This document shows positions 1 through 64,000 of a stretch of DNA of 64,000 nucleotides, in pieces. A program made the position numbers and the translations under genes. Location: contig NZ_MDGL01000160.1 of assembly GCF_002742265.1 (NCBI RefSeq), positions 1 through 64,000 on the forward strand. The letters run 5' to 3'. This DNA comes from Maribacter sp. 4G9. Lineage in GTDB: Bacteria > Bacteroidota > Bacteroidia > Flavobacteriales > Flavobacteriaceae. How positions within the stretch are numbered: position 1 is the first letter of the stretch; each line of letters begins with the position of its first letter. Below the pieces are notes generated by a model, which made no database searches, was not told the DNA's origin, and saw only the letters and a list, made by a program, of their open reading frames with translations.

Positions 1-115
1 GGCACCTGTAGCCCCCGTCCCACTTTAGCCAGGCCAGATGCGACAGGCAGCTGTCCGTGTCCGGGAATTTCTCCATAAAGTCGAAAAGGGACATGCTCTT
101 GAATCTTTGCTCCAT
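1..115 (-). mobile_element. IS1595-family transposase, N-terminal fragment cut by window edge
   Basis: Read on the minus strand from an ATG at 113-115, 38 codons run off the left edge. The peptide contains SLFDFMEKFPD, a Cys, LAWLKWDGGYRC, which is the typical start of IS1595/ISXO2 transposases (short helical N-terminus leading into a CxxC zinc ribbon after 'W.DG..C'). Only the first zinc-ribbon Cys is visible. The DDE catalytic domain would lie outside the window. The terminal inverted repeat should fall in 116-244, but I cannot delimit it from one end. It marks the left side of the accessory region as mobile-element territory. Confidence 0.7.
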
Positions 116-244
116 GTTCTTGATGTTTGTTTCCCCGAATTTACTACTTCTATCGTTATTGATTAAGTACCTAAGTCAATAGAAATATTTATTTTATTAG
201 TCCTTGTTGTAATACATTTAAAGTAAAAATTATAGATACAACCT

Positions 245-766
245 ATGCTATATAATGATTTACATCACTACTTTTCATGGACTACAATTTCTATAGCAAC
301 ATTTTTAAAATCCACTGAAGCAAACGTAAAAGAGCTTTTTGATGAGGATATGGAAATTGGTAAGAATCAAATTTTAGGTGGCACGATTGTTACGCATATT
401 TCAAGAATGGAACATGAATTGAGTAAGGAAAAAGGAAAACCATGGCCAGGCATAGATAAGCATTATGGGGAACTGGAATTTCTTAATTTCACTTACATAA
501 GACATTGTTTTGCTCACGCTGGAGGCAAATTATTGCCAAACCGAAAAGAGAGTATAACTAGTTTTCTTTCGGAGCTAAAAAAGGGAAACATAGTGAACCA
601 TGAGAATAAATCGGTAAAACCCTATTATGATGTAGATGATAAGGATTTTCTGAAGTTGGACGCCAGCAGCATTGGAAGACTATCAAACCTGTGTAAGGAG
701 TTATTAGCTCTTAATGGAAAAATTGATAAAAAAACAGTTCACCCAAAAACTGATTGGATAATCTAA
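245..766 (+). CDS. HEPN-like hypothetical protein
   Basis: A 173-residue soluble protein, largely helical in appearance, without signal peptide. Residues 86-91 read RHCFAH, an R-x4-H motif, which together with the preceding hydrophobic helix (EFLNFTYI) resembles the Rx4-6H active site of HEPN-superfamily RNases and HEPN domains of toxin or defence proteins. The family assignment is inference from that motif; no other domain is recognised. It ends three bases before the first cassette-junction motif and is the first gene of the array seen here. Its own start is not preceded by a clear motif copy, so its left junction may have been lost to the neighbouring insertion sequence. Confidence 0.6.
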   Translation: MLYNDLHHYFSWTTISIATFLKSTEANVKELFDEDMEIGKNQILGGTIVTHISRMEHELSKEKGKPWPGIDKHYGELEFLNFTYIRHCFAHAGGKLLPNRKESITSFLSELKKGNIVNHENKSVKPYYDVDDKDFLKLDASSIGRLSNLCKELLALNGKIDKKTVHPKTDWII

Positions 767-785
767 ACGTTCAATAAAACGATTG
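767..785 (+). repeat. cassette-junction motif, copy 1
   Basis: ACGTTCAATAAAACGATTG; immediately follows the HEPN-like gene and precedes the 43-codon gene whose ATG is at 787. Confidence 0.7.
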
Positions 786-786
786 T

Positions 787-918
787 ATGAGGTTTGATGA
801 TGATAAATTAAGAAAGATGATTTGGAAACACCACAAGGACAGTATTCCGGTTTATATTGGTATAGTAATTCTAGTACTTATAGTTTTACTCATGTATTAT
901 ATTGATACGTCTTTCTAG
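787..918 (+). CDS. 43-residue single-span membrane peptide
   Basis: ATG at 787 lies two bases after a junction-motif copy and the frame closes with TAG at 916-918. The first 20 residues are charged (RFDDDK, KHHKD), followed by one strongly hydrophobic span of about 20 residues (IPVYIGIVILVLIVLLMYYI) and a short tail. It is too short for ordinary gene finders. Its position between two motif copies (767 and 937), in the same strand as all neighbours, supports it as a one-gene cassette. Function unknown; the size and topology would also fit a toxic or regulatory membrane peptide, but nothing shows that. Confidence 0.5.
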   Translation: MRFDDDKLRKMIWKHHKDSIPVYIGIVILVLIVLLMYYIDTSF

Positions 919-936
919 CAAACGATGTGACAATGA

Positions 937-956
937 AAAGTTTAAATAAACGATTG
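937..956 (+). repeat. cassette-junction motif, copy 2
   Basis: AAAGTTTAAATAAACGATTG, five bases before the ATG of the Nudix gene at 962. A partial AAACGATG also occurs at 920-927. Confidence 0.75.
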
Positions 957-961
957 TAGAA

Positions 962-1360
962 ATGACTGAAATTGACAAAATAGCGCTTATCGAAATCAAA
1001 GAGCATAAAATATTGAGTACAAAATCAATAGGTAGAACGAAATACTATATCCCAGGTGGTAAAAGGGAAAAGAACGAGACAGATGAACAAACATTGATAC
1101 GTGAAATTAAGGAAGAGCTTTCTGTAGATGTAATTCCAGGAACTTTGGAATACGTAGGAACTTTTAAAGCACAGTCAGACGGAGCAAAGGATGGGGTACT
1201 TGTGAAAATGACTTGCTATAAAGCAAAATATAAAGGGGATTTGACAGCAAACAGTGAGATTGAGGAAATCAAATGGTTAAATTTAAAAGATATAGACCTC
1301 ATATCTGAGGTTGATAAGATTATTTTTGGCCACCTAGCAGAAATTGGTGAGATCAACTAA
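962..1360 (+). CDS. Nudix hydrolase
   Basis: 132 residues, the size of a stand-alone Nudix domain. The Nudix box is seen as G33-x5-E39-x7-R47-E48-x2-E51-E52, with Ser54 in place of the usual final Gly. The residues before it (KYYIPGGK) match the beta-strand entering the box. Such enzymes hydrolyse a nucleoside diphosphate linked to another moiety using Mg2+; the substrate cannot be told from the sequence. It starts just after a junction motif and its stop at 1358-1360 is followed at once by a degenerate motif leading to the LOG-family gene. Confidence 0.85.
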   Translation: MTEIDKIALIEIKEHKILSTKSIGRTKYYIPGGKREKNETDEQTLIREIKEELSVDVIPGTLEYVGTFKAQSDGAKDGVLVKMTCYKAKYKGDLTANSEIEEIKWLNLKDIDLISEVDKIIFGHLAEIGEIN

Positions 1361-1361
1361 T

Positions 1362-1376
1362 ATTCAAATAACCAAT
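1362..1376 (+). repeat. cassette-junction motif, degenerate copy 3
   Basis: ATTCAAATAACCAAT, 12 of 15 positions equal to GTTCAAATAAACGAT; sits between the Nudix stop and the LOG-family ATG at 1380 and helps decide that start. Confidence 0.45.
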
Positions 1377-1379
1377 TCT

Positions 1380-1952
1380 ATGAATAGTGTTACTGTTTTT
1401 TGTGGGTCAAGTTCAGGAGAAAATGAATTATACCTTCACTCAGCCAAATCACTTGGCATCGCCTTAGCAGAAAACAATATAAGACTTATTTATGGGGGAG
1501 CGTCAGTAGGTCTTATGGGAGCTGTGGCCGATGGAGTATTAGATTCAGGAGGAACCGCTATTGGTGTACTTCCCCGTTTTTTACAAGCCAAGGAATTAGC
1601 ACATGATGGACTTAGTGAACTTATTTTAGTGGATTCAATGCACGAAAGGAAGACCAAGATGAATGAACTTAGCGACGGTGTTATAGCTCTGCCAGGTGGA
1701 TTTGGGACCCTGGAGGAGTTTTTTGAAATGCTTACTTGGGCTCAATTGGGGCTTCATAAAAAGCCTATGGCCATTCTCAATGTGAATCAATTTTATGATA
1801 CACTTTTGAAGTTTATGGAAAACATGGTAAATCAAGGTTTCTTAAAATATGAGAACCTAAAAATGATTTTGGCCGAAGAGAACATACAAGCGTTGTTGAC
1901 TGCCATGAAAAACTATAGGGCCCCTGATGTCGTAAAATGGATTGATAAATAA
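1380..1952 (+). CDS. LOG-family protein (cytokinin riboside 5'-monophosphate phosphoribohydrolase type)
   Basis: 190 residues from ATG 1380. A longer frame from a GTG at 1344 would overlap the Nudix gene, so I use the ATG that follows the junction motif and begins MNSVTVFCGSS, the usual family start. The family signature PGGFGTLEE is at residues 105-113 and the preceding MHERK at 88-92; both form the nucleotide-binding active site of LOG/lysine-decarboxylase-like enzymes, which release the base from a nucleoside 5'-monophosphate. Full length for the family. In bacteria these proteins are widespread and their true substrate is often not cytokinin. It is a single-gene cassette here. Confidence 0.9.
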   Translation: MNSVTVFCGSSSGENELYLHSAKSLGIALAENNIRLIYGGASVGLMGAVADGVLDSGGTAIGVLPRFLQAKELAHDGLSELILVDSMHERKTKMNELSDGVIALPGGFGTLEEFFEMLTWAQLGLHKKPMAILNVNQFYDTLLKFMENMVNQGFLKYENLKMILAEENIQALLTAMKNYRAPDVVKWIDK

Positions 1953-2002
1953 TCGACCTACATATGCAAGAACCTTTGTGGATTATTTTGGCATAACAAA
2001 CC

Positions 2003-2020
2003 AAAGTTCAAATAAACGTT
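2003..2020 (+). repeat. cassette-junction motif, copy 4
   Basis: AAAGTTCAAATAAACGTT, four bases before the ATG of the 37-codon gene at 2025. Confidence 0.75.
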
Positions 2021-2024
2021 AAAT

Positions 2025-2138
2025 ATGAAAAAAGAAGAATCAAAAAAACGACAACGTAGTTTCTTTATCGGTATTCTAGTTGGGATTGTATTATGGGCGA
2101 TAATAAAGGAGTTCGTTTGGCCTATGATTTCAGGTTAA
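2025..2138 (+). CDS. 37-residue single-span membrane peptide
   Basis: ATG at 2025 follows a motif copy; TAA at 2136-2138; the next motif copy begins at 2144. The peptide has a very basic head (KKEESKKRQR) and one hydrophobic span (FFIGILVGIVLWAIIKEFVW). It resembles the 43-residue peptide at 787 in size and topology but not in sequence. Function unknown. The compact motif-gene-motif arrangement is the main support. Confidence 0.5.
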   Translation: MKKEESKKRQRSFFIGILVGIVLWAIIKEFVWPMISG

Positions 2139-2143
2139 TTCAT

Positions 2144-2162
2144 AAAATTCAATAAAACGATG
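2144..2162 (+). repeat. cassette-junction motif, copy 5
   Basis: AAAATTCAATAAAACGATG; the ATG at its end opens only nine codons, so this copy leads into a near-empty interval of about 40 bases before the next copy. Confidence 0.7.
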
Positions 2163-2201
2163 ATTACCTACCAAACTAGGGTAGTGTAATCCCGAAACAT
2201 A
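2163..2201 (+). other. mini-interval with small hairpin between two motif copies
   Basis: Only 39 bases lie between copies 5 and 6. They hold a small inverted repeat (CTACC ... GGGTAG) followed by AATCCCGAAA. A related arrangement (TACTCC ... GGGGTA, then AATTCCGAAA) follows the motif copy at 4762. No gene. Confidence 0.35.
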
Positions 2202-2220
2202 AAAGTTCAAAAAAACGATT
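2202..2220 (+). repeat. cassette-junction motif, copy 6
   Basis: AAAGTTCAAAAAAACGATT, followed after three bases by the TTG start at 2224. Confidence 0.75.
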
Positions 2221-2223
2221 AAT

Positions 2224-2700
2224 TTGAACGAAAAAGAGGACTACTTTAGGATTTCCAAAAATGGACATGTTCATACTTTGAGCAATCAAATTCCTTTCAA
2301 GTGGAAAGAAATGATAATTTGGACTTCTACTACATTGTTTCTTTTGATTTATTTTCTTGGAATTGGCGTTGGAATTTTTGTAGCATTTTTGACTTGGATA
2401 GGTTATATGCTTTACCGATTCGCAGCATGGATTTACCACTCAGAATTAAATATTGACGAGAAAAGTGGAAAAATAATTCAATTGAAAAAAACTCTAGGTA
2501 AAACTCGAAAAATAAACATGATAACCGAAAAGTTTGACCCTGAACGAATTGAATATTTAGAATTGATCCGAAGTGGAAAAACAAAATTCTTACTGAATTA
2601 TCGGACGCATAAGGATAACGTGTTGCTAATTTTAAAGAGTAAAACGGACAAAGACCAGGTTGAAAAGTATATTTCAGAAAAAATAAAAATCCATTATTAA
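2224..2700 (+). CDS. two-span membrane protein of unknown function
   Basis: 158 residues from a TTG start directly after a motif copy; there is no nearby ATG in frame before the hydrophobic region, so TTG is the likely start. Residues 1-35 are soluble and basic, two adjacent hydrophobic stretches span about 35-75 (TTLFLLIYFLGIGVGIFVAF and LTWIGYMLYRFAAWI), and a cytoplasmic-looking tail of about 80 residues follows. The layout (two spans then a small beta-rich tail containing 'IDEKSGKIIQLKKTLGKTRKI') resembles bacterial PH-like membrane proteins, but I do not recognise the family with certainty. Confidence 0.6.
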   Translation: MNEKEDYFRISKNGHVHTLSNQIPFKWKEMIIWTSTTLFLLIYFLGIGVGIFVAFLTWIGYMLYRFAAWIYHSELNIDEKSGKIIQLKKTLGKTRKINMITEKFDPERIEYLELIRSGKTKFLLNYRTHKDNVLLILKSKTDKDQVEKYISEKIKIHY

Positions 2701-2717
2701 AGTATAAACAAACGATG
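2701..2717 (+). repeat. cassette-junction motif, copy 7
   Basis: AGTATAAACAAACGATG abutting the stop codon of the previous gene; its ATG is followed by a stop after two codons, so no gene starts here. The HigBA unit begins 160 bases later from its own promoter. Confidence 0.6.
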
Positions 2718-2785
2718 AGTTAGTACAATATATCATAATTCCTTGGCGATAAATAGATTAATAAGCTAGCAGCTGATTTAAACAT

Positions 2786-2806
2786 ATTTTCCCATCTCGG
2801 GAAAAT
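2786..2806 (+). promoter_or_regulatory. palindromic operator 1 upstream of higBA
   Basis: ATTTTCCC-N5-GGGAAAAT, a perfect 8-bp inverted repeat. It shares the core TTTCCC-N5-GGGAAA with operator 2, 33 bp away centre to centre (about three helical turns), as expected for an autorepressing toxin-antitoxin complex. Confidence 0.6.
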
Positions 2807-2812
2807 TTTAAC

Positions 2813-2845
2813 ATTTATCATTTCCCGTTTTGGGAAATGATAAAT
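2813..2845 (+). promoter_or_regulatory. palindromic operator 2 upstream of higBA
   Basis: A perfect 14-bp inverted repeat: ATTTATCATTTCCC, spacer GTTTT, then its reverse complement. It ends at the first base of a TACCTTTG box, so a bound repressor would block the promoter. Confidence 0.65.
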
Positions 2846-2852
2846 ACCTTTG
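2845..2852 (+). promoter_or_regulatory. -7 box of higBA promoter
   Basis: TACCTTTG is an exact match to the Bacteroidota -7 consensus TAnnTTTG, 22 bases before the higB ATG at 2875. No good -33 TTG is seen at the usual spacing. Confidence 0.5.
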
Positions 2853-2874
2853 TCTTAAGGTATTCATATTGATT

Positions 2875-3168
2875 ATGAGAATTTATTCAAAAAGCACTTT
2901 AATTGAATTCTGGAAAAAGAACCCAAAATCGGAAAAGCAGTTAAGGGCTTTTTACAGTATTATAAAGAACACTGAGTTTAAAAATTCTAACGAGGTGATT
3001 GCTTTATTTAACACGGCAGATGTTGTTAAGGATGGTAAAATAATATTCAATATTTGTCGTAACGATTTTAGATTGATCGTTAAATTCAATTATCAAAAAC
3101 ATGCGGCCTTTATAAGGTTTATTGGCACACATAAAGAGTATGATAAATTGAACATAGAAAGCCTTTAG
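2875..3168 (+). CDS. higB: HigB-type mRNA interferase toxin
   Basis: 97 residues from the ATG at 2875. An upstream TTG at 2830 lies inside the operator and is rejected. The sequence begins MRIYSKSTLIEFWKKNP and contains IFNICRNDFRLIVKFNY and FIRFIGTHKEYDKL, the conserved blocks of the HigB_toxin family (RelE fold, ribosome-dependent mRNA cleavage). The C-terminal GTHKEYD block carries the conserved His, Tyr and Asp. It precedes its antitoxin by 50 bases, the toxin-first order typical of HigBA. Two palindromes overlap the promoter, consistent with autoregulation. It is the only member of the array with clear private control elements. Confidence 0.92.
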   Translation: MRIYSKSTLIEFWKKNPKSEKQLRAFYSIIKNTEFKNSNEVIALFNTADVVKDGKIIFNICRNDFRLIVKFNYQKHAAFIRFIGTHKEYDKLNIESL

Positions 3169-3183
3169 TTAAATAGTAACATT

Positions 3184-3199
3184 TATAGTTCAAACTATA
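3184..3199 (+). promoter_or_regulatory. inverted repeat between higB and higA
   Basis: TATAGTT-CA-AACTATA, a 7-bp dyad in the 50-base gap before higA. It contains AGTTCAAA, the beginning of the junction motif. It may be a third operator or a decayed motif; neither is proven. Confidence 0.3.
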
Positions 3200-3218
3200 A
3201 CAAAAGACTGTTAGAGTT

Positions 3219-3608
3219 ATGGAAATCAAAATTATCAAATCCGAAAATCAGTACAGACAGTACTTAGAACGATTCAATAAAATATTCGATGCAGAAGAAG
3301 GAACACCTGAATCTGATGAGTTTGACTTATTGGCATTAGTAATTGAAAAATATGAGAATGAACACTACCATATAGAAGAGCCACATCCTTTGGAAGCAAT
3401 TAGATTTATGATGGAGCAGAATGGAATTAGTGAAGGTGATTTAGGTAAGATTATAAATAGTAGGTCCCGGGTTTCCGAACTTTTCAGTGGAACTAGAAAA
3501 TTGACCCTAAACCATATTAGGGCTATAAATAAAAGATTACACGTGCCAGCTGATATATTGATAAAAGATTACGAGGTTGGAGAAACACATCACGGTTTGT
3601 CGGCCTAA
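3219..3608 (+). CDS. higA: HigA-type antitoxin, XRE-family HTH
   Basis: 129 residues. The N-terminal half (about 1-60, acidic, DAEEGTPESDEFDLLALVIEKYE) is the toxin-binding extension of HigA-like antitoxins with N-terminal domain first. Residues about 62-120 form the helix-turn-helix (LEAIRFMMEQNGISEGDLGKI followed by SRSRVSELFSGTRKLTLNHIRAIN). The HTH would bind the TTTCCC-N5-GGGAAA palindromes upstream of higB and neutralise HigB. Same strand and 50 bases from higB, so one transcription unit. Confident family call; DNA site is inferred. Confidence 0.92.
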   Translation: MEIKIIKSENQYRQYLERFNKIFDAEEGTPESDEFDLLALVIEKYENEHYHIEEPHPLEAIRFMMEQNGISEGDLGKIINSRSRVSELFSGTRKLTLNHIRAINKRLHVPADILIKDYEVGETHHGLSA

Positions 3609-3664
3609 AATATCATATATAACTCTAATATAGATTTAATTGGTTAATAAAGGGCTCATGTAGT

Positions 3665-3682
3665 AAAGTTCAAATAAAGGAT
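3665..3682 (+). repeat. cassette-junction motif, copy 8
   Basis: AAAGTTCAAATAAAGGAT; the ATG that follows is at once closed by TAG, so no gene begins here. The 15 bases before it (AAAGGGCTCATGTAG) resemble those before copy 10 (AAAGGGTACTACTAT). Confidence 0.75.
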
Positions 3683-3849
3683 ATGTAGTATCATTTGATA
3701 AATAAAAAAGAACTTCGGTAGCTTGTTACTATATAAAACCGTTGTGAAACATTTTTACAGTCTATCATTACTATTCTACAATTCAGCATTTATAAATATT
3801 ATCAGTTTAAAAAAAGGTGGAGTTTAGAAGAAATAAACCAACTGAAATA

Positions 3850-4722
3850 ATGAAGAAAATAATAAAAATTATCGGATGGGCTTTTTTAATTCTACTACTA
3901 GGTGTAATTACAATCGGAACATATTTTTATCAAACCGACCCAATGATAAAAGCGATTGTCAATAACGATGAATCTAAATTGTACTATTTCCCAACCAAAG
4001 AAATGGACGATATGGACGAATTGGATTACCTTGAATCCTCTTTAAAAGTTGAAGATTCGATTAAAATATATACTTATCAATTTAAACCAATAGGAGAAAA
4101 AAGAGCGAACATTTTTCTAATTCACGGAGCAGGTGGAAATGTAAGTACATATCGAAATCTGATTAAACCTTTAACTGATAATGGATTTGGAGTTTACGCA
4201 TTGGATTGGCGAGGGTATGGGAAATCAACTGGAGTTCCCAATTACAAAGGAGTCATGAAAGATACCGAAATTGCATTTAAGGACTTTTCCACGAAAATAG
4301 CTCGGGATAGTTTAAAAACTATAGTTTATGGAATGTCATTAGGCGGTCCAATGGCCATTAAAATCACTAAGGACAATCAAAATAAAGTGAACTTATTAGT
4401 ATTGGATGGAACGGTGGAATCTGCACAAAGTTTGGCAATTGATTATGCACCGGTTGAATATCTCAAAGAAAAGTCTAAAAAATCACCTGAAAAGTTTAAT
4501 CAAGATTATGTTGGAGTTAGGGACATTGCGGAAATTAACAATATTCCAAAACTAATTATTCATAGCCGAATGGACAGAGATGTTCCTTTCAAGAGAGGTC
4601 AGAATGTGTTTAATTCGGCAAAAGAACCGAAAGAATTTTGGGAAACAGAAACCGACCATATAATGACATTGAGGGATTTATCAGACGAAACTGTAAAAAA
4701 GATTTCCGAGAAAATACATTAA
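3850..4722 (+). CDS. membrane-anchored alpha/beta hydrolase
   Basis: 290 residues from ATG 3850; an upstream GTG at 3817 would add a basic stretch before the membrane anchor and is less likely. Residues 1-25 (MKKIIKIIGWAFLILLLGVI) are a signal anchor. The alpha/beta-hydrolase core shows the oxyanion segment IHGAGGN, DWRGYGKS, nucleophile elbow YGMSLGG (Ser in GxSxG), acid region SRMDRDVPF and the late His in TDHIMT. This is the BEM46/YqkD-like group facing the periplasm. Substrate unknown. It is the first of three unrelated hydrolases in succession. Confidence 0.85.
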   Translation: MKKIIKIIGWAFLILLLGVITIGTYFYQTDPMIKAIVNNDESKLYYFPTKEMDDMDELDYLESSLKVEDSIKIYTYQFKPIGEKRANIFLIHGAGGNVSTYRNLIKPLTDNGFGVYALDWRGYGKSTGVPNYKGVMKDTEIAFKDFSTKIARDSLKTIVYGMSLGGPMAIKITKDNQNKVNLLVLDGTVESAQSLAIDYAPVEYLKEKSKKSPEKFNQDYVGVRDIAEINNIPKLIIHSRMDRDVPFKRGQNVFNSAKEPKEFWETETDHIMTLRDLSDETVKKISEKIH

Positions 4723-4761
4723 CTACATTGGCTTCTAGGACAACCCTGCCAAATTTGTAAT

Positions 4762-4778
4762 AGTTTAAATAAACGATG
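4762..4778 (+). repeat. cassette-junction motif, copy 9
   Basis: AGTTTAAATAAACGATG; the ATG opens only five codons. Followed by the small hairpin element described at 2163. Confidence 0.65.
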
Positions 4779-4844
4779 CCTAATACTCCTTAAACTGGGG
4801 GGTAATTCCGAAAGTAATTAGAATTCAATGAATTATCAATAACT

Positions 4845-4852
4845 TATATTTG
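4845..4852 (+). promoter_or_regulatory. -7 promoter box before the lipoprotein hydrolase
   Basis: TATATTTG, exact TAnnTTTG match, 18 bases before the ATG at 4871; no clear -33 TTG. Confidence 0.4.
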
Positions 4853-4870
4853 GCTTAATAGGTACAAGAA

Positions 4871-5845
4871 ATGAAATATATTCGGTTCATAATAATTATA
4901 CATCTTTTCTACAGCTGTCAATCCCAAACTCCCCAACTATTAATTGAAGAACGTCTAATTTCAGATTGGTCAAAATATCCGATTTACCCAAGGTTGATAG
5001 ATGACACCAATGGCAAAGCGAAGTGGAAAGAAAAATACCAATATTTAGATAGCATAAATGTATATGGAATAACCTATCTGAGCGATGGCCTTAAAATAAA
5101 AGGATTTATGGCCAAACCAAAAAAAGAAGGCAATTACCCTTGTATAATCTATAATAGGGGCGGTAACAGGGAGTTTGGGTCTCTCAATGCGGCCAACGGG
5201 GCAATAACCTTGGGACAGATTGCAAGAGAAGGATATGTGGTAATCGCTAGCCAATACAGAGGAAATGGTGGAAGTGAAGGACATGAAGAGTTTGGAGGCC
5301 GGGATATAAACGATATCCTTAACTTAACGGAAGTTTTGAAAGAAGTGGATGATGCCAATACGGAAAAAATCGGGATGTACGGATGGAGTCGTGGAGGAAT
5401 GATGACCTATATGGCATTGACCAAAACCGATGCAATCAAAGTTGCCGTTGTCGGAGGAGCTGTTTCTGATTGTTTCGAGACAATAAGAGACCGACCGGAA
5501 ATGGAGACCAACGTCATAGCCGAATTGGTCCCGAATTACGAACAATCAAAAGAGAAGGAGCTAACTAAACGGTCTGCGGTCAAATGGGCAAATCAATTCC
5601 CCAAAAATGTTCCAATATTGGTACTTCACGGTAATGCCGATTGGCGGGTCAAACCCGAACAGAGCTTGAGGCTGGCAATGGAATTTGAAAAATATAGGAT
5701 ACCTTACAGATTAATAATGTTCGAAGGTGGAGACCATGGGATTTTGGAGCATCGAAAGGAAGTGGACAGAGAAATAAAAGACTGGTTCGAAAAATACTTA
5801 AAATATGACGAGCCTTTACCTAATATGGAATACCACGGAAGATAA
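4871..5845 (+). CDS. lipoprotein prolyl-oligopeptidase-like hydrolase (S9/dienelactone-hydrolase type)
   Basis: 324 residues. The N-terminus (KYIRFIIIIHLFYSC) is a lipoprotein signal with Cys at about residue 16, so the enzyme is probably anchored at a membrane, facing the periplasm. The catalytic core contains GNGGSEGHEEFGG, nucleophile YGWSRGGMMT, acid HGNADWRV and the His in GGDHGILEH, the order of S9-type serine hydrolases without the beta-propeller. Substrate could be a peptide or ester. It begins after motif copy 9 but has its own -7 box, and the reading frame is complete. Confidence 0.87.
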   Translation: MKYIRFIIIIHLFYSCQSQTPQLLIEERLISDWSKYPIYPRLIDDTNGKAKWKEKYQYLDSINVYGITYLSDGLKIKGFMAKPKKEGNYPCIIYNRGGNREFGSLNAANGAITLGQIAREGYVVIASQYRGNGGSEGHEEFGGRDINDILNLTEVLKEVDDANTEKIGMYGWSRGGMMTYMALTKTDAIKVAVVGGAVSDCFETIRDRPEMETNVIAELVPNYEQSKEKELTKRSAVKWANQFPKNVPILVLHGNADWRVKPEQSLRLAMEFEKYRIPYRLIMFEGGDHGILEHRKEVDREIKDWFEKYLKYDEPLPNMEYHGR

Positions 5846-5894
5846 AATTTGTTATTAAACCCATTGGTTTAGTCTGAAAAACTAGTGTATTCAA

Positions 5895-6953
5895 TTAAAG
5901 GGTACTACTATGTAAAAGTTCAAATAAAGGATTGTGTTTTATTTCAATCAACGTTCCAATTCTTCTAAAAAGCAAAATGATTTCTTTGCAGATAATATCC
6001 GCATTTTTCTTTTCGGTGAAAATGGTAAAATGACCTCCATCTAGGAAAAATACCTTACCATTTGTTGATAAGGACGCCATTTCTTCCTGCATCTTTTTCC
6101 TTTCGGTTCTCATATTTTCTGGATGTAAACCCATTTTTCGAAGAGCTCTTTCGTTTAAATGTGTTCCGGAAAAAACCCTTATCGGTGAACTATCAGTTTC
6201 CATTACTTTTTTGGACATTTCTTCCAATGACCCATGCCACTTACGCTCTTCCAAGTAACCCCATAGATATTTACCACTGGAAAAGTAGTCGTCATATCGA
6301 TTGGTAACTACCTCAGGGACCCCGGGGGCTATCATAACATTATTCCCGAAAACTGATGTATATAAGTCTAAGACTCCTAAATCCCCTAAAATAGCACCCG
6401 CATAATACATTAAATTTAACCAATCGGGAGATGGTGGCAACTTTAGCCGTTCGCGTTCGTCAGGATGCCCAGAATCAATTAGTACCATAGCGGCCACTTC
6501 GTTCGGATAGCATTGTTTAAATACTCGAATATAGTGGCCGCCGTGTGAGTGTCCGGCCAGAATATAGGGAGGTGATTCCCCTGTCCTTTCCAACAATTTG
6601 TGCAGTTCATGGGCAACAGTTTCGGGATCGCGTGGCCCATCGCTTAGTTCACTATAACCTATACCGGCACGGTCATAGCGAACGACTCGCATACTATCAC
6701 GAAGGCCTTCCGCTAGCCAATAATAGTATTCACTGTGAGCTCCTGCGCCAGCTTCAATCACCAAAGTTGGTTTGTTGTTTCTTTCACCCGTACTATTTAT
6801 ATGTAGTTTGAAACCTCCAACGTCCACCAACTTTCCTGGCGGTTGTGGTTTGTTTCCAAATAAACGAAGGACCAAACCAGCTATAATAATTAACAGAAAC
6901 AACGATGCAATCGAAATACCGACCCACTTTAAGACCTTACAGATTATTCTCAT
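5895..6953 (-). CDS. membrane-anchored alpha/beta hydrolase, reverse orientation
   Basis: 352 residues. Residues 1-35 include an N-terminal membrane anchor (ISIASLFLLIIIAGLVLRLF). The core shows VIEAGAGAHSEYYYW, YDRAGIGYS, the nucleophile elbow AGHSHGG, IDSGHPDE and the C-terminal His in GGHFTIF. This is the haloalkane-dehalogenase/epoxide-hydrolase-like group of alpha/beta hydrolases; substrate unknown. It is the only gene of the array before 12 kb on the minus strand. Its expected end is near LFRRIG; the last 20 or so residues (including LIEIKHNPLFELL) are encoded by junction-motif DNA read backwards, as if the native stop had been lost on insertion. It is divergent from the LytS/LytTR pair. 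Confidence 0.85.
   Translation of the reverse strand: MRIICKVLKWVGISIASLFLLIIIAGLVLRLFGNKPQPPGKLVDVGGFKLHINSTGERNNKPTLVIEAGAGAHSEYYYWLAEGLRDSMRVVRYDRAGIGYSELSDGPRDPETVAHELHKLLERTGESPPYILAGHSHGGHYIRVFKQCYPNEVAAMVLIDSGHPDERERLKLPPSPDWLNLMYYAGAILGDLGVLDLYTSVFGNNVMIAPGVPEVVTNRYDDYFSSGKYLWGYLEERKWHGSLEEMSKKVMETDSSPIRVFSGTHLNERALRKMGLHPENMRTERKKMQEEMASLSTNGKVFFLDGGHFTIFTEKKNADIICKEIILLFRRIGTLIEIKHNPLFELLHSSTL
5915..5932 (+). repeat. cassette-junction motif, copy 10
   Basis: AAAGTTCAAATAAAGGAT. Here the neighbouring gene lies on the opposite strand, and its last codons read through the motif in reverse. Confidence 0.75.
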
Positions 6954-7072
6954 AATAATTTATAGTTTTATCATTTTAGCCAAACATAAATTCACTGAAA
7001 GACTGTTTGAAATTATTTTGATGAACCATCCATAAAGCCGCATCTGTAGACATGATTCTTTGGCCAATAGGA

Positions 7073-7104
7073 TTCGACCAAATTAAGGGTATGTTCGACC
7101 CAAA
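7073..7104 (+). promoter_or_regulatory. direct repeats, candidate LytTR binding site
   Basis: TTCGACCAAA at 7073-7082 and TTCGACCCAAA at 7094-7104 are direct repeats 21 bp apart (two helical turns), the geometry known for LytTR-domain regulators. Further related boxes occur as GGTC at 7117-7120 and ACGACC at 7132-7137. They lie in the 210-bp divergent space between the hydrolase and the LytS/LytTR genes. Confidence 0.4.
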
Positions 7105-7163
7105 ATCCATAGTGTTGGTCAAAGAGATTATACGACCGGTATCAATATCCATATTTTTGCCTT

Positions 7164-8111
7164 ATGAAAAGTTCTTTTGCAAAACACCGTAAGGCCCTAT
7201 ATAAATTATTGGCAGTATTTGGGTTGCTAGTTGTTATGCTTGCGATACCACATTATAAAGGTATCTGGGATAGCGCTTTTACTATCCCGCTTTTGATTCT
7301 ATTCTGGCTTGGGGTCGCTTACTTTGTCTTACCCGAATTTTTTAAAAAATATAGGTTCCCTATTCTTTTCATATACGGATTGGTCATCACTTATAATTTT
7401 TACGTTTTTAACATGACGTCTGACCTCCCTGAAAATCACCGATTGAATTTGACAAATTTTATGTTCATTCCGATTCCGATATTTGCTGCCTTGTGGACTT
7501 ATGAGCAATGGCGTTGGTTGAAAACGCTAAAGGCAGATATGGCAAAGGCAGAATTAACTTTGCTTAAAAGTCAGATCAATCCACATTTCTTTTTCAATAC
7601 CTTGAACAACATTTATGGATTGGTGGTTGAAAAATCCGAGCAAGCCCCCGAAGTGGTCTTAAAATTATCTGATATGATGCGTTACACCATCTACAATGGA
7701 AAAGAAGATTTGGTGCCATTAGAAGATGAAATCAACTATCTCAAAAACTACATTGGACTGCACAAAATACGCTATCAAAAAAAAGTGGAAATTGTATTCA
7801 CCCATGAGGTTCACGAGGGTATCAAGGTCGCACCTTTGTTATTTATCAATTTATTGGAAAATGCCTTTAAGCATGGTGTAGAGGAAATGCGTGAGAATGC
7901 TTTTGTTCGTATTAATATGCAATCGAAAGGAAAGCAGCTCTTATGTACGATTGAAAATAGTTTTGACGAAAGGGAATCAAATCACAGTAAGGGTATAGGG
8001 TTAGAAAATTTGAAAAAAAGACTGGATCATTTATACCCAGGTAGACATGAATTGATTGTAGAGAAAAAGGAATTTATTTATAAAGTCCAGCTTAATCTTG
8101 AAATACTATGA
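7164..8111 (+). CDS. LytS/YpdA-type sensor histidine kinase
   Basis: 315 residues. Four hydrophobic spans fill residues about 12-115, then a short coiled linker (WRWLKTLKADMAKAELTLLKSQ) leads into the His_kinase domain with the phospho-acceptor block INPHFFFNTLNNIYGLV. The N-box (FINLLENAFKHGVEE) and the G-box (KGIGLENLKKRL) form the ATPase. This is the small-sensor kinase class that partners LytTR regulators in Bacteroidota. Its stop overlaps the start of the response regulator (ATGA), so the two are translationally coupled. The signal is unknown. It lies in the same inter-motif interval (5.9-8.9 kb) as the divergent hydrolase. Confidence 0.93.
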   Translation: MKSSFAKHRKALYKLLAVFGLLVVMLAIPHYKGIWDSAFTIPLLILFWLGVAYFVLPEFFKKYRFPILFIYGLVITYNFYVFNMTSDLPENHRLNLTNFMFIPIPIFAALWTYEQWRWLKTLKADMAKAELTLLKSQINPHFFFNTLNNIYGLVVEKSEQAPEVVLKLSDMMRYTIYNGKEDLVPLEDEINYLKNYIGLHKIRYQKKVEIVFTHEVHEGIKVAPLLFINLLENAFKHGVEEMRENAFVRINMQSKGKQLLCTIENSFDERESNHSKGIGLENLKKRLDHLYPGRHELIVEKKEFIYKVQLNLEIL

Positions 8112-8797
8112 AATATTGCATTATCGACGATGAACCCATTGCCCACCGAATCATCGAAGGGTATTGTAAAAACTTACCTTATCTCCAAAAGAAAGGAAAC
8201 TGCTACGATGCTTTTGAAGCCATACAATTCATGAATAGTATTCAAGTAGATCTAATTTTCTTGGATATCAATATGCCCAAGCTCTCCGGATTCGATCTAT
8301 TGAAAACATTGTCACAACCTCCAAAAGTAATCGTGACTTCTGCGCATAAAGAATTTGCCTTGCAAGGATATGAATTGGACGTTATTGATTACTTGTTAAA
8401 ACCTTTTTCACTTGAACGATTTTTAAAGGCAATGAACAAAGTTTCAGAAAATAATAGCCTAAACCAAATTTCTTCGCCAGATAGTCAGAAAAGTAGTTTT
8501 TTTTTAAAGGGCGACAAGAAAATTCACCAGATAAGTACCGATGATATTCTGTTTGTTGAAGCATATGGTAATTATTCAAAGGTGTTTTTGACTGAGGAAA
8601 TAATTGTCAACCACGAAAAAATTTCTTCTTTGGAAGCTTTATTGCCCGATTCTGACTTTCTAAGAGTGCATAAATCTTTTATTGTGGCCATCAATAAAAT
8701 AAAAGTGATAGAAGGAAATAGAATAGCAATTAAAGAGCACTTTGTTCCTATTGGACAAACATACAGGCAAAGGTTAAAACATCTCTATCGCATTTAA
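8108..8797 (+). CDS. LytTR-family response regulator
   Basis: 229 residues. The receiver domain (1-115) shows the acid pair in IIDDEP, the phospho-acceptor Asp in LIFLDINMPKLSG, Thr in VIVTSAHKEFA and the late Lys in DYLLKPF. Residues about 130-229 are a LytTR DNA-binding domain (DDILFVEAYGNYSKVFL, LRVHKSFIVAINKI, IPIG-like VPIGQTYRQRLK). It overlaps the kinase gene by four bases. It probably acts on the direct repeats in the divergent promoter region upstream of the kinase, possibly controlling both the pair and the neighbouring hydrolase; this is inference from position. Confidence 0.94.
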   Translation: MKYCIIDDEPIAHRIIEGYCKNLPYLQKKGNCYDAFEAIQFMNSIQVDLIFLDINMPKLSGFDLLKTLSQPPKVIVTSAHKEFALQGYELDVIDYLLKPFSLERFLKAMNKVSENNSLNQISSPDSQKSSFFLKGDKKIHQISTDDILFVEAYGNYSKVFLTEEIIVNHEKISSLEALLPDSDFLRVHKSFIVAINKIKVIEGNRIAIKEHFVPIGQTYRQRLKHLYRI

Positions 8798-8877
8798 AGA
8801 TGATTTTATAGGTATCTTCACTAAGCGACAGTTTGAATAGGAAATAATAGACATTTGGTTATTTTAGTATCTTTCTT

Positions 8878-8896
8878 AAAGTTCAAATAAACGATG
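8878..8896 (+). repeat. cassette-junction motif, copy 11 (consensus)
   Basis: AAAGTTCAAATAAACGATG, the exact consensus; its terminal ATG is the start codon of the GIY-YIG-like gene. Confidence 0.85.
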
Positions 8897-9367
8897 GGAA
8901 GTATTTATTTAAAAGTAAATCAAGCGTCTGATAAATTTAAAAAAGATCTAAGTTCTTTGTCCGACAGTTCGAGTAAGGGGATTTATAAAATGTATTATTT
9001 TGAAAATGGACACGCAAGGTCGATTAAACGTCTTTTTTCAGAGGACCCTAGGGGTATACTTTATATTGGAATGACCGAGGGTCCATTATTAGAAAGGGTA
9101 TCAAATTTGCAAAAGGCGCTAGTCGATAACTGGCAAACCAAAGAAGGTAAACCAGCTTCTTCTGGCCATACTCAAATGGGAAAAAAATATTACCGAATCA
9201 GAAAGAAGATTGATGTTGATAATCTTTATATTCAAATATATCCCAAAGAGAATCCAAAGCAAGCTGAAACAGATTGTATTGAAAATTATGTTAAAAGATT
9301 TGCGGAACTTCCCCCACTAAATGGTCAATACGGATCACACAATCCAGATTGGTCAATTTTTGATTAA
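8894..9367 (+). CDS. GIY-YIG-like nuclease-fold protein
   Basis: 157 residues. GIY at 29-31 and YIG at 57-59 (in GILYIGMTEG), an Arg at 68, Glu125 in QAETDCIENY and Asn143 in PPLNGQYG follow the order of the GIY-YIG active site, though the GIY-YIG spacing (about 26 residues) is longer than the usual 10 or so. The family call rests on these motifs; it may be a nuclease of a defence or restriction system or an inactive relative. Its ATG is the last three bases of a perfect junction motif, and its stop lies five bases before the next one, so it is a tidy one-gene cassette. Confidence 0.65.
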   Translation: MGSIYLKVNQASDKFKKDLSSLSDSSSKGIYKMYYFENGHARSIKRLFSEDPRGILYIGMTEGPLLERVSNLQKALVDNWQTKEGKPASSGHTQMGKKYYRIRKKIDVDNLYIQIYPKENPKQAETDCIENYVKRFAELPPLNGQYGSHNPDWSIFD

Positions 9368-9371
9368 AATG

Positions 9372-9390
9372 AAAGTTCAAATAAACGATT
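9372..9390 (+). repeat. cassette-junction motif, copy 12
   Basis: AAAGTTCAAATAAACGATT, directly followed by the ATG at 9391. Confidence 0.85.
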
Positions 9391-9864
9391 ATGAAAACTT
9401 CAAACAATATTACCGGAGTAACGGGGGAATATTATGTGTGTGCTGAACTAGGATACAGAGGTGTTTTGGCAATCCCGACACCCAAGAACAATCCTTTATT
9501 CGATTTGTTAGCAACTGACTTAGAGGCTAATAAAATGATCGCTATTCAAGTCAAAACTATGTCAAAAGGAAACAAGCAGGGCTGGAGATTGAACAAAGGA
9601 ATTACAATTCGAAAGAATAACCCGAACCTTTTTGTGGTGCTTGTAAACTTATTGGAAAAAGAAAATTGTGACTATTACATTTACCCATATGATTCTTTAA
9701 GCGAAAGAGTAGAAGAAATCTATAAAAAGTATATCAACACCCCAAAAAAGGATGGATCTGCTAGAAAGGATGTTGATTTTAGATGGTTCAATCATAATGA
9801 CTTTTCTGAGGAAGATCAGAAGAAGAAAAATAACTGGGAGCTGTTACCATTTAAACTTAAATAA
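9391..9864 (+). CDS. PD-(D/E)XK-like protein (DUF4365-like)
   Basis: 157 residues. Glu13 in GEYYVCAELG, Asp38 in NPLFDLLA and Gln53-x-Lys55 in AIQVKT match the E...D...(E/Q)xK layout of restriction-endonuclease-like folds, and the line 'ITGVTGEYYV.AEL..RG..A' resembles group I intron endonuclease-like and DUF4365 proteins. No DNA-binding domain is attached. The stop codon TAA (9862-9864) lies inside the next junction motif, so the last two codons belong to it. It is followed after three bases by a HEPN-like gene, and the two could be cotranslated. Confidence 0.6.
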   Translation: MKTSNNITGVTGEYYVCAELGYRGVLAIPTPKNNPLFDLLATDLEANKMIAIQVKTMSKGNKQGWRLNKGITIRKNNPNLFVVLVNLLEKENCDYYIYPYDSLSERVEEIYKKYINTPKKDGSARKDVDFRWFNHNDFSEEDQKKKNNWELLPFKLK

Positions 9865-9870
9865 ACCATG
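9853..9870 (+). repeat. cassette-junction motif, copy 13
   Basis: AAACTTAAATAAACCATG; holds the stop codon of the upstream gene and the start codon of the downstream gene. Confidence 0.6.
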
Positions 9871-10383
9871 AGCAAAGAAGAGCAAATTAGATTTACTAAA
9901 ATGACCAAAAGGTCTCTTAAAGAATTTAACCAAATTGAAGCTCAGGGATGGGTTGTAAATATTTCGGTTCAAATAGAAGATTTGATAGATGATATCCTTA
10001 TAGAATATTTCCAACCTAGTGATAGAAGAACTTTCTTAAATGTTTTGTTGAATAGTAGCGTAATGCATTTTGGTGGAAAATTGAAGGTGCTAAGATCTAT
10101 AGGAATTGATGGTGGAATATATTCAAGTTTACAGAGAATAGGGTCAATAAGAAATGCTTTTGCACATACGAACATAAGTCATTCTATGACAATAACTTGG
10201 GATCCCGAATCTGATGCCAAGACCGATGTCAAAGATGTAATCAATGTAATGAACAGCAATGGAGAAATAAAAAGCAAAGACCCTTATAGCTATATGGTTG
10301 AATTCCTAGAACTATATAAGCAGGTTGAGCCAGTATTGAAGAAAATGCGCGACGACATATTCGAATCATTGAAAAAGGATTAA
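9868..10383 (+). CDS. HEPN/MltR-like protein
   Basis: 171 residues. The block from IEDLIDDILIEYF through SSVMHFGGKLKVLRSIG to IGSIRNAFAHTN resembles the mannitol-repressor (MltR) and related HEPN-type helical proteins; R95-N-A-F-A-H100 is the R-x4-H motif of that superfamily. It starts four bases after the PD-(D/E)XK-like gene. A nuclease-like and a HEPN-like protein side by side may act together, for instance in defence, but both could equally be independent cassettes, since a junction motif separates them. No partner nucleotidyltransferase (MNT) is present. Confidence 0.65.
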   Translation: MSKEEQIRFTKMTKRSLKEFNQIEAQGWVVNISVQIEDLIDDILIEYFQPSDRRTFLNVLLNSSVMHFGGKLKVLRSIGIDGGIYSSLQRIGSIRNAFAHTNISHSMTITWDPESDAKTDVKDVINVMNSNGEIKSKDPYSYMVEFLELYKQVEPVLKKMRDDIFESLKKD

Positions 10384-10386
10384 TTA

Positions 10387-10404
10387 AAAGTAAAAAAAAC
10401 GATG
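10387..10404 (+). repeat. cassette-junction motif, copy 14
   Basis: AAAGTAAAAAAAACGATG; its ATG starts the next gene. Confidence 0.6.
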
Positions 10405-10635
10405 AAACTCTACTGCTACATACAAATGACTGTTGGATATATTTTGATAGCCCTTGTTGCGCTATTTGCAACTAAATTGTTAATCGTTATCATAGAAGGC
10501 ACACCAGTTACCGAAAATAGAACATTGTTTAGATACATCGGGTCGGGTTATGGACTTCCGATACTTTTAGGATTTATTATCCTTTCAGGAGCAATTATGG
10601 TAAATGGCGCATTGAAAAATCTAAAGTCAAAATAA
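10402..10635 (+). CDS. small two-span membrane protein
   Basis: 77 residues with two hydrophobic spans (about 9-30 and 50-68: YGLPILLGFIILSGAIMV), a short polar loop and a basic C-terminus (LKNLKSK). The start ATG belongs to motif copy 14 and the last codons plus TAA belong to copy 15. I do not recognise the family. Being bounded exactly by two motif copies, it is one of the clearest one-gene units in the array. Confidence 0.6.
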   Translation: MKLYCYIQMTVGYILIALVALFATKLLIVIIEGTPVTENRTLFRYIGSGYGLPILLGFIILSGAIMVNGALKNLKSK

Positions 10636-10641
10636 ACGATG
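10623..10641 (+). repeat. cassette-junction motif, copy 15
   Basis: AAAGTCAAAATAAACGATG; encodes the end KSK-stop of the upstream gene and the ATG of the downstream gene. Confidence 0.75.
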
Positions 10642-10944
10642 GATCCAAGAATAATTTTGGGCAAAATTTTACAACGTTTTTCAGATAAAGGTTTCTGTCA
10701 AGTTTCAGGTTATAATAAATTTAAGTATTTGAGAGAGAATAAAAATGCGGTTTATGTCGGAAGGGAAAAAGGTAAAGATACTCGCATTGGATTCGGGAAA
10801 GTAATAATTGGAATTGAAGCGTTACAGCTTAATCCTGATCTTTATAATGCAGGGCCAAATGCCTTGAGGAAATTTGGTATAACCCACGTTAATAGTCCAG
10901 TTTGGTCTTTACTTCATTTAATGGCAATGGAAGATTATAAATAG
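10639..10944 (+). CDS. hypothetical protein, 101 residues
   Basis: Soluble, mildly basic, no membrane segment or signal peptide. It contains the phrase KNAVYVGREKGKDTRIGFGKVIIGIEALQ and a C-terminal NSPVWSLLHLMAME. I do not recognise a family; the repeated short beta-like pattern in the centre would fit a small single-domain protein. Start codon supplied by junction motif copy 15; copy 16 begins two bases after its stop. Unknown function. Confidence 0.6.
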   Translation: MDPRIILGKILQRFSDKGFCQVSGYNKFKYLRENKNAVYVGREKGKDTRIGFGKVIIGIEALQLNPDLYNAGPNALRKFGITHVNSPVWSLLHLMAMEDYK

Positions 10945-10945
10945 A

Positions 10946-10964
10946 AAAGTTCAAAAAAAGGATG
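10946..10964 (+). repeat. cassette-junction motif, copy 16
   Basis: AAAGTTCAAAAAAAGGATG; its ATG starts the next gene. Confidence 0.75.
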
Positions 10965-11309
10965 AGCAACTTCACTAAAATTCTACTTACAATACCATCT
11001 ATGATTGGGCTTGTTTATATGTGGACTTTTATATATCCAAAATCAATTGCCTGGATTTCAAATAATATTGTTGCCTATGAGTTCCAAAATCCATTTGTCA
11101 CCAGTTTAATTTTGATTCAACTTGGATATTTGATTCATAGGTTATGGAGCTTCAAAAACATTCAAAAGGAAAAGAAAACTAACTGGACATTATTACTCGT
11201 TATTTTCAACGTTGTAACAAGTTTAATTTTTATTTGGAAAAAGTACAGCGAATTTGAACAACACGATAAATACTCTCTAAGTAGTGAAGAATCAAGTAAT
11301 AAAGTATAA
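10962..11309 (+). CDS. three-span membrane protein of unknown function
   Basis: 115 residues with three hydrophobic stretches (about 5-25, 45-65 and 74-92) and a charged C-terminal tail rich in Ser and Glu. No catalytic motif. The start comes from motif copy 16 and the stop TAA lies inside copy 17. No family recognised. Confidence 0.6.
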   Translation: MSNFTKILLTIPSMIGLVYMWTFIYPKSIAWISNNIVAYEFQNPFVTSLILIQLGYLIHRLWSFKNIQKEKKTNWTLLLVIFNVVTSLIFIWKKYSEFEQHDKYSLSSEESSNKV

Positions 11310-11318
11310 TAAAGGATG
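11301..11318 (+). repeat. cassette-junction motif, copy 17
   Basis: AAAGTATAATAAAGGATG; contains the stop of the upstream gene and the ATG of the downstream gene. Confidence 0.65.
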
Positions 11319-11795
11319 AGACTTCAGTCATTATTCAATAACCGAACGGAAAATCTTGGAGTGAAAATAAGTTTAGTGGATTTGAAAGAACTATTGAATG
11401 ACGGCCACAAAAAGTTTTACTTCAAATGGCTGTCTGAAAACAGCTTCGTGATAAGTTTAAATTTTTCGTTTGGAACTAATTTGGTATTTGACACGAACTA
11501 TCCAAATACTAAAAGTGATATTATTTTTTACGGGAGTTTGGCTGAGATGGAGGATTCAAAAACAGAAATCAAACTGAAAACGAATAAGAAGTCTTTTCTT
11601 CTGGTGCTTATGATAGTTCTACCTGTCTTGGTTTTAATACTTCAAAGTTTCCTAAAAATAGAATTCCCTGTTTTATTGATTGCCTTATTCTTGTTTCCAA
11701 TTCTAATTATTGGATTACTGAATTTTGTTAAAAGTGAGGAGAATAGATTATTAAGAGCTTTCATGGAATTCCTCAACAATAGATTAAATTCATAA
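11316..11795 (+). CDS. membrane protein with soluble N-domain, unknown function
   Basis: 159 residues. Residues 1-90 are soluble with alternating beta-like segments; two adjacent hydrophobic spans follow at about 93-135 (FLLVLMIVLPVLVLILQSFL and FPVLLIALFLFPILIIGLL), then a short basic tail. The topology is the mirror image of the protein at 2224. No family recognised. It is bounded by motif copies 17 and 18. Confidence 0.6.
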   Translation: MRLQSLFNNRTENLGVKISLVDLKELLNDGHKKFYFKWLSENSFVISLNFSFGTNLVFDTNYPNTKSDIIFYGSLAEMEDSKTEIKLKTNKKSFLLVLMIVLPVLVLILQSFLKIEFPVLLIALFLFPILIIGLLNFVKSEENRLLRAFMEFLNNRLNS

Positions 11796-11800
11796 TCTTG

Positions 11801-11819
11801 AAAGTTTAATAAAAGGATG
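11801..11819 (+). repeat. cassette-junction motif, copy 18
   Basis: AAAGTTTAATAAAAGGATG; its ATG opens the short frame at 11817. Confidence 0.65.
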
Positions 11820-11969
11820 GGTGAATTCCTTCCCAATTTACCGTACCGCAACCATACAGTAGAGTTAAAATTGACAATCACTATTAGTTCCTTAAAACGT
11901 CAATTAACGATACTACTAAAAAGAACGGGAAATAGAACTGGGTATTTATATTTGCCAGGCTACTTATAA
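11817..11969 (+). CDS. possible 50-codon frame, doubtful
   Basis: The frame starts at the ATG of motif copy 18 and ends with TAA at 11967-11969. It is unlike any protein I know and runs through a degenerate motif copy at 11895, so it may be decayed DNA at the edge of the metal-resistance block and not a real gene. Confidence 0.25.
   Translation: MGEFLPNLPYRNHTVELKLTITISSLKRQLTILLKRTGNRTGYLYLPGYL
11895..11911 (+). repeat. cassette-junction motif, degenerate copy 19
   Basis: AAACGTCAATTAACGAT; last recognisable copy before the metal-resistance block. Confidence 0.35.
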
Positions 11970-12017
11970 GTTATCCCTAAAAACGGCCGTTAAAATGAAC
12001 TGTTTTTAAATGCACCG

Positions 12018-12043
12018 AAAAAGTTTTCTCTTACTAGAGAACT
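12018..12043 (-). terminator. probable terminator of the mer unit
   Basis: On the minus strand AGTTCTCT-loop-AGAG(AA)AACT is followed by a T run. It lies 15 bases past the last gene of the merTP unit. The stem has a two-base bulge, so strength is uncertain. Confidence 0.45.
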
Positions 12044-12057
12044 GTGTAGGCAATCAA

Positions 12058-12264
12058 TCAGCAACAATCTTCGTTATTCTGAATAGGTGGACAAGCGACA
12101 GTACCGTAGGAACAAAAGACACAACAATCCCCTTCTTTTGGCTTAAGGACTTTTTTGCAATTGTCACATTCATAAAAGAATTGACAGGCCGTTGTTGGCA
12201 TTTCCTCTTCTTTTTCAAGCCCGCAATTTGGGCAAGTAATTGTTGATATTAACTGAGGTCTCAT
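12058..12264 (-). CDS. small Cys-rich GDCCVFCSYG protein of mer units
   Basis: 68 residues with ten cysteines: CPNCGLE near residue 11, then CDNCKK and the block GDCCVFCSYGTVACPP near 46-61, and a final CC. The two early CxxC pairs look like a zinc ribbon; the GDCCVFCSYG block is a recurrent signature of small proteins beside merT/merP genes in Bacteroidota. A role in thiol binding of metal is likely but unproven. Its start codon overlaps the merTP stop by one base, so it is coupled to MerTP. Confidence 0.65.
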   Translation of the reverse strand: MRPQLISTITCPNCGLEKEEEMPTTACQFFYECDNCKKVLKPKEGDCCVFCSYGTVACPPIQNNEDCC

Positions 12265-12866
12265 TATTTGACTACTTTATAAGCTGTACTGTTTATGGCT
12301 TTTTTGATTGCGGGCAAATCGGTTTTGGTCTTGTCAAATTCCACTATGGTGTTGGCATTTTCGTAGCTGGTTTTTACCGAAATAATTCCATCCAACTTAT
12401 TGACTTCACTTTCTACGTGTGCCTCACAACCCACACAAGTCATTCCCTCAACATAAAACGTGTGCTTTTCGATATTGGATTGAGAGACATAGACGATGTC
12501 CTTTGTGGGCTGTGCATAAAATAAGTTGGAATAGTACGGGAAGGCCAGCATCAATCCCGAAAATACGGTTACGATGAACAAAAATTGTTTGGATTGCCAA
12601 AATGTAGGTTTCGCATCATCGTCACAGGCACAATCTATTTCTTCCTTTGTTTTTGGCCGTAATTTCTGATACCATGCAAATACCAAAACAATAATGGTCA
12701 AGCCGATAAAATAGGGTCTAAACGGCTCGACCCAGGAAAAGGTAGATGCAATGCCGCTTGTTCCAGCAATCAGTGCCAAGACAGGGGTAATACAGCATAT
12801 TGATGCTGCAACTGCGGTAAAAATACTGGTATAGGCCGCGGTGTTTGAAGTATTATTCGATGCCAT
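12264..12866 (-). CDS. merTP: mercuric transport protein MerTP (MerT-MerP fusion)
   Basis: 200 residues. The N-terminal part has the MerT pattern: a first hydrophobic span with the vicinal pair in SICCITPVLA, a second span near 50-65, a cytoplasmic Cys pair (CACDD, about 78-82) and a third span at 93-112. Residues about 133-200 are an HMA domain with the metal motif GMTCVGCEAH. So the periplasmic carrier MerP is fused to the inner-membrane importer, a known Bacteroidota arrangement. It should move Hg(II) inwards. No mercuric reductase (MerA) is found in the window. It lies 12 bases after the ArsR-type regulator. Confidence 0.88.
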   Translation of the reverse strand: MASNNTSNTAAYTSIFTAVAASICCITPVLALIAGTSGIASTFSWVEPFRPYFIGLTIIVLVFAWYQKLRPKTKEEIDCACDDDAKPTFWQSKQFLFIVTVFSGLMLAFPYYSNLFYAQPTKDIVYVSQSNIEKHTFYVEGMTCVGCEAHVESEVNKLDGIISVKTSYENANTIVEFDKTKTDLPAIKKAINSTAYKVVK

Positions 12867-12878
12867 AATTTAAACTTT

Positions 12879-13253
12879 CTAAGCTGTTTTCTTTCTTATC
12901 GAAATTGAACTGAAAATTCCATTTAAAGTATTATCCTCACTCTTTACCAACGAATAATATAATGTTTGACCTTCACGTCTCGATGTGATAATTCCTGCAT
13001 CCTTCATTTTACGGATATGTTGGGATACCGCGGGGACACTCATTTCAAGAATGTCAGCAATATCGCAAGGACACAATTCATTTTCTATGTTCAAAAGAAA
13101 TAGGATTTTCAGTCGTACCTCACTTCCGGCAAGGGCCAAAATTTTGCTCATGGCCTTAAAACTATCGGAAGAATTTTCTATTGTCCTCTTGCACCGTGAT
13201 ATTTGTTTATGGTCGGCTTCATTCCGGGTACAGGTTATTTCCAAGCTCATCAA
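12879..13253 (-). CDS. ArsR/SmtB-family metal-sensing repressor
   Basis: 124 residues. The winged-helix HTH spans about 35-105 (LAGSEVRLKILFLL, ELCPCDIADILEMSVPAVSQHIRKMKDAGIITSRREGQTLYYSL). The ELCPCD block gives the alpha3 Cys pair typical of ArsR/CadC-like sensors, and further Cys residues in the N-terminal extension (CTRNEADHKQISRC) may complete a metal site. First gene of the merTP unit, so it probably represses it until Hg(II) or another soft metal binds. Two adjacent Met codons make the start ambiguous by one codon. Confidence 0.88.
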   Translation of the reverse strand: MMSLEITCTRNEADHKQISRCKRTIENSSDSFKAMSKILALAGSEVRLKILFLLNIENELCPCDIADILEMSVPAVSQHIRKMKDAGIITSRREGQTLYYSLVKSEDNTLNGIFSSISIRKKTA

Positions 13254-13272
13254 TTTTAACTTAACGCGTCTA

Positions 13273-13280
13273 CAAATATA
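13273..13280 (-). promoter_or_regulatory. -7 promoter box of the mer unit
   Basis: TATATTTG on the minus strand, exact -7 consensus, 19 bases before the ATG of the ArsR-type gene. A GTCTACA/TGTAGAC inverted pair (13269-13275 and 13314-13320) brackets it and could be the operator, though the arms are far apart. Confidence 0.4.
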
Positions 13281-13424
13281 TCATTATTTAAGCAAATACT
13301 TATATACTAAAACTGTAGACATATTATTTAGGAAGTTGGATTGGTTCTTTGTTTTAGTTTTTATAGACGAATGCCTACCGAGTTTTTGTAGCACCAGTGA
13401 AAAAAATAAGGGACTATGATATTT

Positions 13425-13690
13425 CTATTTCGGATTCTGATTCCAATGTCCGGCAGCAATAAGTAGCCTTTTCATTTGAATAAGTTGGTCTTCATCTTTG
13501 AAATATTCATGACTTAGCATTTTTCTCAGTTGACCAACGGTTTCTTTTGAAGTTAATCCCTTTTTTTCAAAAAGTTCGGTAAATTTCTGAAGTTGCTCTA
13601 ACTTGTACTTTGCCTTTTCAACAAATTGTTCCCCATTTTCAGAATCCTCGTAACTCGATTGAATTTCAAAATGTCGTTCTATCGAATCGA
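13425..13690 (-). pseudogene. start-less fragment after DUF4238 gene
   Basis: On the minus strand an open frame without a start codon runs about 88 codons to TAG at 13425-13427. It begins near NQLDSIERHFEIQSSYEDS and ends near LLIAAGHWNQNPK. It overlaps the end of the DUF4238 frame in another phase. Either a frameshift has separated the tail of that gene, or the remains of a second gene were joined to it. The text is codon-like throughout, so it was coding. Confidence 0.45.
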
Positions 13691-14355
13691 GTTGATTTTA
13701 CGCCGCGTATTGATACCGGATTATCGCAAGTAATTAATGGTGCATCCTCATCATTGATTCGGTGGACATTTATAGTACAATCATATTTGAAATCCACAAA
13801 TTCTTTCCATTTTTCCAAATGTTGAACCAAGAATTTAATCCTGTTACGCTCTTTAAATTCGTGTCTAACTTTACCAATATCCTTAATATTGAATTCGTGC
13901 TTTTCTTCTTCAAATGTAAATTTCACATCGCCGTTTTCGTCGGCGTACAATAACATTCTATCTAAAATTTGGTCGGTAAATGCGTTCTGATGATTAAGAA
14001 ACCTCGGGGTTCTAAAATAAAGGGATAGGCAGACGTATAGTACTTGCCTTTTTTGCTCAGAGGTCAATATCTTCACATTTTCATCGACAAGTAGTTTATA
14101 AATCTTAGGGAATTCAGAATCGACGTGTTCGGCATAATGATATTCCAAATCGTATTTCCTATCAATCTCGGCATTCGGAATCGTATAAAGATTTTTCTGA
14201 AAGCAAATACTTTTTGTACTAATCTGTTCAAGAAGCAAATCATCTTCCAATCTGTAAGCATCAACAAAATAGTTGCCGTTATTACCTTCAACACCAAAAT
14301 TTTTCAGGTAAGACCGTGGTATGTAATGTTGCTTGATGGGTTCGTTTTTAGCCAT
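13666..14355 (-). CDS. DUF4238 protein, probably truncated
   Basis: 229 residues. The start KQHYIPRSYLKNF is the signature of DUF4238, and ITCDNPVSI near 213-221 is its second conserved block. Family members usually run on for some 50-80 residues past that block; here the frame stops 14 residues later (RFDRTTF) while another frame stays open behind it, so the gene appears broken. Function of the family is unknown, though it is frequent in mobile regions. It starts 29 bases after the P-ATPase stop on the same strand. Confidence 0.6.
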   Translation of the reverse strand: MAKNEPIKQHYIPRSYLKNFGVEGNNGNYFVDAYRLEDDLLLEQISTKSICFQKNLYTIPNAEIDRKYDLEYHYAEHVDSEFPKIYKLLVDENVKILTSEQKRQVLYVCLSLYFRTPRFLNHQNAFTDQILDRMLLYADENGDVKFTFEEEKHEFNIKDIGKVRHEFKERNRIKFLVQHLEKWKEFVDFKYDCTINVHRINDEDAPLITCDNPVSIRGVKSTRFDRTTF

Positions 14356-14384
14356 ACATGAAATAATGAATTTTCATGAATGTA

Positions 14385-16349
14385 CTAATTCCATTCCATC
14401 TTCTGCAATCGTATCGCATTCAATATAGCCAAAAACGCCACACCCACATCAGCAAAAACAGCTTCCCACATTGTCGCTAATCCACCTGCACCGAGAATGA
14501 GGACTATGACCTTGACACCAAATGCAAGCGCAATATTTTGCCAGACAATTCGTCGCGTTGAACGACCAATTTTAATCGCTCTTGCAATCTTACTGGGTTG
14601 GTCGGTCTGTATGATAACATCGGCTGTTTCAATGGCGACATCGCTTCCTAAACCACCCATCGCAATACCAACGTCGCTTGCTGCCAAAACGGGTGCATCG
14701 TTTATGCCATCGCCGATAAATGCGACTTTCGTATCAGGTTGTTTTTTGAGCTTTTCAACTTCGTTCAATTTATCTTCAGGTAACAACCCACCTTTTGCCC
14801 AATCGATATTTAACTCTTTTGCAATCTGTTGTGTAATTGAGTCTTTGTCGCCTGATAGCATTATAATCTTTGAAATTCCCGAATCTCGAATTTGTTTAAT
14901 GGCTTGGTGCGCATCATCCTTCAGTTCATCTGCAATGGTTACATAACCTGCGAATGTTCCATCTATGGACACCATAACGATGGATTCTACAATACCATCT
15001 GTTTCCGAAGGGACTTCTATGCCATTTGAGGTCATCAAAGCTTTATTACCTACCAATACCGTTTTCCCATTGACCGTTCCTTTTAAACCTTTTCCTGCAA
15101 CTTCTGAAACATCGGTCGCCTCGTAATCCGAACCGTCTGCTTTATATTCGAGAATCGCTTTTGCGATAGGATGCGTGGATTGTTCTTCCATCGCCATGAG
15201 GTATTTCATAAATTCGGCTTCCTCAAATGTGAAGGAATTGATTTCTTTGATTTTAAAAACCCCTTTGGTAACGGTTCCTGTTTTGTCCATTACGACCGTG
15301 TTTACTTGGGTCATTGCATCTAAAAAGGATGCACCTTTAAAAAGAATACCGTTGCGAGATGCCGCACCCAAACCGCCGAAATAGCCCAGAGGAATGGAAA
15401 TGACCAGAGCACAAGGGCACGAAATCACAAGGAATATCAACGCTCGGTACAGCCAATCCCTAAACACATAATCATCTATAAAAAAGTAAGGCAGAAAAGT
15501 AAGTCCGATAGCGAGGAATACCACGATTGGTGTATAAATCCGTGCAAATTTTCTAATGAACAATTCGGTCTTTGATTTTCTGGCGGTTGCATTCTGCACC
15601 ATATCCAAAATTCGTGCAATGGAACTGTCTTTAAATTCTTTTGTGGTTTCAATCTCGATTACGCCATCAAGATTTATGCTTCCTGCAAAAACAGTATCAC
15701 CTTTAGCAATAGTATCAGGTTTGCTTTCGCCTGTCAAGGCAGCAGTATTAAAAGAACCCTTTTCAGAAAGCAGAATGCCATCAAGCGGAACTTTTTCGCC
15801 CACACGCACCTGTATCTTTTCGCCAATCTCAACAGTCTCGGGATTTACTGAAACAAAATCGCCATCACGATAAACCAATGCCTCATTCGGACGAACATCA
15901 AGTAAGGCTTTTATATTTCCTTTTGCTCGGTTAACGGCTGCATTTTGGAAGAGTTCGCCCACAGCATAAAACAGCATTACGGCAACACCTTCGGGATATT
16001 CGCCAATGGCAAATGCACCTAAAGTGGCTATGGACATTAAGAAGAATTCCGTAAAAAAATCACCATTTTTAATACTTTTCCAGCCTTCTCTTATCACCGG
16101 AAAACCTACAGGGATATAGGCTACCGTGTACCATACTACGCGAATCCATCCTTTGAAGAAAGGAAACGCATCAAAGTAATCAATAGCGATTCCGGCTATC
16201 AACATCACAAAGCTGAAAATAGCCGGTAGATAGGTTCTAAAATTTGAAATTTCTTCAGGGCTGCTATGGTTATGGCCATCGTCGTGACTGTGCTCGCCTT
16301 GTTGTTTTTTTGGTTCTAAGTCACGTAAGTTTATTTTTTTCTTTTTCAT
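14385..16349 (-). CDS. zntA: Zn/Cd/Pb-type P1B ATPase
   Basis: 654 residues. The N-terminus is His-rich (EHSHDDGHNHSS at about 19-30) and lacks an HMA domain. Membrane spans precede the A-domain (TGES in ALTGESKPD), the ion-path motif CPCALV, the phosphorylation site DKTGTVTKG, the HP motif (TEQSTHPIAKAI-like EEQSTHPIAKAIL) and the hinge GDGINDAPVLAASDVG. CPC with the C-terminal DVGVAFLAILNAIRL points to the Zn/Cd/Pb subgroup rather than copper. It exports cytosolic divalent metal to the periplasm, where the CzcCBA system can remove it. Last complete transporter of the long minus-strand unit, 33 bases behind the HMA-CDF gene. Confidence 0.92.
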   Translation of the reverse strand: MKKKKINLRDLEPKKQQGEHSHDDGHNHSSPEEISNFRTYLPAIFSFVMLIAGIAIDYFDAFPFFKGWIRVVWYTVAYIPVGFPVIREGWKSIKNGDFFTEFFLMSIATLGAFAIGEYPEGVAVMLFYAVGELFQNAAVNRAKGNIKALLDVRPNEALVYRDGDFVSVNPETVEIGEKIQVRVGEKVPLDGILLSEKGSFNTAALTGESKPDTIAKGDTVFAGSINLDGVIEIETTKEFKDSSIARILDMVQNATARKSKTELFIRKFARIYTPIVVFLAIGLTFLPYFFIDDYVFRDWLYRALIFLVISCPCALVISIPLGYFGGLGAASRNGILFKGASFLDAMTQVNTVVMDKTGTVTKGVFKIKEINSFTFEEAEFMKYLMAMEEQSTHPIAKAILEYKADGSDYEATDVSEVAGKGLKGTVNGKTVLVGNKALMTSNGIEVPSETDGIVESIVMVSIDGTFAGYVTIADELKDDAHQAIKQIRDSGISKIIMLSGDKDSITQQIAKELNIDWAKGGLLPEDKLNEVEKLKKQPDTKVAFIGDGINDAPVLAASDVGIAMGGLGSDVAIETADVIIQTDQPSKIARAIKIGRSTRRIVWQNIALAFGVKVIVLILGAGGLATMWEAVFADVGVAFLAILNAIRLQKMEWN

Positions 16350-16382
16350 ATGTTCTAATCAAGTTTGATATCATTTTAAAAA

Positions 16383-17180
16383 CTACTTCGATAATTTCAA
16401 TATTCTCAATGCACCGCGCATTACAAAAGTGAAAACGATGCCGCCAATCACTAAATCGGGCCATTTACTATTCAGAAAATAAACCAGCACCCCAGCTACT
16501 ATAACACCACCATTAACAATAATATCATTGGATGTAAAAATGGCACTTGCCTGCATATGAGCCTCTTGACTCTTTGCCTTGTTGATGAGCCAGAGCGATA
16601 TCAAATTACCTGCCAATGCGAAAATTGAAACGATAATCATCCATTGAAACAAGGGTGTTTCGGTATTGCTAAAAAACCTTCTCAAGACCTCTGCAAACCC
16701 AAGTGTTGCCAATGCCATCTGAAAGTATCCGCTGTATTTCGCAACCTTCTTTTTTCTTGAAATGGCACCGCCTACCGCAAATAGGCTTAATGCATATACG
16801 ATGGAATCTGCCAGCATATCTAATGAGTCTGCCACAAGACCCATCGAAGAAGAAATCCAACCGGTGGTCATTTCGATAACGAAAAAGCCAAAGTTGATGC
16901 CCAAGACCCACCATAGGATTCTTTTTTGTTTGGATTGGTCTTCCATTACGGGTGGTTCGGCTTCTGTGGTTCCTTCTAAGGAATCCCCAAGTTTTAAGCT
17001 GGCTATAGACGTTTTTATCGCCTTGACGTCGTCCACGTGATATACTTCCAATTTTCTGTTTGGAATATCAAAATCCAAGTGTTTTACTTGAGCATAAGAC
17101 TCTAACTTCATCCGAATCATCTGCTCTTCTGAAGGGCAGTCCATTTTAGTTATTATAAAAGTGCTTTTTTTCAAAATCAA
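16383..17180 (-). CDS. CDF-family cation transporter with N-terminal HMA-like domain
   Basis: 265 residues. Residues 1-70 form a heavy-metal-associated-like domain with the motif TKMDCPSEEQ (a single Cys rather than CxxC). Six membrane spans follow from about 88, with the CDF metal-site line SLGLVADSLDMLADS (here SMGLVADSLDMLADS) and a later SNDIIVNGG. The usual cytoplasmic C-terminal domain of CDF proteins is missing; the N-terminal domain may replace it. It should export Zn(II) or Cd(II) in exchange for protons. Starts 21 bases after the Fur-family gene. Confidence 0.88.
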   Translation of the reverse strand: MILKKSTFIITKMDCPSEEQMIRMKLESYAQVKHLDFDIPNRKLEVYHVDDVKAIKTSIASLKLGDSLEGTTEAEPPVMEDQSKQKRILWWVLGINFGFFVIEMTTGWISSSMGLVADSLDMLADSIVYALSLFAVGGAISRKKKVAKYSGYFQMALATLGFAEVLRRFFSNTETPLFQWMIIVSIFALAGNLISLWLINKAKSQEAHMQASAIFTSNDIIVNGGVIVAGVLVYFLNSKWPDLVIGGIVFTFVMRGALRILKLSK

Positions 17181-17201
17181 TCTAATTTGTTCGTTTGTTT
17201 A

Positions 17202-17624
17202 TTAAAGTAAATTACTGCTGCATTTTTCGCATATTCCCGTAACCACGAGATTAACATCCTCTGCCAAATATCCATCTGGCAAATTGATATGCGGGATTTT
17301 TTGTTCCGTTAAACAAACTGTTTCGTCACAGTTAGTGCAATGAAAATGCAAGTGTAAATCTTGATCTATCTCGCAATTACAGCCTTCTTCACAAAGTGCG
17401 TATTTAGAGATTCCAGTTCCGTCATCTATGTGATGCACCACGTTTTTTTCTTCAAACGTTTTTAGGGTTCGGTACAATGTGGTTCTATCCGCTTTTGCGA
17501 AAGCATTCTCAATATCAGTCAGGGCGATGGCGGCATCCCTATCGGCCATATACTTATAAATCAAGATGCGCATTGCGGTGGGACGCACGTTATGGTCATT
17601 TAATGTTTTTTCAATTTCAGTCAT
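17202..17624 (-). CDS. Fur-family metal regulator (Zur-like)
   Basis: 140 residues from the ATG at 17624 (MTEIEKTLNDHNVRPTAMR); an upstream ATG at 17672 would put 16 extra residues inside the preceding gene. The winged helix contains the Fur-type ADRTTLYRTLKTFEEKNVV. Metal-site residues include HLHFHCTNC with CETV-type ribbon and a second C-x2-C near the end (CEKCSSN), giving the structural zinc site. It overlaps the stop of the upstream CDF gene by eight bases. Its place inside the efflux unit suggests it regulates it, unusual for a protein family that normally represses uptake. Confidence 0.9.
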   Translation of the reverse strand: MTEIEKTLNDHNVRPTAMRILIYKYMADRDAAIALTDIENAFAKADRTTLYRTLKTFEEKNVVHHIDDGTGISKYALCEEGCNCEIDQDLHLHFHCTNCDETVCLTEQKIPHINLPDGYLAEDVNLVVTGICEKCSSNLL

Positions 17625-18258
17625 TTTTCGCGATGTTATAATTGATATTTTTAGCTTTATTGTAGGCTTCATAGCCTTCTTTTGCAGCGTACGGAACGAT
17701 AAGTAATGCCGCCACAGGATCTGCCCACCACCAGCCTAACCAGTTGACCAATAGCAATCCTATAAGTACGACCACGGTTTGGTATAAGCAAATAAAGGTG
17801 TCTTTAGCATCAGCCAGCAAGGCTGGACTGTCTAATTTCTTTCCATACTTTCTTTTGAAATAGATCAGGATAGGATTTACAACCAGGGAAACCAATAATA
17901 TAATCAGTCCCATCGTGCTCCAGTTTGCGGTTTCTTTATTTATAAGCTTTGTAATGGAATCGTAGGAAATGAAAATACAGATGAGCGTAAAGGAAACTGC
18001 AATTACGTTTAACGTGATTTTTTGTCTTCGTTTTACTTTTTCTTCATCGATACCTTTAATCTCGCCGTGTAGTCGCCAGCCTAATGTTCCCGCACTAACC
18101 ACTTCAATCGTGCTGTCCAATCCCCAACCTATCAGAGCCGAACTATTTGCCGTAAATCCAGCAATAAGCGAGACCGCAACTTCAATAACATCGTAGATGA
18201 CGTTCCAAATCTGTAAGGTTCTTGCTACTTTTAAGTTTTTCTTTCTTTTTTCTTTCAT
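17617..18258 (-). CDS. CDF-like cation efflux protein
   Basis: 213 residues with about five to six membrane spans. The line SALIGWGLDSTIEVVSAGTLGWRLHGE and the later LLADAKDTFICLYQ match the two Asp-containing metal-site helices of cation diffusion facilitators (here WGLDSTIE and ADAKDT). No C-terminal cytosolic domain, so it is a short form common in Bacteroidota metal clusters. It follows CzcB by six bases and overlaps the Fur-family gene. Confidence 0.85.
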   Translation of the reverse strand: MKEKRKKNLKVARTLQIWNVIYDVIEVAVSLIAGFTANSSALIGWGLDSTIEVVSAGTLGWRLHGEIKGIDEEKVKRRQKITLNVIAVSFTLICIFISYDSITKLINKETANWSTMGLIILLVSLVVNPILIYFKRKYGKKLDSPALLADAKDTFICLYQTVVVLIGLLLVNWLGWWWADPVAALLIVPYAAKEGYEAYNKAKNINYNIAKND

Positions 18259-18264
18259 TCCATT

Positions 18265-19494
18265 TTAATCATCGTCACCAAGTTCCCCTTTTTTCATCTC
18301 TCCCATAAGGTAATAGGCATTATTAAAGGCAAAATGAGTATTTGGGTCTGGGGTTTCAAAAAAACGTATGGCTATCCAGTCACCATCCTTCTCGCCCGTA
18401 GTGACTTCTACTGGTATAAAACTCCAAGTGTTGCCTTCCCTTTGCGCTTTAAACACATAATCCCTACCACCTTCTGTAATAATGGCACTTTCTGGTAATG
18501 CGGTTTCAGCGGTTTCATCGTTATCAACTTCAATCCTACCTTTAATGTACATTCCTGGGATAAGACCACCACCTTTGTTCTCAATTTCTGCGTGTACGTG
18601 CACCGCTTTGGGATCTTGCTCGAAGGTTTTTCCTACTGAATAAATTTCGGCAACGAGTTCCGTTCCTGGTCTTGATTGAACGCTAAATAGTACTTGTTGA
18701 CCTTTCTTTACCCTATCAACATCTTTTTCGAAAACCATTATATCTGCGTGTACGTGGTCTGTATCTACTATTTCCATTAGGTTGGTCTGTGGCTCCACAT
18801 ATTGTCCAGTTTTTATAAAAACTTTTTCTACAACCCCTGCAATGGGACTGCGCAATGCAACACGCTGGTAGATAGTGCCATTGCGCACGCCATTCACATT
18901 GATGTTGTACTGTCGCAATTGTGCTTCCAGCCCGTTTACCATTGCGGTAGATGACTGATAGTCTGCCGTTGCCTTTTGGAAATTCATACCAGATGCCACA
19001 CCAGCTTCATAAAGCCTTTTTTGACGTTCGTATTCTTGTTTTAAAAACCGACTGTTGCTGTGTGCATTTAAGTAATCGCTCTGTATCTGTATGATGCTGG
19101 GATGTGAGAGATAGGCAACCGCTTGATTTTTTTTCACTTCATCACCTTCTATTACTTCTATGGATGCCACATTTGCTCCTGTTATGGCGGTAATGGATGC
19201 TTCGTTTTGGGGTGGTACTTCCAGCGTGCCATTTGCTTCTACATAACCGCTCATATAACGTTGTGAGAGCGTGTCAATTTCCATCTGTAAGGCTTCAAAC
19301 TGCTGTGCCGTGAGCATTACTTCCTTAGTTTCGCCTTCCATATTATCTTCTTCATCTTCCCCTTCAGAGTGATTTTCTTCTGTTTCAGAATGGGTGGCTT
19401 CATCGTGGCCATCTTCAGTTTTTGACTCGCCACAGCTGAATAATGTCAATGCCATAAGCATTGTGGTAATCGGTATATATTTTAATTTTTTCAT
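18265..19494 (-). CDS. czcB: CzcB-type periplasmic adaptor of RND efflux pump
   Basis: 409 residues. Lipoprotein signal with lipobox LTLFSC at about residues 17-22, followed by a His- and acid-rich segment (about 23-55) likely to bind metal. The membrane-fusion-protein parts follow: beta-barrel/lipoyl half-motifs (EVIEGDEVKKNQAVAYL and ALRSPIAGVVEKVFIKTGQYV), an alpha-hairpin between them and a C-terminal barrel. It bridges the inner-membrane pump and outer-membrane channel. Six bases separate it from the upstream CzcA-CzcC fusion and six from the downstream CDF gene. Confidence 0.93.
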   Translation of the reverse strand: MKKLKYIPITTMLMALTLFSCGESKTEDGHDEATHSETEENHSEGEDEEDNMEGETKEVMLTAQQFEALQMEIDTLSQRYMSGYVEANGTLEVPPQNEASITAITGANVASIEVIEGDEVKKNQAVAYLSHPSIIQIQSDYLNAHSNSRFLKQEYERQKRLYEAGVASGMNFQKATADYQSSTAMVNGLEAQLRQYNINVNGVRNGTIYQRVALRSPIAGVVEKVFIKTGQYVEPQTNLMEIVDTDHVHADIMVFEKDVDRVKKGQQVLFSVQSRPGTELVAEIYSVGKTFEQDPKAVHVHAEIENKGGGLIPGMYIKGRIEVDNDETAETALPESAIITEGGRDYVFKAQREGNTWSFIPVEVTTGEKDGDWIAIRFFETPDPNTHFAFNNAYYLMGEMKKGELGDDD

Positions 19495-19500
19495 CTTTTT

Positions 19501-22500
19501 TTAGTTTTGGAAATATTGTAGTTTAAACAAGGCTTCTAAATAATTATCGAGTGCGTCCAGCGCATCCATTTCGGTCTGTATGGCATCACGTATAATTTGC
19601 GTGAATGCTGCATAATCAAGCGCACCTTCTTTGTAGGCGAGCAATGCGCCTTTGCGCTGGTCTATGGCAAGTGGCAGAGCTTCGGTTTTATAGAAAAACC
19701 AAGTATCTCGCCATCGTGTATAATTTTGCTGTGCTTGTGTATATTGGGATTGCAGCTCGCGTTGTTTGAATGCGGCATTGGTTTCTGCAATCTGTGCATC
19801 CAGTTTAGCAGCTTTTGCGCGGCTGCGGTCTGGGCCAGAAAACAGCGGTATGGAAATCCCTGCCTGATAGGTGTAGAAACCACTATCGCCATTTACACGT
19901 TGCAGGCCACCTTGCAGATTAAACTGGGGCAGTAAGCTTGCCCTTGCTGCATCATAGCTTGCTTGTGCTTCGTCTATACGCTTTCGCGAAAGCGATAACT
20001 CGGGATGTTCATCCAATGTATCATCAGTCTCTAACACCGAAATTTCGGTAGCTTCAAATTCATCAGCTACGGTGTACATCGTATCTGGTGTCAACCAAAG
20101 ATTGAGTTTTTGTAATGCGATTAAATAATCTGTTTCTGCCTGCTGAAACCTGTTGGTTATCTGTAACGCTTGATTGCGCGCAGCAGCATATTCCAGTCTC
20201 GAAATGGCTTCGACTTCAAAATTGAGTTCTACAGATTGTGCAAATTGACCATAAATGCTGTCCAGTTCTCGATAAAGAACAAATTTCTTCTTTGCCTGAA
20301 AAGCTTCTGACCAGGCTTTTTTGACTTCCAGTTCTATCTGGATTTCAGATAGGTCAAAAGCTGTTTCGGCTAACTGGATGCGTTGTTGTTGCAAGCGTTT
20401 TTTGGCACCTATTCCCAATAGATCAATATTTTGTTGACCGATACCTATCAAGGTATAAATGCCCTGACCATCTGCCACTTCTTCGCCACCTGTAAATACT
20501 TTAGTATTACCGAAGTCATAGGCATTGCCCGTGAGTGCGCTCTGTCTTTCTATTTCGAGTTGGCTCGTCTTGAGTGCTGGATAATTCTCTTTGGCAATTT
20601 CTACAGCCCGAGATAAGGTAATGGGTGTAATGCTATCCTGAACAATGAGGTCTGGCACAGGTGCTTGTGTTTGTTGCGCTTTCGCCAAAGCGGTACCACC
20701 TAACATAAAACCAAGTATTAAAATCGTGGTCAATGCTTGCGGATTAAACGAACCAATCTTGTTCTGGTCTTTACGCTCACGTCGCTTTTCTATAAAGATA
20801 TAGAGTACAGGAAGTACTATCAACGTGAGTAGGGTGGCCGTAAGCATCCCACCAATAACTACCGTAGCGAGCGGTTGTTGCACCTCTGCACCGGCTGATG
20901 TGGAAAATGCCATAGGTAAAAACCCAAAAATATCTGTGGTAGCCGTGAGCATAATGGGGCGAATACGTTCTTTAGTCCCTTGAAATATTCTATCCTTTAT
21001 GCTTGTAACACCTTCTTCCTTTAAAGAATTAAATCGGTTAATAAGTACCAGCCCGTTAAGAACTGCGACACCAAATAGCACAATAAATCCTACACCTGCC
21101 GAAATACTAAATGGCATATCTCGAAGCCATAAAGCAAACACACCACCAATGGCCGCCAAGGGTATCGCGATGTAAATCATTAGCGATTGTGAAAAGGATT
21201 TTAAGGCAAAGTATAACAGTACAAATATCAAGAACAGGGCGATGGGCACAACAATTGTTAAACGATCCTTAGCGCTTTGTAGGTTTTCAAACTCTCCACC
21301 ATAGGTAATATAATATCCTGATGGCAAGTCCAGTTCTTCATCTAACTTTTGTTGTATATCTTTTACAACAGACTCCACATCTCTGCCTCGTGCATTTACA
21401 CCTACATAGGTTCTTCTATACGTATTGTCACGTGAGATTTGCATAGGTCCAGGCACGTATTCAATCTCTGCTATTTCAATAATGGGTACCTGGCTTCCAT
21501 CCTTAAGATCGATGTACATCGTGCGCAGGTCATCAATACTTTTTCTATGGCTTTCATCAAATCGTACCACCAGATCAAATCGTTTCTCGCCTTCAAAAAT
21601 GACGCCAGCGGTACCACCTGCAAAAGCAGTACTTATGTAATCATTTACTTTTTGAATATCCAGTCCATATTGCGCCATTTTATCTCGTCTGAACTTTACG
21701 GTCATTTGTGGTAGTCCAGCTGTACGTTCTGCACTCACATCGCCCGCGCCAGGAACGGTCTTTATAATAGCTGCCATTTCCTGAACCTTGTCTGATAACA
21801 CCTCTAAATCTTCGCCATATAGCTTTACTGCAATATCCTCTCTTACGCCTTCTAAAAGCTCATTAAATCTTAATTCGACCGGTTGGGTAAATGATAAATT
21901 AACCCCGACGAGTTCATCATCCAGTTTATCCCTTATGGCTTCAATCAAACCTTCTTTAGTAGAAGCAGTTGTCCACTCGTCCATATCCTTATTGAGAATG
22001 ATGTACATATCTGCAATATCCATAGGCATAGGATCTGTAGGTATATCTGCCACACCTATACGTGCTGTTACCGTTTTAATTTCAGGAAAATTTTCTAATA
22101 GGATAGTTTCTATTTTCTTTGAAACTTCAATGGATTCTGTGAGCGAGCTTCCTGGTCTTATAAACGCCTGCATTGCTATATCTCCTTCATCGAGCTGCGG
22201 CACAAATTCTCCACCCATATTAGAAAATATAAAACCAGCAATAATAAGTAGAACAGCAGAAGATGATAACACGATAAGCTTAAGCCGCAGTGCACCTTTT
22301 AATAATGGCTTATAAGCACTATGTATAGCACCAATAATTTTATCACTTATCTTTTCAAGCCAACGCTCAAATTTGCCAAACCAGCTTTTGGTGTTTTGAA
22401 CTGGTTTCATAAAAAGCGCAGACATCATTGGGACATAGGTAAGACACAGAATAATTGCACCTATCATAGCAAAACCAAAGGTGTATGCCATCGGTTTGAA

Positions 22501-23922
22501 CATTTTACCTTCTACACCTGTAAGGAAAAGTATAGGTGTAAAAACTATAAGGATAATGATCTGCCCGAAAAAAGCAGAACCCATCATCGTGGTTCCGGCA
22601 TCATAGGCTACTTTATCCATTACGCCTTGATTGAATTTTAGCTTTCCAGACCTAATCCGTTTTTGGATCTCATACACCGTTCCTTCTATAATAATCACGG
22701 CACCATCTATAATAATCCCAAAGTCTATAGCTCCCAAGCTCATTAAGTTTGCCCATACATTAAATTGCTTCATTAATATAAAGGCAAAAAGCAAGGACAA
22801 CGGTATGGTCGTGGCCGTTATGATGCCACCTCTTAAACTACCCAACAATAAAACAAGGGCAAATATCACGATTAGGGCGCCTTCCAGTAAATTGGTTTTA
22901 ACGGTATCGGTCGTTCTGGCAATTAGCTCACTACGATCAATGATAGGGGCGATAGTGAGACCTTCTGGCAGGGATTTTTCAATTTCTGCCATACGATTCT
23001 TAACATTTTGAATAACCGCATTAGGGTTTGAACCTTTTAGCATCATTATTATTCCTCCCACGGCTTCCTTACCGTCTTGCGTAAAAGCACCATAACGTAC
23101 CTGATTCCCAAAATGGACGCGTGTTGCAACATCTCCAATAGTTACGGGAATGTTGCCCTCGTTAATAATCGAAATATCTTTAATGTCTTCCAAAGAGCGA
23201 ATAAGACCTTCACCTCTTATGAAATTTGACATTTTATTTTTTTCTATGTAAGCACCGCCTGTATTCACATTGTTCCGAGCGAGAGCCTCATACACTTGTG
23301 AAATACTAATACCCAAACTATTCAACTTATCTGGGTTGACAGCGACCTCGTACTGTTTAATACTGCCTCCATAAGAGTTGACCTCTACCACGCCTTCCAG
23401 TAATGTGAGTTGTCGTTTGATAACCCAATCTTGCACGGTGCGCAGTTCCATAGGCGAATACTTGTTTTCAAAACCCTCCTCTGGCTTTATAGTGTATTCA
23501 TAGATCTGACCTAAACCAGTAGAGATGGGACCCATAGATGGACTTCCAAATTTTTCAGGGATAGATTCGCCCAGTTCGTTTAGTTTTTCCTGTACCAGCT
23601 GTCGAGGAAGATAGGTTCCCATATCGTCTTCAAAAACGATAGTAACTACGGAAAGGCCAAAGCGTGAGATAGATCTTATTTCTGTAACGCCTGGTAAATT
23701 ACCCATAGATAGTTCTACGGGATAGGTTACGAACTGTTCAATATCTTCCGTTCCCAAATTGGGCGATTGTGTGATGACTTGCACTTGATTATTGGTAATA
23801 TCTGGCACAGACCCAAGATTTACCGTTGCCATTGACCAGATACCGACACCTATAAGAGTCAATGTAAACAGACCGATTATAAATTTGTTATTGATTGAAA
23901 AATCAATGATTTTGTTAATCAT
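19501..23922 (-). CDS. czcA: CzcA-type RND metal pump fused to CzcC/TolC-like channel
   Basis: 1473 residues from ATG 23922 (MINKIIDFSINNKF); an upstream in-frame ATG at 24000 adds 26 residues unlike the family and is rejected. Residues 1 to about 1040 are a complete heavy-metal RND pump: first span, two periplasmic porter domains, and the proton-relay helix GAIDFGIIIDGAVIIIEG with its two Asp residues. After a basic linker (KRRERKDQNK) and a hydrophobic signal-like stretch, residues about 1090-1473 are an outer-membrane efflux protein (two helical repeats). Family members with a fused TolC part are known in Bacteroidota. How one chain would reach two membranes, unless cleaved, is open. Confidence 0.93.
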   Translation of the reverse strand: MINKIIDFSINNKFIIGLFTLTLIGVGIWSMATVNLGSVPDITNNQVQVITQSPNLGTEDIEQFVTYPVELSMGNLPGVTEIRSISRFGLSVVTIVFEDDMGTYLPRQLVQEKLNELGESIPEKFGSPSMGPISTGLGQIYEYTIKPEEGFENKYSPMELRTVQDWVIKRQLTLLEGVVEVNSYGGSIKQYEVAVNPDKLNSLGISISQVYEALARNNVNTGGAYIEKNKMSNFIRGEGLIRSLEDIKDISIINEGNIPVTIGDVATRVHFGNQVRYGAFTQDGKEAVGGIIMMLKGSNPNAVIQNVKNRMAEIEKSLPEGLTIAPIIDRSELIARTTDTVKTNLLEGALIVIFALVLLLGSLRGGIITATTIPLSLLFAFILMKQFNVWANLMSLGAIDFGIIIDGAVIIIEGTVYEIQKRIRSGKLKFNQGVMDKVAYDAGTTMMGSAFFGQIIILIVFTPILFLTGVEGKMFKPMAYTFGFAMIGAIILCLTYVPMMSALFMKPVQNTKSWFGKFERWLEKISDKIIGAIHSAYKPLLKGALRLKLIVLSSSAVLLIIAGFIFSNMGGEFVPQLDEGDIAMQAFIRPGSSLTESIEVSKKIETILLENFPEIKTVTARIGVADIPTDPMPMDIADMYIILNKDMDEWTTASTKEGLIEAIRDKLDDELVGVNLSFTQPVELRFNELLEGVREDIAVKLYGEDLEVLSDKVQEMAAIIKTVPGAGDVSAERTAGLPQMTVKFRRDKMAQYGLDIQKVNDYISTAFAGGTAGVIFEGEKRFDLVVRFDESHRKSIDDLRTMYIDLKDGSQVPIIEIAEIEYVPGPMQISRDNTYRRTYVGVNARGRDVESVVKDIQQKLDEELDLPSGYYITYGGEFENLQSAKDRLTIVVPIALFLIFVLLYFALKSFSQSLMIYIAIPLAAIGGVFALWLRDMPFSISAGVGFIVLFGVAVLNGLVLINRFNSLKEEGVTSIKDRIFQGTKERIRPIMLTATTDIFGFLPMAFSTSAGAEVQQPLATVVIGGMLTATLLTLIVLPVLYIFIEKRRERKDQNKIGSFNPQALTTILILGFMLGGTALAKAQQTQAPVPDLIVQDSITPITLSRAVEIAKENYPALKTSQLEIERQSALTGNAYDFGNTKVFTGGEEVADGQGIYTLIGIGQQNIDLLGIGAKKRLQQQRIQLAETAFDLSEIQIELEVKKAWSEAFQAKKKFVLYRELDSIYGQFAQSVELNFEVEAISRLEYAAARNQALQITNRFQQAETDYLIALQKLNLWLTPDTMYTVADEFEATEISVLETDDTLDEHPELSLSRKRIDEAQASYDAARASLLPQFNLQGGLQRVNGDSGFYTYQAGISIPLFSGPDRSRAKAAKLDAQIAETNAAFKQRELQSQYTQAQQNYTRWRDTWFFYKTEALPLAIDQRKGALLAYKEGALDYAAFTQIIRDAIQTEMDALDALDNYLEALFKLQYFQN

Positions 23923-24047
23923 AGATAAGGATGTTAATTCAGTTGAAATTCTTGTTGAGCACATTGAATAAAAAGCAATGCACAATGTTGACGAATCCAA
24001 TAGATGGACACGTCAAAACAGGATATAGCTATCCTATGAAAACTGGA

Positions 24048-24356
24048 TTATGCCCGAGGTGGCTGTAAAAGGGAAAGTGAAATATCCTTGCCCAAACTAT
24101 CGAAGTGGATAAAATTTTCTAGCGAAACGATAGGCTCGATGGGTTCAAAAATAGCCAAACGGAAATCGATGGTATGTGAATGACAGCATTGGCACTGGCA
24201 GAATGGGGAACACAGTTCACAGTCTTGTCCGTGTTCGCCATCGAAATCCATTACAGAAACGACCTGTGTGCCTTCATCAACACTGCTGGCATCGCTACAA
24301 GGCACGAAATTGAGTGCCAGAAAGTAGATGGATAATATAATCGCAAAAAATTTCAC
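24048..24356 (-). CDS. DUF6660-type small periplasmic metal-cluster protein
   Basis: 102 residues with a signal peptide (KFFAIILSIYFLALNFVPC). The centre holds DFDGEHGQDCELCSPFCQCQCCHSHTID, a Cys/His-dense patch able to bind soft metals, and the rest is proline-rich. Proteins of this kind stand directly before czcA-like genes in many Bacteroidota. First gene of the long efflux unit, 125 bases before CzcA-CzcC. A TACCTTTG box and a TGCAA-N5-TTGCA dyad lie just upstream. Confidence 0.75.
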   Translation of the reverse strand: MKFFAIILSIYFLALNFVPCSDASSVDEGTQVVSVMDFDGEHGQDCELCSPFCQCQCCHSHTIDFRLAIFEPIEPIVSLENFIHFDSLGKDISLSLLQPPRA

Positions 24357-24360
24357 CTTG

Positions 24361-24395
24361 CAAAGGTAAAAGAATTATAGTGCAATTGGGTTGCA
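24361..24395 (-). promoter_or_regulatory. possible promoter/operator of the efflux unit
   Basis: Minus-strand TACCTTTG at 24361-24368 and inverted repeat TGCAA-N5-TTGCA at 24381-24395. The -7 box is only four bases from the ATG at 24356, so it would give an almost leaderless transcript; this lowers confidence. Confidence 0.3.
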
Positions 24396-24477
24396 AAGAA
24401 TGGCTTTGAGCGTAGTTTTTTAAAAGGAACCTTTTTCGGCATTGTTTGATTTCTGCTTATCTTGATGTCTTATATTG

Positions 24478-24496
24478 AAAGTTCAAAAAAACGATG
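24478..24496 (+). repeat. cassette-junction motif, copy 20
   Basis: AAAGTTCAAAAAAACGATG; first copy right of the metal block; its ATG starts the TPR-like gene. Confidence 0.8.
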
Positions 24497-24802
24497 AGTA
24501 GTTTCGATACAATGGTTCAGAGAAATCTGATGGGCAAAAGGTTAGAGAAAGAAGGAAGGGTATTAGAAGCCAAAGCACTATATGAGGCCAATATTTCTGA
24601 AAGTTTTGAAGGAAGCTTTCCCTATAGAAGACTAGCAATCCTTTATAGGAAAGGAAAATATTCTAGAGAAGAAATTAGAGTCCTTGAAAAAGCGGTGTCT
24701 GTATTTCAATCACTTATCGAAACCGGTAGAGAAGATATTCGTCCAAAGCTAATTGAATTCAAGGAACGTTTGGAAAAAACAAAATTGTTAAACTCTAAAT
24801 AA
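24494..24802 (+). CDS. TPR-like helical protein
   Basis: 102 residues, almost entirely helical and charged. GKRLEKEGRVLEAKALYEANISESFEGSFPYRRLAILYRKGKYSREEIRVLEKAVSVF has the spacing of two tetratricopeptide-like helical pairs (A..LE..G...EA..LYE; P..RLA.LY...K...E). Such folds usually bind other proteins. The start codon is in motif copy 20 and the stop TAA is in copy 21. No partner is evident other than the following gene, three bases on. Confidence 0.65.
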   Translation: MSSFDTMVQRNLMGKRLEKEGRVLEAKALYEANISESFEGSFPYRRLAILYRKGKYSREEIRVLEKAVSVFQSLIETGREDIRPKLIEFKERLEKTKLLNSK

Positions 24803-24808
24803 AAGATG
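24790..24808 (+). repeat. cassette-junction motif, copy 21
   Basis: AAACTCTAAATAAAAGATG; contains the stop of the TPR-like gene and the ATG of the next gene. Confidence 0.6.
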
Positions 24809-25441
24809 GGTAATATCACTTTCATAAGCACGATTCACAAGGAAATTGGAAAAAGTAATGCTCATGAATTATATAAGATTATCAATAAATTAAGTCCAGA
24901 TGTGATTTTTTTGGAGGCAATAGAAGAAACTTATTCAGAATATGAAAATTATTTGTTTTCGACATATGGGGTATTTCATGGTAAATTGGAAATTTCCGCA
25001 ATTCAGAAATATAACTACAATACTTCCTTTCAATATATACCTGTCTGTGAAAATGGACTATCAGATGCATTTCATAAAAAAATCAAGTTAGTTAGTCAAA
25101 ATACAGAACTACGAAAATTGATTGATAATTTTAATTATTTAGCGGCAGGAAATGGATTTGAATTCCTTAATAGTCTGGAATGTATAAATCTTCAAGAAGA
25201 TATGAGGGTGTTGGAAAGTTTGATTTTAAATAATACCGAGTTAGATAAAACAGTTATGGCCGACATTGAAGCCTATGAAAAGCCCATGATGCATAATATC
25301 TATTCCTATTGCATCAATAACAATTTCAGTTCTGCAATATTTATGTGTGGTGCCGCACATAGAAAATCAATAATTGAAAAGATAGAAAAATCTAAGAACA
25401 AGAAGCGAGGGAACCTGTCATGGACTATTTATGGAAATTGA
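24806..25441 (+). CDS. TraB/TIKI-like hypothetical protein
   Basis: 211 residues, no signal peptide. It begins ITFISTIHKEIGKSNAHELYKII and contains PDVIFLEAIEE, and near the end AIFMCGAAHRKSIIEKIE. A first strand ending in a conserved His, an 'E' after VIFLE and a late G-x-x-H are the spaced landmarks of the EreA/TraB (TIKI) superfamily, metal-dependent hydrolases or their inactive relatives. This is a distant resemblance and not a firm call. Confidence 0.45.
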   Translation: MGNITFISTIHKEIGKSNAHELYKIINKLSPDVIFLEAIEETYSEYENYLFSTYGVFHGKLEISAIQKYNYNTSFQYIPVCENGLSDAFHKKIKLVSQNTELRKLIDNFNYLAAGNGFEFLNSLECINLQEDMRVLESLILNNTELDKTVMADIEAYEKPMMHNIYSYCINNNFSSAIFMCGAAHRKSIIEKIEKSKNKKRGNLSWTIYGN

Positions 25442-25514
25442 TCTGTATCCTTCCCTAATAGTGTAGCTTTTCCTTTTTTCAGCTCCTGGTAATTCAGATG
25501 TCGTAACTTTAACT

Positions 25515-25534
25515 GAGAGTACAAATAAAGGATT
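25515..25534 (+). repeat. cassette-junction motif, copy 22
   Basis: GAGAGTACAAATAAAGGATT followed by ATG at 25535, which opens a 15-codon leader frame. Confidence 0.6.
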
Positions 25535-25582
25535 ATGAGTGTAAAAACTGAGATGACAACCATAGAGAATGGAGATATCTGA
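25535..25582 (+). other. 15-codon leader frame overlapping the next gene
   Basis: The ATG directly after motif copy 22 opens MSVKTEMTTIENGDI and stops at 25582, 14 bases past the ATG (25569) of the PD-(D/E)XK gene in another frame. It may couple translation to that gene or show a small frameshift at its start. Confidence 0.35.
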
Positions 25583-26105
25583 TATACTTAAAATATTTAA
25601 CAAGTCCCTAACTTCTCTTTTCAAGTACGATAAATGGTTGATTGAAAATGATTTGAGCGAGCAGTGTATTACTCATAAACTGGCCGAGCATCTACAGAGG
25701 AACTTTCTTGGTTATAATGTAGACTGTGAGTACAATGGGAATATTGATAGTGAAGGCGGTAAAAAACGAATAGTCGCTGTCAAGCGTAATTTGAAAGAAA
25801 ACAATCTCATAAAAAGAAGCGAGGAATTAAGCGGACAAGATTTAATAAATAGGGCAGTCTTCCCCGATGTTATTATCCACAAAAGAGGATCAAATGAAAA
25901 TAATTTATGTATCATAGAAGTAAAAAAATCAACCAACAAGTCAGATTTCAAATATGATGAAATAAAGTTGTCGGCGTACACAACAGATTATTATGGCAAT
26001 GATTTAAAATATAAACTTGGAATATTTCTATGTATTGAAACTGGTACGTCTGATAAGGCTTTTGAAATAAAAACATTTATCAACGGAATGGAATATTCAT
26101 TTTAA
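25569..26105 (+). CDS. PD-(D/E)XK nuclease-like protein
   Basis: 178 residues. P99-D100 in RAVFPDVIIHKRG and E117-V-K119 in NLCIIEVKKS give the classic PD...ExK catalytic set, followed by the helix DEIKLSAYT and a final strand GIFLCIETG. The fold is that of restriction-like endonucleases, but no restriction, toxin or helicase partner is adjacent, so its target is unknown. The ATG at 25569 is the first that gives the whole domain; the usual motif-supported start at 25535 is out of frame. Confidence 0.7.
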   Translation: MEISDILKIFNKSLTSLFKYDKWLIENDLSEQCITHKLAEHLQRNFLGYNVDCEYNGNIDSEGGKKRIVAVKRNLKENNLIKRSEELSGQDLINRAVFPDVIIHKRGSNENNLCIIEVKKSTNKSDFKYDEIKLSAYTTDYYGNDLKYKLGIFLCIETGTSDKAFEIKTFINGMEYSF

Positions 26106-26122
26106 AATAGCCATTTTGGGTT

Positions 26123-26141
26123 AAAGTTCAAATTAAGGATG
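26123..26141 (+). repeat. cassette-junction motif, copy 23
   Basis: AAAGTTCAAATTAAGGATG; its ATG starts the next gene. Confidence 0.75.
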
Positions 26142-26675
26142 ACAGAAGGATTTAATCTTATTCCAGTAATTTCCGGCGTGATTGGAGCCTTAATTGGAGC
26201 AACTTCTGCTAATTACTTTGCCTCGAAATCTAGAAAATCCAATCAGACTTTTGAGTTTCATAAAGAATTTAATAGCACGTCTTTTTCAAAATATCGAAGT
26301 GAAGCCTACTTGTTGATTAAAAATCACCCTAACAAAAACTATGATGAGCTTTGGGAAGAAGAGTTCCATGGCAATAACGAAGTTAGGACCATTAGTTTAT
26401 ATATGATCATGAGATTTTACCAAAGATTATGGTTGGCGATAAAATATGATAAAATTGACAATCAAATTGCACCAGATCTCTTTGGTGAAGTCTTTGTTTG
26501 GTGGTACTATTTCTCCTTTGAAAAAAACCTAGTTGAAGGGACATCATGGACAGCAGGGGGACAAATGTTACAGTTAGAAAGATGGTTTCAAAAAAACATG
26601 AATGTAGTTATTTATAAGAACGAAATGAATAACGCCTTGGAAAGGTTGATAGCTATTTCAAATAAAGTTCAATAA
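26139..26675 (+). CDS. single-span membrane protein of unknown function
   Basis: 178 residues. One N-terminal span (LIPVISGVIGALIGATSANYFA) anchors a basic then mixed cytosolic part with several aromatic stretches (YLMIMRFYQRLWLAI-like and VWWYYFSFEKNL). This topology, an N-terminal glycine-zipper-like anchor with a helical domain behind it, recalls DUF4760-type proteins of mobile DNA, but I do not claim the family. The last residues KVQ and the stop codon are encoded by motif copy 24. Confidence 0.6.
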   Translation: MTEGFNLIPVISGVIGALIGATSANYFASKSRKSNQTFEFHKEFNSTSFSKYRSEAYLLIKNHPNKNYDELWEEEFHGNNEVRTISLYMIMRFYQRLWLAIKYDKIDNQIAPDLFGEVFVWWYYFSFEKNLVEGTSWTAGGQMLQLERWFQKNMNVVIYKNEMNNALERLIAISNKVQ

Positions 26676-26682
26676 AACGATT
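26664..26682 (+). repeat. cassette-junction motif, copy 24 (last of array)
   Basis: AAAGTTCAATAAAACGATT; holds the stop of the upstream gene. No gene follows; the gene-free stretch to tRNA-Met begins here. Confidence 0.75.
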
Positions 26683-27218
26683 AAATCTATGCTTAAACTT
26701 AATGCTGTTTAAAGTATAACCCTACCCTTTTTATGGAAGGCTACATAGAAAATACATTTTCTAAATAGTGATAAAATGTATCGAGTTGAACATCTACAGC
26801 AACATTCGCGAAATTACCAGAGTCCTTTTTAAAAACGGTATTGCCTGATGAAGTGCAAACGCCGGACATAGTATACCGCCCGCGCCGGGTAAAGTTTACC
26901 ACTTAAATACGCATGGCAGCCTAACCTATATCAGCAGTTTCAATAATTATTGCTATGCTCACGTTAATCCGGTGCTCGTGGTTCAATTTGACCGGCTCAT
27001 CCACTATTATCTATAGTGGTGTAAAACGATTACTCCCCATGTTTTTAAAATGACATCGGACTACATATCAAATCAATAGGTGAGATTGGCAAGACTTTTG
27101 GGTAAAAGTCCGGTTCTTTCAGCTTTTAAATTTTATTAACGCTGTATATCAATAGATTGATATTGATTTTTATGGGAAGATTTATTTCAATAAATGTTGT
27201 ACATATGTTGTACAGAAG
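26683..27218. other. gene-free stretch between the array and tRNA-Met
   Basis: No convincing frame on either strand. The part from about 26780 to 27000 looks GC-richer than its surroundings and contains short coding-like runs broken by stops, so it may be remains of an old element. Visible items are a 7-bp hairpin (CCACTAT-N5-ATAGTGG, 27001-27019), a partial AAAACGATTA near 27023 and a direct repeat of ATGTTGTACA at about 27194 and 27206. Confidence 0.4.
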
Positions 27219-27249
27219 AAAAAAACCCAAGAGGCTAATCTTGGGTTTT
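27219..27249 (-). terminator. terminator of tRNA-Met
   Basis: Minus strand: AAAACCCAAGA, 6-base loop, TCTTGGGTTTT, then a T run. Perfect stem 15 bases past the tRNA 3' end. Confidence 0.85.
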
Positions 27250-27263
27250 CCTTTGTTTATTTG

Positions 27264-27337
27264 TAGCGAGAGAGGGACTTGAACCCTCGGCCTCCGGGTT
27301 ATGAATCCGACGCTCTAACCAGCTGAGCTACCTCGCC
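27264..27337 (-). tRNA. tRNA-Met (CAT)
   Basis: 74 bases. Acceptor 5' strand GGCGAGG pairs with TCTCGCT plus discriminator A; D-arm AGCTCAGCTGGTTAGAGC, anticodon loop TTCATAA with anticodon CAT, T-arm GAGGG-TTCAAGT-CCCTC. The tRNA begins with a paired G (wobble with T72), and lacks the C1 mismatch of initiators, so it is the elongator type. Its 3' end faces the accessory region, the usual geometry of an island insertion site. Confidence 0.95.
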
Positions 27338-27356
27338 ATGGTATTTTTTGCGGCTG

Positions 27357-27387
27357 CAAATATAGAGTTTAATTTTTTGTTCATCAA
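27357..27387 (-). promoter_or_regulatory. promoter of tRNA-Met
   Basis: Minus strand TTG (27385-27387), 20-base spacer, TATATTTG (27357-27364): both elements of the Bacteroidota promoter at normal spacing, 19 bases before the tRNA. Confidence 0.65.
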
Positions 27388-27470
27388 CATTAGTCGGCTA
27401 AAAAATAATAAGCTTCTTTTATTTTTTTATCATGTAGAAATATATATATTGGGCGCATAAAGATGATCGA

Positions 27471-27854
27471 ATGAGCGATAAAATTAAATTTGAGATAGAA
27501 TACGTTATACAATCTTCTCCCCAACTGTTGTATCAATATTTGGTGACTCCCTCAGGACTTTCCGAGTGGTTTGCCGATAATGTCAATTCCAGGGGTGAAA
27601 AATATATGTTCATTTGGGACGGTGCCGAGGAAGAGGCCAAATTATTAAAAAGAAAATCCGATGAGTTTGTACGGTTTTCTTGGACTGAAAGCAATGATGA
27701 TTCCTATTTTGAAATGAAGATTATTGTGGACGAAATAACTAAGGATGTTTCTCTGTTCATTACCGATTTTGCGGAGGAAGACGAAGTTGACGAGGCAAAA
27801 ATGTTATGGGAAAATCAAATATCCGATTTAAAGCAGGTACTTGGTTCAAAATAA
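27471..27854 (+). CDS. START-like/SRPBCC domain protein
   Basis: 127 residues, full length for the single-domain START-like family of Bacteroidota (AHSA1-related). It shows the typical opening IKFEIEYVIQSSPQLLYQYLVTPSGLSEWFAD, the strand FIWDGAEEEAKLL and the C-terminal helix MLWENQISDLKQVLG. Probably a small lipid- or hydrophobe-binding fold; no ligand is known. The first core gene after the tRNA, followed by an intrinsic terminator at 27881. Confidence 0.85.
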   Translation: MSDKIKFEIEYVIQSSPQLLYQYLVTPSGLSEWFADNVNSRGEKYMFIWDGAEEEAKLLKRKSDEFVRFSWTESNDDSYFEMKIIVDEITKDVSLFITDFAEEDEVDEAKMLWENQISDLKQVLGSK

Positions 27855-27872
27855 AATTCCCTTGGTAAACCG

Positions 27873-27880
27873 TATCTTTG
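27873..27880 (+). promoter_or_regulatory. -7 box before aminotransferase gene
   Basis: TATCTTTG, exact -7 consensus. Predicted transcription would begin inside the following terminator hairpin, so transcripts from here could not form it. Confidence 0.45.
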
Positions 27881-27906
27881 GGCCTTTAATGTAAAGGCCT
27901 TTTTTT
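27881..27906 (+). terminator. terminator of START-like gene
   Basis: GGCCTTTA-ATG-TAAAGGCC followed by seven T; the T run ends directly at the next ATG (27907). Confidence 0.7.
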
Positions 27907-28752
27907 ATGATAAATTTTAATGGTGAACTGTATAGGGATGACGATACTATTTTAAACCATGACAATCGTGGTTTTTTATACGGTGATGCACTTTTTGAGA
28001 CTATTCGAGTTGTAAATGGCCATATTTATTTTCTTGAAGATCATTATTTGAGACTCATGTCCTCCATGCGGATTTTACGTATGGAAATCCCCATGAATTT
28101 TACGATGGAATTCTTTGAAGATGAAATCAAAAAAACCACGCGGGCAAACGAAAATGCCCAAGGTCATAGAATCCGCTTTTCCGTGTTTAGAAATAGTGGG
28201 GGGCTATATACTCCAAAAACCAATGATACTTCCTATGTGGTGAGTGCCAAAAAACTAGAAACCCCGTTTTATGTTTTGGACGAATTACCTTATGAAGTGG
28301 AACTTTTTAAGGACTTCTTTGTGAATAAGGGCATGCTCGCCAATTTAAAAACGAACAATAAGGTCCTACATGTGGTTGCAGGAACATTTGCCAAGGAAAA
28401 TGATTATGCGAATTGTTTGCTGTTGAACCTTGAAAAGTCTGTAGTGGAGGCCATTAACGGGAATTTATTCTTGGTTTCTGGGAATACCATTAAGACACCG
28501 CCCTTAAAAGATGGTTGTTTGGATGGCATTATTCGAAAAAAATTGATTTCTGCTTTAAAGGATGATGAACATCTAAAAGTGGTGGAAGAAAGTATTTCTC
28601 CTTTTGAACTTCAAAAGGCAGATGAAATTTTTATCACCAATACTATTAGCGGCATTATTCCAGTGACCAAATACCGCAAAAAGGAGTACAATTCTGATAT
28701 TGCAAAAAAGCTTGTGGGAAGATTGAATGTCCTTGCTAGATTGACCGTTTAA
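27907..28752 (+). CDS. PLP-dependent aminotransferase class IV
   Basis: 281 residues. Conserved blocks of fold-type IV enzymes are visible: RGFLYGDALFETIRV near 22-36, the likely PLP lysine region NLKTNNKVLHVV near 147-158, VVEAINGNLFLVSG and the signature TPPLKDGCLDGIIRKKL, and the final ITNTISGIIPVTKY. Candidates are branched-chain aminotransferase, D-amino-acid aminotransferase or 4-amino-4-deoxychorismate lyase; the short C-terminus and absence of pabB nearby leave the choice open. Begins immediately after a terminator stem and so depends on its own promoter. Confidence 0.88.
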   Translation: MINFNGELYRDDDTILNHDNRGFLYGDALFETIRVVNGHIYFLEDHYLRLMSSMRILRMEIPMNFTMEFFEDEIKKTTRANENAQGHRIRFSVFRNSGGLYTPKTNDTSYVVSAKKLETPFYVLDELPYEVELFKDFFVNKGMLANLKTNNKVLHVVAGTFAKENDYANCLLLNLEKSVVEAINGNLFLVSGNTIKTPPLKDGCLDGIIRKKLISALKDDEHLKVVEESISPFELQKADEIFITNTISGIIPVTKYRKKEYNSDIAKKLVGRLNVLARLTV

Positions 28753-28852
28753 TCTGCAAAATCCAAAAAAAAATTACATCCCAACTTTTATTTAGATAAC
28801 CGGCCATAGATATTAAAATAGGGTAACCTTTACGTATTTAGTTATCAATACA

Positions 28853-28969
28853 ATGTCCAATTTAAGAACCTACCAATGTACTGATTCATTTACCCGATGC
28901 CTTCATTGTGCAAATTGCAAGGAAACCAAGCTATTTGTAAACATTACTGCTTCGTCACAGAAAAAGTAA
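28853..28969 (+). CDS. possible 38-residue Cys-rich peptide
   Basis: The ATG at 28853 opens MSNLRTYQCTDSFTRCLHCA with cysteines at 9, 16, 19 and 22 (C-x6-C-x2-C-x2-C), then a basic tail, TAA at 28967-28969. It lies alone in a 411-base gap. The closely spaced Cys residues suggest a metal-binding peptide, but codon evidence is too short to be sure. Confidence 0.3.
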   Translation: MSNLRTYQCTDSFTRCLHCANCKETKLFVNITASSQKK

Positions 28970-29112
28970 CGGCGTAAGCTTTTGCTCATTTCTTAACCGG
29001 AACGGATATATTGAATATCTTAATAGTTACAAAAGGGATACCTTTCACAGAACATCATTTAGATACTTTATACCTGTAATTTCGTATTTAATTATTGGGG
29101 TAGTTGAACTTT

Positions 29113-29154
29113 GCTAACTGCTAACTGCTAACTGCTAACTGCTAACTGCTAACT
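29113..29154. repeat. six tandem copies of GCTAACT
   Basis: Six perfect 7-base units, eight bases from the end of the yqgE gene. One and a half related units (CTAACTGCTAAC) occur at 58591-58602. A 7-base unit number can vary by slippage. Confidence 0.9.
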
Positions 29155-29162
29155 GGAATCGC

Positions 29163-29723
29163 TCAATTAAGACTTGGGTTTTCGGGTGCATTGGACCATA
29201 GAAGATAATCCCCACCTAGTTCCAACATTTTTTCCTTCCAAAAAGCCCCGGACGATTTTTTGATGATTTGACTTTGGTATTCGTTTTTGACGACGATCCA
29301 AGACTTGGACAAAAGTTCTTTGTCCAACTGAAGGGACGACCATCCTGAATATCCAAGAAAAAACCTGATATCGTCTTCGGAAATGATATGATTATTTATA
29401 AGGTCGACGGTTTTATCAAAATCCCCGCCCCAGTATATACCATCGGATATTTCCACACTATTATCAATCAAATGCGGCACCTTGTGAATAAAATATAGAT
29501 TATCCTGCTCTACGGGCCCACCATTATACACTTGAAATGGCATGGAGATTTCTGTTATAAGATCGCTAATTTGATATTCTAAAGGCTTGTTCAGAATAAA
29601 TCCTACGGACCCCTCTTCATTATGTTCTGCCAATAACACCACGGACCTATTAAATGAAACATCTCCGGTCAACGAAGGTTCTGCAATTAACAACTTACCT
29701 TTATTTGGCTTTAAATGGACCAT
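29163..29723 (-). CDS. YqgE/AlgH family protein
   Basis: 186 residues, standard length. It begins with KPNKGKLLIAEPSLTGDVSFNRSVVLLAEHNEEGSVGFILNKPL, the hallmark of the family, and has the later FLGYSGWSSLQLDKEL block. Cytosolic, single domain; function is uncertain despite its early link with alginate regulation. Monocistronic on the minus strand; the GCTAACT repeats lie just past its stop. Confidence 0.93.
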   Translation of the reverse strand: MVHLKPNKGKLLIAEPSLTGDVSFNRSVVLLAEHNEEGSVGFILNKPLEYQISDLITEISMPFQVYNGGPVEQDNLYFIHKVPHLIDNSVEISDGIYWGGDFDKTVDLINNHIISEDDIRFFLGYSGWSSLQLDKELLSKSWIVVKNEYQSQIIKKSSGAFWKEKMLELGGDYLLWSNAPENPSLN

Positions 29724-29787
29724 TTTTAGCTACCTGATATTATCTAAAATAATACAATTCCTGTTAATTAACCAAATGGGAAATAAA

Positions 29788-29812
29788 AAAAGGCACTTAA
29801 AAAGTGCCTTTT
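29788..29812 (-). terminator. terminator of HU gene
   Basis: AAAAGGCACTT, short loop, AAGTGCCTTTT with flanking A and T runs, so it can work in both directions; 23 bases past the hup stop. Confidence 0.8.
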
Positions 29813-29834
29813 AATTATGATAATCGTGCATTTT

Positions 29835-30107
29835 TTAGTTAACTGCATCGCTTAAGTCAGAACCTGCCTTAAACTTAACAACGTTTTTAGCTGCGATTTG
29901 GATAGTTTTACCTGTAGATGGGTTTCTACCTTCTCTTGCATTTCTTTTAGATACGGACCAAGATCCGAAACCAACTAGAGAAACTCTATCGCCCTTTTTA
30001 AGAGCACCTTCAACATTTCCTAAGAAAGACTCCAATGACTTTTTAGCCGCTGCTTTAGTGATGCCCGCGTCTGCTGCCATTGCATCGATCAATTCTGTTT
30101 TGTTCAT
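29835..30107 (-). CDS. hup: HU-family DNA-binding protein
   Basis: 90 residues, the exact HU length. It begins MNKTELIDAMAADAGITKAAAKKSLESF and contains VSLVGFGSWSVSKRNAREGRNPSTGKTIQI, the beta-arm region with the conserved RxGRNPxTG. Dimeric nucleoid protein that bends DNA without strict sequence preference. Monocistronic, with its own complete promoter (30153-30182) and terminator (29788). Confidence 0.97.
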   Translation of the reverse strand: MNKTELIDAMAADAGITKAAAKKSLESFLGNVEGALKKGDRVSLVGFGSWSVSKRNAREGRNPSTGKTIQIAAKNVVKFKAGSDLSDAVN

Positions 30108-30152
30108 AATGTGATTAAATTAATTGTTGTTAAATAATTTTAAACCTTAGAA

Positions 30153-30182
30153 CAAATTTATATGGATTTATGACCAACACAA
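30153..30182 (-). promoter_or_regulatory. promoter of HU gene
   Basis: Minus strand TTG (30180-30182), 19-base spacer, TAAATTTG (30153-30160), the best full promoter match in the window, 46 bases before the ATG. Confidence 0.75.
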
Positions 30183-30284
30183 GTAAAACAGGCGCAAATC
30201 CCTTATTTTGTTGATAACTCAGGAGGTTTGTTGATAAAGTAGGACATTTTTTACGTGCTCAGCTATCCCAATAGGGACGGGGCT

Positions 30285-31232
30285 TTAGCCAAGATGGGCA
30301 TTTTTTGATAAATTAAGTCCGTTTAAGAGATCGACTACGTTCATTTTCCTTTTTCCTTGAAGTTGCACTTCCAATAGATGTAGGAAACCATTTTTAACGG
30401 CGACCTTTATTTCTTTTTTATCAAAAATCAAGGTGCCATTTTCCAAGGAATGCTTTGATGCTTCCTTGGATGTTCTATAAATCTTAATAATTGTCTCGTC
30501 ACTCTCATTATAAAGTATACTCCATGCGGCGGGGTATGGACTCAACCCCCTGATCATATCATAAATTTTATTCAGGGGAAGGTTCCAGTCTATTTTACAA
30601 GTTTCCCTATGAATTTTATGGGCCACTTTTAAATCGGCGGTGCTTTCTTGTACCGTGGTATCCAAATCACCCGCAATGATCCTACCCAAAGTTTCGAGAA
30701 CGGCACGGGCACCCAGTATCATTAATCTGTCATGTAGGGAACCCGCGTCCTCATCGGCAAGAATATCCATTTCTTTTTGAAGTATGATGGCACCTGTATC
30801 TATTTTTTCATCTATAAAAAAAGTGGTCACCCCTGTCTTTGTTTCCCCATTGATGATGGCCCAATTGATAGGAGCCGCACCCCTGTAATCTGGCAACAAG
30901 GACGCGTGTAGGTTAAATGTCCCTAATTCTGGCATTTGCCAAACCGCCTTGGGCAGCATTCTAAAAGCAACCACTACCTGAAGGTTGGCATTCAATTCCT
31001 TTAGATCCTTTAAAAAGTCTTCGCTTTTTAGATTGGTGGGTTGTAAGATAGGAAGGCCATTTGCCATGGCATATTTTTTTACTGCGGATTCATTCAATTT
31101 TCTTCCGCGCCCAGAAGGTCTATCCGGGGCCGTTACCACGCCCACTATGGTATGATTGGCTTTAACGATGGCATCCAATATCCCCACGGCAAAATCCGGG
31201 GTCCCCATAAAAACAATTCTTAATTCTCGCAT
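30285..31232 (-). CDS. fmt: methionyl-tRNA formyltransferase
   Basis: 315 residues, full length. The formyl-donor domain has MGTPDFAVGILD, the loop TAPDRPSGRGRKL and the catalytic HASLLPDYRGAAPINWAIINGETKTGVTTF with FIDEKIDTGAII. The C-terminal barrel (about 210-315) ends with LQGKRKMNVVDLLNG. It formylates the initiator Met-tRNA. Its start overlaps the end of recQ by 13 bases, so the two are coupled. Confidence 0.97.
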   Translation of the reverse strand: MRELRIVFMGTPDFAVGILDAIVKANHTIVGVVTAPDRPSGRGRKLNESAVKKYAMANGLPILQPTNLKSEDFLKDLKELNANLQVVVAFRMLPKAVWQMPELGTFNLHASLLPDYRGAAPINWAIINGETKTGVTTFFIDEKIDTGAIILQKEMDILADEDAGSLHDRLMILGARAVLETLGRIIAGDLDTTVQESTADLKVAHKIHRETCKIDWNLPLNKIYDMIRGLSPYPAAWSILYNESDETIIKIYRTSKEASKHSLENGTLIFDKKEIKVAVKNGFLHLLEVQLQGKRKMNVVDLLNGLNLSKNAHLG

Positions 31233-33127
31233 GCGATGATTTTATATTCATTTTTGGCGTTAATCATGATAATCCCGTCTTCCAGTAACTCTTGTAGAAT
31301 CATCAACAAGGAATCTGGATTGCATTTAAGCAAAGTTACTAATGATCTTGAGGAAGCTTCCTTGTTATTAAGCAAACCAATCGTTCTTTGTTTCAAATCC
31401 ATTAATTCGTCCGTCCGATCCTTTTTTTGTAAACACACATCGCAGATACCACACGGCAGTAAATCTTTCTCACCAAAATATTGCAATAATTGTTTGCTTC
31501 TACATACCTGATCTTTGTCTATATATTCCAGCATGGCCTCGACCTGGGCCTTTTTCAATTGGTTCTGTTCCTCTATGTTTTTTGCAAACCGGTTGATGGT
31601 CTGGTCATCTTCCCTTGGTACTAAAAAGGTTAGTTCAAGATCACTGTGTGATGCATGGTATTCAATTATTTCATCCTTATCAAGAATTTCAAGGTGCCCC
31701 AGCACTTTGTTTTCAGGATAATTCAGTTTCTTGGCCAAAGTAAAGGTGTTGATGACCGTATGGTTTTCAAAAATTCCACCATAGGTCCTTAATATCAATT
31801 TTACACTATCGTCCAAAAAGCTATTCCTTTTCAAATATTCCAAAAGCGAATCCTTGGAGCATATAAATTGCACACTGGACATGCGATTGAAAGATTCTGA
31901 TAGCGCGATGACAGAATTTCTATCGAGTATTTTTAGTGTATTGTACGTAATTAGGGTATTCAACTGATATACATCGCAGAACTCATTGAAATTTAGACGG
32001 AAAGCCTCATTGCTTCCCTCGCCATAGGCGATTTGAAAATAATTGCTCAGTTTCCTATAGATGAACTTTACCATGGCAACATCCGGTAACACACTAAGAA
32101 ACTGCTTTCTTGCAAGTTCTTCATCCGTTTTATTGGTAAATAAAATGGCCTCTGCCATCTCACCGTTCCTTCCGGCCCTTCCGGCTTCCTGAAAATAATT
32201 CTCGATACAGTCCGGTATCTGATAATGTACGACCAAGGAAACATCCGGTTTGTCAATACCCATTCCAAAGGCGTTGGTCGCTACCATGACCTTTATTTCA
32301 TTCTGTAGCCAACTTTTCAATTTATCCCTTTTATCCTTTTCTGGAATCCCTCCATGGTAAAAGGTAGCCGAAATGCCGTTTTTCGTTAAATAGGTACTTA
32401 ATTCCTCCGTCACCTTGCGTGACCGGGTATACACTATTCCACTACTTTTAAGTTGTTTGCAATAATGCCTTAATTGAAATCGCTTGTCTTCATGGGTGTC
32501 TACCTTAAAGGATATGTTTTTTCGTGAAAACGATTGCTTTTCAATTAAAGGGTTTATTAATTCCAATTGTTCAACTATATCCAATACGACTTTTTGGGTG
32601 GCCGTTGCCGTCAAGGCAATCATGGGGACTTCGGGGTGGAGTTCCCTTAAAAGTTGGCATTTTAGGTACGCCGGACGAAAATCGTGTCCCCATTGCGAAA
32701 TACAATGCGCCTCGTCCACCACAAAAAAATTAACGTCCATCTGGCGGATCCGCTCTTGGATTATCTCTTGCTCCAAGCGTTCCGGGGACATATATAAAAA
32801 CTTATAACCGCCATACACGCAATTGTCAAGGATATCATTGACTTCTTCAAATTTCAGGCTCCCGGTCATTCCAATGGCCTTTATTCCAAGACTTTTTAAT
32901 TGGGATACTTGGTTTTGAATCAATGATATCAAAGGGGAAATAACAATGCAGATACCGTCAGTTGCCATGGCGGGCACTTGAAAACAGATGGACTTTCCTC
33001 CTCCGGTGGGCATTAACGCCAAAACGTCCCTACCGTTCAGGATTGTATCAATAATATACGCTTGAGGGCCCTTGAAATGAAGGTAGCCCCAATATTCCCT
33101 CAGTACTTTATGTGGTTCCAAGCTCAC
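31220..33127 (-). CDS. recQ: ATP-dependent DNA helicase RecQ
   Basis: 635 residues. Walker A MPTGGGKSICFQ near 39-50, the DExH box VVDEAHCISQWGHDFRPAY, motif IV-VI blocks (ATNAFGMGIDKPDVSLVVHY, QEAGRAGRNG) and the RecQ zinc site formed by Cys in DQVCRSKQ and LLPCGICDVC. No HRDC domain is evident at the C-terminus, so it is the shorter Bacteroidota form. It unwinds DNA in recombination and repair. Lies one base after the AAA-ATPase gene and overlaps fmt. Confidence 0.95.
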   Translation of the reverse strand: MSLEPHKVLREYWGYLHFKGPQAYIIDTILNGRDVLALMPTGGGKSICFQVPAMATDGICIVISPLISLIQNQVSQLKSLGIKAIGMTGSLKFEEVNDILDNCVYGGYKFLYMSPERLEQEIIQERIRQMDVNFFVVDEAHCISQWGHDFRPAYLKCQLLRELHPEVPMIALTATATQKVVLDIVEQLELINPLIEKQSFSRKNISFKVDTHEDKRFQLRHYCKQLKSSGIVYTRSRKVTEELSTYLTKNGISATFYHGGIPEKDKRDKLKSWLQNEIKVMVATNAFGMGIDKPDVSLVVHYQIPDCIENYFQEAGRAGRNGEMAEAILFTNKTDEELARKQFLSVLPDVAMVKFIYRKLSNYFQIAYGEGSNEAFRLNFNEFCDVYQLNTLITYNTLKILDRNSVIALSESFNRMSSVQFICSKDSLLEYLKRNSFLDDSVKLILRTYGGIFENHTVINTFTLAKKLNYPENKVLGHLEILDKDEIIEYHASHSDLELTFLVPREDDQTINRFAKNIEEQNQLKKAQVEAMLEYIDKDQVCRSKQLLQYFGEKDLLPCGICDVCLQKKDRTDELMDLKQRTIGLLNNKEASSRSLVTLLKCNPDSLLMILQELLEDGIIMINAKNEYKIIACEN

Positions 33128-33688
33128 TTATCCCTTTGTCCGTTTTAATATAAAATTCAATCGTTCCGATATGCTTCCAAAAGGTACTTCTAGAATATCA
33201 TATTCCAAGGAGCGGTAAGTCTCCTCAAGATGGATATGTAAGTCTACGGCTTGGGGGTAGCTCTCCAACCGTTCATTGTCCTGTACATAGATTTCCTCCC
33301 ATGGGGGTAGGATGAACACTTGGTCATACTTATTGTTTTTGCAAGTATCCTTAAACGCTTCGTCATAGGCCTGTCCAAAATAATCCATATAGGCTAGGAC
33401 ATCCGGCATTCCCCTATCATAGAAAAGTAGTTCTTTTTCTACGGTTTCGGCTTCTTTAAAATGTTTCAATCTACCTTGTAAAAGAGTTTGGTTGAAGGAC
33501 AATGAATCGTCTACAAAATCAATAGGATTGCTAAGGATTACATTTGGATCTTGATATTTTTTTGCCTCAAGGGTCATGGTTCGAATAATTTCATGGAAAC
33601 AATGGTATCCTGAATTTTCCAAAGATTTAATTACCGAAGTTTTTCCAGTGCCAGGGGCGCCTGTTATAACAATTCTTTTGAAGTCCAA
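33128..33688 (-). CDS. AAA-family ATPase (NadR-like kinase fold)
   Basis: 186 residues. Walker A ITGAPGTGKTSVIKSLE at 8-24, a later acidic FYDRGMPDVLAYMDYFG and the arginine-rich lid typical of small P-loop kinases (AAA_28 group). A stand-alone ATPase or nucleotide kinase of unknown substrate; it shares an operon with recQ and fmt, with a single base between its stop and the recQ start. Confidence 0.8.
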   Translation of the reverse strand: MDFKRIVITGAPGTGKTSVIKSLENSGYHCFHEIIRTMTLEAKKYQDPNVILSNPIDFVDDSLSFNQTLLQGRLKHFKEAETVEKELLFYDRGMPDVLAYMDYFGQAYDEAFKDTCKNNKYDQVFILPPWEEIYVQDNERLESYPQAVDLHIHLEETYRSLEYDILEVPFGSISERLNFILKRTKG

Positions 33689-33753
33689 AAAAAATAGATT
33701 TATCCTGTAAAAATACGGAAACGGTAGGTATTAAAAAACTAGGCATTTCCCCG

Positions 33754-33761
33754 TATCTTTG
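33754..33761 (+). promoter_or_regulatory. -7 box before DUF493 gene
   Basis: TATCTTTG, 15 bases before the ATG at 33777; no clear -33 element. Divergent from the ATPase/recQ unit. Confidence 0.45.
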
Positions 33762-33776
33762 TAAAAAAATGAAGTA

Positions 33777-34064
33777 ATGGCGGAAAAGAATTCTGATGCG
33801 TTTTACAATAAATTAAAAGAGCAGTTAACGGCCACAAGTTCATGGCCTTCCAATTACCTATATAAGTTCATTGTGTTGTCAGACCAAGAAAAAATTAAGG
33901 CAATCCACAATATATTCGATAATATGGGGGCGGTAATCGAATCCAAGAAGTCCAAAAAAGGAAAATATACCAGTGTATCGATTACGGTTAACTTAAAGGA
34001 CCCAGATGAAGTCATAGCCAAATACAAGGAAGTAGGGGCCATAGAGGGTGTAATCTCGTTGTAA
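33777..34064 (+). CDS. DUF493/YbeD-like protein
   Basis: 95 residues, single domain. WPSNYLYKFIVLSDQEKIKAIHNIF and GKYTSVSITVNLKDPDEVIAKYKEV match the ferredoxin-like alpha/beta fold of the DUF493 family. Likely a regulatory domain; the function is unknown. First of a plus-strand run DUF493, DUF4290, murA. Confidence 0.9.
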   Translation: MAEKNSDAFYNKLKEQLTATSSWPSNYLYKFIVLSDQEKIKAIHNIFDNMGAVIESKKSKKGKYTSVSITVNLKDPDEVIAKYKEVGAIEGVISL

Positions 34065-34146
34065 AATAGTATTTCACCAATAATTTTATTAATTTGCAGG
34101 CGTTAAGAGAATACTTCTTCAGACTATTAAAGATAATTTTCCCAAT

Positions 34147-34797
34147 TTGGATTTAGTAAATAACCTCGAATACAATACAGAGCGTCCCCAATTGATTATT
34201 CCTGAATATGGAAGGCATTTTCAAAAAATGGTGGATTATGCCGTAAGTATTGAAGATACGGCCGAGCGTAATCGCGTGGCGAACTCCATTATCAGTGTTA
34301 TGGGCAACTTACAGCCCCATTTGCGCGACGTACCGGACTTCCAACATAAACTGTGGGACCAGCTATTTATCATGTCCGATTTTAAACTGGATGTGGAATC
34401 ACCTTTTCCCATTACGTCAAAGGAAATGTTACAGAAGCGTCCTGAACCTTTGGACTATCCACAAAACTTTCCCAAATACCGATTCTATGGGAACAACATC
34501 AAACGTATGATCGATGTTGCCGTTCAGTGGGAAAAAGGGGATAAGCGTTCCGGATTGGAATATGCCATCGCCAATCATATGAAAAAGTGCTACCTCAACT
34601 GGAACAAGGAAGTTGTGGACGATACCGCCATTTTCAACCATTTGTATGAGCTTAGCAATGGCGAGATAGATCTTGCCGCAAAAGGCGAAAACCTTACGGA
34701 CAGTGGGCAATTCCTTAAGAACAAGGTAGCCAAAACTCCTAGGTCAAACGCTGGTAAAAAGAATAGAACTAATAATCGCGGTAAAAAACGCTACTAA
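34147..34797 (+). CDS. DUF4290 protein
   Basis: 216 residues from a TTG start (MDLVNNLEYNTERPQLIIPEYGRH is the family's regular beginning, so TTG is accepted). The conserved block QKMVDYAVSIEDTAERNRVANSIISVMGNL follows. The C-terminus is very basic (KKNRTNNRGKKRY). Found only in Bacteroidota and nearly always just before murA, as here (15 bases). Function unknown, possibly linked to cell-wall synthesis. Confidence 0.9.
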   Translation: MDLVNNLEYNTERPQLIIPEYGRHFQKMVDYAVSIEDTAERNRVANSIISVMGNLQPHLRDVPDFQHKLWDQLFIMSDFKLDVESPFPITSKEMLQKRPEPLDYPQNFPKYRFYGNNIKRMIDVAVQWEKGDKRSGLEYAIANHMKKCYLNWNKEVVDDTAIFNHLYELSNGEIDLAAKGENLTDSGQFLKNKVAKTPRSNAGKKNRTNNRGKKRY

Positions 34798-34812
34798 ACT
34801 TCCATTTACAAG

Positions 34813-36120
34813 ATGGGAACATTTAAAATCGAAGGTGGTCACCCGCTCTCCGGTGAAATAACACCACAAGGTGCGAAGAACGAGGCATTACAAATTTTAT
34901 GTGCCGTCCTTTTGACATCGGAAAAAGTTACTATAAACAACATCCCGGATATTGTCGATGTAAACAAATTGATTTCCCTTTTGGAAGACCTTGGTGTCAA
35001 GATTCAAAAGAAGGGCAAGGGTTCTTACACCTTTAAGGCAGACGATATCAATCTGGATTATCTACAATCAGACCAATTCAAACAAGATGGACGGAGCCTT
35101 CGAGGTTCCATAATGTTGGTAGGTCCGTTATTGGCCAGATTCGGCAAGGGGTATATACCCAAACCTGGTGGGGATAAAATTGGAAGAAGACGTTTGGATA
35201 CCCATTTTGAAGGCTTTATAAAGCTAGGGGCCAAATTTAGGTACAACCGGGAAGAATATTTTTATGGGGTAGAGGCCAAGGAACTCAAAGGTACCTATAT
35301 GTTGCTGGATGAGGCCTCGGTTACCGGCACCGCCAATATTCTTATGGCCGCTGTTTTGGCTAAAGGTCAAACGACCATTTATAACGCCGCTTGTGAGCCC
35401 TATCTACAACAGCTCTGTAAAATGCTCATTAGGATGGGTGCAAAAATATCTGGTGTTGGTTCCAACTTATTGGTCATTGATGGTGTGGAAACACTGGGGG
35501 GAACGGAACATACCATGCTGCCCGACATGATCGAGATCGGAAGCTGGATCGGCCTTGCCGCCATGACCAAAAGCGAGCTTACCATAAAAAATGTAAGTTG
35601 GGACGATTTGGGACAGATACCCACGGTTTTCAGAAAACTGGGTATTCAACTGGAACGTAGAGGGGATGATATCTATATTCCTAAGCATACAAACGGATAT
35701 GAAATCCAGAATTATATCGATGGATCTATATTGACCATTGCCGATGCCCCTTGGCCAGGACTGACACCAGACCTGCTCAGTATTATTTTGGTGGTAGCCA
35801 TACAGGCCAAAGGGGAAGTGATCATTCATCAAAAAATGTTCGAAAGCCGATTGTTCTTCGTTGATAAACTATTGGATATGGGCGCTAAGATCATCCTTTG
35901 CGACCCCCATAGGGCGGCCGTGATGGGACATAATTTTAAGTCTACCTTGAAAGCCACCACTATGACCTCGCCCGATATTAGGGCAGGTGTCTCCTTGTTG
36001 ATTGCGGCTCTTTCGGCAAAAGGGACTTCAACTATCCATAATATTGAACAAATCGATAGGGGGTACGAGAATATAGATGTAAGACTACGGGCTATAGGTG
36101 CTAAAATAGATAGGGTCTAA
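34813..36120 (+). CDS. murA: UDP-N-acetylglucosamine 1-carboxyvinyltransferase, Cys-to-Asp type
   Basis: 435 residues, full length. AKNEALQILCA holds the substrate Lys22-Asn23. The active-site loop reads PKPGGDKIGRRRLDTH: Asp121 stands where the Cys of E. coli MurA (C115), the target of fosfomycin, would be. The same change in other bacteria keeps activity and gives insensitivity to the drug. The rest of both lobes is regular. First committed step of peptidoglycan synthesis, cytosolic. Follows DUF4290 by 15 bases. Confidence 0.97.
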   Translation: MGTFKIEGGHPLSGEITPQGAKNEALQILCAVLLTSEKVTINNIPDIVDVNKLISLLEDLGVKIQKKGKGSYTFKADDINLDYLQSDQFKQDGRSLRGSIMLVGPLLARFGKGYIPKPGGDKIGRRRLDTHFEGFIKLGAKFRYNREEYFYGVEAKELKGTYMLLDEASVTGTANILMAAVLAKGQTTIYNAACEPYLQQLCKMLIRMGAKISGVGSNLLVIDGVETLGGTEHTMLPDMIEIGSWIGLAAMTKSELTIKNVSWDDLGQIPTVFRKLGIQLERRGDDIYIPKHTNGYEIQNYIDGSILTIADAPWPGLTPDLLSIILVVAIQAKGEVIIHQKMFESRLFFVDKLLDMGAKIILCDPHRAAVMGHNFKSTLKATTMTSPDIRAGVSLLIAALSAKGTSTIHNIEQIDRGYENIDVRLRAIGAKIDRV

Positions 36121-36125
36121 TCCTG

Positions 36126-37130
36126 TCAGGATTTTTCAACAATCGTTCCATCCGGATACTTGGCAAACCGACCTTTTTCGGCAGGATGCACATTGTCCGG
36201 ATAAGGCCAGGGCCATCCCCCGAATTGCGTCAATCGGAATTGTGAAAATGCCTTTTGCAGTTCCTCCCTTGTCGTCATAACAAAAGGACCTTGTTGTGCT
36301 ACAGGTTCTTCAATGGGAGCCCCCTGCAGCACTAAAATCTTGGCGCTATGTGAGCCGGCCTTGATACTGATTTCGGCCGTAGGGTCTACATCGGCCCCAT
36401 AGTTCTGTATAAGTGTTTCACTGCCCAAGGTAATTTCATCCCCTTCATAAAAATAAATACTTCTGTTAATGTTCTTTTCTGCCTTTGGAAGACTCAGTTC
36501 GCCATTCGCTTCGATATGTATGTTCCAGATGGCTACCATGTTTTCTGGCTCTGATGCCCAGGAGTCTGGAGGTGGGTCAAGCGCCAAGGTTTCGTTAAAA
36601 TTACCGGCAATAACGGTTATGGTGGCATTTTCAGTCTCTATCACGGGGATGTCCTCATGCCAAAGCATCTTAAAATGGGGATCGGCAAATTTGGATTTTT
36701 TGGGTAGATTCAACCAAATTTGAAAAAGTTCCAAGGTATTCTGCTTATCTGTATTCAATAATGGAAACATTTCGGAATGTTGTACCCCGCTGCCCGCTGT
36801 CATCCATTGGGTGTCACCTAGACCAAAACGCCCTGCCGCCCCTAAGGAATCTGAATGATCACAGAAACCTTGGTTCACCAAGGTCACCGTCTCAAAACCT
36901 ACGTGAGGATGTGCCGGAAATCCCGGTATGGTCTGACCGTGGTACATCCGCCAATCCTGATTTGGATTAAAATCACTACCCAAGGGTCTCCCCTTTAATA
37001 GTTCAGGAGCCGGACCTAAATCAGAAGTGCCTTCTGGAAAATGGTCCAAATGATGGACGCAGAACAAAAAGGGATCTTGGGTCTGCCATTGGGGGCCAAG
37101 CGGAAACTTTCTTACTATACCATTACTCAT
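36126..37130 (-). CDS. pirin-family protein
   Basis: 334 residues, bicupin. N-terminal cupin region includes FPAHPHVGFETVTLVNQGFCDHSDSLG, with metal-binding His residues and the GDTQWMTAGSGVQHSEMFP block; the second cupin carries NINRSIYFYEGDEITLG. Pirins bind iron; some act as quercetin dioxygenases, others as redox regulators. Monocistronic, ending five bases from the end of murA on the opposite strand. Confidence 0.9.
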   Translation of the reverse strand: MSNGIVRKFPLGPQWQTQDPFLFCVHHLDHFPEGTSDLGPAPELLKGRPLGSDFNPNQDWRMYHGQTIPGFPAHPHVGFETVTLVNQGFCDHSDSLGAAGRFGLGDTQWMTAGSGVQHSEMFPLLNTDKQNTLELFQIWLNLPKKSKFADPHFKMLWHEDIPVIETENATITVIAGNFNETLALDPPPDSWASEPENMVAIWNIHIEANGELSLPKAEKNINRSIYFYEGDEITLGSETLIQNYGADVDPTAEISIKAGSHSAKILVLQGAPIEEPVAQQGPFVMTTREELQKAFSQFRLTQFGGWPWPYPDNVHPAEKGRFAKYPDGTIVEKS

Positions 37131-37182
37131 TAACTTAGGTTTTATTCCGTACGTCTACTAAAATTACGGCAGTGCTACTTCT

Positions 37183-37587
37183 TTACAAAATACGTTCCAT
37201 CACTACGAATTCCAAATCTGCCTTTGTAAAAAACTCGTTGGTTTTGGTCATTCCAAAATTTTCATAAAAATGGGTTTTGTCGATCCTGGCATTGCACCAA
37301 ATTCTTTTGACCTGCATTTGAAAACAAATATGGATGACATGCTTGATCAATAAGGCAGCATAACCCTTTCTTTGGTATTCCGGTTGAGTTGCCAGTTTTC
37401 TAAATTGTGCGGAATCACCTGCTATAAACACCGAAATGCAGCTCACGATTTTCTCATTGGTAAATATACCGAAGTGCTTTCCGTCACTATCATTTTTTAG
37501 TTTGACAAAATCCATTGGAAAATCTGGCCACATAACCCTATGTCTTATGGGCCACGTAGTTTCCGCCGAAATATTTACAATGCGCAA
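37183..37587 (-). CDS. GNAT-family N-acetyltransferase
   Basis: 134 residues. The acetyl-CoA site is the block FRKLATQPEYQRKGYAALLIKHV (Q/R-x-x-G-x-A), followed by IWCNARIDKTHFYENFGMTKT, typical for GNAT motif B. The substrate cannot be assigned. Confidence 0.85.
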   Translation of the reverse strand: MRIVNISAETTWPIRHRVMWPDFPMDFVKLKNDSDGKHFGIFTNEKIVSCISVFIAGDSAQFRKLATQPEYQRKGYAALLIKHVIHICFQMQVKRIWCNARIDKTHFYENFGMTKTNEFFTKADLEFVVMERIL

Positions 37588-37639
37588 TACCCTATGGATT
37601 TAGTGTTCATCCTGAAAGACTACGTTGCTTGCATGATTC

Positions 37640-38140
37640 TTAATGCTTGGCGGTATTGATTTCAATCCAATTGTTCTCTGGATCTTGAACATAAATTTGC
37701 CGAACGCCATCGGCTCTTAAGGTAATGGCGTTAGGTTTGCCCGGCCAATCTGAATAAGGAACCTCCTTCTCTGTCAAATAGGCCACAAACTCGTCCAACT
37801 TTTGTGTAGCCAAACACAAATGGACACTTTTGCTGTGTTTCATGGCAACGCTGTCCTTTCCAATCAAATGCAACTGCGAATTTCCATTGATTATAAACCA
37901 TCTAAAGCCCGAGGTGGCGGAAGGATGTGGAATTTCCTTAAGCCGTAGGATGTCTTTGTAAAAAGTTCCGGTTTTTTCCAAATCCTTTACAATGAGCGAA
38001 TAGTGGTCGTAGGTAAAATCAAAACTAGGAGGTGCATCCTCCTGAGAATTCATAGAATGTTGCAGCAGGAGGAAAATAAGTGTTACAAAAGCCAATTTTT
38101 CAAACTTAGCCCAATGCCTCCAATTGTTTTTGGATTTCAT
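37640..38140 (-). CDS. secreted VOC-family protein (glyoxalase-like)
   Basis: About 166 residues from ATG 38140. The open frame reaches 38275, but its first part is the shadow of the Lacal_2735 gene. From 38140 the start is basic followed by LAFVTLIFLLLQHSMNSQ, a signal-peptide-like stretch; TTG 38095 or ATG 38053 are alternatives. The VOC fold is seen in YDHYSLIVKDLEKTGTFYKDIL, the His in HLCLA and the last line YVQDPENNWIEIN with the metal-binding Glu. Probably periplasmic; substrate unknown. Confidence 0.78.
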   Translation of the reverse strand: MKSKNNWRHWAKFEKLAFVTLIFLLLQHSMNSQEDAPPSFDFTYDHYSLIVKDLEKTGTFYKDILRLKEIPHPSATSGFRWFIINGNSQLHLIGKDSVAMKHSKSVHLCLATQKLDEFVAYLTEKEVPYSDWPGKPNAITLRADGVRQIYVQDPENNWIEINTAKH

Positions 38141-38270
38141 CCGCTTTTGCATATTTATCATCACTTGCCTTTCTGTTTGTTTTCGATAATTCAAAAGCCT
38201 CTTTAAGCAGCTTTTGATATTCACCAGTGAGTTTTTCTTTTTCAGTTTTTCTTTTAAATAATCCGAACAT
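38106..38270 (-). CDS. Lacal_2735-family small protein
   Basis: 54 residues in a frame hidden by a longer open frame. It begins MFGLFKRKTEKEKLTGEYQK and continues with LLKEAFELSKTNRKASDDKY and AKADEIQKQLEALG, the regular form of this short helical family found in Flavobacteriaceae. ATG at 38270, TAA at 38106-38108. It overlaps the probable start of the VOC gene by 35 bases. Function unknown. Confidence 0.85.
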   Translation of the reverse strand: MFGLFKRKTEKEKLTGEYQKLLKEAFELSKTNRKASDDKYAKADEIQKQLEALG

Positions 38271-38281
38271 AGCAATTTAAT

Positions 38282-39709
38282 TTAGTTTTTTCCGATGGGT
38301 GGTGGCCCATCTATCATAGCTTCATATACTTCATTTCCTTTTCTAGTCTTAAATTCTTCCTTAACGGCATCTACCATTTTTGGGTTTTCAAAAAGATCCA
38401 ACATGGTCATGCCCATCGCCTTGGCAGCATAAACCATTCCTTTGTGACCAATGGACATACCGCCACAGGCTACCACAGCCCATGAGTGCCAGGGCGTATC
38501 TTTTGGAGCTACGGTAACCCCAAGATTTATGTTGGGTACATTCCAGCTCACGTCGCCCACATCCGTGGAACCGCCCCCGGGATTCTCTTCGGTTTCTTTT
38601 AGGGGATGTACCTTGCCGTCCATGCCAACTTCAGGTTTACCCGTAGCCTTTTGAATGGCCCTTCCAAAAGTTTCTTCCGCTTCGGTATAGCTTATTGGTC
38701 CTAAAAGTTCGAGATTTGATTGCATGATTTCCCCACCGGTCCTGTTTACCAAGGTTTCGTAAATACCCGATACCAATGTTATTTTGTAGTCCACATCCGC
38801 CATGATGGCCGCACCTTCCGCCATTGCCTTTACACGTTCGTAGGTTGGCAACATCTTGGACCTTTTTGGGTCACGTACCCGCACCCAAAGTTTGGCATAG
38901 TCGGGAACCACGTTTACTACTTGTCCACCATCCTGTATATGATAGTGGATCCTTGATGTGGGGAGAATATGCTCCCTGTAATAGTTTATCCCGGTAGTAT
39001 ACAATTCCAACGCATCTGAGGCGCTTTTTCCGTTCCAAGGGTCCATGGATGCATGCGCGGTCTGTCCATGGAATTCTACGATAAAATCGATAAGGGAAAG
39101 TCCGGTTTGAACATCGGCCTCAATTCCTGAGGAAGGATGCCAACTTACATTAACGTCCACATCGTCCCAGAGCCCGGCCTCTACCATCCATACCTTGGCA
39201 AAGTATTTTTCCTCTGCCGGAGTTCCCAAAAACTTAACGGTACCTTGTATTTTTCCTTCCTCCATCAATTCCTTTATGGCAATGGCCGCTCCCAAACTCG
39301 CCGTACCGAACATGTTGTGACCGCATCCATGACCAGCGGCACCCTCCTTTAATGCGGACTTTTCTGGAATGGTCTTTTGCGATATCCCTGGCAAGGCGTC
39401 AAATTCGCCTAAGATACTTATTACCGGTTTGCCAGAACCATAGGTAGCGGTAAAGGCAGTGGGAATATTGGCAACACCCCTGGTTACGTTCAAACCATTT
39501 TTTTCGGCATAATCCGCTAGGATTCTCGAGGATTCGGTTTCCTCAAAGGCGGTTTCCGCAAGTGCCCAAATGGAATCACTAATCTTGATTAGTTGCTCCT
39601 TATGTTTTTCTACCGAAGCAATAACGGCCTTTTTTTCCTTGCTCATTTTCTGGCCCTGAACAGTGTTCAAAAGACCTAAAAGGCATACTAGAAGTACTAA
39701 ATTTTTCAT
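38282..39709 (-). CDS. secreted M20-family amidohydrolase (AbgB-like)
   Basis: 475 residues with an N-terminal signal peptide (KNLVLLVCLLGLLNTVQG). Metal and catalytic motifs are present: GHGCGHNMFGTASLG, LGTPAEEKYFAKVWM, SWHPSSGIEAD and the late GGGSTDVGDVSWNVP. This arrangement is that of p-aminobenzoyl-glutamate hydrolase-type amidohydrolases, here exported. Eleven bases lie between the Lacal_2735 start and its stop, so they may form one unit. Confidence 0.9.
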   Translation of the reverse strand: MKNLVLLVCLLGLLNTVQGQKMSKEKKAVIASVEKHKEQLIKISDSIWALAETAFEETESSRILADYAEKNGLNVTRGVANIPTAFTATYGSGKPVISILGEFDALPGISQKTIPEKSALKEGAAGHGCGHNMFGTASLGAAIAIKELMEEGKIQGTVKFLGTPAEEKYFAKVWMVEAGLWDDVDVNVSWHPSSGIEADVQTGLSLIDFIVEFHGQTAHASMDPWNGKSASDALELYTTGINYYREHILPTSRIHYHIQDGGQVVNVVPDYAKLWVRVRDPKRSKMLPTYERVKAMAEGAAIMADVDYKITLVSGIYETLVNRTGGEIMQSNLELLGPISYTEAEETFGRAIQKATGKPEVGMDGKVHPLKETEENPGGGSTDVGDVSWNVPNINLGVTVAPKDTPWHSWAVVACGGMSIGHKGMVYAAKAMGMTMLDLFENPKMVDAVKEEFKTRKGNEVYEAMIDGPPPIGKN

Positions 39710-39966
39710 CTTGATTGGTTTTTGTGGTATGGATATTCGTTGTTCAAATAAAAAATTTCGAAATATGATTCGATTGCATCGTAAATATAGGACTTTAAAA
39801 GGTTTAAAGGAAGTTGATAGTTACGTGGAATGCTAAATTTTTATGTTCCGGTCAGGCTATTGGGGCGAACGCAAAAGCTTCATTCCGCATATCTAATAGG
39901 AAAATATACTTAACGGCTTGGTTTTTCGTTATATATCAACCTACTCGGGCCCTAAATTTTACCAGT

Positions 39967-41022
39967 ATGAAAAATTCTATCCTTCTATTCCTTCTTTGTG
40001 GAACTTTTATTATCAATAGTTCCTGTAGTTCTACCAACAGGTTGACCATGGGGGTAACACAGGCACCAAGGATATCAATTCCTTCAAATGTTACCAAAAT
40101 TGGTATTATTAACCGGAGCATTCCATCCGAAGAAAATAACAAACTTGACAAACTTGATAAAGTATTGTCCTTGGAAGGGCGAAATTTGGATAAAGAAGGT
40201 GCGGAATATGCCATTCAAGGCCTTATGGATGAATTAAGTAGGGATGGAAGGTTTGAGGTAATTAACATAGCGGATGTTGATGATCAGCGAAAGGGGCTTG
40301 GTGTCTTTCCTGCGGCGTTACCTACCGATGTTGTGGAAGAAATTTGTCGTACACATGGCGTAGACCTCCTTTTTTCATTGGAGTTCTATGATACGGACAC
40401 AACTCCCAACTATGAATTGACCACGGTAAACCTGCCCAACAACCTTGGTATCAATGTGGGTATTCCAGGTCATAGATTGACCCTAAATACGTTAATTGAA
40501 AACGGCTGGAGGGTATACGATCCAACTACAAAAACTATATTGAATGAGTATATTTTTAATGATTTCCTTACTTCAATAGGGGAAGGCGTCAACCCTGCGA
40601 AAGCATTTGAGGCCATTGTTGGCAGAAAGGAAGGTGTATTGCAAATCAGCAATACCATTGGTGTGGATTACGGACTTTTAACGAGGCCTATAAACGTTAG
40701 GGTGGCTAGGGATTATTTTGTGCGGGGCACCAATAATTTCAAAATAGCGATGCGACGGGCCAGAACGGGCAACTGGGACGGTGCTGCCGATTTATGGGCC
40801 GCTGAACTCAATAACAGAAAGCCTAAAATTGCCGGAAGGGCCCATTATAACATGGCCATCATCAATGAAATCAATGGCGATCTGGAAAAAGCTTTGGAAT
40901 TTGCTTCCGCTTCATATTCCGATTTTGAAACAAGATTGGCCTTGGACTACGTAAACATCCTACGAAGAAGAATAGCCGAAAAGCAAGAATTGGAAGCCAA
41001 GTTCGATCAGCTTTCCAGATAA
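39967..41022 (+). CDS. DUF6340-type lipoprotein
   Basis: 351 residues from ATG 39967, which gives a lipoprotein signal MKNSILLFLLCGTFIINSSC with the lipid-modified Cys near residue 20; the longer open frame from 39814 has no signal and is rejected. The central part (AAEYAIQGLMDELSRDGRFEVI, EICRTHGVDLLFSLEFYDTD) and the C-terminal helical repeat (NWDGAADLWAAELN, AHYNMAIINEINGDLEKALE) fit the family of Bacteroidota lipoproteins with a TPR-like end. Function unknown. Confidence 0.8.
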   Translation: MKNSILLFLLCGTFIINSSCSSTNRLTMGVTQAPRISIPSNVTKIGIINRSIPSEENNKLDKLDKVLSLEGRNLDKEGAEYAIQGLMDELSRDGRFEVINIADVDDQRKGLGVFPAALPTDVVEEICRTHGVDLLFSLEFYDTDTTPNYELTTVNLPNNLGINVGIPGHRLTLNTLIENGWRVYDPTTKTILNEYIFNDFLTSIGEGVNPAKAFEAIVGRKEGVLQISNTIGVDYGLLTRPINVRVARDYFVRGTNNFKIAMRRARTGNWDGAADLWAAELNNRKPKIAGRAHYNMAIINEINGDLEKALEFASASYSDFETRLALDYVNILRRRIAEKQELEAKFDQLSR

Positions 41023-42339
41023 TCAATTATTAAGCGCTTCTTTATAGGTTTCCAAGCAGCGCTCCCTGGCCATTTTATGGTCCACCATTTTATCGGGATA
41101 GGTTAGTTCTTGCAGTTCTGGAACCCATTTGTTGATATATTCCCTTTCCTTGTCGAACTTATCCACTTGTGTCATGGGGTTGAATATCCTAAAGTAAGGG
41201 GCTGCATCCACACCACTTCCTGCGGCCCATTGCCAATTTCCCACGTTGGAACTCATCTCATAATCCAGGAGTTTTTCAGCAAAATAGGCTTCTCCCCAGC
41301 GCCAATCAATCAATAAATGTTTACAAAGGAAACTTGCAACGAGCATCCGTACCCTGTTGTGCATGAAACCTGTTGTGTTGAGTTCCCGCATTCCGGCATC
41401 TACAAGGGCATAACCCGTTACTCCCTTTTTCCATTTTTCAAATTCATCTTCATTGTTGCGCCATTCTATGCGGTCATATTTCGGCTTAAAAGCTTTATCC
41501 TTGGTATGTGGAAAATGCCAAAGTATTTGCATAAAAAATTCGCGCCAGATCAATTCGCTCCAAAACACTTCGTTCTCCTCATGAATGGCTTTTTTCATCA
41601 TTTTTCTTACCGATGCCGTCCCAAACCTCAAATGGGGGCCCAACCGTGAGGTGCCGTTCTCCTTTGCAGGAAAGTTTCGGGTATCTTCATAATTGTTGAT
41701 CAGGGTAGGGGTGACCGTATAATCAGGTACCTCAATATCCGATTTTTTAAACCCCAAATCGCTCAACGATAGGTTTGGTAGTCTTGTATTATTTATCAGG
41801 TTATCCAGAAAGCCGTGGGTATAATGAATTTCCAAATCCTTGTCCTTTTCAAAGACTTCTTTCCACTTGTTCTTGTAAGGCGTATATACCACATACGGGT
41901 CACCGTCGTCCTTCATGACTTCGGATTTTTCAAAAATAACCTGGTCCTTAAAAGTGTGGAAAGCTATATCATTGTCTCCCAATAGCTTTTCGATCTCCGC
42001 ATCCCTTTCCCGGGCATAGGGCTCGTAATCCCTGTTCGTATACACCGATTGAATATCATAGGTATCAATAAGCTCTTTGAATATATTTTTTGGCGTTCCC
42101 GAATATATTGCCAAAGAGCTGTTCCATGCATCTTGAAGTTCGCTCCTCATTTTTTGCAAGGATTCAAAAATGAAGGTTACCCTGGCATCCTTTTCGGGCA
42201 ATTTGGAAAGTATATTGGTGTCGAAGATAAAAATGGGCAGTACTTTTTGTTCGCCTTTCAATGCCGCTAAAAAACCGACATTATCGTCCAAGCGCAAATC
42301 CCTTCTAAACCAAAAAATATTGAGTTTGTTTTTGGACAT
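41023..42339 (-). CDS. phr: deoxyribodipyrimidine photolyase / cryptochrome
   Basis: 438 residues. FWFRRDLRLDDN at the start of the antenna domain; FAD-binding C-terminal domain with FMHNRVRMLVASFLCKHLLIDWRWGE and the long line LDYEMSSNVGNWQWAAGSGVDAAPYFR, which holds the FAD-contacting Asn and Trp. Class I CPD photolyase type, though a DASH-like cryptochrome cannot be wholly excluded. Blue-light DNA repair. It is the last gene of a three-gene operon with no gaps (SRPBCC, SDR, phr). Confidence 0.92.
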   Translation of the reverse strand: MSKNKLNIFWFRRDLRLDDNVGFLAALKGEQKVLPIFIFDTNILSKLPEKDARVTFIFESLQKMRSELQDAWNSSLAIYSGTPKNIFKELIDTYDIQSVYTNRDYEPYARERDAEIEKLLGDNDIAFHTFKDQVIFEKSEVMKDDGDPYVVYTPYKNKWKEVFEKDKDLEIHYTHGFLDNLINNTRLPNLSLSDLGFKKSDIEVPDYTVTPTLINNYEDTRNFPAKENGTSRLGPHLRFGTASVRKMMKKAIHEENEVFWSELIWREFFMQILWHFPHTKDKAFKPKYDRIEWRNNEDEFEKWKKGVTGYALVDAGMRELNTTGFMHNRVRMLVASFLCKHLLIDWRWGEAYFAEKLLDYEMSSNVGNWQWAAGSGVDAAPYFRIFNPMTQVDKFDKEREYINKWVPELQELTYPDKMVDHKMARERCLETYKEALNN

Positions 42340-43026
42340 TTAACTTAGGTTTAGGGTGGAAATCCCTCCGTCAACACCAATTATTTGTCCGGTCATCCAA
42401 GAACTTTTATCACTTAAAAGAAAGGAAACAATATTTCCTATATCTTCTGGAGTACCTACTCTTTTTAAGGGATGTCTTTCGCCCATGGATTCCCTTTTTT
42501 TGTCGTTGTTCAGCAATCTGCTTGCCAAAGGGGTATCGACAAGCGAAGGTGCCACGACGTTCACCCTAATTTTTGGCGCATATTCTGCGGCCAAAGATTT
42601 TGCAAACCCTTCAATGGCGCCTTTTGCCGAAGCTACACTGGTATGGAAGGGCATTCCATTGGAAACGGCCACGGTACTGAAGAAAACCATGCTTGAATCT
42701 TCTTTCATCTTGGCAATTATACTTTTCACGACCCTTACCAAACCAAAGAAATTAATTTCCATATCGTTCTCAAAGGTCTCTAGGCTCATCATCTTAAAAG
42801 GCTTCAGGTTGATACTTCCGGGACAATAGACGAATCCGTCAAGCTCAGGAATATTGTCAGTATTTAGAACATCCTCTATGGCATCAAATGGGATATGGGT
42901 AATACCTTGCATGTATTCAGGAGGTTCAGTTCTAGAGGCCACGATCAAATTATGGGTTTCCTTTAATTGGTCTACAATATCCAATCCTATCCCATGCGAA
43001 CCGCCAATCAATAATATCGTCTTCAT
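42340..43026 (-). CDS. SDR-family protein of photolyase operon, lacking catalytic Tyr
   Basis: 228 residues. The cofactor motif LLIGGSHGIGLDIV and NVVAPSLVDTPLA are typical of short-chain dehydrogenases, but the YxxxK motif reads V-A-S-A-K: the catalytic Tyr is Val. The Lys and Ser (FFSTVA) remain. It may be a binding protein or use other chemistry. Starts one base after the end of the SRPBCC gene and ends at the phr start, an arrangement seen repeatedly in Flavobacteria. Confidence 0.88.
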   Translation of the reverse strand: MKTILLIGGSHGIGLDIVDQLKETHNLIVASRTEPPEYMQGITHIPFDAIEDVLNTDNIPELDGFVYCPGSINLKPFKMMSLETFENDMEINFFGLVRVVKSIIAKMKEDSSMVFFSTVAVSNGMPFHTSVASAKGAIEGFAKSLAAEYAPKIRVNVVAPSLVDTPLASRLLNNDKKRESMGERHPLKRVGTPEDIGNIVSFLLSDKSSWMTGQIIGVDGGISTLNLS

Positions 43027-43524
43027 TTATATAGTTTTAAATTCAAGTCTATTTTCCTTATCTGGAATAGTACCGAAAAGCGCTGTCAATTTTTGCTCCC
43101 TATACTTAAATATTTGCTGTAATTGCCTTTTTACTAACAAAGGATGCGCCATTTGGCCCAAAATGCCAAATGGTAATTTATAATCAATAATGTCCTCCAT
43201 TTCTATACCGCCCTCAATTTCGTTTATAAAATGTTTGTGATGCCATAAGCGGTATGGTCCAAAACGCTGTTCGTCCACAAAGTAACTTCCCTGTTGGACC
43301 TGGGTTATCTCTGTTACCCATTTAGTGGTATAACCAGGAAATGGTTTCACATTATATTGGATGATTTGCCCTGGGAACATTTTTCTATCCGCCCCATCAA
43401 GTATATCAAAACCCATGTGCTCTGGTGTAATTACGGTTAAGTTTTTCGGATCTGAAAGGAACTCCCACGCTTCCCGTGTGCCTATGGGTAGATATTGTTT
43501 TGATTTCAGTTGATACAGCTTCAT
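43027..43524 (-). CDS. SRPBCC-family protein (cell-division-inhibitor-like)
   Basis: 165 residues. The fold starts with LPIGTREAWEFLSDPKNLTVITPEHMGF and has WHHKHFINEIEGGIEMEDIIDYKLPFG, the family pattern of SRPBCC proteins often annotated as cell division inhibitors beside photolyases. A ligand-binding pocket is likely; ligand unknown. First gene of the operon; a TATCTTTG box lies 15 bases upstream. Confidence 0.85.
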   Translation of the reverse strand: MKLYQLKSKQYLPIGTREAWEFLSDPKNLTVITPEHMGFDILDGADRKMFPGQIIQYNVKPFPGYTTKWVTEITQVQQGSYFVDEQRFGPYRLWHHKHFINEIEGGIEMEDIIDYKLPFGILGQMAHPLLVKRQLQQIFKYREQKLTALFGTIPDKENRLEFKTI

Positions 43525-43538
43525 ATAATGAATTTAAA

Positions 43539-43596
43539 CAAAGATATTTAATTTATGTTTAATGATAAGTTAAAAAGATTAAACAAAAATTAAACC
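43539..43596 (-). promoter_or_regulatory. promoter and possible operator of photolyase operon
   Basis: TATCTTTG on the minus strand at 43539-43546. Just upstream lie an inverted TGTTTAA/TTAAACA pair (43556-43562 and 43579-43585) and direct repeats GATTAAACA and AATTAAACC eleven bases apart. This fits a MerR-like light-response site, but no such regulator is in the window. Confidence 0.4.
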
Positions 43597-43725
43597 TTTT
43601 ACATCGACCTAGGAATAGTAAAAAGAATGTTTATCGATGAATAGGACACTTAAAAGGTTAAAAAGGTTTTAGTATATGACCTAAGAAAAGGATTTTGTAA
43701 TTTTCCATGTAATGTGAGTTTTGCC

Positions 43726-44904
43726 ATGAAATATGTTACGGCTTTTTTATTTCTTCTTGTTTCCGTCCTAAAGGCGCAGCAAACCGTATCTGTAGTGGGC
43801 GTTCTGGATAGTGAGATAAACGAAACTTCGGGTCTTCTTTTTTTTAACGATCGATTGATTACCCATAACGATTCCGGAAATGAACCTGTGCTTTATGAGA
43901 TGGATACGACCTCTTTGTCCATAACCAGACGAATAACCATCACCAATGCAGAGAATGTGGATTGGGAAGCATTGACACAGGATGAAAACTATCTATACAT
44001 TGGGGATTTTGGAAATAATGTGGGTACCAGAACGGATTTGGTCGTTTACAGGATCGATAAAACGGATTATTTGGGATCTGATCAGGTACAAGCCGAAAGA
44101 ATCACGTTCAGCTATGAAGATCAGGTTGATTTTAACAATAATGGAAATTCCGATTGGGATGCCGAAGCGTTTATATCCTTGGATAATACATTGGTTATTT
44201 TTACAAAGCAATGGCAAAGTCAGGGTTCCGTGGCCTATTCGATTCCAAAAACTACCGGAAATCACACGGCCACTCGAATTGATGCCATAAGTGAAGTAGG
44301 ACTGGTTACGGATGCCGATTATAATGACACAACACGTGAATTGTATATGCTGGGGTATTCGTCCATTTTAACCCCCTTTCTAATTAAATTTAGCGGTTCA
44401 GATAGCACGAACCTATTTAATGGGGAAGCTGAAAGGTTCGATATGGGCCTACAGTTCGTACAAACGGAAGGTATCACCCAAACCAATTCGACCGACTTCT
44501 ATATTACTTCAGAATTCTTTTCCAGGCAAACCCCAAGCATTACAAGTGAGGCAAGGCTCTTTAAATTGCAGTTCCCAGACCCAGAGGTTCCGGAGGAAGA
44601 ACCGGAAACTCCCGAAACCCCGGATGAACCAGAAACACCTGAAGAACCCATCGAAAACGAACAGGATGAGACGATTATCATCTATAAGGATATGAATTTC
44701 GGTTCGTTTCTGTATGAAATTCAAACCCCTAATACGGTTTTTGGAAGTGCCATTTTTGATGCATCGGGAAGGCTTGTATGGATTTCCAAGGATGAAGTCA
44801 ATACATCCGGAGTTATTTCAAGAAATGTCTTTGGACCCGGTATTTTTTATTTCGCTGCTTATTTGAATACGGGAACCATTTCTGTACCCTTCGCACTCTA
44901 TTAG
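43726..44904 (+). CDS. secreted protein with T9SS-like C-terminal domain
   Basis: 392 residues from ATG 43726, which gives a signal peptide MKYVTAFLFLLVSVLKAQ. The body (about 20-280) repeats beta-propeller-like strands. A proline- and acid-rich linker (EEPETPETPDEPETPEEP, near 290-310) leads to a C-terminal domain of about 75 residues ending GPGIFYFAAYLNTGTISVPFALY, like type IX secretion sorting domains. Expected at the cell surface. No enzyme motif is recognised. Confidence 0.72.
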   Translation: MKYVTAFLFLLVSVLKAQQTVSVVGVLDSEINETSGLLFFNDRLITHNDSGNEPVLYEMDTTSLSITRRITITNAENVDWEALTQDENYLYIGDFGNNVGTRTDLVVYRIDKTDYLGSDQVQAERITFSYEDQVDFNNNGNSDWDAEAFISLDNTLVIFTKQWQSQGSVAYSIPKTTGNHTATRIDAISEVGLVTDADYNDTTRELYMLGYSSILTPFLIKFSGSDSTNLFNGEAERFDMGLQFVQTEGITQTNSTDFYITSEFFSRQTPSITSEARLFKLQFPDPEVPEEEPETPETPDEPETPEEPIENEQDETIIIYKDMNFGSFLYEIQTPNTVFGSAIFDASGRLVWISKDEVNTSGVISRNVFGPGIFYFAAYLNTGTISVPFALY

Positions 44905-44959
44905 ATTATATCCTTGGTTATTTAAGACTTTCTTAACAAATGGGATTTTGGTTTATACC

Positions 44960-44967
44960 TAGTTTTG
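44960..44967 (+). promoter_or_regulatory. -7 box before DUF2911 gene
   Basis: TAGTTTTG, exact -7 consensus, 25 bases before the ATG; no matching -33 element at usual spacing. Confidence 0.4.
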
Positions 44968-44992
44968 TTAAAACTAAATAAATCAATTAATT

Positions 44993-45835
44993 ATGAACAA
45001 GGTAGTACTCTTTTTATTGGCCATTGTGGCTTCTTTTTCCCTTGAGGCCCAGATAAATACCCCGGCCCCAAGTCCTTCCTCAAAATTGGTCCAAATGGTT
45101 GGATTGACAGAGATGGTCGTAGATTATTCCAGGCCTTCCATGCGAGGAAGAAAAGTGTTTGGCGATTTGGTCCCCTATGGCAAATTGTGGAGAACTGGAG
45201 CAAACGCATATACCACGATTTCTTTTGATACCGATGTAACAATTGCAGGTAACGAGGTAAAGGCTGGAACCTATTCCATATTTACAAAGCCGGGTGCAAA
45301 GGAGTGGGAAGTCTTTTTCTATACGGATACCAATGGAGGCGGAGTACCATCAAATTGGGAGGAGAGCAAAATAATGGCCAAGGCTACCGTTCCGGTTTAT
45401 CCCATTGAAATGCCCATTGAAACTTTTACCATTACAATCGATGACCTTACCAATACAGGGGCCAATTTGGGTATCATGTGGGAGCAGGTTTATGTAGGGG
45501 TTCCTATTGAGGTTCCTACGGATGCAGCTGTTATGAACAACATAGATAAGATCATGTCCGGACCGGGAGCGGGTGATTATTATGCCGCAGCAGTCTATTA
45601 TTTAAGTGAGGGCAAGGACATTTCAAAGGCCAAGGATTGGATGGATACCGCCATGTCCATGACCGAGAATCCAGCGTATTGGCAATTAAGACAACAATCC
45701 TTGATTCTGGCCAAAGCCGGTGACAAAAAAGGTGCAATCAAAGCGGCCAAAAAATCATTGGCAAAAGCGAAGGAAGCCGGCAATGCAGATTATGTAAAGA
45801 TGAATGAGGATTCCTTAAAGGAATGGGGAGCTTAA
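44993..45835 (+). CDS. secreted DUF2911 protein
   Basis: 280 residues with a signal peptide (MNKVVLFLLAIVASFSLEAQ). The DUF2911 region contains VDYSRPSMRGRKVFGDLVPYGKLWRTGANAYTTISF, followed by the family's beta-sandwich; residues about 170-280 form a helical TPR-like tail (YYAAAVYYLSEGKDISKAKDWMDTAM). Periplasmic; function unknown. Terminator directly after the stop. Confidence 0.9.
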   Translation: MNKVVLFLLAIVASFSLEAQINTPAPSPSSKLVQMVGLTEMVVDYSRPSMRGRKVFGDLVPYGKLWRTGANAYTTISFDTDVTIAGNEVKAGTYSIFTKPGAKEWEVFFYTDTNGGGVPSNWEESKIMAKATVPVYPIEMPIETFTITIDDLTNTGANLGIMWEQVYVGVPIEVPTDAAVMNNIDKIMSGPGAGDYYAAAVYYLSEGKDISKAKDWMDTAMSMTENPAYWQLRQQSLILAKAGDKKGAIKAAKKSLAKAKEAGNADYVKMNEDSLKEWGA

Positions 45836-45856
45836 GAATCTTGTAACTTCTTATAG

Positions 45857-45893
45857 AAGCCCGAAATGCATTGTGCATTCGGGCTTTTTTTTT
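45857..45893 (+). terminator. terminator of DUF2911 gene
   Basis: AAGCCCGAAATGCA, two-base loop, GTGCATTCGGGCTT, then nine T; a strong, perfect stem 22 bases past the stop. Confidence 0.9.
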
Positions 45894-45982
45894 GGCTCAG
45901 ACAGTAGGGGCGATTGCAGCTATGCGTGCCTTGAAATTTAAAATAAACTGGATATCAATACCTAGTGGATTTTTCCTAAAGT

Positions 45983-47140
45983 TTACTTCAACAGATGCAC
46001 CCCGTCCCCAATTTCAAGCGGGTAGGTTTCACATGTTATCTGGGTCTCCGTGTAATAGGCTTTCTTTATTGCTTCCAAGGACGATTCCAACTGGTCCGTT
46101 TTAAGTAGGTTTATAGTGCAGCCTCCAAATCCGCCACCCATCATCCTAGATCCAAGAACACCCTCCAATCCTTCCCCTATTTTAACTAAAAAATCCAGTT
46201 CGGGAGTGGTGATTTCATACTGGGTTGACATCGCCCAGTGACCTTCCAAAAGAATAGAACCCACAAGATTTCCATTACCGGATTTAAGGGCATCCATCAT
46301 TTTATGGACCCTGCCATTTTCTTCCAAGATATATTTTGCCCGTGTATAATCCGTTGGACTTAGTTCCATTTGTACTTTTTCAAGATCTTCCATGGTTACT
46401 TCCCTTAGTGAGGACACGGGTTTGATACTACTATTTATAACGGAGACTACCGTTTCACAAGAATTTCTTCTTTTATTATATTCTGAATCAACGGCAAGGT
46501 TATGTTTTATTTTAGAGTCAATTAAGGCCCAGCTATAGCCTTTTAAATTGATTGGAACATAATCAAGGGTCAAATCCTTACAATCAAGAAAGAGGGCGTT
46601 ACCTTTTTTACCGAACAAAACGGCATATTGATCCATCAGTCCGCAGTTAAGTCCGATCTTATGCTCCGCAGCCTGTGCAATTAGGGCATTTTCCTCTTTA
46701 CTTATGGATAATCCCAAAATTTCAGAAACCCCCAATATAAAACCGCAACATAGGGCGGCGGATGAGGAGAGTCCTGCACCGATAGGAATATCTCCCCCAA
46801 AAACACAATCAAAGCCCTCCAAGGAATATCCCTTTTCTATCATAATCTCGATAATGGCCTTAAAGTAGTTTCCCCAAAAGGCCTGATACGGTTTGTGATC
46901 TCCATTCAGTTCAAATACAATTTTTTCAGGAGCGGTCAGAAAGGTCTCAATGTTTATAATCTCCCTTTCATTTTTTTGAATGGCAAAATATATGGCTTTT
47001 TCAATGGAAGCAGGAAGCACAACACCCATATTATAGTCGGTATGTTCGCCTATTAAATTGATCCTGCCGGGAGCCCTTACCAAAAGTGGTTTCTTTTTGT
47101 AATTCGATATAAACGAACTTTTAATGTCGTCAGCAATCAT
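45983..47140 (-). CDS. galK: galactokinase
   Basis: 385 residues. PGRINLIGEHTDYN (galactokinase signature), GGDIPIGAGLSSSAALCCG (GHMP ATP site) and GSRMMGGGFGGCTINL near the end. Phosphorylates galactose at C1 in the Leloir pathway. It follows the sodium/sugar symporter by 27 bases on the same strand, so uptake and first step lie together; no galT or galE in the window. Confidence 0.95.
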   Translation of the reverse strand: MIADDIKSSFISNYKKKPLLVRAPGRINLIGEHTDYNMGVVLPASIEKAIYFAIQKNEREIINIETFLTAPEKIVFELNGDHKPYQAFWGNYFKAIIEIMIEKGYSLEGFDCVFGGDIPIGAGLSSSAALCCGFILGVSEILGLSISKEENALIAQAAEHKIGLNCGLMDQYAVLFGKKGNALFLDCKDLTLDYVPINLKGYSWALIDSKIKHNLAVDSEYNKRRNSCETVVSVINSSIKPVSSLREVTMEDLEKVQMELSPTDYTRAKYILEENGRVHKMMDALKSGNGNLVGSILLEGHWAMSTQYEITTPELDFLVKIGEGLEGVLGSRMMGGGFGGCTINLLKTDQLESSLEAIKKAYYTETQITCETYPLEIGDGVHLLK

Positions 47141-47167
47141 GGGAATATCGTATTGGTCAATAGCTGG

Positions 47168-48901
47168 TTATGCTTCAGATGGCGGTTTGCTCAACATTCT
47201 GTCAAAAGCTTCAAATACTATGGACGTAATTATTACCAAAGCTGCACCAATAAAGTTCAACCATAGATATCCCAATTTTTCTTCGCCAGAGGGATAAATA
47301 TGTATTAGGTTATAATAAATGATGCAAATAATAATTTGTGTGATTATGGCGGCAAAAAATACCGCATTGCCCTTTACAAATTTGAAGAAAAAGGCCAGAA
47401 GGAAAATTCCTAAAACATTACCATAAAAGATACTACCAATAATATTCACCAATTGTATAAGGTTATCAAAAAGATTGGCAATACAGGCGATCAATATGGC
47501 AATAACGCCCCATACAAAAGTAAATGCCTTGGAGGCTCGCACGTAATGTTTTTCTGTAAAGGAACCCTTCTTGTTCCTTTTGTATAAATCCAGGGCCGTT
47601 ATGGTTCCCAAGGCATTGAGTTCCGATGCCGTTGAGGACATGGCCGCGGATAGAATAACCGCCAATAAAAGGCCTATCAATCCTTTAGGAAGATTATTGA
47701 GAATGAAGTGGATGAACACATAATCCTTATCATTGGTTTCAATGGATTCATCGGCACGCGAGATCAGTGCTTTCGCGGCAATCCTGTTGGTACTATCCTT
47801 TTGGTTTATGCGAATAATTTGTTGTTTGGCATCCTGTACCGCTGTGTATTCCTTAATATCCAAGGCAGCTGAAAACTGGTTTTGGGCGATGCGTTTTTCC
47901 GCCTCCAAGGCAACTTGTCCTTCCTGTAGAATTTTATAATCTTCGGAGTATTCTGAATCCATCACGGCCGATGTTGCGGCTGGATTAAAATTTAAGGGTG
48001 ATGGATTATATTGATAAAAAACAAATACCATTACGCCTACCAAAAGGATAAAAAACTGCATGGGTATTTTAAAGATGGCATTGAATACCAAACCTAGCTG
48101 GCTCTCCCTGATGGATTTACCCGACAAATATCGCTGTACCTGGCTTTGATCGGTCCCAAAATAGGCCAAGGCCAAAAAGAGTCCCCCAGTAATCCCACTC
48201 CAAAAAGTATACCTGCTTTTTGTGTTCATGCTAAAATCCAGTATATCAAGCTTATTGCTGGCGCCTGCAATTTTTAAAGCTTTTGAAAAGGTAATGTCCG
48301 ATGGAAGAAATCCTAAAATAAAGAAGAATGCCACAAACATTCCTGTCATGATAATGAACATCTGCTGCTTTTGGGTAACGCTGACCGCATTGGTACCCCC
48401 AGAAACGGTATAGATAATGACCAGAGTACCAATTATGACGTTTAAAGTGCCCAAATCCCACCCCAATACCGCCGAAAGAATAATGGAGGGTGCAAAAATC
48501 GTAATACCTGCCGCAAGGCCCCGTTGTAACAAAAATAAAATTGCCGCTAGGGAACGGGTTTTTAAATCGAATCTACCCTCCAAAAACTCATAGGCAGTAT
48601 ACACCTTCATTCTATGGTAAATAGGCACAAAGACCAAGCAAATAATAATCATGGCAAGGGGAAGGCCAAAATAAAACTGAACGAAGCCCATTCCGTCATG
48701 AAAGGCTTGACCGGGAGTGGATAGGAAGGTTATGGCACTTGCCTGTGTGGCCATTACGGAAAGACCTATGGTCCACCATTGGGCCTCATTACCCCCTTTT
48801 ACATAGTCATCGACATTTGCGCTACCCTTGGTTTTCCATACCCCGTACGACACAATGAATAATAGGGTTCCACAAAGAATTGTCCAGTCTAGTGCTCCCA
48901 T
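47168..48901 (-). CDS. sodium/solute symporter, SSS family (sugar type)
   Basis: 577 residues with about 13 membrane spans. WWTIGLSVMATQASAITFLSTPGQAFHDGMGFVQFYFGLPLAM and ALAYFGTDQSQVQRYLSG are SSS-family blocks (SGLT-like sugar group). A polar insertion at about 310-385 separates two membrane halves. Neighbour galK suggests galactose. Upstream by one base lies a 37-residue membrane peptide that may be a subunit. Confidence 0.92.
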   Translation of the reverse strand: MGALDWTILCGTLLFIVSYGVWKTKGSANVDDYVKGGNEAQWWTIGLSVMATQASAITFLSTPGQAFHDGMGFVQFYFGLPLAMIIICLVFVPIYHRMKVYTAYEFLEGRFDLKTRSLAAILFLLQRGLAAGITIFAPSIILSAVLGWDLGTLNVIIGTLVIIYTVSGGTNAVSVTQKQQMFIIMTGMFVAFFFILGFLPSDITFSKALKIAGASNKLDILDFSMNTKSRYTFWSGITGGLFLALAYFGTDQSQVQRYLSGKSIRESQLGLVFNAIFKIPMQFFILLVGVMVFVFYQYNPSPLNFNPAATSAVMDSEYSEDYKILQEGQVALEAEKRIAQNQFSAALDIKEYTAVQDAKQQIIRINQKDSTNRIAAKALISRADESIETNDKDYVFIHFILNNLPKGLIGLLLAVILSAAMSSTASELNALGTITALDLYKRNKKGSFTEKHYVRASKAFTFVWGVIAILIACIANLFDNLIQLVNIIGSIFYGNVLGIFLLAFFFKFVKGNAVFFAAIITQIIICIIYYNLIHIYPSGEEKLGYLWLNFIGAALVIITSIVFEAFDRMLSKPPSEA

Positions 48902-48902
48902 T

Positions 48903-49016
48903 CTAATTGTATGAAGTCATTATGAGGTAAAAAACAAGAATATAGATGAGATTTAAAATTAGAACCAACGAATACTCGCGCTTCCAGCTTTTATGGTCGT
49001 CTTTGTCCTGGCTCAT
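48903..49016 (-). CDS. 37-residue membrane peptide between PIG-L and symporter
   Basis: The ATG at 49016 overlaps the stop of the PIG-L gene (ATGA) and TAG lies at 48903-48905, one base before the symporter start codon. The sequence MSQDKDDHKSWKREYSLVLI continues into a hydrophobic span (LNLIYILVFYLIM) of about 18 residues. The exact fit between coupled genes supports it. It may be a small subunit of the symporter. Confidence 0.7.
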   Translation of the reverse strand: MSQDKDDHKSWKREYSLVLILNLIYILVFYLIMTSYN

Positions 49017-51544
49017 CCTTTGATCTGTTTCTTTTTTGACAAGTTATCCTTCCCAACGGATAGCATGTTTGAAAATAATTTATAGGCCCCGGGAACACCT
49101 GCCGGAAGTTCCCTAAAAAAGCTTAATCCAGTGTAAATATAGTGACCTTCTCCATAAGGAGCTATCAATAGGCTTCCTTTTGTGGCTTTCTCGCCTTCAT
49201 CCTTCATTTCCAGGATGGGGGTAAATTCCTTGCTCCATTTATCGGGAAAGTATAGCCCACGTTCCTGAACCCAACCCTTGAAATCTTCTGTCGTGATTTT
49301 ATTAGGGTAATTAACCAAATCATGGTCTTCCGCGATAATTTTTACCTCAGAATTTTCATTGGTAACACGATCCCTTGAAATTTGAAGTTCATAGGGCGCA
49401 ATGTTTTCAAATTGGTCTGCCCATCTACCTGCGGTGTTATACTGAACGATTAAGGTACCACCGTTTTTTGCATAGTCAAGGATATGCCTTTGTTTGAAGC
49501 TCAGTTCATTGACTACGTTATAGGCGCGAATACCAAGAACCACGGCATCATATTTATCCAAAGAATTTTCCGTGATTTCTTCCGGATACACCGTATGGAC
49601 TGCAAACCCAATTTGTTCCAAACTGGTGGGGACATCATCACCTGCCCCCATAATATATCCAATATTCTGTCCGGCGTTTTGGATATCCAACCGAACAACT
49701 TTGGCCTCAGATGGCATCAATACGGTCTGTGTTGGAATATGGTCATAGGCAATGGTTACCAATTCTTTTGGGATTTCCTCACCATCCACTTCCACTATAG
49801 AGGTCATGTAGGCTTCGTCTTCCGAAGCTGGAGGTGATAACGTAAAAAAGAGCGTCTGCTCGTCCCCCTTCTTTTCAATATTGAAAGCCTGTGCCGGGGT
49901 ATCAAGAATCCATTCCTGGCCGATCCTTAGTCTTACCATTCCTTTTACATTGTCCTTATGCGCCTTTACGGTCACCGGTATTTGCTTGGCAGTACCATCA
50001 GAGAAAATAATGACCTTGTCCTTTAGCATGGAAGTGGCCTTGGGTACAATTTCAAATGGCTGATAGATTTCCCCTTTGTCAGGTCGTCCATATTTGTACA
50101 ATACATCTTTTGTAATGGGGATCTTGACACCATCAAAGCTCAAATGAAAGGTTGCGGTAAATGCCCTTGGACTTTCAGGTTTACCGATTAATTCCATATC
50201 CGTTACTTTGTACGTACCCAAGGTTCCTTTTTCCATCAACCAATATGGACCGGTATAGTTGGTGGATTCTTGAATGTTGAACTTAAGCTCCTTTTGAAAC
50301 AACTTGTTGTCCTTCAGGTTTATGGGTTCATTTAATAGAATAGCATCATTTATGAATACAGATTCCAGCATGATTTTTTTGTTGCTCCTATTTACCGCTT
50401 CCAAATTTAGGGAAATGGGTGCTCCTGGATTGGAATATCCCTGAGATGTAAAGGCTTCAAGATGCAATCCGCCAACCTCTTCGATAATGGCCCTAAGCTC
50501 TTTGGATTTAAGCTCCTTCCAGTGGTCGTCGGCAATTTTTTGCAGCAGTTGATAGGCTTCCACCAAATCGGACAAATGAACGGAAGGGTCCTTAAAATTA
50601 AATTCGGCTTCCACTTTGTCAAGGATAGTGCCTATTTCCTTTCCCCCCGCAACCCTTGTCCATGTTGTATTGATACCCTCGAACAAGTTGGAGTTGTTTT
50701 GTGGCATATCACCTTTCAAAAGCTCCAGATATTCCTCTTCTGAACCACGTGAACTTAATCTTCCAAAGCCTTGGCAAAGGTGCTGGCTACTGGCTAAAGC
50801 CGCAATTTCATTATTGGACAATCCCAACATGGGGTAGTAGGTACCAATGTCAACGTTTAATAATTTGGATTTGTCCGCTTGTTCAAATTTTTCCATACTT
50901 CCATAAAACCACCAAGAAGTATTGAAAAACAAACGTTTTGGTTGCCATGTATCGGTATTTTCTAGTCGGTTTGGAAATGCATTAGGGTCATTGGCCAAAT
51001 CAAAGGCTTCCATACTTAGCATGGCTGAGGCAGTATGATGACCGTGGGTAGTACCCGGACTTCTATGGTCGAATCGATTGACAATTACATCGGGCTTAAA
51101 TTTACGGATGGCAGTTACTACATCGCCCAATATCATCTCCTTGTCCCAAATCTCCAAAGTCTCTTTGGGATTTTTTGAATATCCAAAATCAACGGCCCTA
51201 GTGAACAGTTGCTCGCCACCGTCCACTCTTCTGGCGGCCAATAATTCCTGTGTTCGCAGTACGCCCAACAATTCCCTTAGTTCAGGTCCTATTAAATTCT
51301 GTCCGCCGTCACCCCTGGTCAAGGAAAGGTATCCTGTCCTTGCGTGAACATGGTTGGAGAGGTAGGAGATGAGCCTTGTATTTTCATCATCTGGGTGTGC
51401 CGCAATGTATAATGCCGTACCTAAAAAATTCAGTTTTTGAATCTCATGGAATATGTCGGACGGGGAATGATTTTTTGGTGTTTGTGCGAAGAATGGAGTT
51501 ACTAGGAAAATGCACGTTATAAAAAATATGGAAATACGGCGCAT
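49013..51544 (-). CDS. PIG-L-type deacetylase with long C-terminal extension
   Basis: 843 residues with a signal peptide (RRISIFFITCIFLVTPFFAQ). The PIG-L domain shows IAAHPDDENTRLI and the later THGHHTASAM, zinc-site residues of GlcNAc-type deacetylases. About 600 more residues follow, including beta-sandwich-like parts and a glutamine-amidotransferase-like region near 620-760 (AVVLGIRAYNV, GGTLIVQYNTAGRW). Exported, likely sugar deacetylation. First gene of the symporter/galK unit, TATCTTTG box 24 bases upstream. Confidence 0.85.
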   Translation of the reverse strand: MRRISIFFITCIFLVTPFFAQTPKNHSPSDIFHEIQKLNFLGTALYIAAHPDDENTRLISYLSNHVHARTGYLSLTRGDGGQNLIGPELRELLGVLRTQELLAARRVDGGEQLFTRAVDFGYSKNPKETLEIWDKEMILGDVVTAIRKFKPDVIVNRFDHRSPGTTHGHHTASAMLSMEAFDLANDPNAFPNRLENTDTWQPKRLFFNTSWWFYGSMEKFEQADKSKLLNVDIGTYYPMLGLSNNEIAALASSQHLCQGFGRLSSRGSEEEYLELLKGDMPQNNSNLFEGINTTWTRVAGGKEIGTILDKVEAEFNFKDPSVHLSDLVEAYQLLQKIADDHWKELKSKELRAIIEEVGGLHLEAFTSQGYSNPGAPISLNLEAVNRSNKKIMLESVFINDAILLNEPINLKDNKLFQKELKFNIQESTNYTGPYWLMEKGTLGTYKVTDMELIGKPESPRAFTATFHLSFDGVKIPITKDVLYKYGRPDKGEIYQPFEIVPKATSMLKDKVIIFSDGTAKQIPVTVKAHKDNVKGMVRLRIGQEWILDTPAQAFNIEKKGDEQTLFFTLSPPASEDEAYMTSIVEVDGEEIPKELVTIAYDHIPTQTVLMPSEAKVVRLDIQNAGQNIGYIMGAGDDVPTSLEQIGFAVHTVYPEEITENSLDKYDAVVLGIRAYNVVNELSFKQRHILDYAKNGGTLIVQYNTAGRWADQFENIAPYELQISRDRVTNENSEVKIIAEDHDLVNYPNKITTEDFKGWVQERGLYFPDKWSKEFTPILEMKDEGEKATKGSLLIAPYGEGHYIYTGLSFFRELPAGVPGAYKLFSNMLSVGKDNLSKKKQIKG

Positions 51545-51567
51545 GAAATTGGTTTTTGGTCTAATTT

Positions 51568-51575
51568 CAAAGATA
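51568..51575 (-). promoter_or_regulatory. -7 box before PIG-L gene
   Basis: Minus strand TATCTTTG, 23 bases before the ATG at 51544; no -33 element recognised. Confidence 0.4.
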
Positions 51576-51629
51576 AAAAGATTGCATCCCTAAGACTTGA
51601 TTTTACGACTTCTTTAACAGACTGCCCCA

Positions 51630-52187
51630 TCATTTATCCGTATCGACCTCCTCGCTTTTATAAGTCGATATCAATACCACACCTTTTTGTAGAATCAGGT
51701 TATTGGGATAGGTGATTATTTCACCATTGGCCCTTCTCAAGTGAAGATGGAAGGGTTTGATGTCCTCGATGACGAAAACCTCCCGCTCCGGGTTATCCGA
51801 ATCCAGGATTTCCTTGTCCAAAATCCGTATGGTATTCCCTATTTTAAATGGAAAGGAAAAGAAGATGATGACCCCTGCAGTAATATTGCTCAAAATGGAC
51901 CATTGGGCAAATAAGGCTACCCCAATTACGGCAAAAACCGAAGAAAGGAGAACGCCTAGATCCCTATAGTTTACGCCCCAAATAAAAGTAAAGGAAATAA
52001 TGGCCATCATAATAAGAACAATATTGATGTATTTGATGATCAAATTGATTCGCACAGGGTTGAAATCACTCAGTTTGCCCACCTTTTTCACAATAGATGT
52101 GAATACGATTTTTAAAATGATGATTAAAACAAAAAGGATAACACTGAAAAAGAGACTGTTCTTATTATATGCAAGAAAACTTTCCAT
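51630..52187 (-). CDS. MscS-like mechanosensitive channel, small form
   Basis: 185 residues. Three N-terminal spans, then the pore-lining line VIGVALFAQWSILSNITAGVIIFFSFPFKIGNTIRI, the MscS TM3 with its Gly/Ala pattern, and the first beta domain (EDIKPFHLHLRRANGEIITYPNNLILQKGV). The usual C-terminal alpha/beta domain is absent, a short form known from Bacteroidota. Releases ions on osmotic stress. Its start is four bases from the stop of the following lipoprotein gene. Confidence 0.9.
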   Translation of the reverse strand: MESFLAYNKNSLFFSVILFVLIIILKIVFTSIVKKVGKLSDFNPVRINLIIKYINIVLIMMAIISFTFIWGVNYRDLGVLLSSVFAVIGVALFAQWSILSNITAGVIIFFSFPFKIGNTIRILDKEILDSDNPEREVFVIEDIKPFHLHLRRANGEIITYPNNLILQKGVVLISTYKSEEVDTDK

Positions 52188-52191
52188 AAAA

Positions 52192-53142
52192 TTAGAGACC
52201 TAAACTATCGCGCAAATATATATCCTTATTGGCATTCTGTTGCCAATAGGGGGTATTTATCGACTTGATTTTTCTTGCCGTTGACTTAAGGGCCTGGGCA
52301 TCCGGGCCAAACCCACTTTTCATAGTTTCCGTCCATCCTTCTATACTATAAGGAAAGGAATTTTGAAAGGTAATGGAAAGGGTTCTTTCCAGTTCTGGAT
52401 ACTTGATTTCATAGGTGTAAAGGCCTTCAGAATTGGTCAGCGTTGCTTCCGCATCATACGCTTTAAGTTCCTTGTGGCGTAGCCTAATAAATTCCAAAGA
52501 AGGCACAATTTGGAGTTTCCCTTGGGGCAGATTTTCCGGACTGATTTTTAGCTTGTTCCAAAGTTCATTTTCCAAAATTGTTTTTTTAAGGTTGAATTCT
52601 TGGTCGCCCTCCGATTCAAAATACGAATGTGAGGTTACCTGAAACTCTTCCTTATTGTTAATTTGGGCATATACATGACCACACCATTCCTGGGCTGAAA
52701 AGGTAACCTTTAGCGCGTGCTGGTTGTCATAAACGGGATAGAAGCTACTGGTCATAATGGAGTAGGGGTAGATACCGGTAAGGTACTTCTTGCTGGCATT
52801 CAATTTTAAAACGGGGACATTGTTTGGCGAAGGATTGTCAGCTTTTATTTGCTTGTCTTTTTCAAAAGGTTCCGTAACATAGATCATGACCGCTTTTCCC
52901 GTACGTAATTCACCATAACGGGCCTGCTCCAATTCATAGGAAGTGATTTCGGCCGTTCCAGAATACCAATACTCCTTAAATTCTTGAGGTAGTTTTTTTC
53001 GAGGGGTTTCAGGCTCCTTTTGAATGGATGCGATTTCTTCTTTGTTCTTGGCGGATTCTTTGGAATTGCATGACTGAAATACCGTACATGCGGCAGCGAA
53101 AAGAATAACCGATACTTCTAGGGTCAACCATTTTTTAAACAT
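52192..53142 (-). CDS. hypothetical lipoprotein
   Basis: 316 residues with lipobox CTVFQSCNSK near residues 19-27 and a short charged linker, so anchored on a membrane. The body is beta-rich with conserved-looking aromatic stretches (EYWYSGTAEITSYELEQARYGELR, FYPVYDNQHALKVTFSAQEWCGHVYAQ). Similar proteins sit next to maf in Flavobacteria and sometimes carry the maf name by mistake; no Maf motif is present. Function unknown. Confidence 0.78.
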   Translation of the reverse strand: MFKKWLTLEVSVILFAAACTVFQSCNSKESAKNKEEIASIQKEPETPRKKLPQEFKEYWYSGTAEITSYELEQARYGELRTGKAVMIYVTEPFEKDKQIKADNPSPNNVPVLKLNASKKYLTGIYPYSIMTSSFYPVYDNQHALKVTFSAQEWCGHVYAQINNKEEFQVTSHSYFESEGDQEFNLKKTILENELWNKLKISPENLPQGKLQIVPSLEFIRLRHKELKAYDAEATLTNSEGLYTYEIKYPELERTLSITFQNSFPYSIEGWTETMKSGFGPDAQALKSTARKIKSINTPYWQQNANKDIYLRDSLGL

Positions 53143-53177
53143 AGCAAGTTCTTTTGACTAAAATTAATCAAAATCCA

Positions 53178-53771
53178 CTAGCCAACCATGTCCAAAAGTG
53201 TTTCATAGACCAATTGGGTAGGTAAGCCCACTACATTGGTGTAGGATCCTTGGATTTCGACGATGCCAATAAGGCCGATCCATTCTTGGATGCCATAGGC
53301 ACCGGCCTTATCATAGGGGGCAAAATGCGTGATGTAATAATCGATTTCAGCATCGGTCAAGTTCTTGAACTTTACCTTGGTAATGCTATTTTTAATTATT
53401 TGTCGGCCGATGGTGCTAAAACAAACCGATGTAATGACTTCATGCCAATCCCCCGATAGCTTCGATATCATTTCATGTGCTTCCCTTGCATTGGCCGCTT
53501 TGGCCAACGAGGTATCGTTATGCCATACTACGGTATCGGAAGTTATCAAAATTTCCTTTGGATTCAGTGTACCATGAAAGGGGGATGCCTTTAATTTTGA
53601 AAGATAGTCGGATATTTCGGCACCCCTAAGGTGCTTGGGGTAGACTTCCTCCACAGGTTTCAGTCGAATTTCAAAAGGCAGGCCCAGCTCCTCGAAGAAT
53701 TGTTTTCTTCTGGGAGATCCTGAGGCCAATATCAATGTATGGTCTTTGAGTTTTTCAAGTAGCATTTTCAA
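53178..53771 (-). CDS. maf: Maf-like nucleoside triphosphate pyrophosphatase
   Basis: 197 residues. LILASGSPRRKQFFEELGLPFEIR at the start is the Maf signature; SDTVVWHNDTSLAKAANAREAHEMISKLSG and the late DKAGAYGIQEWIGLIG follow. Removes modified or canonical nucleotides such as dTTP or UTP. Its start overlaps the end of the KdsC-like gene by four bases. Confidence 0.95.
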   Translation of the reverse strand: MKMLLEKLKDHTLILASGSPRRKQFFEELGLPFEIRLKPVEEVYPKHLRGAEISDYLSKLKASPFHGTLNPKEILITSDTVVWHNDTSLAKAANAREAHEMISKLSGDWHEVITSVCFSTIGRQIIKNSITKVKFKNLTDAEIDYYITHFAPYDKAGAYGIQEWIGLIGIVEIQGSYTNVVGLPTQLVYETLLDMVG

Positions 53772-54295
53772 TCGTTGGCGGCGCTAAAATTTTCCATCCA
53801 GTCCCCACGGACCTTTAATACCTGTTCAATAACGTCCCTGGCACAACCGTGACCACCATTGATATGGGAAATATAATCACATATGGCCCTAACTTCGGGT
53901 ACGGCATTTTGTGGGCACGAAGCGACACCTACCCTCTTCATTGGAGGAATGTCCGGAATGTCATCGCCCATGTAAAGTACATTTTTTGGGTCGATGCCAT
54001 AGATGTCCAGATACTCTTCCAGCGCATCTATCTTATGATGGGAACCCATGTAAAAATCGGTAATCCCCAAACCCTGTAAGCGTTTTTTGACGCCCTCGTT
54101 GGTACCTCCCGTAATTATGCAAATAGTATAACCCTTGTCGATGGCAACTTTTAAGGCGTACCCATCCTTCACGCTCATTTTTCGCAGCATTTCCCCATCC
54201 GTAGTTACTAGAACGCTACCGTCAGTTAAAACTCCGTCAACATCAAAAATGAATGTGGTAATATCCTTTAAATATTCCTTATAGCTTTTCTTCAT
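53768..54295 (-). CDS. HAD phosphatase, KdsC-like
   Basis: 175 residues. TFIFDVDGVLTDGSV gives the HAD motif I (D-x-D), IITGG motif II, Lys in the middle and MGDDIPDIPPMKRVGVASCPQNA motif IV. The size and motifs are those of 3-deoxy-D-manno-octulosonate 8-phosphate phosphatase, in Bacteroidota often a sialic-acid or KDO relative. Overlaps both neighbours, so the three form an operon. Confidence 0.9.
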   Translation of the reverse strand: MKKSYKEYLKDITTFIFDVDGVLTDGSVLVTTDGEMLRKMSVKDGYALKVAIDKGYTICIITGGTNEGVKKRLQGLGITDFYMGSHHKIDALEEYLDIYGIDPKNVLYMGDDIPDIPPMKRVGVASCPQNAVPEVRAICDYISHINGGHGCARDVIEQVLKVRGDWMENFSAAND

Positions 54296-55046
54296 GTTCG
54301 TTTGCCGCTTTTATCGCATTGCTCAATAATGTATATATGGTCTTGTGTTTTTCATTCTGTAATAACCTGAGGTGTGCGTGTAAGGTCTTTAAATCGTTGC
54401 GTTTGGCCGGACCCGTTTGGGCCTCTTGGGGCGACATGCTCTCAATCTTGGCCGCGGTTTCTTCGATCAAGGGATACAACATTGAAAAATTCAATTGATG
54501 TTCCCCGCAAATTTCACTTCCGATCGTATACATATAATTTGTAAAGTTATTTACAAAAACAGCCGCCAAATGCAGGATTTTTCTTTTTTCGGAATCTATG
54601 AAATGAACGTTGGCACTTATTTTTTCCGCTAGGGTCCCTAAAAGTTGCTTGTTTTCATCATCATTTGCTTCCAGGCATAGGGGAATCGATTTAAAATCCA
54701 GGATTTTCCCTGCCGTAAACGTCTGTAGGGGATAGAATACGCCTCTTTTTGTATGATTGGACAGAACATCTAAAGCAACACTGCCCGAAGTATGTACCAC
54801 CAATCCGTTTACATTCAATTTATTGGACACCTCGCCTATGGCATCATCCTTTACGGCTATTATGTATACGTCAGCTTGGGGCAAGTTTGTCCAATCCGTG
54901 GAAACTCTATGTTTATCCTCAAGAGTTTGCAAGGATGCATCCGTTCGTCCTATGATGCCAACAAGATCTATTTCGGGAATGCCATGAAAGGATTCGGCTA
55001 AATTTTGGGCCACATTGCCCGTACCTAAAATGACAATAGAAATCAT
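54279..55046 (-). CDS. DUF2520 Rossmann-fold protein
   Basis: 255 residues from ATG 55046; the open frame reaches 55124 but the Rossmann start MISIVILGTGNVAQNLAESF fixes the ATG. The NAD(P)-type GTGNVA loop, ADVYIIAVKDDAI and, in the C-terminal helical part, the DUF2520 line HLAAVFVNNFTNYMYTIG. Resembles pyrroline-5-carboxylate reductase-like/ketopantoate reductase-like oxidoreductases. Overlaps the KdsC-like gene by 17 bases. Confidence 0.9.
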   Translation of the reverse strand: MISIVILGTGNVAQNLAESFHGIPEIDLVGIIGRTDASLQTLEDKHRVSTDWTNLPQADVYIIAVKDDAIGEVSNKLNVNGLVVHTSGSVALDVLSNHTKRGVFYPLQTFTAGKILDFKSIPLCLEANDDENKQLLGTLAEKISANVHFIDSEKRKILHLAAVFVNNFTNYMYTIGSEICGEHQLNFSMLYPLIEETAAKIESMSPQEAQTGPAKRNDLKTLHAHLRLLQNEKHKTIYTLLSNAIKAANEHEEKL

Positions 55047-55149
55047 TTGACGAAAATACGAAGAATTGCTTGGAGGATTCCTGGATAAAATTAACATTTC
55101 CCTTACACTATTATCGATTTGCATTCTTTAATTTAAGTGTAAAAGGACG

Positions 55150-55157
55150 TATTTTTG
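55150..55157 (+). promoter_or_regulatory. -7 box before ccsBA
   Basis: TATTTTTG, exact -7 consensus, 26 bases before the ATG at 55184. The nearest upstream TTG is 28 bases off, too far for a regular -33 element. Confidence 0.4.
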
Positions 55158-55183
55158 CAAGCTGATAACCATTTTCTTTCTAC

Positions 55184-58100
55184 ATGACAGATCTGTTAAG
55201 GAAAATTTTCTTTTCCACCCGTTTAATGTCCATATTGTTTATTGTATTTGCCGTAGCTATGGCGTTTGGTACGTTCATCGAAAGTTGGTATAGTACGGAA
55301 ACTGCCCGAATCTGGATATACAACGCCACGTGGTTCGAGGTCATCATGGTCTTTTTTGTCATTAATTTCATCGGCAATATTTCAAGGTACCGACTATTAA
55401 GAAAGGAAAAGTGGCCCGTTTTGGTGCTGCATCTGTCCTGGATTCTCATCATCATAGGTGCTTTTGTGACCCGATATATAAGCTATGAGGGCATGATGCC
55501 TATTAGGGAAGGAGCCACTGAAAATGTATTTTTTTCCGATAAGACCTATTTAACGGCATTCGTGGAGGGGGACATAAATGGGGAACCACGCAGAAAAACC
55601 TTGGAGGACGATTTGATTGTAACCCCAGAAGCGATAAAATCCAACCTGCCTTGGACCGGGGATTTTAACGGTCAGGAATTTACCATTTCCTATGTGGATT
55701 TTATAGAAGGAGCCAAGGAAGGGTTGATACCAGGTACCTCCGGAAATACTTTCCTTAAAATTGTGGAAGCGGGCGATGGACAACGTCATGAACATTTTTT
55801 GGAGAACGGAAAGGTCATGAGCATCCACGGTGTTTTGTTTTCCTTGAACAATGAGACCGAAGGTGCTATCAATATTTTTACCGATGGCCCCGAATACCGC
55901 ATATCCTCTCCGTTTCAAGGAAGTTTTATGCGTATGGCGGACCAGTTTCAAGGACAATTGGTCCAGGACAGTATACAAAAATTACAATTGCGTTCGCTCT
56001 ACAATATGGCCAATATGCAATTTGTAATCCCTGATTCCTTGGTGCAGGGTACCTTTGGCATTGTTGAAATACCCGAAGCGGAAAAAATGGAATTTGACCA
56101 GGACGCCTTGGTGCTTTCGGTTTCCAGCAACGGAGAAAGTAAGGAAATAAAAGTCTTGGGCAGAAAAGGCAATACACAGTTTGGTGATAAATATTCCGTA
56201 GGAGGCTTGGACTTTGCCTTGCGATATGGTTCCAAAATCTATGAGCTGCCTTTTGCCATACAATTGAACGATTTCATTGCCGAAAAACATCCCGGCACTG
56301 AAAATGCCTATGCTTCGTTTATGAGTAAGGTGACCATTAAGGATGAGCGACCTTTTGATTATGACATATATATGAACCACGTTTTAGATCATCAGGGATA
56401 CCGATTTTTTCAAGCCAGTTTTGATCCCGATGAGAAGGGGACGGGACTATCCGTTAACCATGACTTTTGGGGTACCTGGATTACCTATGTAGGTTATTTT
56501 TTATTGTACATTGGTTTAATGGGGATTATGTTTTTTGGCAAGACCCGCTTCAAGGACTTGGCCGAATCTTTGGAAAAATTAAAGAATAAAAAGAAAAAAA
56601 TACTTACTTCCCTTGTGTTGATCATTGGACTTTCAACTACTTTGCGAGCCCAGGAACACACGGTAGATGATGGTCATGATCATACCCAGGCACCTACCCA
56701 GCAGCAAATAGATTCGCTCATTAATTCTTCCATCGTTGCAAAAGAGCATGCGGATAAATTCGGGAAATTGGTCATTCAGGATGAAGGCGGAAGGATGAAG
56801 CCGATCAATACCTTTTCCTCGGAACTTCTTAGGAAATTGAGCTTAAAGGATACGTATCTAGGGTTTAGTTCCGATCAGATTTTTCTTTCCATGATCATGA
56901 ACCCGGCTGTTTGGTACAATGCGGAATTCATTGCTTTGGACAAAAAAGCCCAAAATGATAGTATACGGAACATTATTGGTGTGCCCTTGGGTCAGAAATA
57001 TGTAAAGGCTACGGATTTTTTCAATAAAGAAGGTAATTATAAATTGGAGCCGTTCTTAAGGGAGGCAACGGCTACTAACAATCCCAACAAATTTCAACAG
57101 GATTTTAAGGATGCCAATATCCGGTTGAGCCTTTTGAATCAGGCCTTGGGCCAAGATATTGTGAAAATTTTTCCCTTGTTGAACGATGAAAACAACAAAT
57201 GGATTTCCGCCGTGGAATATCGTGGGGGGCAGATTCAGATCCAGGATTCCCTTTATGCCAATTTTGTTAAGAATGCCATGCCTTATTACTTAATGACGTT
57301 AAGCAAGGCTCAACAAACTGGGGATTATTCCGAAGCAGACCGACTTTTGGCAGCATTTAAGCAAAATCAGGTTAATAATGGTAGCGAGGTCTTGCCTACC
57401 GAACGCAAAATCAATACCGAAGTTATATATAATAAGCTCAATATTTTCAATAGACTTTATCAGTACTATGCCCTGGTAGGGGTCCTGTTCTTTTTCATCC
57501 TCATATTTCAAATCTTTAAGGATCGCTCTATTTGGAGAATCGGGATTTACTTTTTCAAGGGGATCATTTATTTGTTTTTTTTATGGCATACGGCAGGTCT
57601 GATTTTGAGGTGGTATATCTCTGGACATGCCCCGTGGAGCGATGCCTATGAAAGTATTTTGTACGTCTCTTGGGCAACTATGGGCATGGGGTTGCTGTTT
57701 GGAAGAAAAAGTGACATGACCATTGCGGCTTCCGCATTTGTAACCTCCATGTTATTATGGATTGCCCACCAAAGTTGGGTCGATCCTTCCATTGCCAATT
57801 TGGTTCCTGTATTGGATAGCTATTGGTTAATGATACACGTGGCCGTAATTGTTGGCAGCTATGGGCCTTTAACAGTGGGAATGATCTTGGGTATGGTTTC
57901 CCTGATATTGATTTTATTGACAAACAAGAAGAATAAAGAACGCATGGAAATCAATCTGAAGGAACTTACCATTATCAATGAGATTTCATTAACGGTAGGT
58001 TTGATCATGCTGACCATTGGAAACTTTTTGGGGGGACAATGGGCGAATGAAAGTTGGGGCCGCTATTGGGGATGGGATCCCAAGGAAACGTGGGCCTTGA

Positions 58101-58369
58101 TTTCCATCATGGTATACGCCTTTGTAATACATACTCGGTTGGTACCTGGCCTTCGAGGAAGATGGACCTTCAACTTTATGAGTGTAGTTGCCTTTGGAAG
58201 TATTATGATGACCTATTTTGGAGTGAACTTTTATTTGGTTGGACTCCACAGTTATGCAAGTGGGGCACAGGTAATTACGCCAACTTTTGTATGGTATACC
58301 GTGGCCGGGGTTCTTGCTTTGGGAGGATTAAGTTATTGGAGGTACAAGGTAAATTATTCAAAAAGTTAA
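55184..58369 (+). CDS. ccsBA: cytochrome c biogenesis fusion protein CcsBA
   Basis: 1061 residues. The N-terminal half is ResB/CcsB-like (membrane spans near 15-35, 50-65 and 72-95, a large periplasmic part, a span near 435-455). After a linker, the last third is CcsA-like with several spans and the tryptophan-rich haem-handling line [21 protein letters not shown]. His residues in [11 protein letters not shown]-adjacent spans and [10 protein letters not shown] are typical haem ligands. It exports haem and ligates it to apocytochrome c (system II), fused as in many Bacteroidota. Confidence 0.95.
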   Translation: [1061 protein letters not shown]

Positions 58370-58379
58370 AATCTTTTAA

Positions 58380-58481
58380 ATGAACTTATTAGTACTCGGT
58401 GCTACTGGAAGAACAGGAAACTGGGTATTACAATTCGCCTTGGAGTGGGGTTTCAAAGTTCGAGCTAAAAATATTTACTAA
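58380..58481 (+). pseudogene. N-terminal fragment of an NAD(P)-binding epimerase-like protein
   Basis: MNLLVLGATGRTGNWVLQFA with GATGRTG (GxxGxxG) and 13 more residues, then TAA. This is the first beta-alpha-beta unit of NmrA/SDR-like atypical epimerases; the rest (about 170 residues) is missing and non-coding repeat-rich DNA follows. A truncated relic. Confidence 0.7.
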
Positions 58482-58642
58482 AGGATAGAAGTAAAAATAT
58501 AAGTTCCAAATATCAAATCCCAAATCCCAAAATACTGATATGTTTTTGAGCAAAAGTTAATATTTTTCACTAACTCCAAACTCCAAACTCCTAACTGCTA
58601 ACAACCCCTGCCCTGAGCGTAGTCGAAGGGAACAACCAACAA
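58482..58642. repeat. repeat-rich tail: short simple repeats and widespread palindrome
   Basis: Contains CAAATCCCAAATCCC, AACTCCAAACTCCAAACTCC, CTAACTGCTAAC, and at 58611-58630 the palindrome CCCTGAGCGTAGTCGAAGGG, a dispersed sequence known from many bacterial genomes. No gene. Confidence 0.75.
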
Positions 58643-59932
58643 CTAATCCTGCTCCAACAACAGTCGCATAATTTCTTCCGCCGCTACTTTGCCTTTTTCC
58701 CTTAAAAAATTTCTTGGAGTGTTATCCCCCAATTCAAAAACAATGGCCGGCATGCCATGGTGTACGTAAAAATAGTTTCTGGAAACCATGGTGGGCCTAA
58801 TTTTATCGGATGGAGCGATGTTCGTTCTTTTTTGTGGGAGTCGGCGTGAAATACTTTCGATCCAGTCGTACACGATTTTACCCTTTTGCCCTATGACCGT
58901 ACTATCAATGGGATAATAGATATCGTCCCATGTGGAATGGAAATCGGCCCCAAAGACAAATTCATAACCTTCATCGCCTTTTTTGTTTAAAAAGTCACGA
59001 ACACTTTTCGTTTCTGGCTGGTTGAAATTCTCCCAATCGCGATTCAAATCGATTCCGCCCATATTATGTCGCCAATGTCCATTGTCCACGCCATCCGGGT
59101 TCATTAGGGGTACGGCAAAGACATCATATTTTTTCCTGAAATTCTTGGCTTGTTCCGTATCACCTGAAATTGTTTCCATAAAGGATTTCATGACTAAGAA
59201 TCCAGTAACTTCTGGAGGATGCTGTCTGGAAATAATCATTAAGGCCTTTTTTGTATTTGGGTATTCTTTTATTTCCATAAGTTGCATGGACCTATTTTCA
59301 TGGGTTCTTCCAATCTCATAGTTTGAAACAAAAGATTTGACCGAAAGGGAATCTACCCATTCCCGTACCCTTTTGGACGTATATAATTCCTGGGCAGAAA
59401 TCCAGACGGGTTCATTTCCTATATCGATGGTAATTTCGGCAAATTCGGGGGCCGCTTTGATGCCAAAAGCTCCTTCACCCGGATTTATAACCTTGAATTT
59501 AACACTGTCCAAGGCCTTAAAATGCTTTCCATCGTCACTAATTTTGGGATAGTACCTACTCCTGGAATCCTGATAGGATAATTTAATAGTAATCTGCCTA
59601 GGTTTATCGGTCCACACTTTAAAGGAATACCATGGGCTCACATTAATTGGGGTGTTTTCCGCCGTAATCCAAATGGTATAATGGTCATTGCCATCTTCGG
59701 CAACGCCGTTCAATCGGGCACCATCAAAATCGTTCGAAAAGTAGGTTTGGTCACCCATGGACCAAATGCCTTTCCATTGTTTTTGAACCGGTTTGTTTAC
59801 GGTAGGTACAATTGGACTGGCACCTTGACCTTGATACCCTGTTGGTGATTTTTCCGGAACAGTGCTCAAGGTATTTTTACAGGCTGTTATAATGCATCCT
59901 AAAAGAATAAGATGAAGTATTTTATATTTCAT
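58643..59932 (-). CDS. M14-family zinc carboxypeptidase, exported
   Basis: 429 residues with a lipoprotein-type signal (LILLGCIITAC, Cys near 17). Zinc ligands are seen in SRQHPPEVTGFL (His and Glu of HxxE) and the later GADFHSTWDDIYYP (His); the Arg/Asn pair LNRDWENFNQPET and the catalytic Glu in AIVFELGDNTP complete the M14 set. The first 180 residues are beta-rich, as in cytosolic-carboxypeptidase-like members. Peptide trimming outside the cytoplasm. Confidence 0.9.
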   Translation of the reverse strand: MKYKILHLILLGCIITACKNTLSTVPEKSPTGYQGQGASPIVPTVNKPVQKQWKGIWSMGDQTYFSNDFDGARLNGVAEDGNDHYTIWITAENTPINVSPWYSFKVWTDKPRQITIKLSYQDSRSRYYPKISDDGKHFKALDSVKFKVINPGEGAFGIKAAPEFAEITIDIGNEPVWISAQELYTSKRVREWVDSLSVKSFVSNYEIGRTHENRSMQLMEIKEYPNTKKALMIISRQHPPEVTGFLVMKSFMETISGDTEQAKNFRKKYDVFAVPLMNPDGVDNGHWRHNMGGIDLNRDWENFNQPETKSVRDFLNKKGDEGYEFVFGADFHSTWDDIYYPIDSTVIGQKGKIVYDWIESISRRLPQKRTNIAPSDKIRPTMVSRNYFYVHHGMPAIVFELGDNTPRNFLREKGKVAAEEIMRLLLEQD

Positions 59933-60133
59933 AGTGGCTAGACGTTGAGAATAAATGTAAAAATAGATGATTTTATTCTTAGTTGAAAGGTATTTTAAAA
60001 AAACCGTACCAAGCTATGACAACCTATTTTAGCTTGAAGTGTTGCGGGGAGTAGTTTTGATCTTGAGCAGGAGAATAAACTGTAGCGATTTAGATTCAGG
60101 TTCATTTCGTAACTTTAGCATTTTATATAATTT

Positions 60134-61312
60134 ATGGCAATGAACAAAAAGGGAAAAGGACTAAACACAATTTGTACCCATGTGGGCGAATTGGAGGATA
60201 CTGTACATAAGGGTGCGGTTTCCCCATTGTATATGAGCACTTCATACGCTTTTGACGATGTGGACGTAAAACGATATCCCCGATATTTTAACACCCCCAA
60301 CCAAGAAGGGCTCTGTAAGAAAATTGCCGCGTTGGAACATGCGGAATCAGCATTGATTTTTGGAAGTGGCATGGCAGCGGTGAGTACGGCCTTGTTGGCA
60401 TTCCTTAGGGCAGGGGACCACGTGGTTTTACAACAAACACTTTACGGTGGAACCTACAACTTGGTAACCGAGGAGTTTGACAAATATGGTATAGCCTATT
60501 CCTTCACCCATGGCTGGGAACCGAAGGATTTTGAGGAAAAAATTCAGAAAAATACCAAGGTCATCTACATTGAAACGCCGTCAAACCCTTTATTGACTAT
60601 AACCGATATCGAAGGAGTGGCATCGGTCGCTAAAAAGCATGGCATAGTTTCTATGATTGATAATACCTTTGCAAGTCCGGTAAACCAGAACCCTATCGAC
60701 TTTGGTATCGATGTGGTCATCCATAGCGCCACCAAATACATGGGAGGACATTCAGATATTTGTGCCGGTGCCGTTGCTTCCACTCAGGAACACATTAACA
60801 GAATATTCCATTTGGCCAAAAACTTGGGCGGTAGCCTAAGTGTTTATACCGTTTGGTTATTGGAGCGAAGTATCAAGACCATGGCACTAAGAGTAAGGGC
60901 CCAAAACGAGAATGCCCTACAAATGGCCAAATATCTGGAAACCCATAAGGATATTGATGCCGTTTATTATCCAGGCTTGCCTTCCCATAAGGACCATGAA
61001 CTTGCCAAGCGACAGATGAACGGTTTTGGGGGAATGCTCTCTTTTGAGTTGAAGCCCTATTTGGATGCTTCCCTATTTCAAAAATCCTTACAATTGATTA
61101 AATCCTCAATGAGTCTTGCAGGGGTAGAGAGCACGGTGTTGTCCCCTACGAAAACGAGTCATGCCTTAATGAGTCCAGAGGTTCGGGACGAACAAGGCAT
61201 AAAGGACGGATTGATTCGTTTTTCAGTAGGTATCGAGGAAGTGGAAGATTTGATAACCGATATTGAAAGTGCCTTGAAAATAATAAAAAAAGGGATTAGC
61301 GCAAACGTATAA
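60134..61312 (+). CDS. PLP-dependent transsulfuration enzyme (cystathionine gamma-synthase/lyase or methionine gamma-lyase type)
   Basis: 392 residues. The PLP lysine is in DVVIHSATKYMGGHSDICAGAV, and VIYIETPSNPLLTI and DNTFASP are further conserved blocks. ATG 60134 and ATG 60140 are in one frame; I use the first. Substrate cannot be fixed by sequence reading; in Flavobacteria such copies commonly serve homocysteine or cysteine metabolism. 27 bases before bshB1, so cysteine supply and bacillithiol synthesis may be coexpressed. Confidence 0.92.
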   Translation: MAMNKKGKGLNTICTHVGELEDTVHKGAVSPLYMSTSYAFDDVDVKRYPRYFNTPNQEGLCKKIAALEHAESALIFGSGMAAVSTALLAFLRAGDHVVLQQTLYGGTYNLVTEEFDKYGIAYSFTHGWEPKDFEEKIQKNTKVIYIETPSNPLLTITDIEGVASVAKKHGIVSMIDNTFASPVNQNPIDFGIDVVIHSATKYMGGHSDICAGAVASTQEHINRIFHLAKNLGGSLSVYTVWLLERSIKTMALRVRAQNENALQMAKYLETHKDIDAVYYPGLPSHKDHELAKRQMNGFGGMLSFELKPYLDASLFQKSLQLIKSSMSLAGVESTVLSPTKTSHALMSPEVRDEQGIKDGLIRFSVGIEEVEDLITDIESALKIIKKGISANV

Positions 61313-61339
61313 TCTCTGAACAACTATAAAATCCTTTTA

Positions 61340-62056
61340 ATGAAATTAGATATATTGGTATTTGGGGCACATCCAGACGATGCGGAATTGGGTGCTGGAG
61401 GAACCATGGCCAAAGAAATAGCCCTAGGAAAAAAAATAGGTATTATAGATTTGACTAGGGGAGAACTGGGTACAAGGGGTTCTGCGGAAATCAGGGACAA
61501 GGAGGCTGAGAATTCCAAAAATATTTTAGGGGTCGCTATACGGGAAAACTTGGGTTTTAGGGATGGTTTTTTTGTGAACGATGAAAAACATCAATTGGAA
61601 GTCATAAAAACGATACGGAAGTACCAACCCAATATTGTATTATGCAATGCCGTAAACGATCGTCATATTGACCATGCCAAAGGAAGTGAATTGGTCAGTC
61701 ATGCATGTTTTTTGAGCGGACTTGTCAAGATAGCGACCAAATTGGATGGCAAACAACAAGAAAAATGGCGTCCAAAATTGGTTTATCACTACATTCAATG
61801 GAAAAACTTGACTCCTGATTTTGTTGTGGATATCAGTGAATTTATGGAAAAAAAAACAGATGCTATTTTGGCCTATTCCTCGCAATTTCATGATCCAAAC
61901 AGCAAGGAACCAGAAACTCCCATAAGCAGCAAAACCTTTATTCAAAGCGTTCGATATAGGGCGCAAGACCTAGGTAGGTTGATAGGTGTTGATTATGCAG
62001 AAGGATTTACAGTTGAAAGAATGCTGGCCGTTGATTCTTTGGATTCCTTGATCTAG
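61340..62056 (+). CDS. bshB1: bacillithiol biosynthesis deacetylase BshB1
   Basis: 238 residues. VFGAHPDDAELGAGGTMAKE with the catalytic Asp and zinc ligands, DLTRGELGTRGSAEIRDKEA, and DRHIDHAKGSELV, all regular BshB1 blocks. Deacetylates GlcNAc-malate, the second step of bacillithiol synthesis, in the cytosol. It follows the transsulfuration gene and its stop overlaps the stop of the opposite-strand kinase by four bases. Confidence 0.95.
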   Translation: MKLDILVFGAHPDDAELGAGGTMAKEIALGKKIGIIDLTRGELGTRGSAEIRDKEAENSKNILGVAIRENLGFRDGFFVNDEKHQLEVIKTIRKYQPNIVLCNAVNDRHIDHAKGSELVSHACFLSGLVKIATKLDGKQQEKWRPKLVYHYIQWKNLTPDFVVDISEFMEKKTDAILAYSSQFHDPNSKEPETPISSKTFIQSVRYRAQDLGRLIGVDYAEGFTVERMLAVDSLDSLI

Positions 62057-64000
62057 GCCGTTTTTTTGTATTCTTTTTGGGCTTTGGGAATGGTAAAATA
62101 AAAACTAGATCCTTTGTTGATTGCACTGTCCACCCAGATGATTCCGTGGTTTTTTTCAACCATTTCCTTGCAGAGCGAAAGACCTAGACCGGTTCCTTTT
62201 TCATCATTTGTACCATAGGTAGAATGGGTGCCGGATTGCTTAAAGATTTTGGACAGTGTCTCCTCGTTCATCCCTACACCGTTATCCCGAACATAAATCT
62301 CCCATTGTTTCGTTTTTTCTACCGCTCCAATGGTGACTATCCCATTATCAGGTGTGAATTTAATGGCATTGCTCATCAAATTCCTGATTACGATATCTAT
62401 TTGGTCACTATCGCACCAGGTAAGTGTTTGAGATTCAATGCGATTAATTAGTTTAATGGATTTGTTATTTGCGACCTCCGATAGAAGCGCGATGTTCTCA
62501 TTTACTATGCTTTCGATTGAAGTTACACCAGGTTTGGTCATGGCACCGTTCATTTGGGTCTGGCCCCAAGAAAGTAAATTGTTAAGGGTAAACGCTATAT
62601 TGTCAATATCCGATTTCAATTTTGGAACAAAACCAATAAACTCTTCTTTGGACATCTCACCTTCCTTAAATAATTTGATGAGCCCTTGGAAGGCACCTAT
62701 GGGCCCCCGAAGGTCGTGTCCAATAATGGAAAATAGTTTGTTTTTTGTCTGGTTGACATCATGCAAATATTTTTCCTTTCTTTCCAAATCTTCCTGCTTG
62801 CGAATAAGTGCCTTGTTCAACTTCTTTTGAATTTTCGCATTTCGTTTTACCAGTAGGGTTATAAAAAGAAAAATTACAAGGATAATCAAGGTAGTATATA
62901 CATAGTTTTTCTGCTTGGCCAGGGCTTTCTCATTTTCCTCTATCAACTGTTCCTTCTGCCTTTCATAGTCTATTTTGGTTTTGAGCATGGTAAGTCCCTT
63001 CTGACTTTCTTTCCTTGAAATCTTACCGGAAACTTCTTTGAATATTTCGTGGAACTCAAGGGCTTTTTTATAGTCCCCATTGTTCTTGTTTATTTTATAT
63101 AAGAGTTTGGCACCTTCCTCAATACCGGAAATAACGTCTATTTTTTTAGAGAAGTCATATGCCTGTTGGGCATATATTTTGGAAATGCTGTCGTTCCCGA
63201 GGTTTAGTTGGGCTTCCGCAATACCTGTTAAAAGTTGTATTTCTTCCCTTAGATCATCTAATTGCCCGTGCAGAAGTTCACTCTGTGCATACCAGTATAG
63301 AGCCCATTTATTTTTTTGTTGTTTTAAGTATACTTTTCCTTTCACTTGATAGGCATATGCCAACCAATCCGTAATCCTGTTTTCTTCAAAAGTCTTAATA
63401 GCACTATTTATAGTAAACATGGCCAGTTCCAATTTGCCCATATCGGCATAGGTAGAAGCCATATTGCTCATGGTTTCGGCAATGATTACCGGGTCTCCAA
63501 TTTTTTCGTTGATTTTCTTGACTTTTTCATAATAGAACATGCCTTCGTCAAAATCCTTTTGGGTGACATATAGATTTGCAATATTCTCATTGATAACTGA
63601 AAGCATTTTTTGATCATCCAAATCTTCCGCTAACTCCATGCACTTTAAAAATTCCCTAAGGGCAAGATCATAATCGCCTTTGTAGTCATATTGTGTGCCT
63701 ATGTTGCTAAGAATGGTTAATCTCAAGGTATCGTCCTGTTCCTTGATACTAATTTCCAAAGCTTTTTGAAGGTTGTTCAGGGATTCGTCATATTTTCCCT
63801 TATCCGAATAAAAGGTGCCCAAGCCTAAATAAGCATTTGCCATTCCGTTGGCATAGTTTATTTTCTCACTTAATTTTAGCCCTTCATCGGATAACAGTTT
63901 AAGACTATCCAGATTGAAATAGCGTTGCTCAAGCCCTAACTCAAGCATTAAATCTATGTATTCCGTATTCTCCTTGGTGGAGTGTTGAAATTTTGAAATC
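62053..64000 (-). CDS. TPR-containing sensor histidine kinase, cut by window edge
   Basis: More than 640 codons; the frame is open to the right edge, so the N-terminus lies outside. The first part is a run of about six tetratricopeptide repeats (for example YLGLGTFYSDKGKYDESLNN, IGTQYDYKGDYDLALREFL). A single membrane span (YVYTTLIILVIFLFITLLV) follows at about residue 352 of the visible ATG frame, then a dimerisation/phospho-acceptor helix with IIGHDLRGPIGAFQGL (H-box), and the ATPase boxes NAIKFTPDNG, VRDNGVGMNEE and GTGLGLSLCKEM. Periplasmic TPRs, cytosolic kinase. No response regulator is adjacent. Confidence 0.93.
   Translation of the reverse strand, partial: ISKFQHSTKENTEYIDLMLELGLEQRYFNLDSLKLLSDEGLKLSEKINYANGMANAYLGLGTFYSDKGKYDESLNNLQKALEISIKEQDDTLRLTILSNIGTQYDYKGDYDLALREFLKCMELAEDLDDQKMLSVINENIANLYVTQKDFDEGMFYYEKVKKINEKIGDPVIIAETMSNMASTYADMGKLELAMFTINSAIKTFEENRITDWLAYAYQVKGKVYLKQQKNKWALYWYAQSELLHGQLDDLREEIQLLTGIAEAQLNLGNDSISKIYAQQAYDFSKKIDVISGIEEGAKLLYKINKNNGDYKKALEFHEIFKEVSGKISRKESQKGLTMLKTKIDYERQKEQLIEENEKALAKQKNYVYTTLIILVIFLFITLLVKRNAKIQKKLNKALIRKQEDLERKEKYLHDVNQTKNKLFSIIGHDLRGPIGAFQGLIKLFKEGEMSKEEFIGFVPKLKSDIDNIAFTLNNLLSWGQTQMNGAMTKPGVTSIESIVNENIALLSEVANNKSIKLINRIESQTLTWCDSDQIDIVIRNLMSNAIKFTPDNGIVTIGAVEKTKQWEIYVRDNGVGMNEETLSKIFKQSGTHSTYGTNDEKGTGLGLSLCKEMVEKNHGIIWVDSAINKGSSFYFTIPKAQKEYKKTA

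Follow-up and report, generated by a model that had tools for sequence, protein, structure and literature searches.

The repeated 18-bp motif described here is, as far as sequence comparison can tell, the joint of mobile gene cassettes rather than mainly an expression signal, and we consider it likely that it acts as the recombination site of an integron-like cassette system run by a small serine recombinase. This reading draws on the conserved site, the boundaries of the units between sites, the link with the recombinase and an inverted half-site before the recombinase gene. The window (the whole 64,000-nucleotide stretch analysed, from contig NZ_MDGL01000160.1 of Maribacter sp. 4G9) holds the consensus-like motif AAAGTTCAAATAAACGAT and variants of it in two stretches, 0.7-11.8 kb and 24.5-26.7 kb. 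A search allowing up to three mismatches identified 15 copies, every one on the plus strand, where 0.06 were expected, and a weight matrix identified 18, plus strand throughout. Worn joints at 9853-9869, 10386-10403, 11301-11317 and 24790-24807, which the first-pass annotation had counted, were missed by both scans; homologous cassettes elsewhere start or stop within about 10 bp of those at 10386, 11301 and 24790.

Array A covers 766..5932 of the plus strand, with sites starting at 766, 937, 1359 (worn), 2003, 2144, 2202, 2699, 3665, 4760 and 5915. Proteins of the NUDIX, lysine-decarboxylase-like (PF03641), HTH_3 and hydrolase kinds are among those encoded by its cassettes; one unit of 58 bp, at 2144-2202, contains no ORF. 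Two small ORFs lie at 2830-3608 within the array, the second of which matches HTH_3; we take the pair to resemble a HigB/HigA-type toxin-antitoxin. The gene adjoining joint 5915 is on the minus strand. There follows a plus-strand cassette of 2963 bp (5933..8895), which has a reversed alpha/beta hydrolase inside, as well as what we judged by eye to be a histidine kinase and a LytTR-type regulator, and which ends on its own site. This site (8878..8895, plus strand) is a copy of AAAGTTCAAATAAACGAT whose AT, together with the following G, forms the ATG of ORF 8894-9367. Further plus-strand joints are a consensus copy at 9372..9389; the worn joint 9853..9869, with the stop of ORF 9391-9864 and the start of ORF 9868-10383, which is without homologs to confirm it; the worn joint 10386..10403, where homology to a cassette of locus L163 spans 10379-10640; 10623..10640, with the stop of ORF 10402-10635 and the start of ORF 10639-10944; 10946..10963, where ORF 10962-11309 begins; and the worn joint 11301..11317, with the stop of that ORF and the start of ORF 11316-11795. 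Homology runs over the last of these in L102 (11298-11813) and L098 (11308-11824), each at 90%. The last joint of array B, 11801..11818 on the plus strand, was found by the weight-matrix scan. Array C (24478..26681, plus strand) has sites starting at 24478, 24790 (worn), 25516, 26123 and 26664 and ORFs at 24494-24802, 24806-25441, 25569-26105 and 26139-26675; its cassette at 24478-24808 has homologs in L135 and L130.

The surroundings of the arrays have features of their own. Past array B, 56-131 bp of the segment 11874-12004 recur at 69-86% identity in mobile loci (L220, L223, L225-L228, L283, L304-L306 and L104). The segment includes AAAACGGCCGTT, which resembles the dyad upstream of more distant resolvases, and is probably an end of such an element. 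Between arrays B and C, at 12058-24356, lie minus-strand genes, with one ORF of 1499 aa and no sites; our impression, and only that, is of a metal-resistance island. A tRNA-Met gene lies past array C at 27263-27337, and homology to most relatives begins about there; the C155 array likewise stops near tRNA-like sequence.

The whole genome of the strain contains 76 copies of the motif at up to three mismatches, against 16 for a reversed control pattern, and many of these copies sit in one-strand clusters on several contigs. At up to one mismatch 25 of 60 genomes match, this one included, with 30 matches on a single strand of two contigs in genome G029. Directly upstream of the long array on contig C9 of G029 is an ORF (L207, 1243-2250) that by eye we judged to be an IS110-type transposase. 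A scan of public genomes gave at least 116 stretches with the motif; among the matches listed most are from Flavobacteriaceae (Flagellimonas, Muricauda/Allomuricauda, Maribacter, Arenibacter, Pricia, Euzebyella and Aquimarina), and single matches in unrelated bins are taken for chance.

The matrix scan of 1.23 Mb identified 638 copies versus 5 in the reversed sequence, with repeats of the same stretch still counted. An alignment of 592 distinct contexts sets the length of the site at 18 bp, with columns 0-17 conserved and flanks that are not; the contexts were chosen at up to two mismatches, so that the inner conservation partly reflects selection, which does not hold for the sharp edges. Positions 16-17 are AT in 505 of 528 array sites, and the first base after the site is G in 165 of these 528. 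The intervals between copies have a median length of 565 bp. What they encode is varied: 80 cassette proteins scanned gave 41 Pfam families, and of the 25 families listed 24 occur in one protein each. Cassettes with ParD/ParE (toxin-antitoxin) are present.

That the units move is indicated by homologous cassettes from different places at 75% identity or more, of which 33 pairs were collected first and 45 later; both flanks are unrelated in 40 of the 45 pairs. Agreement within pairs drops to chance at left position -1 and at right position 18, while right position 19 stays above it (24/41). Two cassettes are common to L169 and L197, from different genomes, in changed order, and cassettes are also common to different genera. 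The 2963-bp unit of the window recurs on contig C122 of the same genome at 94% identity. Homology of this pair opens just after the left site and extends through the final base of the right one; the left site is absent at the C122 copy. With 29 cassette families compared by one pair each, the right site agrees at variable positions 5, 6, 9 and 10 in 99 of 116 cases and the left site in 81 of 116 (p=0.007); position 14 alone gives no significant separation of left and right (15/29 vs 21/29). Among 84 distinct relocated places both sites are kept in 66, the right only in 11, the left only in 6 and none in 1, a weak asymmetry in which some one-sided places of both kinds are sites shifted by an indel. 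The site is probably part of the cassette's 3' end, and the 2963-bp pair and the four variable positions lead us to place the crossover close to the motif's right end, with the AT at positions 16-17 as the strongest candidate for a two-base core. An inner dyad, GTTTA-AA-TAAAC, had been considered as a crossover at the middle of the motif, and was dropped because the left site travels poorly with the cassette and because the recombinase dyad described below consists of two whole half-sites. A clean empty site was sought and none was obtained: the array flanks of C155 and of genome G007 are rearranged or diverged, and the small arrays of G010 and G023, with cassettes homologous to those of G007, were read and gave no empty counterpart.

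We propose that a cassette consists of one gene (or two, or none) followed by a 3' half-site of 16 bp, AAAGTTYAAATAAASG, and the core dinucleotide AT. The recombinase would pair two direct sites and cut the two-base core, thereby releasing a cassette, as a circle, which could be inserted at another site by a crossover at the core. Arrays would in this way grow and reshuffle, and their genes could be read from upstream. With a core that is almost always AT, any cassette starting with G would acquire an ATG when inserted, and the upstream frame could be closed by the half-site's TAA.

The enzyme was found by way of its position. Clustering of the ORFs near arrays gave a resolvase in seven loci, and matches to PF00239 in the genus fall close to motif clusters. 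The enzyme of the strain itself, on contig C39 (the window was found to contain no recombinase of the array-associated serine family), was searched against the proteins of 397 Flavobacteriaceae genomes, 26 of which match at E<=1e-25, distant ones included. For the surroundings we extracted 39 stretches, each 20 kb at most; 37 come from places of the protein search and two from the PF00239 matches in the genus. At 52% identity or more there are 32 distinct genes, in two closely related subfamilies, of which A has a Cys-rich tail and B lacks it. Same-strand sites lie downstream of 27 of the 32 genes, 135 sites altogether, against 7 upstream (in L174, L271 and L307) and none on the opposite strand outside the promoter region. 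In the subset from the protein search this holds for 20 of 24 distinct genes, whereas 12 more distant resolvases used as controls have no sites at all over 204 kb (0/12; one-sided Fisher p ~1.5e-6, with genes that are not fully independent). Five of the 32 genes are without a downstream site in the stretch examined; for one of these the stretch has 895 bp only, and in G029 the sites begin further on. L238, on a 4.6-kb contig, and L372, from Aureispira, both with about 53% identity, have no downstream array.

The recombinase matches PF00239, with a resolvase domain at residues 2-140 and a C-terminal helix-turn-helix at 165-189, for which the HTH_7 match of 23.1 bits is just below the cut-off of 23.8. 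It also matches DNA-invertase and gamma-delta resolvase chains of the PDB (E to 1.8e-36), and R7, S9, R44, R67 and R70, which we take to be the catalytic residues, are invariant in 10 of 10 aligned recombinases. The domain, the Ser and Arg residues and the C-terminal helix-turn-helix make it a member of the small serine recombinases. A predicted model of the enzyme has a mean pLDDT of 76.5 and a pTM of 0.51, and no conclusion rests on it. On its right side the recombinase unit has no sharp edge; in a pair from G137 the homology begins at -107 and continues to +1108, close to where one copy has a poor site.

Upstream of the recombinase gene we recognised an inverted half-site, for example ACCGTTTTATTRAACTTT, in 23 of the 32 genes, with a core about 104-110 bp before the start that reads AC in 21 of the 23 and GC in 2. 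One of the remaining nine genes is too close to the contig end, and most others have a partial or broken half-site. In several genes a direct half-site stands opposite, which gives a dyad of 34 bp such as AAAGTATAAACAAACG-AC-CGTTTTTATAAACTTT, and homology between recombinase units stops at or near the ACC of the inverted half-site. In its layout this upstream dyad is that of a small serine recombinase site, in agreement with the Pfam, PDB and residue evidence. L169, L187 and L229 have a second inverted site at -25/-26 besides that at -111/-112, 86 bp apart, and the paired sites look like a two-part operator. The half-site or dyad at the left end could be a platform of the attI kind, an operator through which the gene may control itself, or the end through which the array was introduced into the chromosome. 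Three of the 12 control resolvases (L290, L292 and L304), which have no arrays, carry the dyad AAAACG-GC-CGTTTT, or one near it, at about -105, and the position may therefore be that of an inherited operator and not array-specific. It looks as if the position of the dyad was inherited within the recombinase family, with the outer letters of the A/B half-site matching the arrays. The shared dyad of the controls and the weaker counts of one-sided places slightly temper our confidence in the proposal.

The serine recombinase could instead be a passenger or a mere resolver of array-bearing elements, with another enzyme, such as a tyrosine recombinase, or recombination between short repeats, moving the cassettes. 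Serine recombinases normally require matching cores, and the arrays have AT where the recombinase has AC. Some arrays, moreover, have no recombinase gene, as in G020, where arrays are present and PF00239 finds nothing. A family that by eye we judged to be tyrosine-recombinase-like occurs in 10 array loci, as compared to 7 for the resolvase, and in 6 of those 10 it lies upstream of the array on the same strand. Relatives of this family, however, turn up near no more than 3 of the 24 recombinase loci, and near 1 of the 12 controls, on either strand, whereas the serine gene precedes same-strand arrays in the 20 of 24 cases given above and is itself preceded by a half-site that matches the array site. 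We regard the passenger explanation as unlikely.

Far less probable is a motif under selection as a signal, of translation or transcription, that links genes through re-initiation, which is close to what the first-pass annotation proposed on the basis of stops and starts that fall together in the motif. These stops and starts are real. Comparison of the ORF list with the motif positions confirms that the stops at 9864, 10635, 11309, 24802 and 26675 are ORF ends within motif copies, and nine listed ORFs (60 aa or longer) use an ATG whose AT closes a motif copy, at 8894, 9868, 10402, 10639, 10962, 11316, 24494, 24806 and 26139. A tenth start, at 9391, lies one base past a copy, and the joint ATGs at 2144, 2699, 4760 and 11801 open no ORF of 60 aa or longer. 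The joint does supply the last residues of one protein and the start codon of the next, as claimed, and the idea that it is a point where units are inserted is borne out. In 442 intervals drawn from many loci, the longest ORF runs forward 379 times, or in 379 of the 405 that are coding, as a linking signal would have it; 67 of the 379 start on the AT+G of the motif, and stops cluster at offsets +1/+2 (52) and +12/+13 (44), with the TAA and the AT(G) both within the site. Against expression as the main purpose, sites also bound the units with a reversed ORF (26/442) and those with none (37/442), the homology of relocated units ends at the site, and the motif accompanies a recombinase; most of the forward ORFs, all but the 67, also begin elsewhere than on the joint. 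Before the genes with an ATG at the joint one Bacteroidetes-type -7 box is rarer than in shuffles (2 of 85 vs 8.1), and a second variant is not (12 vs 9.1); these counts neither prove nor exclude read-through.

Least probable of all is an ordinary integron, with the tyrosine integrase IntI and folded attC sites, or a CALIN: the single orientation, the mostly one ORF per unit, the cassettes common to different genera and the ParD/ParE cassettes would suit it, but a search for partner boxes and hairpins revealed none that is general (certain 7-8-mers do stand out, though in a small share of contexts), folding is weaker at the joints than inside cassettes, where G+C is higher (mean MFE -6.4 vs -7.5 on the bottom strand, n=156), and the genome of the strain has no TIGR02249 match above the curated cut-off (18 lie below it), the enzyme at the array head being of PF00239.

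The textbook means of assembling interchangeable gene cassettes into rows is the integron, and the serine-recombinase system proposed here resembles it in several respects. The cassettes are tandem, mostly single-ORF, in the same orientation, mobile and bounded by a site; the site lies probably at their 3' end, a likeness weakened by the right-only and left-only places, 11 against 6; ORF-less and toxin-antitoxin cassettes occur; and a recombinase stands at the array head, with some arrays lacking one. According to PMC8618304, integrons rely on a tyrosine recombinase and attC, and CALINs are arrays that lack the integrase. The proposed system differs in its serine recombinase, in an 18-bp site without a hairpin, in a recombinase gene that points along the array and in a core AT that is part of the start codon. 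With gamma-delta/Tn3 resolvase and the DNA invertases it shares the PF00239 domain, the C-terminal helix-turn-helix and inverted half-sites that flank a 2-bp core upstream of the gene, presumably a res-like arrangement; unlike those systems, it has many unrelated genes arrayed at single half-sites. IS607-family serine transposases belong to the same serine recombinase family, and the minimal target specificity ascribed to them in PMC4058570 is counted as a likeness. The DNA-binding domain of IS607 TnpA is N-terminal according to PMC6188088, whereas that of the array recombinase is C-terminal. No report of serine-recombinase cassette arrays was found in the literature searched, which leaves out preprints and most subscription journals. 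We hold it somewhat more probable than its opposite that this is a second, independent invention of the integron, in which a serine recombinase shuffles cassettes, the AT core gives the start and the inverted half-site provides self-control. If true, it gives access to a large and mostly unknown set of mobile genes in marine flavobacteria and offers a compact tool for ordered gene insertion. The cassette-array design would then have arisen twice, once of these times around a simple site of 18 bp and an enzyme unrelated to that of integrons.
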